Source of the DNA: a virus
IMG/VR virus record: IMGVR_UViG_3300044633_000897
Span: 1-25,543 of that record
Length of the DNA: 25,543 nt
Reading direction: 5' to 3' (one strand)
How positions within the stretch are numbered: position 1 is the stretch's first letter; every line of letters starts with the position of its first letter. Below, piece after piece: positions 1 through 25,543 of this stretch. Made by a program: the position numbers and the translations under genes. The notes beneath the pieces are model-generated. The model was given only the letters and a program-made list of their open reading frames with translations, was not told the DNA's origin and did not search any database.

Positions 1-2
1 AT

Positions 3-419
3 ACAACTGTCAATAAATCCAGTCCGGTGACTACTGTTGGAGGCGGAACTAACTGGAAACAAGTTGCATGTGGAGGCTATCATACAGCAGCAATAAAAAC
101 AAATGGAACATTATGGACTTGGGGAAATAATTATTATGGCCAACTTGGTGATGGATTAGGAGTTTACCCTGCAAGTAAAATGAGTCCAGTAACAACTGCT
201 GGAGGTGGAACTAACTGGAAACAAGTAGCTTGTTGTTTTGCTGATTCAGCAGCAATAAAAACAGATGGAACATTATGGACTTGGGGGGTAAATAATTATG
301 GCCAATCAGGAGATAATACAACTGCCAGAAATTTAAGTCCGGTAACAACTGTTGGAGGCGGAACTAACTGGAAGCAAGTAGCTTGCGGCGATAATAATAC
401 AGCAGCAATAGGATATTAA
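3..419 (+). CDS. RCC1-repeat tail adhesin, 5'-truncated
   Basis: The reading frame is open from the first base of the window, so the gene starts upstream and only its last 138 codons are visible. They encode about two and a half RCC1-type propeller blades. Each blade of about 50 residues has the pattern GGGTNWKQVACG, then AAIKTDGTLWTWG, then GQLGD and SPVTT. The protein stops after TAAIGY, at the same blade phase at which the two full-length paralogues downstream end, so the C-terminus is probably natural. RCC1 repeats normally build a seven-bladed beta-propeller for protein or ligand binding. In a phage structural region the likely role is a tail-fibre or adhesin head, which is inference from context. 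The next gene starts 2 bases after the stop. A GTG at 27 is in frame but is an internal codon and not the start. Confidence 0.85.
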   Translation, partial: TTVNKSSPVTTVGGGTNWKQVACGGYHTAAIKTNGTLWTWGNNYYGQLGDGLGVYPASKMSPVTTAGGGTNWKQVACCFADSAAIKTDGTLWTWGVNNYGQSGDNTTARNLSPVTTVGGGTNWKQVACGDNNTAAIGY

Positions 420-421
420 AA

Positions 422-1087
422 ATGACATCATATGTTTTAGCAAATAATAATCATGTACTTAATGGACCAAGAGCTTGGAATTACCGATCTTTTGAATCAA
501 CTCTCGAGGAAGATTTAGAAATAGAATACAAACTTCCATTAACCAAAACTGATGAAGAAATAATTACAATAGACGAAAATACCCATATTTATCCTGCAAG
601 ATATGAATATCCAGCTTATAATCAAAAAACTGAATATTTGCATGGACCATTCTGGGATTTCTCAACTGGAACTGCTATTGGTACTTTTGAAATTTTACCA
701 ATTCAAATTGAATTTATTAAACAAAGCTTAAAACAAAAAGTAGCAGCGAATCGTTATATAAAAGAAAATGCAGGAACAAAAATAACAATTCAAGATACAG
801 AAGTTTCAATTGACACCAGTAGAGATAATAGAAATATATTTGTACAAAAATATCTATTAATGAATGATACCGATACGATTCAATGGAAATTTCCAGAAAC
901 ATGGTTAACATTATCTAAACAAGAATTAGGGTTAGTTGTAACGGCTGCAGATGCTTATATTCAGGCTCAATTTGATTGGGAAGTTACGAAAGGAATCGAA
1001 ATAGATTCAAAAACTACAGCTGAAGAATTGAATTTAGTAGATATCGGCGACCCAGTTCCACCTATACCTGAAATATTAGGAATCTAA
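422..1087 (+). CDS. DUF4376-like phage tail-associated protein
   Basis: A 221-residue protein of unknown function. The N-terminal half (about residues 1-90) is rich in acidic and aromatic residues and has no motif I recognise. The C-terminal part (about 100-190) resembles the DUF4376 domain of phage tail-fibre-associated proteins: a helical stretch EFIKQSLKQKV, a beta region with VSIDTSRDNRNIF, a tryptophan in IQWKFPETW, then LTLSKQELGLVV and a final helix with QAQFDWE. It sits 2 bases after one RCC1 adhesin gene and 1 base before the next, so it is probably co-translated with them and part of the same tail appendage or its assembly. No signal peptide or membrane segment is visible. The DUF4376 resemblance is from memory of the pattern, so it is a suggestion only. 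Confidence 0.7.
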   Translation: MTSYVLANNNHVLNGPRAWNYRSFESTLEEDLEIEYKLPLTKTDEEIITIDENTHIYPARYEYPAYNQKTEYLHGPFWDFSTGTAIGTFEILPIQIEFIKQSLKQKVAANRYIKENAGTKITIQDTEVSIDTSRDNRNIFVQKYLLMNDTDTIQWKFPETWLTLSKQELGLVVTAADAYIQAQFDWEVTKGIEIDSKTTAEELNLVDIGDPVPPIPEILGI

Positions 1088-1088
1088 T

Positions 1089-2282
1089 ATGGCAACATTA
1101 GGTTTTACTGATAATGATGGAGCAGATTTGGGGATTAAATATGTTACTAAAGAATACGCTATGGATTGGTACCCATATTTAATCCCAAGTACGAAAGCTC
1201 CGCAATTATTGGCTTGTGGGTATAATTCTTGGGGGTCGCTTGGAGACGGGACATCTGCAAATAAATCAAGTTTGGTAACAACTGGTGGAGGCGGAACTAA
1301 CTGGAAACAAGTCGCAAGCGGTCACGGCATTCACGCTGCAGCAATCAAGACAGATGGAACATTATGGACTTGGGGATACAATGACTATGGCCAATTAGGC
1401 GATAATACATATGTCGGTAAATTAAGTCCAGTAACCGTTGCTGGGGGTGGAATTAATTGGAAACAAGTTGCAGGTGGAAATTATCATACAGCAGCAATTA
1501 AAACAGATGGAACATTATGGGCTTGGGGATATAACTTGCAAGGCCAGATAGGCGATAATACAACTGTCTCTAAATCAAGTCCGGTAACAACTGTTGGAGG
1601 CGGAACTAACTGGAAGCAAGTAGCTTGCGGCGATGATCATACAGCAGCATTAAAAACAGATGGAACATTATGGGTTTGGGGAGATAATAATTATCAGCAG
1701 CTTGGAGATGGAACAGCAGGTTCTGTAGATAAATCTAGTCCGGTGACAACTGCTGGAGGTGGAACTAACTGGAAACAAGTTTCTTGTGGTAGTCGATATA
1801 CAATTGCATTAAAGACAAATGGGACATTATGGGGTTGGGGATTTAACCCCGATGGTGGAGTGAATACTGGTAGCCCTACATCTCTAGGTGTAAACTTTGG
1901 ATCTAACTGGAAACAGGTAGCTTGCGGAAATTCTCACACAGCAGCAATAAAAACAGATGGAACATTATGGACTTGGGGAAATAACGCTTCGGGTCAACTC
2001 GGAGATGGGACGCAGATTAGTAGGTCTACTAGTCCAGTAACAACTCTCGGAGGTGGAACTAACTGGAAACAAGTTGTTTGTGGCAGTCAAAACACAGCAG
2101 CAATAAAAACAGATGGGTCGCTATGGAATTGGGGATCTAATAACTATGGTCAACTTGGCTCTTATCAAGTATCAGTTTTTAAATCTAGTCCAGTAACAAC
2201 TGTAGCTGTAGGAAATAATTGGAAACAAGTTTCTTTTGTAAGACAGTCTATATTTGCAATCTCTGAAGCTTCAGGTTGGTAA
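1089..2282 (+). CDS. RCC1-repeat seven-bladed propeller adhesin
   Basis: A 397-residue protein. About 40 N-terminal residues without repeats could be the attachment part. They are followed by RCC1-type repeats of about 50 residues. Six copies of the T(D/N)G(T/S)LWxWG strand are present (variants TWG, AWG, VWG, GWG, TWG, NWG). A degenerate first strand, LLACGYNSWGSLGDG, and the last strand, NNWKQVSFVRQSIFAIS, would close a seventh blade in the usual velcro manner. Seven blades is the standard RCC1 propeller. The protein is closely related to the genes at 3-419 and 2778-3965, including an exact 58-base match to the first. Likely role: receptor-binding or decoration protein of the tail. It could instead be a structural spacer. 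No catalytic residues are evident. Confidence 0.85.
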   Translation: MATLGFTDNDGADLGIKYVTKEYAMDWYPYLIPSTKAPQLLACGYNSWGSLGDGTSANKSSLVTTGGGGTNWKQVASGHGIHAAAIKTDGTLWTWGYNDYGQLGDNTYVGKLSPVTVAGGGINWKQVAGGNYHTAAIKTDGTLWAWGYNLQGQIGDNTTVSKSSPVTTVGGGTNWKQVACGDDHTAALKTDGTLWVWGDNNYQQLGDGTAGSVDKSSPVTTAGGGTNWKQVSCGSRYTIALKTNGTLWGWGFNPDGGVNTGSPTSLGVNFGSNWKQVACGNSHTAAIKTDGTLWTWGNNASGQLGDGTQISRSTSPVTTLGGGTNWKQVVCGSQNTAAIKTDGSLWNWGSNNYGQLGSYQVSVFKSSPVTTVAVGNNWKQVSFVRQSIFAISEASGW

Positions 2283-2286
2283 ATAA

Positions 2287-2778
2287 ATGGCTTTTATTAA
2301 AACAATGACTATTGATGGATTTTATACCAAACAAGAAGCAATTAATCTTTCGCTTGTTGTAAAAAACTTACAATATACCAAAACTGATTTTGGGTATGAA
2401 ATTGAACAATTTAATGCTGTTTCTCCAGACTCTGATGAATTATTTTCCTCTGTATTAGGAAAAACCGTTACTGTTGACTTAGATCGTTCTGGTGTATTTA
2501 GAGAACCGGAATTATTCATACATTTTGAAGATTTTAACGATTTAAATGAATGGTTATTTGTAGTTGCCCTAGAAAGATCTACTTGCAATATATTTGAACA
2601 TCAATCTGGAGCCAAAACTGCGCTAGATCAATATAAATTTGGATATAGAAATTTATTTGAATGGGATTTAACAGTAAACTATCTATTGGAACCTGGGCAG
2701 GGCATATTTTTTAGACCATGGCTATTCCACTCATTCGATCAGGGATTAATTCAAATGTTTAGATTAAAGGAATTATAA
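2287..2778 (+). CDS. hypothetical protein, possible cupin/2OG-oxygenase-like fold
   Basis: A 163-residue protein I do not recognise with certainty. The C-terminal half has the look of a double-stranded beta-helix: LFIHFEDF near residue 78, then EHQSGAKTALDQ, EWDLTVNYLLEPGQG and FFRPWLFHSF. An acidic or histidine pair is followed about 60 residues later by a histidine, as in cupins or 2-oxoglutarate/Fe(II) enzymes. A complete HxD...H...R set cannot be assigned by eye, so no catalysis is claimed. It lies 4 bases after one propeller gene and its stop overlaps the ATG of the next by one base (TAATG), so translation is coupled. A chaperone or small structural partner of the adhesins, or a modifier of them, would fit. 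Confidence 0.65.
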   Translation: MAFIKTMTIDGFYTKQEAINLSLVVKNLQYTKTDFGYEIEQFNAVSPDSDELFSSVLGKTVTVDLDRSGVFREPELFIHFEDFNDLNEWLFVVALERSTCNIFEHQSGAKTALDQYKFGYRNLFEWDLTVNYLLEPGQGIFFRPWLFHSFDQGLIQMFRLKEL

Positions 2779-3965
2779 TGGCAACAGGATTTAAAATATC
2801 GCAAATTGGAAACTATGTAGTGGATATTGATGATATATTACTACGCCGAAACTCTTTACGGGATGCACAAATACTTAGTTGGGGGGATAATAATTGGTTT
2901 AGAGCAGGACAAACCAGTGAAGCCAACGGGTATGTTAGCCCAACGCCTATTGTTGTAGAAGCAAATGGTTGGACGCAAGTAACTGCTTCTAGGCACAGGC
3001 ACTCCGCAGGAATTAAAACGGATGGAACATTATGGACTTGGGGATCCAATGTCTACGGACAATACGGAAATACAAGCGAATATACTTCTGGATTTAGCCC
3101 AGTAACCACTGTTGCCGGTGGAACTAACTGGAAACAAGTTTCATGCGGCTATGCTTACTCAGCAGCAATAAAAACAGATGGAACATTATGGACTTGGGGG
3201 CAGAATAGTTATCAGGGTATTGGTTATGGCCAACTTGGCGATGGTACAACTATTGCTAGATTAAGCCCAGTAACCACAGCTGGAGGCGGAACTAATTGGA
3301 GCCAAGTTTCTTGCGGAGCGTTTTACACAGTAGGAATAAAAACAGACGGAACATTATGGACTTGGGGGCGCAATGACTCTTGTCAATTAGGCGACGGCAC
3401 AACTATACATAAATCTAGCCCAGTAACCACTGTTGCCGGTGGAACTAACTGGAGCCAAGTTTCAGCGCAGTATCATACAACAGGAATCAAAACAGACGGA
3501 ACATTATGGACTTGGGGAGCTAACTATGATGGGCGACTTGGCGACGGAACAACCGTATCTAAATCTAGTCCAGTAAATGTTGCTGGAGGAGGAACTAATT
3601 GGAGCCAAGTTTCAGTCGGATTTTACCATACAGCAGCAATCAAAACAGACGGAACATTATGGACTTGGGGAGGTAATAGTTATCGCCAACTTGGTGATGG
3701 CACAACTGTACAAAAATCCAGCCCAGCAACTGTTTCTGGAGGGGGAACTAATTGGAAACAAATTTCTTGTGGAGCTCTGCATACAACAGCATTAAAAACA
3801 GATGGAACATTATGGGCTTGGGGGAGAAATGGTTACGGACTGCTTGGAACTGGCGTTTCTTCTCTTTATACAAGCAGTCCAGCAACTGTTATTAGCGGCA
3901 ACCTTGAATGGAAACAAATTTCTTGTGGATATGATTATACGCTAGGATTATCATATGGCGGGTAA
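2778..3965 (+). CDS. RCC1-repeat seven-bladed propeller adhesin
   Basis: A 395-residue paralogue of the other two propeller proteins. The N-terminus (about residues 1-30, with SQIGNYVVDIDDILL) is unlike that of the 1089-2282 protein, suggesting a different attachment or partner. Then come QILSWGDNNW as the first partial blade, six clear TDGTLWxWG blades, and a closing strand LEWKQISCGYDYTLGLSYGG. This again gives seven blades. Loops between the WG strand and SPVTT vary in length and sequence between blades (for example QNSYQGIGYGQ against RNDSCQ), whereas the core strands are almost identical. This is what one expects if the loop face contacts a variable target. Placement in the tail is inferred from neighbours. 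The gene is followed by 50 bases of very AT-rich sequence with no recognised promoter. Confidence 0.85.
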   Translation: MATGFKISQIGNYVVDIDDILLRRNSLRDAQILSWGDNNWFRAGQTSEANGYVSPTPIVVEANGWTQVTASRHRHSAGIKTDGTLWTWGSNVYGQYGNTSEYTSGFSPVTTVAGGTNWKQVSCGYAYSAAIKTDGTLWTWGQNSYQGIGYGQLGDGTTIARLSPVTTAGGGTNWSQVSCGAFYTVGIKTDGTLWTWGRNDSCQLGDGTTIHKSSPVTTVAGGTNWSQVSAQYHTTGIKTDGTLWTWGANYDGRLGDGTTVSKSSPVNVAGGGTNWSQVSVGFYHTAAIKTDGTLWTWGGNSYRQLGDGTTVQKSSPATVSGGGTNWKQISCGALHTTALKTDGTLWAWGRNGYGLLGTGVSSLYTSSPATVISGNLEWKQISCGYDYTLGLSYGG

Positions 3966-4015
3966 ATTATTTTAATATATATTTTAGTAATTTTTAATTT
4001 TACTGTGAGTATATT

Positions 4016-4792
4016 ATGCCTAAAAAATATCATTTTATTTCAGGTTTACCTAGATCTGGTTCAACTCTGCTTACTGCAATCTTGAACCAGAATCCAAATT
4101 TCTATTCAAATATTTCAAATCCCCTAGCAAGGTTTGTTCGATCAATTATTGTTCATTCTTATGCAGGTCCAGGATACGCTCTTCAATGTCCAGAAGAAAA
4201 ACGCATTGAATTAATCAAAAACATAATCCAAACATATCACTCGCATATTTCGCAAGAAGTATGTTTTAATACAAATCGTGGATGGACTAATCTTCTTGCG
4301 CAACTTGAACAAGTATCTCCCGATTCAAAAGTAATATGCTGCGTAAGAGATATAAATTGGATCCTAGATTCCTTTGAGCGGTTGTTTAAAGCCAATCCCT
4401 TTACGTTATCAAGGATGTATTCTGAACAGGAAGCAGAGACCATTTACACGCGTGCATATGCCTCTATGAGTCCAGGGCATACAGTTAGATTTGCCTATGA
4501 TTCATTAAAAGAAGCCATGTGCAGCCAACAAAAACGTAATATTATGTTAGTTGATTATGAGCAATTAGCAAAATACCCAGAAAAAACTATGCGAGCTGTT
4601 TATGCTTTTATAGATGAGCCTTATTTTGAACACGATTTTTCTAATGTAGAAACATCATATGACGAATATGATTTAGAAGCAGGAATAATTGGTTTACATG
4701 ATATTAGAAAAGAAGTAAAATATATTGAAAGAGAATTTATTTTACCGCCTGATTTATTGCAGGAATTTAAAGGGTTAGAAGTCTGGAAATGA
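4016..4792 (+). CDS. sulfotransferase family protein
   Basis: A 258-residue predicted PAPS-dependent sulfotransferase. The 5'-phosphosulfate-binding loop is seen at about residues 9-19 as SGLPRSGSTLL. The 3'-phosphate-binding element is VICCVRDINWILDSFERLF near residues 106-124, with Arg111 and Ser119 at the expected spacing of eight. NRGWTNLL near residue 87 resembles other bacterial and phage members. The family transfers sulfate from PAPS to a hydroxyl or amino group of a carbohydrate, lipid or protein. The acceptor here is unknown. The first gene of a tight five-gene run, it overlaps the next by 4 bases (ATGA). An APS-kinase-like gene closes the same run, which fits supply of PAPS. Coming directly after the adhesins, the protein may sulfate a fibre-borne or host glycan; that is inference. 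Confidence 0.85.
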   Translation: MPKKYHFISGLPRSGSTLLTAILNQNPNFYSNISNPLARFVRSIIVHSYAGPGYALQCPEEKRIELIKNIIQTYHSHISQEVCFNTNRGWTNLLAQLEQVSPDSKVICCVRDINWILDSFERLFKANPFTLSRMYSEQEAETIYTRAYASMSPGHTVRFAYDSLKEAMCSQQKRNIMLVDYEQLAKYPEKTMRAVYAFIDEPYFEHDFSNVETSYDEYDLEAGIIGLHDIRKEVKYIEREFILPPDLLQEFKGLEVWK

Positions 4793-5124
4793 AATATAAA
4801 ACGTTTTATTTAAAAGCTGTAGCAATTGAGCGAGATATACCAGAATCAGATGTTCCATGCCAAACAAAATCTTGTACGGAATGTTGCGAACGCCTTTCTC
4901 CATTTTTAACAGATGAAGAATTTTCCTCTGGAAATTACATATATACTTTTTTAAATGTAGGTGATAACGAAAAACCTGCTATAGCAATACCAAGAACTGA
5001 TCGAGGTTGTATTTACCTCGATCATGATAAAAAATGCACTATTTACGATATTAGACCAAAAGCTTGCCGTCAGTTTGATTGTAGATTAGGGCATAGTCCA
5101 ATAATAACAAATAAATTTGAGTAA
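4789..5124 (+). CDS. YkgJ-like cysteine-cluster protein
   Basis: A 111-residue protein with eight cysteines, at residues 24, 29, 32, 33, 74, 83, 93 and 98. The arrangement C-x4-C-x2-CC, then GCIYLDHDKKC, then RPKACRQFDC matches the YkgJ family of putative zinc- or iron-sulfur-binding proteins, which includes proteins linked to oxidoreduction and to flagellin N-methylation. Biochemical function of the family is poorly defined. All eight family cysteines appear present, so the metal site should be intact. Translation is coupled to the sulfotransferase gene by a 4-base overlap, and the methyltransferase gene begins 3 bases after its stop. A role in modifying a virion or host surface protein together with these neighbours is inference. 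Confidence 0.8.
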   Translation: MKYKTFYLKAVAIERDIPESDVPCQTKSCTECCERLSPFLTDEEFSSGNYIYTFLNVGDNEKPAIAIPRTDRGCIYLDHDKKCTIYDIRPKACRQFDCRLGHSPIITNKFE

Positions 5125-5127
5125 ATT

Positions 5128-5679
5128 ATGAAATTACACTTAGGATCTGGCGATAAACGCTTTGAGGGGTTTGTGAATGTCGATTATGATGAAAATTGCA
5201 AACCAGATTATTGTTTTAACATTGAAACTGAAAAATTCCCGTTTGAAGACGGCACTGTAGATGAAGTAATCGCTCATCACGTCTTTGAACATTTAGGAGA
5301 GGGCTACTTCCATGTATTACAAGAATTGTACCGTGTATGTCAACATGGAGCAATTATAGATATCGTTGTACCTCATCATAGACATGAATATTTTGCCAAT
5401 GACCCAACTCATCGTAGAGCAATTACAGCTGATGGCTTATGGTTATTTAGCAAAAAATATAATGACGCTTCAATTAAACAAGGAGCTGCTGCATCTCGTT
5501 TAGGTCATTATTTTAATGTAGATTTTGAAGTTGTAGAAACACAAAATATTCCTGATCCAAAATATATTGAAGTTTTTACAGGAAAAACTGTTGTTGAAGT
5601 TGAACGGTACATGCACGAACATAATAATATTATTATGGAAGTTCACATTAAACTTGTAGTGATTAAAGAATATGATTAA
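5128..5679 (+). CDS. class I SAM-dependent methyltransferase
   Basis: A 183-residue small Rossmann methyltransferase. Motif I is at the very N-terminus (KLHLGSGDKRFEGFVNVD, residues 2-19), with the acidic residue at the end of strand 2. FPFEDGTVDEVIAHHVFEH (about 37-55) is the motif II/IV region typical of the Methyltransf_11-type fold. IIDIVVPH is the later strand. There is no target-recognition domain and no (D/N)PP(Y/F) or PCQ motif, so a DNA methyltransferase is unlikely. Similar proteins often modify sugars or small molecules in glycan clusters. The gene sits between the YkgJ-like gene (3-base gap) and the glycosyltransferase gene (8-base overlap), which supports a joint role in making or decorating a surface structure. 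Confidence 0.8.
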   Translation: MKLHLGSGDKRFEGFVNVDYDENCKPDYCFNIETEKFPFEDGTVDEVIAHHVFEHLGEGYFHVLQELYRVCQHGAIIDIVVPHHRHEYFANDPTHRRAITADGLWLFSKKYNDASIKQGAAASRLGHYFNVDFEVVETQNIPDPKYIEVFTGKTVVEVERYMHEHNNIIMEVHIKLVVIKEYD

Positions 5680-7021
5680 AATTGACGGGCTAAAATCAGT
5701 AATATCTTCTCTAAGGTCCAAAGAAAAATATAAACAAGCTCGTGAGTTGCTTGATCATTTTTTTACCCAAGCAACATGCATTGCAGATTATGATATTATT
5801 GGAGAATGTGCAATTGAAGCGCAATATCACGAATTAAGGTTAAAATGCGCTGAATATGCTTATACTCACGTTACGACAACAGAACAGTTATTTCTAGCTA
5901 GGGAAAATTTATATCAATGTTATAATGACCTTAATTATCCGGAAAAAGCATTATTTTATATCGAATTAAATTTAAAAATTAAACCTAATGATCCAGATAC
6001 GTTAATGCATAAAGCGTTTAATTTAGCATTAATGGGTCATCGAGAAGAAGCAGAAGGAATGATTGCTAATGTATCAACTACTAATGAAAAATTATTAGAA
6101 TCATTAGATTATTCTTTATCTGGAAAATTATTAAGAGAAGGTAAAACTGCCAAAGGTATAATTTCTTTTATTACTGCATTTAAACCGAAAAATTATTTTT
6201 TTGAAGATAATTTAAAATTAAAATTCTGGGAAGGTGGGATACAACCTGGAAAAACTATTGTTATAAATGGCGAAGGAGGTATTGGAGATGAATTAATTAA
6301 TATTAGATTCTTAGATAATCTTAAAAGTTTAGGTATGTATCCAATTTTATATTCTTCTTGGTATACACATAGACCAGACATAGTTGATTTGTTTAGACGA
6401 CACGGATATAAAATTGTAACAAATACTTTATTTTTTAAAAAAGATTATCTTTGGACTCATATGATGGCTCTTCCTGGATACCTTGGATTAAATGAATCGC
6501 AGTTATGGAAAGGTCCTTATTTAACTCCATTAAAACAAAAGAAAAATCAATTAAAAGATAAGAAATTTAAAATTGGTATTAAATGTAATGGTAATCCATA
6601 TTTTGCACAAGATATTTATCGTACAATTCCTATTAAAGAGATGTTAGGTATAATGCCTGAAAACGTATCAATTTATTATTTTAATATGGAAGAAGAGCAT
6701 CCTAGAACCATTTCTTTAAAGGATAAGATTAATTCATGGGAAGATACATTGGATTTTATTGATCAAATGGATATAATAGTATCGTCTTGCACAAGTTTAG
6801 TTCATGCAGCTGGAGCAATTGGCAAACGAACAATTGTTTTAACTCCTATTGCAAAATATTTTGTTTGGACATCAACTAGAACTGATAATTCAACGCCATG
6901 GTATGGAGATAATTTTACTGTATTAGAACAAACTGTAGTTAGATCTTGGAAAGAACCATTAGAACAAGCAAAATTACTTATTGAGAAAGAATATGAAAAT
7001 TTTAATAATGGGATTACCTAA
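5672..7021 (+). CDS. TPR protein with GT9-like glycosyltransferase domain
   Basis: A 449-residue two-part protein. Residues about 15-175 form helical hairpins of TPR type (for example ENLYQCYNDLNYPEKALFYI and HKAFNLALMGHREEAEGMI). From about residue 190 a GT-B fold resembling the heptosyltransferase (GT9) family begins: PGKTIVINGEGGIGDELINI supplies the glycine-rich nucleotide-sugar loop, and DIIVSSCTSLVHAAGAIGK near residue 370 is the conserved late motif for the donor site. The donor and acceptor are not predictable. TPR domains in such enzymes commonly bind the protein acceptor, so glycosylation of a virion or host protein is possible. Start and stop both overlap neighbouring genes (8 bases upstream, 29 bases downstream), placing it in the decoration operon. 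Confidence 0.8.
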   Translation: MIKIDGLKSVISSLRSKEKYKQARELLDHFFTQATCIADYDIIGECAIEAQYHELRLKCAEYAYTHVTTTEQLFLARENLYQCYNDLNYPEKALFYIELNLKIKPNDPDTLMHKAFNLALMGHREEAEGMIANVSTTNEKLLESLDYSLSGKLLREGKTAKGIISFITAFKPKNYFFEDNLKLKFWEGGIQPGKTIVINGEGGIGDELINIRFLDNLKSLGMYPILYSSWYTHRPDIVDLFRRHGYKIVTNTLFFKKDYLWTHMMALPGYLGLNESQLWKGPYLTPLKQKKNQLKDKKFKIGIKCNGNPYFAQDIYRTIPIKEMLGIMPENVSIYYFNMEEEHPRTISLKDKINSWEDTLDFIDQMDIIVSSCTSLVHAAGAIGKRTIVLTPIAKYFVWTSTRTDNSTPWYGDNFTVLEQTVVRSWKEPLEQAKLLIEKEYENFNNGIT

Positions 7022-7394
7022 TTCCGGCAAAACAACATTAGCAAAAGAATTATCTAAAATTTTACCTAATTGCGAATGGTTTAATGCTGACGTTATTAGA
7101 AAACAATATAATGATTGGGATTTTAGCGATCAGGGAAGAATGCGTCAATGCGACAGAATGAAATACTTAGCCGAAAATTCTAAAGCAGATTATGTTATTT
7201 GTGATTTTGTTGCTCCAACTAAACAAATTAGAAAATATTTCAAAGCAGATTTAATGGTATTTATGGACACTGTAGATAAATGTCATTATGAAAATACAAA
7301 CAGCATATTTGAAAAACCAAGTAATTTTAATATTAGAGTTGATAGCAAACACGCATATTATTGGGCTATGCAAGTAAAAAAAGCATTATTTTAA
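6993..7394 (+). CDS. adenylylsulfate (APS) kinase-like P-loop protein
   Basis: I chose the ATG at 6993 (133 residues) over an in-frame TTG at 6981, because the shorter form starts right at the first beta strand and has a purine-rich GAGAAAG tract just upstream. Walker A is GLPNSGKT (residues 7-14, Lys13). Features aligned with APS kinases follow: NADVIRK in place of DGDNVR, DWDFSDQGRMRQCDR in place of the DLGFS..DR region, CDFVAPTKQIRKYF for the ISP.R segment, and VFMDTVDKCHYENTN for the strand before the lid. APS kinase makes PAPS from APS and ATP, so the product could feed the sulfotransferase four genes upstream. The first Asp of the DGD motif is Asn. A polynucleotide- or nucleoside-kinase-like activity is the main alternative. 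Confidence 0.72.
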   Translation: MKILIMGLPNSGKTTLAKELSKILPNCEWFNADVIRKQYNDWDFSDQGRMRQCDRMKYLAENSKADYVICDFVAPTKQIRKYFKADLMVFMDTVDKCHYENTNSIFEKPSNFNIRVDSKHAYYWAMQVKKALF

Positions 7395-7408
7395 AATAAT
7401 CTCTTTGT

Positions 7409-7416
7409 TATAAATA
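7409..7416 (+). promoter_or_regulatory. T4-type late promoter box upstream of gene 13
   Basis: Exact TATAAATA, the gp55-dependent late promoter element of T4, lies 31 bases before the gene 13 ATG. It is in the short gap after the decoration operon, and no competing gene overlaps it. It probably starts the transcript for genes 13 to 17. Confidence 0.75.
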
Positions 7417-7447
7417 GATAATAAAGTTTAAAATAAAGGGATTCCTA

Positions 7448-8194
7448 ATGGCACATGTTACAACAAGAGATGAATTAAAAGATTATGCTCTAAGAAGATT
7501 GGGTGCTCCAGTAATAAAGATTAATGTTGATGATGACCAATTAGAAGATAGAATTGATGACGCATTACAATTTTATCAGGATTATCATTTTGATGCAACT
7601 GAATCTTTTTATTGGATGCACGTAATTACGCAAGAAGATGTTGATCAAAGATATTTTAATGTTGATCCAGGCATTTTAGGCATTACAAGAGTATTTCCTC
7701 TTAATGATACAATCACAAAAAATAATATGTTTGATTTAAGATATCAACTTCGTTTACACGAATTATATGATTTTACATCAACATCTTATACCAATTTCTC
7801 TATTACAATGCAGCATCTTCAAAATTTAAGCGAAATGTTTACAGGAGATGTTCCAATTAGATTTCAGCGCCATACCCATAAATTATATGTTGACTGGGGA
7901 TGGGGTTCAACACAAATACCAGTCGGAACTAATGTAATTGCAGAAGGATATAAAGCTATTGATCCAGAAACATATGAAAGCGTTTATAATGACCGTTGGC
8001 TAAAAGAATACGTTACTTCATTGTTTAAACGTCAATGGGGTGATAATATGAAGAAATTTGGAGGAATCCAACTTCCAGGTGGATTGACGCTAAATGGTAA
8101 AGAAACATTTGACGAAGCAACAGCAGATATTCAAAGATTGGAAACTGAAATGCAAGATAGATACGAATTACCCGTTCAGTTTTTAGTTGGATAA
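7448..8194 (+). CDS. gp13: neck protein gp13 (head completion)
   Basis: A 248-residue homologue of T4 gp13, which with gp14 forms the neck that seals the filled head and receives the tail. The N-terminal stretch TRDELKDYALRRLGAPVI followed by DDQLEDRIDDALQFYQDYH is characteristic of this family, as are the C-terminal KEYVTSLFKRQWGDNMKKF and GGLTLNG segments, which appear in nearly all T4-superfamily gp13 proteins. Gene order (gp14 immediately downstream) confirms the call. A purine-rich AAAGGGA tract lies before the ATG, and a late promoter box lies 31 bases upstream. Length is close to but shorter than T4 gp13. Confidence 0.92.
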   Translation: MAHVTTRDELKDYALRRLGAPVIKINVDDDQLEDRIDDALQFYQDYHFDATESFYWMHVITQEDVDQRYFNVDPGILGITRVFPLNDTITKNNMFDLRYQLRLHELYDFTSTSYTNFSITMQHLQNLSEMFTGDVPIRFQRHTHKLYVDWGWGSTQIPVGTNVIAEGYKAIDPETYESVYNDRWLKEYVTSLFKRQWGDNMKKFGGIQLPGGLTLNGKETFDEATADIQRLETEMQDRYELPVQFLVG

Positions 8195-8199
8195 ACATT

Positions 8200-9063
8200 A
8201 TGCCAAGTAAATATTTTCAGAATTATGGTAAACCTGCAGTCGAGATAAATTTAATTGAGGATCTCTACAACGAGGCGATAAATATCCAAGGCTTTAGCGG
8301 GTACTATATTCCAAATACGAACGTTGAAGGACGAGATTTGATCTATGGAGACGATCCTTTAAAGCATTTTGATGACGCGTATAAAATGGATATGTATCTT
8401 GTCAATACAATGGATTATGGAGACGAACAGGATTTCTTTTCTAAATTTGGATTGGAAGTAAGAAACCAGACTAAAATTCAATTTACCTTTAAAGAATTTA
8501 TGAAACGAACTAATAATCAGTTCGAAGTTCCAAAGGAAGGAAATTTAATTTTTATTCCATTTTTTAAAGATTCAGGCGAATTATTTGAAATTAAGTTTGT
8601 TAACACATCAAAAGATTTATATACTCTAGGTAGAATAAGACCATTTTATTACGAATTATCTCTTGAACCGTTCAAATATAATGACGAAAGCCTTGATACT
8701 GGTATTGAGTTTATTGATGAAATAGAACTTATTGAAGCATATAAAACGATAATTGACGTTCAAAATGGAACCGGTAATTACGTGGCTGGCGAAATTATTT
8801 ATCAAGGAGCTGCAAATAATAAATTAGCTCAAGCTGAAGTAGTTTCTTGGGATGCAGCAAATACAATATTAGTTGTAATGAATACCAAAGGGGAATTCTC
8901 AAATTCAGCAGGTTATATTTATGGAGCAAATAGTAATGGTCATTATCTATTAACATCTTCTGATACAAAAGTTCGTGAATCTCAATTCGATAATTTACCA
9001 ATATTTAATGAAGTTATTGGATTCTTAGACTCATCACAAGGTTTTGGTAGTTTAAAATACTAA
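8200..9063 (+). CDS. gp14: neck protein gp14 (head completion)
   Basis: A 287-residue gp14-type neck protein that pairs with gp13 at the head-tail joint. Family features include the N-terminal YFQNYGKP segment, the LIYGDDPLKHFDDAYKMDMY region and FGLEVRNQTKIQFTFKEF near residues 83-100. Residues about 193-251 form an extra beta-rich module (VAGEIIYQG, VVSWDAANTILVV, GEFSN) that also appears in gp15 downstream. The gene starts 5 bases after gene 13 stops and has no strong ribosome-binding site of its own, so translation is probably coupled. Confidence 0.92.
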   Translation: MPSKYFQNYGKPAVEINLIEDLYNEAINIQGFSGYYIPNTNVEGRDLIYGDDPLKHFDDAYKMDMYLVNTMDYGDEQDFFSKFGLEVRNQTKIQFTFKEFMKRTNNQFEVPKEGNLIFIPFFKDSGELFEIKFVNTSKDLYTLGRIRPFYYELSLEPFKYNDESLDTGIEFIDEIELIEAYKTIIDVQNGTGNYVAGEIIYQGAANNKLAQAEVVSWDAANTILVVMNTKGEFSNSAGYIYGANSNGHYLLTSSDTKVRESQFDNLPIFNEVIGFLDSSQGFGSLKY

Positions 9064-9072
9064 GGGTAAAAT

Positions 9073-10035
9073 ATGACATATAGATTACAATCAATAAGAA
9101 AAACTACTATTGCATTTGCCAGTTTATTTAAAGATATTCCATTAATAAAATATGATGATAATGGTATAGAAGTAGAAAGAATAATTGTTCCGATTATTTA
9201 TGGCGATAAAGAAAAATACGTTAAGAGATTAGATATCTCTCGTGAAAAAGTGCAAATAACTTTACCCCGTATTGAATATGGTTTAACAACCATGGAATAT
9301 GACGTAGATAGAAAATTAAACCCAGCAAATAAATTAATGGGGTGCGCATCTACTGGAGATACATACGTTAATTCTCCAATTCCATATAATTTTAATTTTG
9401 AATTAATATTATATACAAGAAATATTGAAGATGCCAATCAAATAATGGAATATATTTTATCGCATTTTCAACCAGATTATAATATGCGTATTGTAATGGT
9501 TCCAGAGGCTGGTATAATTAAAACAATTCCAGTAACCTTTAATGGTGATTCACAGGAAGAAGATTCTACAGGCTCATTTGATTCCCCAGTTAGATCTGTA
9601 TTTAGAACTTTAACATTTACTGCTAGAAGTTTTATTTATCAACCTCCACAAACATATATTCCTATTTTGATGGCAAATACAAATATGTATATACCACAAA
9701 GTTATCAGTATTATAACATAAAATTAATAGATGGATTTGGTGATTTTGCAGGAGGGCAAAATGTATTTCAGGGTTATAATTATGATACAGCATCAGCTAA
9801 AGCTACAGTTGCTTCTTGGGACAAATATACAAAAATACTATCTGTAACAAATGTAATTGGTTCGTTTACGGAGAATTCAATTTTACGAAATGTCGATGGA
9901 TCAGCTGAATACTTTATTGGATCTCTACCTGAAGCTGGACTTGTTTATGCAACATCAATAACACCAACTCCAAATACTTTTCCGCCAGTTGGTCCTTATG
10001 GGTTAGCTATCACAACTATTGATAATACAATATAA
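9073..10035 (+). CDS. gp15: tail sheath terminator gp15
   Basis: A 320-residue homologue of T4 gp15, the hexameric ring that stabilises the top of the contractile sheath and joins tail to neck. The N-terminal half carries the recognisable core: IIVPIIYGDKEKYVKR, an RIEYGLTTMEYDVDRKLNP stretch, YNFNFELILYTRN, then VFRTLTFTARSFIYQP at about 177-191. Residues about 225-283 hold a beta module resembling one in gp14 (GGQNVFQG, TVASWDKYTKILSV, GSFTENS). This makes the protein longer than T4 gp15. An AAGGG ribosome-binding sequence precedes the ATG. Confidence 0.9.
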   Translation: MTYRLQSIRKTTIAFASLFKDIPLIKYDDNGIEVERIIVPIIYGDKEKYVKRLDISREKVQITLPRIEYGLTTMEYDVDRKLNPANKLMGCASTGDTYVNSPIPYNFNFELILYTRNIEDANQIMEYILSHFQPDYNMRIVMVPEAGIIKTIPVTFNGDSQEEDSTGSFDSPVRSVFRTLTFTARSFIYQPPQTYIPILMANTNMYIPQSYQYYNIKLIDGFGDFAGGQNVFQGYNYDTASAKATVASWDKYTKILSVTNVIGSFTENSILRNVDGSAEYFIGSLPEAGLVYATSITPTPNTFPPVGPYGLAITTIDNTI

Positions 10036-10044
10036 TAAAAATTT

Positions 10045-10479
10045 ATGAGTAAATTTGAACGAACTATGGAAGGGATATTTAACGTCCCTCCATCTATAAT
10101 AGACCATGAAACTGAATTCGCTGAGTTTTTACCGACGGAACCATCAACGCACGATTTATCTACATTACTTGATCATGACTTAAAAACTGATTATGAACGA
10201 ACTAGAGAAAGTATTGATTCGCTAATTGCAAAAGGTACTGAGGCTATTGATGATATGTTAGCAATTGCTAGACAATCAGAAAAAGCTCGCGATTTTGAAG
10301 TCGCAGGTAATATGATCAAAACTGTTGTTGATGCATCAAAAGAACTACTAGAAGTTCAAAAGAAAATGCGCGACATTACCGGAAAAAAAGAAACCGTTAC
10401 ACAAAATATAAAAAATGCAGTTTTCGTTGGATCCACAAAAGATTTAATAAGATCTATTAAAAATGAGAATACTGAATGA
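10045..10479 (+). CDS. gp16: small terminase subunit gp16
   Basis: A 144-residue protein in the gp16 position. It is mostly helical and charged, with a central region of paired helices (DYERTRESIDSLIAKGTEAIDDMLAIARQSEKARDF broken across residues about 50-85) and a second helix with MIKTVVDASKELLEVQKKM. This matches the oligomerising coiled-coil core of T4-like small terminases, which form rings that recognise DNA and regulate gp17. Its stop codon overlaps the gene 17 start (ATGA), so the two subunits are translationally coupled. No strong ribosome-binding site precedes its ATG. Confidence 0.88.
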   Translation: MSKFERTMEGIFNVPPSIIDHETEFAEFLPTEPSTHDLSTLLDHDLKTDYERTRESIDSLIAKGTEAIDDMLAIARQSEKARDFEVAGNMIKTVVDASKELLEVQKKMRDITGKKETVTQNIKNAVFVGSTKDLIRSIKNENTE

Positions 10480-12191
10480 TTGATTTTGAAGGCAGTAATA
10501 AATTATATTATAGAGATAACCCTAATTTAAGAAGAGCAGGCATTGAAAATTGGGAATTTGATGAATTCCAAAGAGATGAGATTAGAAAATGTATTAATAA
10601 TCCAATATATTTTATTAGAAATTATGTAAAAATTATTAATCTTGATGAAGGTCTTGTTTATTTTAATATGCATGATTACCAAGAAGAAATGGTTCAAGCA
10701 TTTCATGAGAATAGATTTTCTATTGTAAGAATTGGTCGACAATCAGGTAAAACCACCACATCTGTTGGTTATCTTTTATGGTTATCGCTATTTACTGAAA
10801 ATTATAACATTGCTATTACTGCCAATAAAAAATCATTAGCTGTTGAGATTCTATCTAGATACCAATTAGCATATGAAAATTTACCTATGTGGCTACAACA
10901 AGGTATTGTTATATGGAATAAAGGTAGTATTGAGTTAGAAAATGGTTCTAAGATGTTAGCAGCTTCTACTGCTGCTTCTTCTGTTCGTGGCGGATCATTT
11001 AACCTTGTATTTATGGACGAGTTTGCTCACGTTCATAATAACTTAGCAGAAGAATTCTTTACTTCAACATATCCTGTAATTTCATCAGGTAAAACTACAA
11101 AAATTATTATTGTATCTACTCCTCGTGGTATGAATTTATACTACAAAATGTGGATGGATGCAGTAAGTAAAAAGAGTGATTATAAAGCTGTTGATATTCA
11201 TTGGTCTAGAGTTCCAGGGCGCGATGAAAACTGGAAAGAAACTACGATTAGAAATACTTCTGCTCGTCAGTTTAACCAAGAATTTGGTTGCCAATTTTTA
11301 GGTTCTACAAATACATTAATCGACGGATCTAAATTACAAACTCTTGTTGCAATAGATCCATTAGATACAGATGATGAAATATTCTCCGGAATAACAATTC
11401 CAAATGAAATGGATGTATTTATTCCTCCAGTTAAAGAATTATTTGATGAAGAAACGAAAAAACAAATAGATAAAGATCACATCTATGCAATGACTGTTGA
11501 CGTTTCAGAAGGGAAAAACTTAGATTATGCCGCATTTTCTATTTTTGATGTATCAACAATTCCATATACTCAAGTAGCTACATATAGAAATAATCAATTG
11601 CATCCAATGTTATTTCCAGATATTATTAAAATGGCTGGAGAATATTACAACAACGCATATGTATTAATTGAGGTAAATAATAATCCAACAGTAGCAGATA
11701 CATTATTCCAAGATTTAGAATATGAAAATGTATTAAAAGTTTATGCGGGAAATAAAAAAGCTCAACAAATAAGCGAAAACGGTAAAGCAACACAAAATGG
11801 CGTCAATATGAGTCCATTAGTAAAACGTGTTGGGTGTACTACATTAAAAACGTTAATTGAAACTGATAAATTACGAATTAATTCTAGCGAAACAATATAT
11901 GAACTAACTCGATTTATTGCAACAAATAATTCATTTGCAGCTGAAGAGGGAGCTAATGATGATTTAGCAATGACTCTTGTAATTTTTGCGTGGTTATCTA
12001 CTCAAAAATTGTTTATAGAATTATCTTCTACAGATATTCGTAAAAGATTACAAATAGAAAATAATTATATCAAAGAAGATGATATTAATGTTCCACCTAT
12101 GCCGCAATTTAGTAACCCATTAATGGATAGATTTACTTTAGAAGATGGAGATTTATGGGAAGTTGTTCAACCTGCAGCATTTTATTATTAA
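10476..12191 (+). CDS. gp17: large terminase subunit gp17 (packaging ATPase-nuclease)
   Basis: A 571-residue DNA-packaging motor protein. The N-terminal ATPase has an adenine-binding Q-motif-like HDYQEEMV (67-74), Walker A GRQSGKTT (87-94), Walker B LVFMDEFAH with Asp181 and Glu182, and the coupling motif IIIVSTPRG. The C-terminal RNase H-like nuclease shows its first acidic strand in MTVDVSEGKNLDYAAFSIFD (given in part), a second in YVLIEVNN, and a third in NDDLAMTLVIFAW. All catalytic elements of a headful terminase are present, so the enzyme should cut and translocate DNA in the usual T4 way. The gene has no introns or frameshifts, which are common in this gene in relatives. Confidence 0.95.
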   Translation: MIDFEGSNKLYYRDNPNLRRAGIENWEFDEFQRDEIRKCINNPIYFIRNYVKIINLDEGLVYFNMHDYQEEMVQAFHENRFSIVRIGRQSGKTTTSVGYLLWLSLFTENYNIAITANKKSLAVEILSRYQLAYENLPMWLQQGIVIWNKGSIELENGSKMLAASTAASSVRGGSFNLVFMDEFAHVHNNLAEEFFTSTYPVISSGKTTKIIIVSTPRGMNLYYKMWMDAVSKKSDYKAVDIHWSRVPGRDENWKETTIRNTSARQFNQEFGCQFLGSTNTLIDGSKLQTLVAIDPLDTDDEIFSGITIPNEMDVFIPPVKELFDEETKKQIDKDHIYAMTVDVSEGKNLDYAAFSIFDVSTIPYTQVATYRNNQLHPMLFPDIIKMAGEYYNNAYVLIEVNNNPTVADTLFQDLEYENVLKVYAGNKKAQQISENGKATQNGVNMSPLVKRVGCTTLKTLIETDKLRINSSETIYELTRFIATNNSFAAEEGANDDLAMTLVIFAWLSTQKLFIELSSTDIRKRLQIENNYIKEDDINVPPMPQFSNPLMDRFTLEDGDLWEVVQPAAFYY

Positions 12192-12208
12192 ACATAAAAT
12201 ACCAAAAT

Positions 12209-12216
12209 TATAAATA
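12209..12216 (+). promoter_or_regulatory. T4-type late promoter box upstream of gene 18
   Basis: Exact TATAAATA lies in the 71-base gap between genes 17 and 18, 46 bases before the gene 18 ATG. Between box and start is a strong AAGGAG ribosome-binding site. Confidence 0.8.
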
Positions 12217-12243
12217 CTTGCATGAAAGATATTTTCTATTTTA

Positions 12244-12257
12244 TTAACAAGGAGTAT
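12244..12257 (+). promoter_or_regulatory. strong ribosome-binding context shared by genes 18 and 19
   Basis: The 14-base sequence TTAACAAGGAGTAT precedes gene 18. It recurs exactly at 14456-14469 before gene 19. Sheath and tube are needed in equal, high copy number, so a matched initiation signal is reasonable. Confidence 0.7.
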
Positions 12258-12262
12258 AAGTT

Positions 12263-14386
12263 ATGGGATTTCAATTATCGCCAGGAGTAAATGTATCTGA
12301 AATAGATTTAACTAACGTCGTTCCAGGCGTAAGTTCTTCTATTGGGGCATTTGCTGGGCAATTTAGCTGGGGACCAGCGGCAATTAGAGTATTAGTTGAC
12401 TCAGAAAACAGATTAGCATCAATTTTCGGAAAACCGAATAATAACAATTTTACATCATTTTTTACAGCAGCAAATTTCTTAGCATATACAAACAATCTTA
12501 GAGTTGTAAGAGCTATCGATAATTCAAATACATTTAACTCAACAAGTATTTCTGATTTTATCGATTTAGGAAATTTAACTGCAACTACAGTTAGTGCAAG
12601 CAATAATGTTGTATTTACTGATGAAGTATCATCATATATAACACGCGGCGATACATTTAAAGTAACAACTCCAGATGGAACTAATCAATTTACGCTAACT
12701 GCAAATACAGTTAGCGGTAATACAGTTGTTGTTTATAATAACTTGGTCGGTGATACTTCTGGGGCTTCTGTTACATTACCAGCATATCAAACTAATGTCA
12801 GTATTTCAAATGAAGAAGATTATGAACTAAATTTTGAAGCTGGATCAATTAATAAATTTGGTGGATTTTATGGTCGTTATCCTGGAACATTCGGCAATTC
12901 ATTAACTGTTAGCGTTTGCTCTTCATCAGATTCTTTCTTAAAAACCGGATTAACTGCAAATACAACATCAGCAAGTTCTACTGTAATTTTAAATACAGGA
13001 TATGCTAATACATTCTTATCTTCTGGTGATATTATTACTATTAGCGGAACAAGTTATGATGTAGTTAGCGTTACTGCAGTAAATGCAAATACAACATCAG
13101 TTGTAATATCTGAACCAATGACTGCTAGTGTAACCAATTTAACAACATCAACAAAATGGGCATATGCATCTGCATTTGATTCAGCTCCGGGAACTTCAGT
13201 TTATGCAGCAGGAAAAACTTCTGCAAATGATGAAATACATATTATTGTTATTGATACCGATGGCAAATTCTCAGGAGAAAGAGATACTGTATTAGAGAAA
13301 TACTCTCATGTATCTAAAGCTGATGATGCAAGAACAGATGACGGTTCTCCAAATTATTATGTAACCAAACTTTTTAATGCATCAAAATATGTTTATGTAG
13401 CTGATCACCTTGTTGGATCTTCTAATTGGGGTTCTACTTGCGACACAGGTTTAGAATTCGATAGATTAAAAAATTATTCAAGTAAATTATCTGGAGGAAC
13501 TGATGTTGCTCCAACTACAGCAGATATATATTCCTCTTACGATTTATTTGCAAATCCTGACGAAGTTGATATTTCTTTAGTTCTTACTGGAGATAATGAT
13601 ATAACTGTTGTAAATCATGCATTGGATATCGTAAATCAAAGAAAAGATTGCGTTGCATTTGTTTCTCCAACTAGAGCTGATGCAGTTGAATCTATTAATT
13701 TAGATAATATTATTGAATATAGAAATGGATTAACTCCTTCTACATCATATTCAGTATTTGATTCTGGATGGAAATATCAATTTGATAAATACAATAACAA
13801 ATATCGTTATGTCCCATTAAACGGCGATATTGCTGGATTATGCGCTAGAACTGATAATATTAGAGATCCATGGTGGTCTCCTGCTGGATTTAATCGCGGT
13901 CAAATTTTGAATGCAATTAAATTATCATGGAATCCGTCTAAAGCTCAAAGAGATGAATTGTATAAAAATGGTATTAATCCTGTTGTTGCATTTCCAGGTG
14001 AAGGTATTATTTTATATGGCGATAAAACTATGCAAACAAAACCATCTGCATTTGATCGTATTAATGTTCGTAGATTGTTTATCGTTCTTGAAAAAGCAAT
14101 TGCTATTGCGGCTAAATACTCTCTATTTGAATTCAATGATGCATTTACAAGAGCTCAATTTGTGTCTATGGTTGAACCATTCTTAAGAGATGTAAAAGGG
14201 CGTAGAGGTATCTACGACTTTAAAGTAGTTTGCGATGAAACAAATAATACTGCTGAAGTTATTGATACAAATAGATTTGTTGGTGATATTTACATTAAAC
14301 CAGCTAGATCTATCAACTTTATCCAGTTGAATTTCGTAGCAGTTCGTACTGGTGTTGACTTTACTGAAATTGCAGGTAAATTCTAA
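12263..14386 (+). CDS. gp18: contractile tail sheath protein gp18
   Basis: A 707-residue tail sheath subunit. The N-terminus MGFQLSPGVNVSEIDLTN and the following SSSIGAFAGQFSWGPA are diagnostic, since sheath proteins start with this donor arm. The C-terminal domain has the conserved NPVVAFPGEGIILYGDKTM, INVRRLFIVLEKAI, EFNDAFTRAQF and DVKGRRGIYDFKVVCDE segments. Between them (about residues 105-300) lie protruding beta domains in which two stretches look alike, at 105-158 and 230-283. The protein is slightly longer than T4 gp18. It has its own late promoter box and a strong ribosome-binding site, and is followed by a perfect 11-bp hairpin. Confidence 0.95.
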   Translation: MGFQLSPGVNVSEIDLTNVVPGVSSSIGAFAGQFSWGPAAIRVLVDSENRLASIFGKPNNNNFTSFFTAANFLAYTNNLRVVRAIDNSNTFNSTSISDFIDLGNLTATTVSASNNVVFTDEVSSYITRGDTFKVTTPDGTNQFTLTANTVSGNTVVVYNNLVGDTSGASVTLPAYQTNVSISNEEDYELNFEAGSINKFGGFYGRYPGTFGNSLTVSVCSSSDSFLKTGLTANTTSASSTVILNTGYANTFLSSGDIITISGTSYDVVSVTAVNANTTSVVISEPMTASVTNLTTSTKWAYASAFDSAPGTSVYAAGKTSANDEIHIIVIDTDGKFSGERDTVLEKYSHVSKADDARTDDGSPNYYVTKLFNASKYVYVADHLVGSSNWGSTCDTGLEFDRLKNYSSKLSGGTDVAPTTADIYSSYDLFANPDEVDISLVLTGDNDITVVNHALDIVNQRKDCVAFVSPTRADAVESINLDNIIEYRNGLTPSTSYSVFDSGWKYQFDKYNNKYRYVPLNGDIAGLCARTDNIRDPWWSPAGFNRGQILNAIKLSWNPSKAQRDELYKNGINPVVAFPGEGIILYGDKTMQTKPSAFDRINVRRLFIVLEKAIAIAAKYSLFEFNDAFTRAQFVSMVEPFLRDVKGRRGIYDFKVVCDETNNTAEVIDTNRFVGDIYIKPARSINFIQLNFVAVRTGVDFTEIAGKF

Positions 14387-14398
14387 ATAATGAACTTG

Positions 14399-14424
14399 TG
14401 AGCCAGTAATTCGTTACTGGCTCA
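14399..14424 (+). terminator. perfect 11-bp hairpin with UUCG loop after gene 18
   Basis: TGAGCCAGTAA (14399-14409) and its exact complement (14414-14424) flank a TTCG tetraloop. UUCG loops are typical of stable T4 terminators. No T-run follows, so it may be a weak terminator or a 3' mRNA-stabilising structure. It touches the next late promoter box, leaving no spacer. Confidence 0.6.
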
Positions 14425-14432
14425 TATAAATA
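14425..14432 (+). promoter_or_regulatory. T4-type late promoter box upstream of gene 19
   Basis: Exact TATAAATA starting at the base after the preceding hairpin and 43 bases before the gene 19 ATG. It gives the tube gene its own late transcript. Confidence 0.8.
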
Positions 14433-14475
14433 ATTAAAAGAATAATTACGATTTTTTAACAAGGAGTATCCAAAC

Positions 14476-15015
14476 ATGGCGTTCAATATTGCAGAATTTA
14501 GATCGGCAATGATTGGTGATGGAGCGAGACCTAATTTATTTTCAGTGTCTTTAACATTTCCAACAGTTGCAAGTTCACCTATTGCATCTCAAAAATTAAC
14601 ATTTATGGCTCATGCAACATCATTACCACCATCAATCGTAGGTGTTGCTACACAATTTTATTTTGGTCGTCAAGTAAAATTTGCTGGCGATAGACAATTC
14701 CCAGATTGGAGTTTGACGATTATTAATGACGAAGATTTTATCGTAAGAAATGCATTCGAAAGATGGTCAGATAAATTAAATAGTCATTCACAAAACGTTC
14801 GTGCTGCTGGAGCAATCAATTCGCAATTATATTGCGCTGATGCTACAGTAACACAATATAGTAAAATTGGAACCCCAATTAAAGCATATAAATTTGTTGG
14901 TATGTTCCCTAATACAGTTGATCCTATTCAAGTTGATTGGGGTTCAAACGATAGAATTGAAGAATTTAATGTGACGTTCTCGTATCAATATTGGGAATCA
15001 GATTCTGTAACCTAA
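14476..15015 (+). CDS. gp19: tail tube protein gp19
   Basis: A 179-residue tail tube monomer of the gp19 family. Residues 1-30 include FNIAEFRSAMIGDGARPNLF, and the core follows with LTFMAHATSLPPSIVG, the loop YFGRQVKFAGDRQFPDW and NDEDFIVRNAFERWSD, all characteristic of T4-like tubes. The protein forms hexameric rings stacked inside the sheath. The closing strands are EEFNVTFSYQYWESD at the C-terminus. Length is near that of T4 gp19. The start follows an AAGGAG site in the same 14-base context as that of gene 18. Confidence 0.95.
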   Translation: MAFNIAEFRSAMIGDGARPNLFSVSLTFPTVASSPIASQKLTFMAHATSLPPSIVGVATQFYFGRQVKFAGDRQFPDWSLTIINDEDFIVRNAFERWSDKLNSHSQNVRAAGAINSQLYCADATVTQYSKIGTPIKAYKFVGMFPNTVDPIQVDWGSNDRIEEFNVTFSYQYWESDSVT

Positions 15016-15057
15016 TATATAAGAATATACTATTAATTATTAAAAAGGTATTTTATT

Positions 15058-16734
15058 TTGGCTAAATTCTCATTATTCGGTTTTAAAATAGGGAAAGATA
15101 CACCAGCACAGGAAGTGCTACCTTCTTTTTCAGCACCAGTGTTAGATGATGGTGCAGTAACTATTACTGCAGCAGCCCATTATGGCACAACTATTGATTT
15201 AGATTCAAATTATAAAAATGACGTAGAATTAATCACTAGATATCGTGAAATGGCTATGCAGCCAGAGATAGAAAGTGCAGTTGATGATATTATTAATGAA
15301 GCTATTATCAATGAAGATGGTGTTATTGTAAAATTAAAATTAGATAATTTAAAAGTTGCACCAAAAATAAAAAAAGCTATTGAAGATGAATTTGATAATA
15401 TCTTGACTCTTTTGAATTTTAAACAACTGGGTCAAGATATTTTTAGAAGATATTATATTGATGGAAGAATGTATTATAATATTATTCTTGATAAAGCAAA
15501 CCCAAATGCAGGTATTCAAGAATTAAGATATACAGATCCACGAAAAATTACAAAAATTCGCGAAATTAAAAAAGTAAAAGATCAAACTACTGGATACGAT
15601 ATTGTCGCCGGTTATGTTGAATATTATATCTATTCTGATACTATATCAACAAAATCTAATTTAACTAATTCCGGATTAAGAATTGCCCCAGATTCAATGA
15701 TTTGCGTTACATCAGGGTTATTAGACGCAAAACGATCAATTATATTAAGTAATTTACATAAATGCATCAAACCTCTAAATCAACTAAGAATGATTGAAGA
15801 TGCTAGCGTAATTTACAAAGTATCAAGAGCTCCAGAAAGACGTATTTTTTATATTGATGTTGGTAATCTACCTAAAATGAAGGCAGAACAATATCTTAAA
15901 GATATTATGACCAAATATAAAAATAAAGTCGTTTACGATGCCACAACAGGCGAAATCAGAGATGATAGAAGATTCCTTTCTATGATGGATGATTTCTGGC
16001 TACCTAGACGCTCTGATAATAAATCAACAGAAATTACTACGTTACCATCATCTGCTGCATTTGATGATATGTCAATGGTAGAATATTTCGAGAAAAAATT
16101 ATATAAAGCTCTTAACGTTCCATTTTCTAGATTAGTTCAACCAGATAGTGCATTTGATGTTGGTACAAATCAAGTAATTTCTCGTGACGAAATTAAATTT
16201 GATAAATTTATTCAAAGATTAAGAAACAAATTTACAGATGTGTTCGATCAAGCATTAAAAGTTCAATGCCAATTAAAAGGCATTTGTTCTGATGATGAGT
16301 TTGATGTATATAAACAAGATTTTGATTATGATTTTGTTAGAGATAATAATTATGCTGAAATGAAAGATTCAGAATTATTACAGAATAGATTAAATTTACT
16401 AGCAGTCGTTGATCCATATAAAGGTGTTTATTATTCTCAAGCATGGATCCAAAAAAATATTCTTAAAATGGATGAAGATGAAATTGAAGAAATGCAAAAA
16501 CAAATTGCACAAGAAATTAAAGATCAAGTATATCCAGACCCAAAATTAATGAATGATCCAATGGCAGGTTTAGGCGGAGGAGATGGTGGCGATGATGGGC
16601 AAGATCCAAATGCTGATCCAGATGGAGACGGAATACCAAATAGTCAAGATACTAATGACCAAGATCCATCTATAGGAAGAGCAAACTCTAAACAACAATC
16701 CGATAAAACTTCAAAAAACCCATACTATGACTAA
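15058..16734 (+). CDS. gp20: portal vertex protein gp20
   Basis: A 558-residue portal protein that forms the dodecameric ring for DNA entry and tail attachment. Recognisable segments are ITRYREMAMQPEIESAVDDI (from about residue 60), YYIDGRMYYNIILDK, GIQELRYTDPRKITKIRE, IYKVSRAPERRIFYIDVGNLP and the DDFWLPRR...TTLPSS region. The start is TTG at 15058. It has an AAAAAGG ribosome-binding tract 9 bases upstream and keeps the MAKFSLFGFKI N-terminus of the family, while the next in-frame ATG would delete about 60 conserved residues. The C-terminus has an unusual aspartate-rich tail (about residues 504-540) with DPDGDGIPNSQDTND. The end overlaps the next gene by 8 bases. Confidence 0.94.
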   Translation: MAKFSLFGFKIGKDTPAQEVLPSFSAPVLDDGAVTITAAAHYGTTIDLDSNYKNDVELITRYREMAMQPEIESAVDDIINEAIINEDGVIVKLKLDNLKVAPKIKKAIEDEFDNILTLLNFKQLGQDIFRRYYIDGRMYYNIILDKANPNAGIQELRYTDPRKITKIREIKKVKDQTTGYDIVAGYVEYYIYSDTISTKSNLTNSGLRIAPDSMICVTSGLLDAKRSIILSNLHKCIKPLNQLRMIEDASVIYKVSRAPERRIFYIDVGNLPKMKAEQYLKDIMTKYKNKVVYDATTGEIRDDRRFLSMMDDFWLPRRSDNKSTEITTLPSSAAFDDMSMVEYFEKKLYKALNVPFSRLVQPDSAFDVGTNQVISRDEIKFDKFIQRLRNKFTDVFDQALKVQCQLKGICSDDEFDVYKQDFDYDFVRDNNYAEMKDSELLQNRLNLLAVVDPYKGVYYSQAWIQKNILKMDEDEIEEMQKQIAQEIKDQVYPDPKLMNDPMAGLGGGDGGDDGQDPNADPDGDGIPNSQDTNDQDPSIGRANSKQQSDKTSKNPYYD

Positions 16735-17167
16735 TAAGAAAAAAATACATAGAGATTTACCGCAAATCTTAATCTTAAAAAGAACTTATATTCAAAGATT
16801 CCCTAATGGACAACAAGTTGCTCTTTATCACTCAGAACATTTGGATCAATTTGTTACTGTTCCATTAGATGGTTCTCAATTTTCAAATACAACAGAATCA
16901 GTATTAGAAAAATTAACTCAAATATCAGAAAATGATGATATTGGAGTTGTTATTTTTAATGACTCTTCAGAGTTAAATATAAATAAAGAATGCGCTGATG
17001 TTATTTTAAATTTTATTAGCAAAAATGAACAATTAGCAGAACAAATACACGTTTCAGATAAAAGTTTCTTAGAAATTTTGGAACAGGCTGCTCAATTACA
17101 ATCAACAGATTTATCGGAAGAATCTGGTCAACAACAGGAGTTAACAAACGATGAAATTGTTAAATGA
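16727..17167 (+). CDS. hypothetical protein in prohead-core (gp67/68) slot
   Basis: A 146-residue protein between portal and protease genes, where T4 has its prohead core genes 67 and 68. No domain is recognised. The N-terminus is basic (MTNKKKIHRDLP) and is followed by a short beta-rich region with ILKRTYIQRFPNGQQVALYH. The C-terminal 90 residues are helical and acidic with many Gln and Glu residues (EQAAQLQ, LSEESGQQQEL), consistent with a scaffold component. The gene overlaps gene 20 by 8 bases and gene 21 by 17 bases, so it is translated with them. The core-protein role rests on position and composition only. Confidence 0.7.
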   Translation: MTNKKKIHRDLPQILILKRTYIQRFPNGQQVALYHSEHLDQFVTVPLDGSQFSNTTESVLEKLTQISENDDIGVVIFNDSSELNINKECADVILNFISKNEQLAEQIHVSDKSFLEILEQAAQLQSTDLSEESGQQQELTNDEIVK

Positions 17168-17792
17168 GTTTACCGAAACAGAAGTTCTAGTAGAAGAAGC
17201 TAACGGTAAAAAGAATCATACGATTAAAGGGTATTTCATTCACTGTAATGAACAAAATAGAAATGGCAGAGTTTATGTAAAAGAGCATATGCTACCTGAA
17301 GTAACAAGATATAAAAGAGATTATATTGATACCCGTAGATCTTTAGGTGAATTGTCTCACCCAGAAGGACCACAAATCAATCCAGATAAAGTATCTCATC
17401 TTATTACTAAATTGGATTTTGATGATCACCGTTGCTACGGTGAAGCTAAAGTTTTAGATACACCTAATGGAAACATCGTAAAATCTTTTATTGATGCTGG
17501 CGTAAATTTTGGCGTATCAACAAGAGGATTGGGTTCTATCAAAGAATCTAATGGAATTAAATACGTCCAACCAGATTTTCGTTTAGTAACAGTTGATATT
17601 GTATTAGATCCATCAGGTAAAGATTGCTATGTCGAAGGTTTAATGGAAGGAAAGGAATGGATGTTTGTTGAAGGAAAAGGCTGGGTTGAACAATATTTAC
17701 AAGAATCAAGAGATACTTTAAGAAAACTTACAGCTAAAGAAGTTGAACCGATGGCTCTTAAAATCTTCGAAAACTTTTTAAGAAAACTTTAA
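17151..17792 (+). CDS. gp21: prohead maturation protease gp21
   Basis: A 213-residue serine protease of the T4 gp21/herpesvirus assemblin-like fold. It cleaves scaffold, capsid and core proteins inside the prohead. Family motifs are GYFIHCNEQNRNGRVY (27-42), GELSHPEGP with candidate catalytic His70, and FGVSTRGLGS with nucleophile Ser123. A later acidic residue in TVDIVLDPS (Asp149) is a candidate third member of the triad. The start overlaps the previous gene by 17 bases and has a CAGGAG site inside that gene. The gene is followed by a late promoter box for gene 22, so protease and its substrate scaffold are adjacent but separately initiated. Confidence 0.94.
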   Translation: MKLLNEFTETEVLVEEANGKKNHTIKGYFIHCNEQNRNGRVYVKEHMLPEVTRYKRDYIDTRRSLGELSHPEGPQINPDKVSHLITKLDFDDHRCYGEAKVLDTPNGNIVKSFIDAGVNFGVSTRGLGSIKESNGIKYVQPDFRLVTVDIVLDPSGKDCYVEGLMEGKEWMFVEGKGWVEQYLQESRDTLRKLTAKEVEPMALKIFENFLRKL

Positions 17793-17808
17793 TACAAAAT
17801 TTAATTTA

Positions 17809-17816
17809 TATAAATA
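17809..17816 (+). promoter_or_regulatory. T4-type late promoter box upstream of gene 22
   Basis: Exact TATAAATA in the gap between genes 21 and 22, 31 bases before the ATG at 17848. It is also the nearest clear late box upstream of the capsid gene 23. Confidence 0.8.
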
Positions 17817-17847
17817 ATTATTATAAAAATCTAATAGGAGATATTTG

Positions 17848-18927
17848 ATGTCACAAGATAAAAATTTAAATCTTTCTGAAGCTGCAATGGATATTCTGAA
17901 CGGCAATAGAAAAGACAAAGGCGCTAAACAAGATAAATTTGGCGAAGGCGAAAAATTACATGATACAGTTAATAAAATAACGCCTCACGACGTAGGTAAT
18001 GCTGATTGGGAAAAATTGAGCGTTGAAGCTCCATCTGCAACTCCTCCAGGGCAAACACCACCTGTTGGCGCTGAACCAATGAAAAAATTAGCTCCACAAC
18101 CAGCTGCAGCTTCTTCTAAAGTTGATACAAAAGTAAATCTTCATCCTAAAAAAGGTGTTAATGAAGAAGGCGAACCAGACGAAGATGAAGAAGAAGTAAA
18201 CGAAGATATCGCAGCATTAATGGCTGGCGAAAACTTATCAGAAAGTTTCAAACGTAAAGCATCTGCTATTTTTGAAGCTGCTGTTAAATCTAAAGTTGGC
18301 GAATTAGCTGAAGAATTAGAAGCGCATTATGTTGCACAATTCGAAGAAGCTTATGAAGACATGAAAGAAGATTTTACTGATAAAGTTGATGAATATCTAG
18401 ATTACGTTACTGAATCTTGGATGGAAGAAAACAAATTAGCAGTTGAATCAGGCTTAAGAACTGAAATTGCAGAAGGCTTTATTGAGTCTTTGAAAACCGT
18501 ATTCGAAGAACACTATATCGATATTCCTGAAGAAAAATTCGATGTAGTAGAAGAATTGGCTTCTAAAGTAGAGGCATTAGAAAAACAAGTTAATGAAGAA
18601 ATGAATAAAAACATTAACTTGAAACAAAAATTGTCAGAACAAAAGAAAGTTGAAGCTCTTCACGCAGTATGTGAAGGATTAACATTATCTCAAGCTGAAA
18701 AAATTAAAACTATTGCAGAGAGCGTAGAATTTGTAAGCGAAAATGATTTTGTTACACAAATGGAAGATATTAAAGAATCTTATTTCTCGGTATCTACTGT
18801 TAAACCCGCTTCTATCGAATCTTTAAATGACGTTATTGACTTAAATGAAGAAGTAAAACCAGCAAAAAGAGTTGACCCAACAATTGCTGCTTATGCTTCA
18901 CGTATTTCACAAACAATTTTAAAATAA
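17848..18927 (+). CDS. gp22: prohead scaffold (core) protein gp22
   Basis: A 359-residue scaffold protein around which the capsid assembles and which is then cut up by gp21. I place the start at the ATG at 17848, 7 bases after an AGGAG site, and not at the TTG immediately before it. The composition is typical: highly charged, acidic and helical, with a low-complexity Pro/Ala-rich part (about residues 60-100), an acidic run (EPDEDEEEVNED, 109-120) and long coiled-coil segments from about 145 to 260. The segment SFKRKASAIFEAAVKSK (133-149) matches the conserved gp22 core. It contains I-F-E followed by Ala144, the form expected of a gp21 cleavage site. Confidence 0.92.
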   Translation: MSQDKNLNLSEAAMDILNGNRKDKGAKQDKFGEGEKLHDTVNKITPHDVGNADWEKLSVEAPSATPPGQTPPVGAEPMKKLAPQPAAASSKVDTKVNLHPKKGVNEEGEPDEDEEEVNEDIAALMAGENLSESFKRKASAIFEAAVKSKVGELAEELEAHYVAQFEEAYEDMKEDFTDKVDEYLDYVTESWMEENKLAVESGLRTEIAEGFIESLKTVFEEHYIDIPEEKFDVVEELASKVEALEKQVNEEMNKNINLKQKLSEQKKVEALHAVCEGLTLSQAEKIKTIAESVEFVSENDFVTQMEDIKESYFSVSTVKPASIESLNDVIDLNEEVKPAKRVDPTIAAYASRISQTILK

Positions 18928-18954
18928 AAATAAAAATTTAAGGAGTTTATCTAA

Positions 18955-20289
18955 ATGGCTTTATTAAACGAAGAATTGCAAAATAAATGGAGTCCAGTTC
19001 TGGATCATCCAGAATTAGCAAAAATTACTGACCCATACAAAAAAGCAGTTACTGCAATTGTATTGGAAAATCAACAAGCAGCGATGGATTCAGATCGCGA
19101 AACATTGATGGAAGGAACACCAACTAATACAACTGGCGGTATTTCTAACTTCGATCCAATTTTAATCAGTTTAGTACGTCGTGCTTTACCTAACTTGATT
19201 GCTTATGACGTAGCTGGCGTTCAACCAATGACTGGTCCTACTGGATTAATCTTTGCTCTACGTTCACGTTATGGCGCTCAAGGTAACGGTACATTCCCTA
19301 ACGGTGGCGGTACTGAAGCATTCTATAACGAAGCTAATACTATCTTCTCTGGTATTATCGGCACAGGTGGTTCAACTACTACAGGTCAAGCAAACTCAGC
19401 TGTAGGTTCTACAGGTCCATTAGCTAATTCAGCGTTTGATTCTGGTCAAGCAATGACAACTGCTATGGGCGAAGTATTAGGCGATGGTGCTGGTACTGTA
19501 TTCGGCGAAATGTCAATTTCAATCGAAAAAGTTACTGTTTCTGCTAGAACTCGTGCATTGAAAGCTGAATACAGCTTAGAAATGGCTCAAGATTTGAAAG
19601 CAATCCATGGTTTGGATGCTGAAACTGAATTATCAAACGTTTTATCTACAGAAATTCTTGCTGAGATGAACCGCGAAGTAATTCGTACAATCTATACAGT
19701 AGCTAAAGCTGGCGCTCAATTCGGTACAGTTACTCCAGGCGTATTCGACTTAGATACAGACTCAAATGGTCGTTGGTCAGTTGAAAGATTCAAAGGTTTG
19801 ATTTATCATATCGAAAGAGAAGCTAATCAAATCGCTAAAACAACTCGTAGAGGAAAAGGTAACATCTTAATCGTTTCTTCTGACGTTGCTTCTGCTCTAG
19901 CTATGGCTGGTGTATTACAATATACTCCTGCGTTATCTGCTGATTTACAAGTTGATGACACTGGTAATACATATGCTGGTTTGTTACATGGTCGTATCAA
20001 AGTTTATATCGATCCTTACTTCGGCGGTTCATACCAAAACGTTGAATTATGTACTGTTGGTTATAAAGGTACAAGCCCTTATGACTCTGGTTTATTCTAC
20101 TGCCCATACGTTCCTTTACAAATGGTTCGTGCAGTTGATCCAGGTACTTTCCAACCAAAAATCGGCTTCAAAACTCGTTACGGTTTAGTAGCAAATCCAT
20201 TCGCTGAAGGTACAACCCAAGGTCAAGGTTTGATTACTCCACGTAGCAACAACTATTACAGAATCTTTGCTGTGAAAAACTTGATGTAA
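18955..20289 (+). CDS. gp23: major capsid protein gp23
   Basis: A 444-residue HK97-fold capsid protein. Recognised segments include an N-terminal delta region with LENQQAAMD, SNFDPILISLVRRALPNLIAYDVAGVQPM (in part, about 62-90), TGLIFALRSRY, the ISIEKVTVSARTRALKAEYS strand and EMAQDLKAIHGLDAETEL. C-terminal segments include YCPYVPLQMVRAVDP and FKTRYGLVANPF. LME at 51-53 followed by Gly54 fits the (I/L)xE|(A/G/S) rule for gp21 cleavage and would remove a 53-residue propeptide. AAGGAG lies upstream of the ATG. I saw no TATAAATA in the short gap before the gene. It is shorter than T4 gp23 (521 residues) and near cyanophage lengths. Confidence 0.96.
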   Translation: MALLNEELQNKWSPVLDHPELAKITDPYKKAVTAIVLENQQAAMDSDRETLMEGTPTNTTGGISNFDPILISLVRRALPNLIAYDVAGVQPMTGPTGLIFALRSRYGAQGNGTFPNGGGTEAFYNEANTIFSGIIGTGGSTTTGQANSAVGSTGPLANSAFDSGQAMTTAMGEVLGDGAGTVFGEMSISIEKVTVSARTRALKAEYSLEMAQDLKAIHGLDAETELSNVLSTEILAEMNREVIRTIYTVAKAGAQFGTVTPGVFDLDTDSNGRWSVERFKGLIYHIEREANQIAKTTRRGKGNILIVSSDVASALAMAGVLQYTPALSADLQVDDTGNTYAGLLHGRIKVYIDPYFGGSYQNVELCTVGYKGTSPYDSGLFYCPYVPLQMVRAVDPGTFQPKIGFKTRYGLVANPFAEGTTQGQGLITPRSNNYYRIFAVKNLM

Positions 20290-20315
20290 TTTAGTTGTGT
20301 TTCATGGATGAAACA

Positions 20316-20341
20316 AAAAAGGGAGCTTCGGCTCCCTTTTT
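20316..20341. terminator. bidirectional intrinsic terminator between gene 23 and leftward glycosyltransferase
   Basis: GGGAGC (20321-20326), TTCG loop, GCTCCC (20331-20336), flanked by five or more A on the left and five T on the right. It is symmetric, so it can end both the rightward capsid transcript and the leftward glycosyltransferase transcript, whose stop is 13 bases away. A smaller hairpin, GTTTCA/TGAAAC (20299-20314), precedes it. Confidence 0.9.
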
Positions 20342-20353
20342 CTATTTGAAAGT

Positions 20354-21163
20354 TTAGAAAAAACTATCTAAACCAAAAGACGTGGATTTTTGATATTTAC
20401 CTCCACTGGTATCTCGTAAACGTAATTCAGCATGACCTGTAGTTTCACGAACATATTTTGTACATAAATCGGGAAATCTACGAACTAAATCGTCAGCACT
20501 TTTATCAATACGCTCAAGAGTTCGTTCAACTTGCATTCCTCCATCTTCAGTATAATATTTGGATATAACAGTAATATTGTCTAATCGCGAAACTGAACCA
20601 TCAAGAACATAATGTTGAAGAGTTCGCTCAAAATCTTCTTTATCGCATAGTTGAACCATACGATCTTGATGTTTATCGTTAATACAGCCCCACAGCGAAC
20701 CAATGCAGTAATATAAACCAGTCTTAGGGGTATAACTCATAAAAAAAGCATTCGACGCTGCATAGACACCACAGAGCATATTTTCGTTCTCCTGCATGAT
20801 ATTATACATTGGTTCAAATACTTCTACATTAATATCCTCAATTGGCTCCATTTTCTTTTCATCAGCAGGAGCTTTTCTCATAATACTTGATAAATCATCA
20901 TCAAAGTTTACAACAAATTCCTCCTCATCATAATAATTTCTAATAAAGTTTCTAATTGGTCCCATACCAACAACACCTACAACAATATTTTTGTTATAAA
21001 TGTTATCTTTTAATGATGTTTCGTAAGCAGTCTTTTCGACATCATTAGCAACAAAGATTGTTACTGTATTTGGATCTACATTATATTTTTCCAATACACT
21101 TAAAGTTTTATCTCTAAGCGTATCAGATCGTTTATACGAAGGAATTGCAATATTCAATTTCAT
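20354..21163 (-). CDS. GT-A glycosyltransferase, TET-associated (TAGT)-like
   Basis: A 269-residue glycosyltransferase. It starts with KLNIAIPSYKRSDTLRDKTL, then has TVTIFVAND (34-41), GMGPIRNFI (67-74) and a DxD-type metal/nucleotide-sugar site VVNFDDDLS (84-92). These match GT-A enzymes, and the pattern resembles phage glycosyltransferases found with TET/JBP dioxygenases (TAGT family), which are thought to glycosylate hydroxymethylated bases. The later KEDFERTLQHY segment is a candidate catalytic region. The C-terminus FGLDSFF resembles sliding-clamp-binding tails of T4 proteins. It is transcribed opposite to the late genes from its own early-type promoter, with AAAGGG upstream of the ATG. 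The dioxygenase gene lies 851 bases away on the same strand. A glycan or protein acceptor is the alternative. Confidence 0.75.
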   Translation of the reverse strand: MKLNIAIPSYKRSDTLRDKTLSVLEKYNVDPNTVTIFVANDVEKTAYETSLKDNIYNKNIVVGVVGMGPIRNFIRNYYDEEEFVVNFDDDLSSIMRKAPADEKKMEPIEDINVEVFEPMYNIMQENENMLCGVYAASNAFFMSYTPKTGLYYCIGSLWGCINDKHQDRMVQLCDKEDFERTLQHYVLDGSVSRLDNITVISKYYTEDGGMQVERTLERIDKSADDLVRRFPDLCTKYVRETTGHAELRLRDTSGGKYQKSTSFGLDSFF

Positions 21164-21193
21164 AATCTACCCTTTAATTTTAACTAAAAATAA

Positions 21194-21201
21194 TATAAAT
21201 A
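21194..21201 (+). promoter_or_regulatory. possible late promoter box for the endonuclease gene
   Basis: Exact TATAAATA on the rightward strand, 107 bases before the GIY-YIG gene. This is farther from its gene than the other boxes and it lies in very AT-rich sequence that also holds the leftward early promoter, so a chance match is possible. Confidence 0.35.
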
Positions 21202-21202
21202 T

Positions 21203-21231
21203 ATTATACTATATTATTTTGATATTGTAAA
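21203..21231 (-). promoter_or_regulatory. T4 early-type (sigma70) promoter for the glycosyltransferase gene
   Basis: Read leftward: TTTACA (-35, at 21226-21231), a 17-base spacer and TATAAT (-10, at 21203-21208), ending 39 bases before the ATG at 21163. Preceded by GC as in GCTTTACA, it is close to the T4 early -35 form GTTTAC. Confidence 0.75.
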
Positions 21232-21233
21232 GC

Positions 21234-21272
21234 AAAAAAAATGCTTATCACGATCCTGGCAGATCTATAAGC
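21234..21272 (-). terminator. leftward intrinsic terminator upstream of the glycosyltransferase promoter
   Basis: GCTTAT (21243-21248) pairs with ATAAGC (21267-21272), and inside it GATC pairs with GATC around a 6-base loop. Read leftward, the hairpin is followed within one base by eight U (A-run at 21234-21241). It would stop leftward transcripts coming from the dioxygenase gene just before the glycosyltransferase promoter. Rightward it would be a structured 5' leader of the endonuclease gene. Confidence 0.5.
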
Positions 21273-21308
21273 TCTAAACATTCGTTTTAACATTCATAGA
21301 GAATATCA

Positions 21309-22031
21309 ATGCCCAGCAAAAATATTTATACAAATAAAAATAAATTTACCTTAAACTATTATGTTTATGCATACATAAGAACATTCGATTCAATAACAGC
21401 AAAAAGCGGCACGCCATATTATATAGGAAAAGGTATAAAAAATAGAGCATTTAAAAAACACGGAAAAGTTCCTGTTCCTAAAGACAAAAATTATATAGTT
21501 TTTGTTGAAACTAATTTAACAGAAATCGGTGCATTAGCTATAGAACGAAAATTAATTAAATGGTATGGAAGAAAAGATTTAGGAACAGGAATTCTATTAA
21601 ATAGAACTGATGGCGGAGACGGGATATCAAATCCATCAATATATACTCGTAAAAAAATATCTATAGGGCAAAAAAATAGAATAATATCTGACAGTGAAAA
21701 ACAAAATACAGCAAAAAGAATGATTGGAAATACATATGGAACAGGGAAAAATTTAAAAAATACCAATGCATCAGGAAAACGATCTGAAGAAGCTGTAAAT
21801 AAATCAGCTTTAGCTCATAGAAAAATCTATAACATAATTTCTCCTAATGGGGATTCGTATTTTATTTTAGGGTTAAAAGAAATATGTAAAAAATTAAATT
21901 TAAATTATAGCGGTATGCTAAACGTTTCTCGAGAAATTAAATTACATCAAAATGGATGGAAATGTATTAAGGTTGGAAAGATACATGATTTTCCCAACCT
22001 TAACCTACATTCGTTAGAAGAAGTCTTCTAA
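21309..22031 (+). CDS. GIY-YIG endonuclease, likely homing/mobile
   Basis: A 240-residue phage GIY-YIG nuclease. The fold motifs are YYVYAYIR (17-24, GIY strand), PYYIGKG (36-42, YIG), Arg46, Glu79 in [12 protein letters not shown], and LNRTDGGDG (97-105). These are followed by a NUMOD3-like KKISIGQKN segment and a basic middle region. The C-terminal part, [27 protein letters not shown] (in part), is a helix-turn-helix of the kind that binds homing sites. Such free-standing genes cut a related phage genome lacking them and spread by repair. It is the only rightward gene between two leftward early genes, and its last 18 bases overlap the convergent dioxygenase gene. The C-terminus is SLEEVF. 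The ribosome-binding site is weak. Confidence 0.85.
21967..22003. terminator. 10-bp hairpin near convergent gene ends
   Basis: TTAAGGTTGG (21967-21976) and CCAACCTTAA (21994-22003) are exact complements with a 17-base loop. It lies inside the 3' end of the endonuclease gene and 10 bases beyond the stop of the leftward dioxygenase gene. There is no T-run in either direction, so it may be a weak terminator or an mRNA 3' structure. Confidence 0.4.
22014..22031. repeat. inverted repeat formed by two overlapping stop ends
   Basis: TTAGAAGA and TCTTCTAA flank a two-base centre. The endonuclease gene reads SLEEVF-stop through it and the dioxygenase gene reads GLEDFF-stop on the other strand, so both C-termini are encoded by the same 18 bases. 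Confidence 0.9.
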
Positions 22032-23432
22032 CCCATTTGATTCATTTGCAGTTTTTAACCAAGGGTGATGTTGTTGTAACCATTTTTCCCCAATAGATCC
22101 TTTTGATTTTAAAAAATTATACCATTCTTTTGATGTAGAATAATTATAATTTTTATCTGGAGTATCAGCCCACATTCCAGGGCTGATACCATTCCAACGA
22201 TATCTTTGATCTGGGTGCAATAAATTTAACCTACGACTATCAATAAATTCTCTTCGTGCATCTTCATAATCATATGAACCGAGTTCTAGCATTCTTTCAT
22301 GAAAGAATGCTATAATAGAAATTCTTTCTGCGTCTGGATCATGTTTTATCATTTCAGTATTACCATGTAAACCGGCTTGGTTATTTACTAATAATAAATC
22401 AGTAGGTCTAATATCAACCGCATATCCAATTTCAGGGAACACCAAGTAGCATCCTGTGTAATTATCATTATCGCTAATTACACAAAGATTAGCAAAACCA
22501 TCCGGCATATTAGCAGGATCGTAATGACCCGCTGTTCTAAAGTCTCTATTTACAGTAATTGTTGTAAACGGAGTTTCCGGTACAACAAATCTTTGATCAA
22601 TCGATTCAGCAGCACGTTTTTGATTACCATAACGCCATGGCAACATATCTTTAAAACCTTTAGCTAAAGATTGCAAGAATGGATACGATTTAGCAAACTT
22701 TTCTGGATTATCTCTTGTATATGTAGTCGGTCTACCAAAAGGAATCCTAGGATATCTATCATACCACCCAGCAATACCAGAATTTACGACATTAGCATAA
22801 GTCGTTTTACTAATCAATTTATCCAATACTCGCTGAGCTTCAACTTTTGCTTCATCAATAGTTAATATACACAATTTATCGATAAAGTCATTAAATACAA
22901 ATTGTTCAGCTCTAATCTGTTCAGTTAACCAAACAACGCCACGACTATCATCAGATTTAAGAGTTTTATATTTTGCTCTAATTAAATCAACATCCGCCTT
23001 TGGAGTATAACCACCGAATACTGAAGTTGAATTTTTATAAGCAAAGAATTCTAGTAAATCAAATTGTTCGTCAGTAACCCATTCTCTTCCCGCGCATGTA
23101 GCAGTTCTTGGACCACCAGCCATTCCTCGATTTTGAGTTTCAACAGCTGCATCGCGTAACCCTGCATAAGCTGCATCAGCTTCTTCTTTATTAAAGAAAT
23201 TTTTACGGAACTTAAACACAATATTCTTTTCAGATAACCCTTTGTGACAAGAATTGCATTCCATATTGTTGTTACAGTTTTCTTCGGCAGTAAAATCTGC
23301 GCAATCTGGAGGAAGATATACATCTAAATCTTCCTCAACTAATATTCTATAATGACTTTCATCAAGCCATTTACCAACCAAATCGGGTCTTGGAGTTACC
23401 TCTTCCGGTTTTAAAACTACAACTTTTACCAT
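22014..23432 (-). CDS. TET/JBP-family 2-oxoglutarate/Fe(II) DNA base dioxygenase
   Basis: A 472-residue protein with the TET/JBP oxygenase pattern. NRGMAGG (101-107) is a family hallmark in the N-terminal part. Then come [17 protein letters not shown] (230-246), [11 protein letters not shown] (288-298), the iron ligands His303-Tyr-Asp305 in AGHYDPAN, and [10 protein letters not shown] (327-336). The third ligand is His356 in NQAGLHGN, and a 2-oxoglutarate-binding Arg370 is in ERISIIAFF. Family members oxidise the methyl group of 5-methylcytosine or thymine in DNA. Near the N-terminus C-x5-C-x2-C (53, 59, 62) with Cys44 may bind zinc. The last residues, NGLEDFF, resemble a clamp-binding tail. 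The start has AGGAG upstream and its own early-type promoter. Substrate base is unknown; no pyrimidine-methylating partner is seen here. Confidence 0.85.
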
Positions 23433-23461
23433 CTATATCTCCTATTGTAAGATTCAAATAT

Positions 23462-23490
23462 ATTTTACTACATAAATTAAAAAAAGTAAA
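23462..23490 (-). promoter_or_regulatory. T4 early-type (sigma70) promoter for the dioxygenase gene
   Basis: Read leftward: TTTACT (-35, at 23485-23490), a 17-base spacer and TAAAAT (-10, at 23462-23467), 29 bases before the ATG at 23432. It shares GCTTTAC with the glycosyltransferase promoter, suggesting joint early expression. Confidence 0.72.
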
Positions 23491-23513
23491 GCGTTTTTTT
23501 GTATTTAGAATTT

Positions 23514-23521
23514 TATAAATA
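23514..23521 (+). promoter_or_regulatory. T4-type late promoter box upstream of tube-fold gene
   Basis: Exact TATAAATA 27 bases before the ATG at 23549. It restarts rightward late transcription after the leftward insertion and lies back-to-back with the dioxygenase promoter. Confidence 0.8.
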
Positions 23522-23548
23522 CAAGTAAATAAATTATAAGGATTTTTT

Positions 23549-24091
23549 ATGGCTCTTAACGATACAAACATCTGTAATACCGATTTGTTACAGTCAGCAA
23601 AATTTATTTTTACGATTCCTAGATTAATGGAAGTTCAATTCTTCTGTCAAGCAGTAAATCTTCCAGGAGTAAATTCTCAAAGCACGGTTCAAGTAAACCC
23701 GTTTAGAGATATGGGCGTCCCAGGAGATAAAATGGAATACGAAGATTTATCTATCGAGTTTCTTATTGATGAGGAATTGAGATCTTGGACTTCAATATAT
23801 TATTGGATTAAAGGATATACGCAAGCTGAAGCTTGGGACGATTATGCTAATTTAAATAAATTATCAAAATATAGTCAATATGAATATATAAATACTCCAC
23901 AATATGCTGACGCAATATTAACAACATTATCGCCAGCTTCTGATAAACCAAAGGTAAATATCCATTTTATAGATTTATTTCCAGTTTATCTGTCTGCTAT
24001 ACCGTTTGATGTTAGGGTTAGTTCTGCAAAAACAATGACAGCAACTGCAACATTTAGGTTTAAAAGGTATGAATTGACTTTAGTTGGCTAG
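23549..24091 (+). CDS. tail tube-fold protein (gp19/gp54-like; gp3 position)
   Basis: A 180-residue protein with the tail-tube beta-barrel pattern. It has SAKFIFTIPRLMEVQFFCQAVNLPGV (in part, 17-41), where tubes carry the hydrophobic strand and LPG turn, then FRDMGVPGDKMEYEDLSIEFLIDEEL (in part, 51-76) and a closing TATATFRFKRYELTLVG. It resembles gp19 and the tube initiator gp54 more than any other family I know. In cyanophage relatives the slot between gene 23 and uvsY holds gene 3 (tail completion), so this may be that gene. Fold is fairly secure, the exact identity is not. It has its own late promoter box. Confidence 0.72.
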   Translation: MALNDTNICNTDLLQSAKFIFTIPRLMEVQFFCQAVNLPGVNSQSTVQVNPFRDMGVPGDKMEYEDLSIEFLIDEELRSWTSIYYWIKGYTQAEAWDDYANLNKLSKYSQYEYINTPQYADAILTTLSPASDKPKVNIHFIDLFPVYLSAIPFDVRVSSAKTMTATATFRFKRYELTLVG

Positions 24092-24128
24092 CCTATATAT
24101 TTTCGTAATGTTTACTTGAGAATATAAA

Positions 24129-24569
24129 ATGATAAAACTTGATACAATTATAGAATATTGGAAAATTGATAGTAAAATCGACGAATCAAAACCTCACCAA
24201 GAATTAATTAATACCCCTTTATTGCACGCGAAATATGTCGAGATTCTTTCTCAGCATAGACTCGCTGCACAGAAAGCAAAATTCGACCATGCAAGGATGA
24301 AAAAAGTTCGTAGGGAGTATTACCTAGGAAATCTTGCAAAGGAAACCTTAGACGAGTATGGGTGGGATCAGTTCGACTTAAAGATTGGCACCAAAGGTAA
24401 TATCGATACGTATCTTGAAGCTGACGATTTTTTAATAAAAATTCTTGAAAAGAAAGCCTACTATGAGGAATGTATATATGTTTGTGAGGCAATAATTAAA
24501 GAACTCGGTAACAGAACTTGGCAATTAAGAGAATATATGACATACACTAGATTCCTAGCTGGAAATTAA
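24129..24569 (+). CDS. uvsY: UvsY recombination mediator
   Basis: A 146-residue homologue of T4 UvsY, the mediator that loads UvsX recombinase onto gp32-covered single-stranded DNA. The helical protein contains KYVEILSQHRLAAQKAKFD near residues 35-53, KKVRREYYLGNLAKETLDEYG (in part), DTYLEADDFLIKILEKKAY and YVCEAIIKELGNRTWQLREY, all family features. Length is close to T4 UvsY (137 residues). It is followed after one base by uvsW, as in related phages. Confidence 0.9.
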   Translation: MIKLDTIIEYWKIDSKIDESKPHQELINTPLLHAKYVEILSQHRLAAQKAKFDHARMKKVRREYYLGNLAKETLDEYGWDQFDLKIGTKGNIDTYLEADDFLIKILEKKAYYEECIYVCEAIIKELGNRTWQLREYMTYTRFLAGN

Positions 24570-24570
24570 A

Positions 24571-25543
24571 ATGATAATTGAAATTGAAAAACATAACGAA
24601 ACTTATGCCATCCTAAAATGCGACAAAAGTATTGCACAGGAACTAAGCGATTACTTCTCTTTTTTTGCTACTGGATATAAATTTATGCCCAGTTATAAAG
24701 CAAGATTATGGGATGGAAAGGTTCGCCTAGCAAAAATATTACCAAATGGAGATATGGAGTTTTTTATCGGTTTAATCCCTCAATTAGAGGCGTTTGCTAA
24801 AGATAGGGACTATACCCTTCAACACAATTATAAAGATAACTACGACCCAGTTACGGACACTGAGTTACACAAATTTATTACTTCATTAGATATCCATTCT
24901 AATGGAAAGAAAATTGAGGTTAGAGATTATCAATTTAAAGGCGTTTTAGATTTCCTTAACGAAAAACGTTTAATGTTATTATCTCCAACGTCATCAGGTA
25001 AAAGTTGTATTCTTTATATTATTGTTAGATTCTTGTTAGCGCATAATAGAAAGAAAGGATTACTGTTGGTTCCAAACACATCATTATGTCATCAACTTAC
25101 ATCAGATTTTGCTGATTACTCAAGTCATAATAGATGGGATGTAAATAAACATATTCATATGATATTTGCTGGTCAAGATAAAAATGCAGAAAAACATTTA
25201 TATATTAGCACTTGGCAATCATTGTTTAATCATAAGAGCCGAACTTATTTTGATCAATTTGATTTTGTGTTATGTGATGAAGCTCATTTAGCATCAGCAA
25301 ATAGCTTAACAGGTATTGTACAAAAATGCGTTAATGCCGATTATCGAGTTGGTGTTACTGGAACTTTAAATGGACAAAAAATACATTCATTACAATTAGA
25401 AAGTTTATTTGGTCCAGTTAGAAAGGTTATTACAACTAAACAATTAATGGATAACAAACAAGTAACAAAATTAAATATTAAATGTATTGTTTTAAAATAT
25501 CCCGAGGAAACTTGTAAGTTATCAAAAGGATTAAAATATCAAC
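24571..25543 (+). CDS. uvsW: UvsW ATP-dependent DNA helicase, 3'-truncated
   Basis: The open frame begins with ATG at 24571 and runs off the window, giving 324 codons. The N-terminal domain (about residues 1-105, including PSYKARLWDGKVRL) is the DNA-binding part known from T4 UvsW. An SF2 helicase core follows: VRDYQ as the Q-motif region, LLSPTSSGKS (motif I), GLLLVPNTSLCHQL (motif Ia), DFVLCDEAH (motif II) and GVTGTL (motif III). UvsW unwinds R-loops and branched DNA and helps the switch to recombination-dependent replication. The C-terminal RecA-like domain lies outside the window. It starts one base after the uvsY stop, so the two are co-translated. Confidence 0.93.
   Translation, partial: MIIEIEKHNETYAILKCDKSIAQELSDYFSFFATGYKFMPSYKARLWDGKVRLAKILPNGDMEFFIGLIPQLEAFAKDRDYTLQHNYKDNYDPVTDTELHKFITSLDIHSNGKKIEVRDYQFKGVLDFLNEKRLMLLSPTSSGKSCILYIIVRFLLAHNRKKGLLLVPNTSLCHQLTSDFADYSSHNRWDVNKHIHMIFAGQDKNAEKHLYISTWQSLFNHKSRTYFDQFDFVLCDEAHLASANSLTGIVQKCVNADYRVGVTGTLNGQKIHSLQLESLFGPVRKVITTKQLMDNKQVTKLNIKCIVLKYPEETCKLSKGLKYQ

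Follow-up and report, generated by a model that had tools for sequence, protein, structure and literature searches.

Rhizobial NodPQ and NodH combine PAPS supply with a Nod-factor sulfotransferase, and in PAPSS1/2 an adenosine 5'-phosphosulfate (APS) kinase is followed by an ATP sulfurylase in one chain. Among phages, Sulfotransfer_3 proteins occur in Synechococcus phages S-SKS1 and S-SRM01 and in OM43 phages; the function of phage sulfotransferases has been stated to be unclear, and a PAPS-making partner was not reported (PMC10580990). Viral cysC genes have been classed as part of assimilatory sulfate reduction, without validation (PMC12713726; PMC10914622). The COBRA freshwater-phage cysC genes, annotated as APS kinase and read in the same way in a paper that does not mention sulfotransferase (PMC10914622), probably include the kinase family described here.

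The window analyzed, a 25,543-nt stretch of viral DNA (IMG/VR record IMGVR_UViG_3300044633_000897), contains an operon at 4016–7394 that begins with a sulfotransferase (ST) and ends with a short APS-kinase-like protein (KIN). The operon is probably a late-gene sulfation module, with KIN making PAPS from host APS for ST. As in the NodPQ/NodH system, a PAPS-making enzyme would stand together with a dedicated sulfotransferase among glycan-modifying genes, the activity in the phage being predicted; unlike that system, CysD/CysN are absent and the kinase occurs alone or fused to a NadM-like adenylyltransferase (NT). We infer that KIN would phosphorylate the 3'-OH of host-derived APS, its substrate, to yield PAPS, and that ST would move the sulfuryl group from PAPS onto an acceptor, most likely the upstream-encoded adhesin and tail-fibre proteins or sugars added by the TPR/GT-B-like and methyltransferase enzymes of the operon. 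PAPS is scarce in many bacteria in which APS is reduced directly, and for this reason a phage-borne kinase would be useful.

Organization of the operon and its flanking genes

The five genes of the operon, all on the plus strand like the flanking genes described below, overlap or abut with gaps of -4, +3, -8 and -29 nt, which points to a single tight transcription unit. ST (4016..4792, 258 aa) overlaps by 4 nt a gene for a small CxxCxxCC protein, putatively zinc/iron-chelating (4789..5124, 111 aa; PF03692, 41 bits, cut-off 23), which the initial annotation had overlooked and which is retained beside the sulfotransferase, methyltransferase and glycosyltransferase genes in close relatives. The next gene encodes a SAM-dependent methyltransferase (MT; 5128..5679, 183 aa), matched by PF08241 (Methyltransf_11) at 28.4 bits against a cut-off of 21.2 and by phrog_6636 (methyltransferase) at 64.5 bits, and is followed by a probable TPR and GT-B-like glycosyltransferase (GT; 5672..7021, 449 aa). 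Both enzymes had been proposed to lie between ST and KIN; the methyltransferase was borne out by these scores, whereas for GT no family scored above threshold in profile searches and the PDB sequence search gave no match. The glycosyltransferase name is therefore a motif reading: the GT ortholog (L012:2640-4073) has TPR repeats, and the C-terminus (...SCTSLVHAAGAIGKRTIVL...) resembles, by eye only, GT9/OGT-like (GT-B-like) domains. KIN (6993..7394, 133 aa) closes the operon, with its best start at ATG 6993, and the coordinates annotated initially are correct; an alternative upstream TTG at 6981 is present in the ORF list.

Directly 5' of the operon lies an adhesin block, comprising a tail fibre protein (DUF4376; 422..1087; phrog_10508 tail fiber protein; PF14301, 34.5 bits) and two RCC1-repeat adhesins, each with six PF00415 repeats (1089..2282 and 2778..3965). 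The second of these (198.6 bits) stops 50 nt 5' of ST and is a candidate acceptor of the modification. The 3' boundary is set by a head-tail (neck) adaptor (7448..8194; phrog_211, head-tail adaptor Ad2, 3e-39), and a head-tail adaptor directly follows KIN or KIN-NT in loci L002, L048, L049 and L070.

The same chemistry would be compatible with sulfation of host surface glycans, rather than virion adhesins, during infection, e.g., excluding other phages; ST, GT and MT would suit host glycans equally well, and KIN-carrying bacteria have sulfotransferases of their own in 38 of 50 genomes. Such a target appears somewhat unlikely, however, considering that the operon sits in the structural region, between the RCC1 adhesin genes and the neck gene, and that adhesin or tail-fibre homologues lie upstream in 36 of 80 ST loci.

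The sulfotransferase

The first gene had been read as a sulfotransferase with both PAPS-binding elements, and the searches agree with this assignment. ST matched Sulfotransfer_3 (PF13469) at 64.1 bits and Sulfotransfer_1 (PF00685) at 41 bits (Pfam cut-offs 27 and 22, respectively), as well as phrog_27463, which carries no annotated function, at 149 bits. The 5'-PSB loop GLPRSGST occupies residues 10–17 and the 3'-PB element comprises Arg111 and Ser119; P12, R13, G15, T17, R111 and S119 are invariant or nearly so across 20 relatives. On this sequence evidence, 4016–4792 is a sulfotransferase, predicted to be PAPS-dependent. It is homologous to the Sulfotransfer_3 proteins of phages S-SKS1 and S-SRM01 (about 25–30% identity) and of OM43 phages, but differs from them in that a candidate PAPS-making partner, KIN, is encoded alongside. 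A second, divergent family (A5), with no Pfam match, overlaps or lies near KIN in 12 of 16 A5 loci; the ST-like label comes from its HCGSTLL loop and from a profile comparison with ST that aligned weakly (hhalign E 7.5e-5, 39 columns).

A divergent APS-kinase-like family

The top Pfam family of KIN is APS_kinase (PF01583; 33.5 bits, cut-off 21.1), which is matched by all 38 aligned KIN relatives, and phrog_10255 ('kinase') is matched at 94 bits. Among known structures, the AlphaFold model (pLDDT 96.3) is nearest to APS kinases, with 133/133 residues aligned at 23–27% identity, an rmsd of 1.9 and Z scores of up to 18.3. Gluconate kinase comes next (Z 15.5, 12% identity), and adenylate kinase reaches Z 12.8. 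APS kinases also rank first in Foldseek and in the profile search of PDB sequences. The last gene is thus APS-kinase-like with an intact P-loop (GLPNSGKTT), as initially proposed, and the profile and fold searches do not place it in a nucleotide or polynucleotide kinase family, for which only weak PHROG matches were obtained (thymidylate kinase 9.5e-6, polynucleotide kinase 0.0018). KIN falls far short of the TIGR00455 (apsK/CysC equivalog) cut-off (24.3 vs 138.7 bits), and among NCBIfam models the closest is PRK05541, a loose subfamily whose cut-off is likewise missed by a wide margin. The score far below the curated CysC model, together with a deleted lid, indicates that KIN is, as judged from sequence and model, a divergent subfamily of APS kinases (phrog_10255).

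Compared with the human PAPSS1 APSK domain, Arabidopsis APSK and Archaeoglobus CysC, KIN shares the full-length fold, the P-loop, the D/R/F/R residues, the F-x-x-P motif and the C-terminal ExP segment, but it has 133 aa, DGDN is changed to NADx, and the lid with its Lys and adenine-clamping Phe is deleted. The D/R/F/R residues are D33 (37 of 38 members), R36, F44 and R49 (38 of 38 each), the counterparts of PAPSS1 D89, R92, F101 and R106, which we take to be APS-contacting residues; the position of PAPSS1 N109 is Gln in 38 of 38 members. No part of the KIN subfamily has the canonical APS-kinase lid (RDxKGLYKKARAG...FTG, with the substrate-binding Lys); ~20 residues are missing in the aligned members. 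An aromatic residue at Y/F99, present in 38 of 38, could act as a stand-in for the lid Phe, and KIN presumably accepts APS despite the deletion. In two jumbo phages KIN is fused to DUF2061, on which a literature search found nothing useful.

Recurrence of the pair

The pairing of the two genes extends to other phages. A KIN family member lies within 8 kb of ST in 29 of 61 non-redundant ST loci (the P-loop is intact in 24; in 12 of them KIN is fused to the adenylyltransferase), compared with APS_kinase in 2 and ST in 1 of 26 terminase-sampled contigs (Fisher p 4e-4 for KIN near ST), a control weakened by the many short contigs in it and used because a wider methyltransferase-based control gave only eight loci. 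Part of the co-occurrence may reflect shared location, since both genes favour glycan and adhesin regions. Conversely, ST is present in 15 of 46 KIN records, and in the KIN-selected set neither ST nor the adenylyltransferase is nearby in 11 of 39 non-redundant loci. The terminase-close relatives of the window mostly carry neither ST nor KIN. Some KIN loci without ST adjoin a NodU-type carbamoyltransferase or UvsX; the apparent kinase tandems near UvsX consist of KIN and NT.

The several loci that pair KIN with a carbamoyltransferase in place of ST, the lid deletion, the Gln at the N109 position and the distance from even the best NCBIfam model would also suit an APS-kinase homologue shifted to another activated nucleotide or acceptor hydroxyl and providing a different donor for surface decoration. 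An example of such a shift is Cj1415, the CDP-phosphoramidate kinase that acts in Campylobacter capsule synthesis. We consider it unlikely for KIN, in which the other APS-contacting residues are retained, and which is repeatedly paired with two types of sulfotransferase and, in SAR11, lines up with aprMBA.

The adenylyltransferase and bacterial relatives

KIN occurs widely among SAR11 and SAR86 bacteria; across 80 bacterial loci it lies beside NT (110–125 aa) in 51 and is fused to it in nine. In seven SAR11 loci KIN and NT are directly upstream of aprMBA, APS being the intermediate at the AprBA step. The KIN-NT fusion also occurs in phages, beside sulfotransferases. As in PAPSS1/2, the kinase comes first and an HxGH nucleotidyltransferase second, but NT is NadM-like, about 110 aa and not of the ATP-sulfurylase type, and the domain arrangement differs: Foldseek aligned 213 columns of the fusion with 1x6v, at an rmsd of 12.5. 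NT showed no match to ATP sulfurylase (PF01747), only to CTP_transf_like (14 of 15 members). We make no claim about the fold of NT, because the KIN-NT model is poor over its last 30 residues and the fold matches are dominated by the kinase domain. It is conceivable, if tentative, that KIN and NT form a minimal PAPS synthase, in which KIN would be a lidless APS kinase and NT a so far unnoticed ATP sulfurylase that turns sulfate and ATP into APS, or runs backwards behind AprBA.

The closest PDB sequences to NT, fused or adjacent, are NMN adenylyltransferases (4.5e-8), NRK1 is among the sequence matches of KIN (6.6e-5), and a NADAR gene lies beside the KIN/NT module in a Stenotrophomonas phage. 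KIN, together with NT where present, could accordingly be viewed as a nicotinamide riboside kinase plus NMN adenylyltransferase in NadR-like NAD salvage. This is improbable: the family profile matches NRK1 at 1.3e-4 over residues 3–37 only, against 4.6e-11 for APS kinases, which, rather than NRK, top the fold comparison; NT lacks about 25 residues relative to MJ0541 in the half that we take to bind nicotinamide; and the linkage to ST and aprBA would be left unexplained.

Sulfur-pathway genes

PAPS supply for ST was also weighed against the gene content of the phages. No ATP sulfurylase had been seen initially, and none was found in the window, in a 126-kb close relative or in a 372-kb relative; ATP sulfurylase, PAPS reductase and CysD/CysH were found in 0 of 50 KIN/ST phage records. 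An auxiliary metabolic role of KIN in assimilatory sulfate reduction for cysteine supply, to which the literature cited above assigns viral cysC, is thus highly improbable, as it misfits records devoid of ATP sulfurylase and PAPS reductase and a kinase sharing an operon with ST between adhesin and neck genes. By gene content, it is PAPS supply for sulfation that fits these phages.

Implications

The occurrence of the ST–KIN pair in many phages, and of the KIN family in abundant ocean bacteria, suggests that phages use sulfate to modify themselves or their hosts. If so, a set of aquatic-virome 'cysC' genes counted as sulfur assimilation would instead represent donor supply for sulfation, and phage sulfation of the virion or host surface would become testable; what sulfation does in phages has been called unclear (PMC10580990). 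The KIN and NT genes upstream of aprMBA bear on an open question in a very abundant bacterial group, as SAR11 has AprBA, reportedly without Sat or CysDN (PMC5069961). If the minimal PAPS synthase holds true, KIN-NT would be the ATP-sulfurylase step reportedly missing in SAR11, feeding sulfotransferases both in these bacteria and in the phages that infect them.

Operon layout and sulfotransferase

Five same-strand genes lie between the RCC1-repeat adhesins, recognized by profile matches (27-419, 1089-2282, 2778-3965), and the neck gene (start 7448; neck adaptor phrog_211), one of the T4-like structural genes of this IMG/VR virus record. They encode a sulfotransferase (ST, 4016-4792), a CxxCxxCC protein (4789-5124), a methyltransferase (5128-5679), a putative TPR/GT-B-like protein (5672-7021) and a short-lid APS-kinase-like kinase (KIN, 6993-7394), with gaps of -4, +3, -8 and -29 nt. 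The initial annotation located the operon correctly and was right about ST and KIN; it overlooked the CxxCxxCC gene, and the glycosyltransferase it proposed is backed by no profile in family searches. ST scores 64 bits against Sulfotransfer_3 (cut-off 27) and 41 bits against Sulfotransfer_1 in Pfam, and its 5'-phosphosulfate loop GLPRSGST and 3'-phosphate residues R111 and S119 are conserved, mostly invariant, among 20 relatives; those from isolated phages are cyanophage 'sulfotransferases' (25-30% identity).

Elsewhere in the window, a Tet/JBP-type oxygenase (PF12851, 84 bits) and a TET-associated glycosyltransferase (PF20691, 43 bits) on the minus strand (20354-23432), split by a plus-strand gene weakly similar to HNH endonucleases (21309-22031), likely form a cytosine hypermodification cassette.

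Family and fold of the kinase

The best Pfam family of KIN is APS_kinase (33.5 bits; cut-off 21.1), matched by all 38 aligned relatives. When its AlphaFold model (pLDDT 96.3) is compared by VIA-align, ranks 1 to 29 go exclusively to APS kinases or to entries that contain an APS-kinase(-like) domain (Z 15.6-18.3; the first at Z 18.3 and rmsd 1.9 over 133/133 residues). Gluconate kinase comes next (Z 15.5, 12% identity), and Foldseek agrees. Alignment and residue counts show that PAPSS1 D89, R92, F101 and R106, which we take to be substrate residues, correspond to conserved positions in the family. Against these matches stand the loss of the lid (~20 residues) from the whole family, the replacement of PAPSS1 N109 by Gln and a score far below the CysC equivalog cut-off; KIN is therefore a member of the APS-kinase superfamily, but not demonstrably CysC. 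Where the lid Phe would stand, a position assigned by eye, Y/F99 is aromatic in 38/38 relatives.

Co-occurrence of kinase and sulfotransferase

Members of the KIN family are widespread among viral contigs, with 430 stretches confirmed. A profile search yielded 61 non-redundant ST loci, fetched with 8-kb flanks, of which 29 also encode a member of the KIN family: in 24 its P-loop is intact, and five have only a degenerate copy. Terminase similarity supplied a small control set of 26 contigs, two with APS_kinase and one with ST (Fisher p = 4e-4 when every KIN is counted; about 0.004 when only intact KIN is, a value based on 23 loci, one below the final count). Sulfotransfer_3 was present in 15 of 46 KIN records. 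Another ST-like family, A5, is divergent; in 12 of its 16 loci it overlaps KIN or lies shortly before it. The two genes are arranged in various ways: as overlapping ST-KIN, as ST-x-KIN, as ST...GT...KIN, or with KIN in a fusion to 2OG-oxygenase-like domains or DUF2061. This variety speaks against a single block that was simply inherited. These statistics support functional coupling but fall short of proof, given the small control and the preference of both genes for glycan/adhesin regions. The pair is real, and the core interpretation of the initial annotation survives the two tests set beforehand, family placement of KIN and recurrence of the pair elsewhere. No report of the ST-KIN pair as such was found in the open literature searched, which covered part of the field.

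Several loci have further partners. Two 2OG-Fe(II) oxygenases, a divergent sulfotransferase-like protein and KIN stand in a row in L032, L039, L044, L074 and relatives, a possible hydroxylate-then-sulfate cassette. A degenerate KIN domain lacking a normal P-loop follows a cupin/2OG-like domain, apparently related to window 2287-2778, in fusion proteins (L115, L119, L120, L126, L085, L116, L122, L128, L133); these often adjoin an intact fusion of KIN to a small NadM-like nucleotidyltransferase (NT), and the degenerate copy is perhaps regulatory or a scaffold. A NodU-type carbamoyltransferase lies beside or near KIN in L025, L031, L035, L041 and L052, several without a sulfotransferase, which suggests a second use of the kinase.

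Proposed role in the phage

Most likely, KIN would convert host APS and ATP to PAPS, and ST would transfer the sulfate from PAPS to a hydroxyl of an acceptor, most likely an adhesin or its sugar. The virion is favoured over the host surface as target, since the operon follows the adhesin genes immediately and 36 of 80 ST loci have adhesin/tail-fibre homologues upstream. Host supply of APS, as initially proposed, agrees with the lack of an adenylyltransferase partner for KIN in the window's own clade (126-kb G006, 372-kb G149) and of PF01747 ATP sulfurylase in 50 KIN/ST phage records of up to 372 kb. Viral cysC is usually labelled sulfate reduction (PMC12713726, PMC10914622); PF01507 PAPS reductase/CysD was likewise found in 0/50 of these records, so a role of KIN-made PAPS in sulfate reduction encoded by the phage is unlikely. 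The putative sulfation pair is known chemistry, varied, in a new setting.

A kinase-nucleotidyltransferase module in phages and marine bacteria

The genuinely surprising part of the results is the KIN-NT module. KIN carries a C-terminal HxGH NT fusion in 12 of the 29 KIN-bearing ST loci, and the two are neighbouring genes in other phages. The NT domain is closest to NadM-type NMN adenylyltransferases (4.5e-8), 14 of 15 members match CTP_transf_like, and about 25 residues after the shared core are absent relative to MJ0541. Tentatively, and with the balance somewhat against it, NT could be a new ATP sulfurylase. In jumbo-phage contigs, KIN is fused to a DUF2061 membrane domain (L130:11149-11763, L132:11535-12155), and the L132 record also has an NT gene immediately adjoining the KIN start.

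KIN also occurs in bacteria, frequently in SAR11 and SAR86. In 51 of 80 bacterial KIN loci NT is encoded separately, nearly always within a few bases downstream, and in nine it is fused to KIN. In seven SAR11 loci (L276:3903-8707; also L278, L287, L297, L305, L312, L339), KIN and a 124-aa NT lie directly upstream of aprMBA, with aprA just downstream in the same orientation and the gene order KIN, NT, CADD-family protein, membrane protein, AprB (189 bits; cut-off 136), AprA (991 bits; cut-off 642). Across 50 of these KIN-bearing bacterial genomes, many of them incomplete single-cell genomes, aprA above cut-off was found in 20, Sulfotransfer_3 in 38, Sat in four and strong CysD/CysH-type matches in six. 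APS is the product or substrate of AprBA. In SAR11, sat and cysDN are reportedly missing, and cysC is listed for most tabulated strains and cysQ for all (PMC5069961). The aprMBA linkage thus assigns KIN, and probably NT, to APS, and no other independent evidence for the KIN substrate is as good; KIN and NT upstream of aprMBA are candidates to fill the ATP-sulfurylase step missing from SAR11.

Follow-up and report, generated by a model that had tools for sequence, protein, structure and literature searches.

Two nearby genes in a fragment of a T4-type phage genome raise the question of how a phage can modify newly made DNA ahead of restriction enzymes. The window, meaning the whole stretch analysed, is IMG/VR record IMGVR_UViG_3300044633_000897 from position 1 to 25,543 (25,543 nt). 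It encodes a TET/JBP-family dioxygenase and a TET-associated glycosyltransferase (TAGT) on the same strand, between the genes for the major capsid protein gp23 and the tail tube protein gp19, with the UvsY gene beyond the latter (Table 1). Both ORFs were confirmed. The pairing and its position beside the capsid gene in a structural cluster had been proposed in an initial annotation, and both were borne out; the same pairing recurs in many phage records. What is new here is that both enzymes have a C-terminal tail resembling that of a phage polymerase. The two enzymes probably form a post-replicative hypermodification pair that works on the replication clamp, most likely on thymine.

Table 1. 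Features of the module and its flanks (positions in the window).
Feature	Position	Strand	Evidence
Major capsid protein gp23, left flank	18955..20289	+	Gp23 470 bits
TAGT, 269 aa	20354..21163	-	Pfam TAGT (PF20691) 43.2 bits, curated cut-off 27.5; PHROG 25200 139 bits; PHROG 842 41.6 bits
TAGT C-terminal tail GLDSFF-stop, putative sliding-clamp peptide	20354..20374	-	Conserved tail after variable linker
TAGT acidic motif D88-D90	20894..20902	-	Invariant in 20/20 sequences, window included
850 bp from TET stop to TAGT start	21164..22013		Gap is 8 bases in L017 and L008, relatives with an uninterrupted operon
Candidate sigma-70-like promoter TTTACA-17-TATAAT, upstream of TAGT, inside insert	21203..21231	-	11/12 consensus matches
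Putative GIY-YIG-type homing endonuclease, 240 aa	21309..22031	+	PHROG 15526/10829; HNH C-terminal match; patchy presence
TET/JBP-family 2OG-Fe(II) dioxygenase, 472 aa	22014..23432	-	Tet_JBP (PF12851) 83.8 bits, curated cut-off 34.9; PHROG 24024 430.7 bits; structural matches
TET C-terminal tail GLEDFF-stop, putative sliding-clamp peptide	22014..22034	-	Conserved after variable linker; polymerase-like
TET ligands H303xD305, H356, R370	22323..22526	-	Invariant in 22/22 aligned sequences, window included
Candidate sigma-70-like promoter TTTACT-17-TAAAAT, upstream of TET	23462..23490	-	9/12 consensus matches, weak
Tail tube gp19, right flank	23549..24091	+	Phage_TTP_2 28.9 bits; PHROG 45

Profiles and predicted structure place the dioxygenase among the TET enzymes. 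The HxD...H...R set noted earlier is intact, and we take the metal and 2OG ligand roles of H303, D305, H356 and R370 to be those of the family. The model (pLDDT 78) has the TET-type double-stranded beta-helix fold. Its best structural matches are TET2, NgTET, CMD1 and CcTET (Z 17-19), and the next family, ALKBH3, scores 13.8; TET2 aligns over 260 residues (Z 19.0, rmsd 4.2). The initial annotation would have been overturned by membership in a non-DNA oxygenase family, and the protein is TET-like by both profile and structure. The glycosyltransferase scores above the TAGT cut-off and keeps the acidic site that had been pointed out. PHROG 842, which it also matches, is beta-glucosyl-HMC-alpha-glucosyltransferase. 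Its AF2 model is poor (pLDDT 62) and does not establish a GT-A fold; the best match, RmlT, is weak (E 1.5e-3). Searches of PDB sequences with phmmer gave only weak or chance matches for both proteins, with TET2 at E 0.16. Some relatives have an epimerase inside the operon, and the TAGT sugar need not be glucose.

Both enzymes end in a short tail that resembles the polymerase end in related phages. The consensus [S/T/G]L[E/D]x[F/L]F lies at the C-terminus after a linker, which in TET is 21-31 aa long and poorly conserved; the last five TET residues have model pLDDT under 50. The codons of the two tails differ. Of 107 TET ORFs that are distinct and complete, 99 have a looser form of the pattern (2.5 expected), and so have 41 of 55 TAGT ORFs (1.4 expected). 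After length and identity filters, which left 100 and 46 rows, the tail is present in 43/45 TET clusters at 80% identity, with motif F in 43/43, and in 14/24 TAGT clusters. Polymerases in the records of tail-bearing relatives end alike. The close relatives G001 and G009, which are not independent of each other, both have a polymerase ending CIDDFFA and a gp45 match over cut-off; the window itself holds neither polymerase nor gp45.

Within whole genomes the tail is concentrated in polymerases and DNA-modification enzymes. A strict pattern matches two of the 27 window ORFs, namely TAGT and TET, and in G009 (3/139 ORFs) and DLP6 (3/218) it matches only TET, TAGT and polymerase. The result for the first four genomes is partly post hoc, because the pattern was written after the ends of these three proteins had been seen. 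The next four were run with the pattern already fixed (G001, 3/102; G063, 3/203; G048, 4/231; Melnitz, 2/191). The eight T4-type records, all with a TET, together hold 1,497 ORFs, of which 24 match (1.81 expected): eight polymerases, 13 DNA-modification enzymes and three baseplate-hub proteins. The 13 enzymes span five families: TET, TAGT, GT-B, D12 methylase and Mom. Used as a simple sequence mark for DNA-modifying enzymes, the pattern drew attention to a glycosyltransferase from a different family, and likewise to a Mom and a D12 methylase. A Glycos_transf_1 protein encoded after TET carries the tail, as do 45 of 54 D12 methylase relatives and 51 of 56 Mom relatives. ADDT (amino acid:DNA transferase) is a weaker case among the base-modifying families, and 25 of 30 of its members fail the pattern.

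Relatives of small-molecule enzymes have no such tail (amidotransferase, 0/52; amidoligase, 0/31; epimerases, 0/14 and 0/19 in overlapping sets); in L029-type operons the epimerase ends TLEEIV, which is partly similar. The tail is also missing from the ADDT-module P-loop kinase (0/18), though this kinase should act on DNA, and from the second TAGT-like protein of L040 and L041. The TETs of Cr30 (GATLF), Melnitz (NLNDFLGE) and L040 fail the pattern, T4 alpha-glucosyltransferase and T6 TAGT have no such tail, and none was seen on gp55 of DLP6 or Cr30. TET and TAGT are tail-less in five isolates that have no polB or gp45 match. The polB profile was used besides PF02916 because the latter is insensitive, missing the T4-type HTVC008M and also G048. 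Three tail-bearing records, all fragments, have no polB, gp45 or Gp23 match (G068, G075 and G076). A similar end occurs on a baseplate-hub protein of C48C1, G063, G048, HTVC008M and S-SKS1, whose family was tested for the G063 copy only; the tail alone is thus no proof of clamp binding.

The two genes are separated by an insert. Its ORF, on the opposite strand, shares 18 bases with the TET 3' end and is a putative homing endonuclease. It matches PHROGs whose function is unknown and, at its C-terminus, an HNH endonuclease family; Pfam and NCBIfam profile searches gave no match, and the GIY-YIG label follows from a motif. The ORF is present or absent at one site among relatives, two further relatives of it occur in G009, and at least G001 and G003 share the arrangement. 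The region upstream of TET and its start are 98-100% identical to L017 and TAGT is 91-99% identical, while the last 500 bases of TET are 72-85% identical. The initial annotation overlooked this insert as well as the tail on both enzymes. It also gave the pair its own early promoters: two candidates do match the sigma-70 consensus, but promoter-like sites are no more frequent in the region than in shuffles (16 observed, 17.9 in shuffles). The late-promoter word TATAAATA occurs nine times in the window, compared to 6.1 by chance, and since 17 of 100 shuffles reach nine, no late-promoter claim is made.

The substrate of the TET enzyme appears to be thymine, although the evidence only leans that way. 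The initial annotation had called for a search for a cytosine C5-methyltransferase. PF00145 is found in none of 76 records (0/26 and 0/50), many of them fragments like the window, which is included, and this absence is one reason for the lean. Four isolates in the set are complete, and it also has contigs of 168 and 197 kb; it leaves out Melnitz, P12024L and records with a tail-less TAGT. PF00303, the gp42-type dCMP hydroxymethylase family, is found in one of 30 records, that of Cr30; the window is a fragment in this comparison too. A second reason comes from L012, a close relative in which a TET that is 80% identical adjoins the same tail-tube and UvsY genes, with an ADDT module in place of the window TAGT; G063 has TET together with ADDT and a kinase. 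ADDT and kinase are weakened as proof of thymine by Melnitz, a distant relative in which a related kinase is present and an annotated HhaI-type methylase adjoins TET. The restriction enzymes used on DLP6 DNA have sites without A and T, which counts against thymine. A review table labels this DNA restriction resistant (PMC8228603), and the sentence on the test in PMC5349666 gives no outcome per enzyme. DLP6 resistance was rejected as proof of modification, since the table gives several S. maltophilia phages the same label and the test sentence reports no outcome.

The pair resembles several known systems. Burke 2021 and Iyer 2013 reportedly describe phage pathways of TET, C5-methyltransferase and glycosyltransferase. 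These are alike in pairing a Tet_JBP oxygenase with a TAGT-type transferase, but here PF00145 is missing from the 76 records and both enzymes bear a clamp-type tail. In kinetoplastid base J synthesis (JBP1/2 and JGT), thymine is hydroxylated in DNA and the resulting hmU is glycosylated, which would be the same chemistry if the window substrate is thymine; we know of no clamp tail on the base J enzymes. The ADDT/kinase module that follows TET in some relatives parallels the kinase and transferase steps on 5hmU in M6, ViI and phi W-14, but in those phages 5hmdU enters as a nucleotide (PMC6449724), while in the phage of the window TET would produce it within DNA. DNMT1, too, is brought to newly made DNA by binding PCNA through a clamp motif, in a eukaryotic system of cytosine methylation (PMC9690074).

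Within T4 itself there is precedent for such tails. The C-termini of gp43, gp55 and gp33 are interchangeable clamp ligands, and that of gp55 follows a divergent linker of varying length, according to PMC2988020. The window tails are similar to these short hydrophobic-acidic ends (PMC2988020, PMC7892883). The clamp clients named there are the polymerase, the ligase, the clamp loader and transcription factors, and no TET, TAGT, D12 or Mom-type enzymes. T4 alpha-glucosyltransferase is, like TAGT, a DNA glycosyltransferase tied to a T4-type clamp (PMC13216743, PMC6024577), and it co-purifies with gp45 (PMC13216743). It differs in having a GT-B fold, in acting on 5hmC made as a nucleotide and in ending QFDIITK. 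PMC13216743 judges that its clamp binding is not the main determinant of the modification ratio and that expression weighs more. A search of open literature, by listings and passages and with Burke 2021 and Iyer 2013 outside its scope, turned up no description of clamp tails on phage TETs or TAGTs.

Other explanations differ from ours about the tail, the target or the state of the genes. It is unlikely that the LxxFF tail serves a role apart from the clamp, whether by binding another shared partner such as single-strand binding protein, by completing a fold, or as a chance likeness kept by descent. The baseplate-hub ends would fit such a role, as would the tail-less kinase and second TAGT-like protein and the gp55 of DLP6 and Cr30. 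However, proteins of mutually unrelated families, namely the dioxygenase, TAGT, Glycos_transf_1, D12 methylase and Mom, share their end with the polymerase; only the tail, not the linker, is conserved, the last TET residues have low pLDDT, and the five isolates without polB or gp45 lack the tail. That the enzymes act on RNA, on a small molecule or on a sugar of the host surface is very improbable, and we reject it. GT-A enzymes act on many acceptors and the TAGT model and matches are weak, but the TET assignment is clear of other oxygenases, the pairing is found in many phages, and both proteins have the polymerase-type tail. Equally remote, and also rejected, is that the insert wrecked the module, replacing the TET 3' end and severing TAGT from the operon promoter. 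The 850 bp now between the genes and the divergence of the TET end would agree with decay; against this, both ORFs are intact with their invariant residues and tails, the insert supplies the better promoter match for TAGT, and the same arrangement persists in other phages.

The strongest competitor concerns the base, and it is possible, if less probable than thymine. A phage or host methyltransferase would make 5mC, TET would convert it to 5hmC and TAGT would glycosylate it, while the tail may still bind the clamp. Phage TETs reportedly act on 5mC (Burke 2021), and the top structural matches of the TET model are 5mC oxygenases. The methylase annotated beside TET in Melnitz is in line with this route, as is the annotated run of TET, glycosyltransferase and methyltransferase in P12024L. 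Burke 2021 is cited for action on 5mC in PMC11404850. The absence of PF00145 from both sets of records, the rarity of PF00303 and the ADDT module of L012 argue against cytosine.

Since both enzymes end in a polymerase-like tail, we infer that both ride the clamp behind the fork. The flexible linker and tail would act like the polymerase end that holds the gp45 clamp in T4 and RB69, so that TET and TAGT could be loaded onto clamps left on the new duplex. There TET would hydroxylate the 5-methyl group of a pyrimidine, most likely turning thymine into 5-hydroxymethyluracil, and TAGT would add a hexose to the new hydroxyl. This order of hydroxylation and glycosylation is the likely chemistry that the initial annotation had put forward, and both family assignments support it. 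The new duplex would be modified before host nucleases meet it; the shared tail suggests that phage DNA is disguised while being copied. A wider proposal seems somewhat probable: that in T4-type phages modifying enzymes of at least five families each acquired the clamp peptide of the polymerase and mark new DNA in a set order, with sugar-hydroxymethyluracil as the product in the window.

A six-residue tail that is shared and can be removed lets clamp delivery be tested directly in several enzymes. Should thymine prove to be the substrate, a bacterial virus would be making a nucleotide akin to base J with two enzymes, and a sugar-hydroxymethyluracil product would be a viral counterpart of base J. 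If enzymes of at least five families did acquire the clamp peptide, base hypermodification in T4-type phages would be a function of the replisome, a toolbelt that follows the fork.

The two predicted DNA modification enzymes lie among late genes of a T4-type phage. Profile matches in the 25.5-kb window identify sheath, portal, prohead protease, scaffold, gp23, tail tube, and UvsY, and the capsid protein shares about 62% identity with its counterparts in Synechococcus phage S-SKS1 and Methylophilales phage Melnitz and 61% with that of Stenotrophomonas phage DLP6. The initial annotation described a candidate pair on one strand beside the capsid gene, a 472-residue TET/JBP dioxygenase (TET) and a glycosyltransferase like the TET-associated type (TAGT). 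The observation holds up, and most of its interpretation is correct. Both proteins match their profiles, the TET ligand residues are invariant in 22 of 22 aligned sequences and the TAGT aspartates in 20 of 20 (the window's own counted), and the AlphaFold model of TET (pLDDT 78) has TET2, NgTET, CMD1, and CcTET as top structural matches (Z 17-19; next family 13.8). The TAGT model is poor and suggests a GT-A fold only weakly.

Coordinates of features in the window and in relatives (L-numbers are stretches from relatives)
Feature	Source	Position (strand)	Remark
TET	window	22014-23432 (-)	between gp23 and tail tube, opposite strand to both; over curated Tet_JBP cut-off
TAGT	window	20354-21163 (-)	between gp23 and tail tube, opposite strand to both; over curated TAGT cut-off
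Insert ORF	window	21309-22031 (+)	240 aa
TET tail	window	22014-22034
Insert ORF end	window	22014-22031	antisense of TET tail
NAD-dependent epimerase	L029	4246-5001	between TET and TAGT
NAD-dependent epimerase and second TAGT-like protein	L041	3279-4989	between TET and TAGT; the TAGT-like protein is below Pfam cut-off
Genes after TET	L012	6383-9533	in TAGT's place
Helicase gene upstream of TET	L165	2561-3991	DnaB-like
TET and following genes	C48C1 (L052)	11920-15367
TET, TAGT and following genes	S-CBWM1 (L054)	3729-7139
TET	Cr30 (L053)	12001-13329
D12 methylase	C48C1 (L078)	15480-16364
Mom	Melnitz-3 (L280)	15571-16380
Baseplate protein (T4_baseplate)	L250	7960-8691	LxxFF end
Polymerase ORF	S-SKS1	78328-80868	tail-less

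Thymine is somewhat the likelier substrate of TET. A cytosine C5-methyltransferase was to point to 5-methylcytosine instead, and the PF00145 profile found none in 26 and a further 50 records, four complete isolates among them. In the relative L012, a TET 80% identical to the window's has tail-tube and UvsY genes as neighbors, just like the window's own, and is followed by amidotransferase (GATase_6), amidoligase (Amidoligase_2), phosphatase (LMWPc), and amino acid:DNA transferase (ADDT) genes. A P-loop kinase is added in L165 and G063. According to passages of PMC6449724, phages M6, ViI, and phi W-14 modify 5hmdU in their DNA through kinase and transferase steps. The missing methyltransferase, the ADDT and kinase modules, and this chemistry together favor thymine. 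On the other hand, Melnitz has an annotated C5-methylase beside its TET as well as a related kinase, and some recognition sites in the restriction-enzyme panel for DLP6, as excerpted from PMC5349666, contain neither A nor T. Comparison of L012 with the window suggests that TET stays constant and the partner module behind it is exchanged. GenBank annotates TET as "SNF2 DNA repair protein" in L051, L053, and L054.

The sugar is not necessarily glucose, since some relatives have an epimerase gene. In L029- and L041-type relatives this gene separates TET from TAGT, and in the close relatives G001 and G009 it is found elsewhere. In C48C1, TET is followed by a protein with no Pfam match and then by UDP-galactopyranose mutase (GLF, 177 bits), which hints that the sugar on the DNA may be a furanose. 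In S-CBWM1, genes annotated as phosphoheptose isomerase and glucose-1-phosphate thymidylyltransferase follow TET and TAGT.

The operon of the window is interrupted by an insert. The TET stop and TAGT start are 8 bases apart in L017 and L008 and 850 bases apart in the window. Compared with L017, the window is 98-100% identical ahead of TET and at the start of the gene, 72-85% in the last 500 bases of TET, and 91-100% across TAGT and beyond, as expected if the insert arrived with a piece of flanking sequence. The insert ORF has two relatives elsewhere in G009. It matches no Pfam or NCBIfam profile, so reading it as a putative GIY-YIG-type homing endonuclease depends on a motif that we take to be of this type. 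An 11/12 sigma-70-like match within the insert is directed at TAGT and could compensate for the broken operon. The ORF ends in SLEEVF-stop (SLEEIF in relatives) opposite the LEDFF-stop of TET, a consequence of GAA being the reverse complement of TTC.

Both enzymes carry a short C-terminal tail, GLEDFF in TET and GLDSFF in TAGT. The two tails use different codons, and therefore are not a copied piece of DNA. By a looser pattern, the tail is found on 99 of 107 distinct complete TET ORFs (2.5 expected) and 41 of 55 TAGT ORFs (1.4 expected) from IMG/VR relatives, the expectation being the motif frequency within those same proteins. At 80% identity, 43 of 45 TET clusters and 14 of 24 TAGT clusters are tailed. 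In the 43, the final F is invariant, the first position is L or I, E or D comes next in 39, and 21 to 31 poorly conserved residues separate the last conserved tryptophan from the motif. The Cr30 TET ends GATLF, as though its tail had lost residues; its TAGT-like protein ends DLSKLF, its polymerase DLSSLFD, and an ADDT gene lies near TET.

Across whole records the tail is concentrated in polymerases and DNA-modification enzymes. A strict pattern, [LI][EDSGNQ]x[FLYM]F plus at most two further residues, was applied to ORFs called by codon use. It matches 2/27 ORFs in the window, 3/139 in G009, 3/218 in DLP6, 4/180 in C48C1, and 2/233 in Cr30 and, fixed beforehand, 3/203 in G063, 3/102 in G001, 4/231 in G048, and 2/191 in Melnitz. 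These eight TET-bearing records (all but the window) give 24 matches in 1,497 ORFs, with 1.81 expected: eight polymerases, six TET, four TAGT or TAGT-like proteins (that of Cr30 below the Pfam cut-off), one other-family glycosyltransferase immediately downstream of TET, one D12 adenine methylase, one Mom, and three baseplate-hub proteins. TET-less records give 3/247 in T4 (polymerase and two others), 2/177 in HTVC008M (polymerase and a hub-like protein), and 1/259 in S-SKS1 (hub-like), whose polymerase ends KRHRKGNRR and whose D12-like methylase, lacking the strict tail, ends VLDLLLYD. S-CBWM1, which has both enzymes and in which polB gave no match, yields 0/172. The baseplate protein is the regular exception to a tail limited to polymerase and modification enzymes in the eight records, and like proteins occur in C48C1, G048, HTVC008M, and S-SKS1.

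Some further modification enzymes also carry the tail. In viral contigs it is found on 45/54 D12 and 51/56 Mom relatives. The Mom proteins of Mu and an Edwardsiella phage lack it. Among distinct genes of at least 200 aa directly 3' of TET, 12/70 are tailed by a looser pattern, and each of these 12 either belongs to a glycosyltransferase family or closely resembles such an enzyme; a TAGT-like neighbor in L040 and a like protein in L041 lack it. ADDT is intermediate (strict tail in 5/30; among the rows listed, 13/15 end in LExF or IDxFF plus at most two residues). Among blastp relatives of other operon genes, the strict tail is found in 0/52 amidotransferases, 0/31 amidoligases, 0/5 LMW phosphatases, 0/14 and 0/19 epimerases (overlapping sets) and, contrary to expectation, 0/18 P-loop kinases. 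In many relatives a DnaB-like helicase gene lies directly upstream of TET, its product often with its own FxGFKF-type tail.

The tail resembles the ends of the phages' DNA polymerases. These are CIDDFFA in G001, G008, and G009, TLDSFFA in DLP6, TLEDFFG in C48C1 and Melnitz, and SLEDFF or SLEDFFG in G010, G035, G046, G053, and G063; in T4, gp43 ends SLDFLFG and gp55 SLDFLYEAND. The tail is absent from TET of HTVC112P and P12024L, the P12024L glycosyltransferase, TAGT of Acadian and Lilmac1015, and both S-CBWM1 enzymes, and none of these five records has a polB or gp45 match. Twelve IMG/VR records of 6.7 to 109 kb with a tail-less TAGT (G073, G074, G077-G083, G085-G087) have no polB, gp45, or Gp23 match, and polB is present in 9 of 10 large tailed records checked. 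Three small records with tails, G068, G075, and G076, likewise match none of these three genes.

The simplest reading is that TET and TAGT would both be clients of the gp45 sliding clamp. The RB69 clamp was crystallized together with the final 11 residues of its polymerase, as an excerpt on that structure states. The precedent for a modification enzyme is T4 alpha-GT, with which gp45 co-purifies, and not with beta-GT, according to passages of PMC13216743; there the authors credit the alpha-glucose share mostly to expression and not to clamp binding. This tail is missing from T4 alpha-GT. The pairing of TET with TAGT in phages is already known, and the new element appears to be a polymerase-type putative clamp peptide common to both enzymes and spread across several modification-enzyme families.
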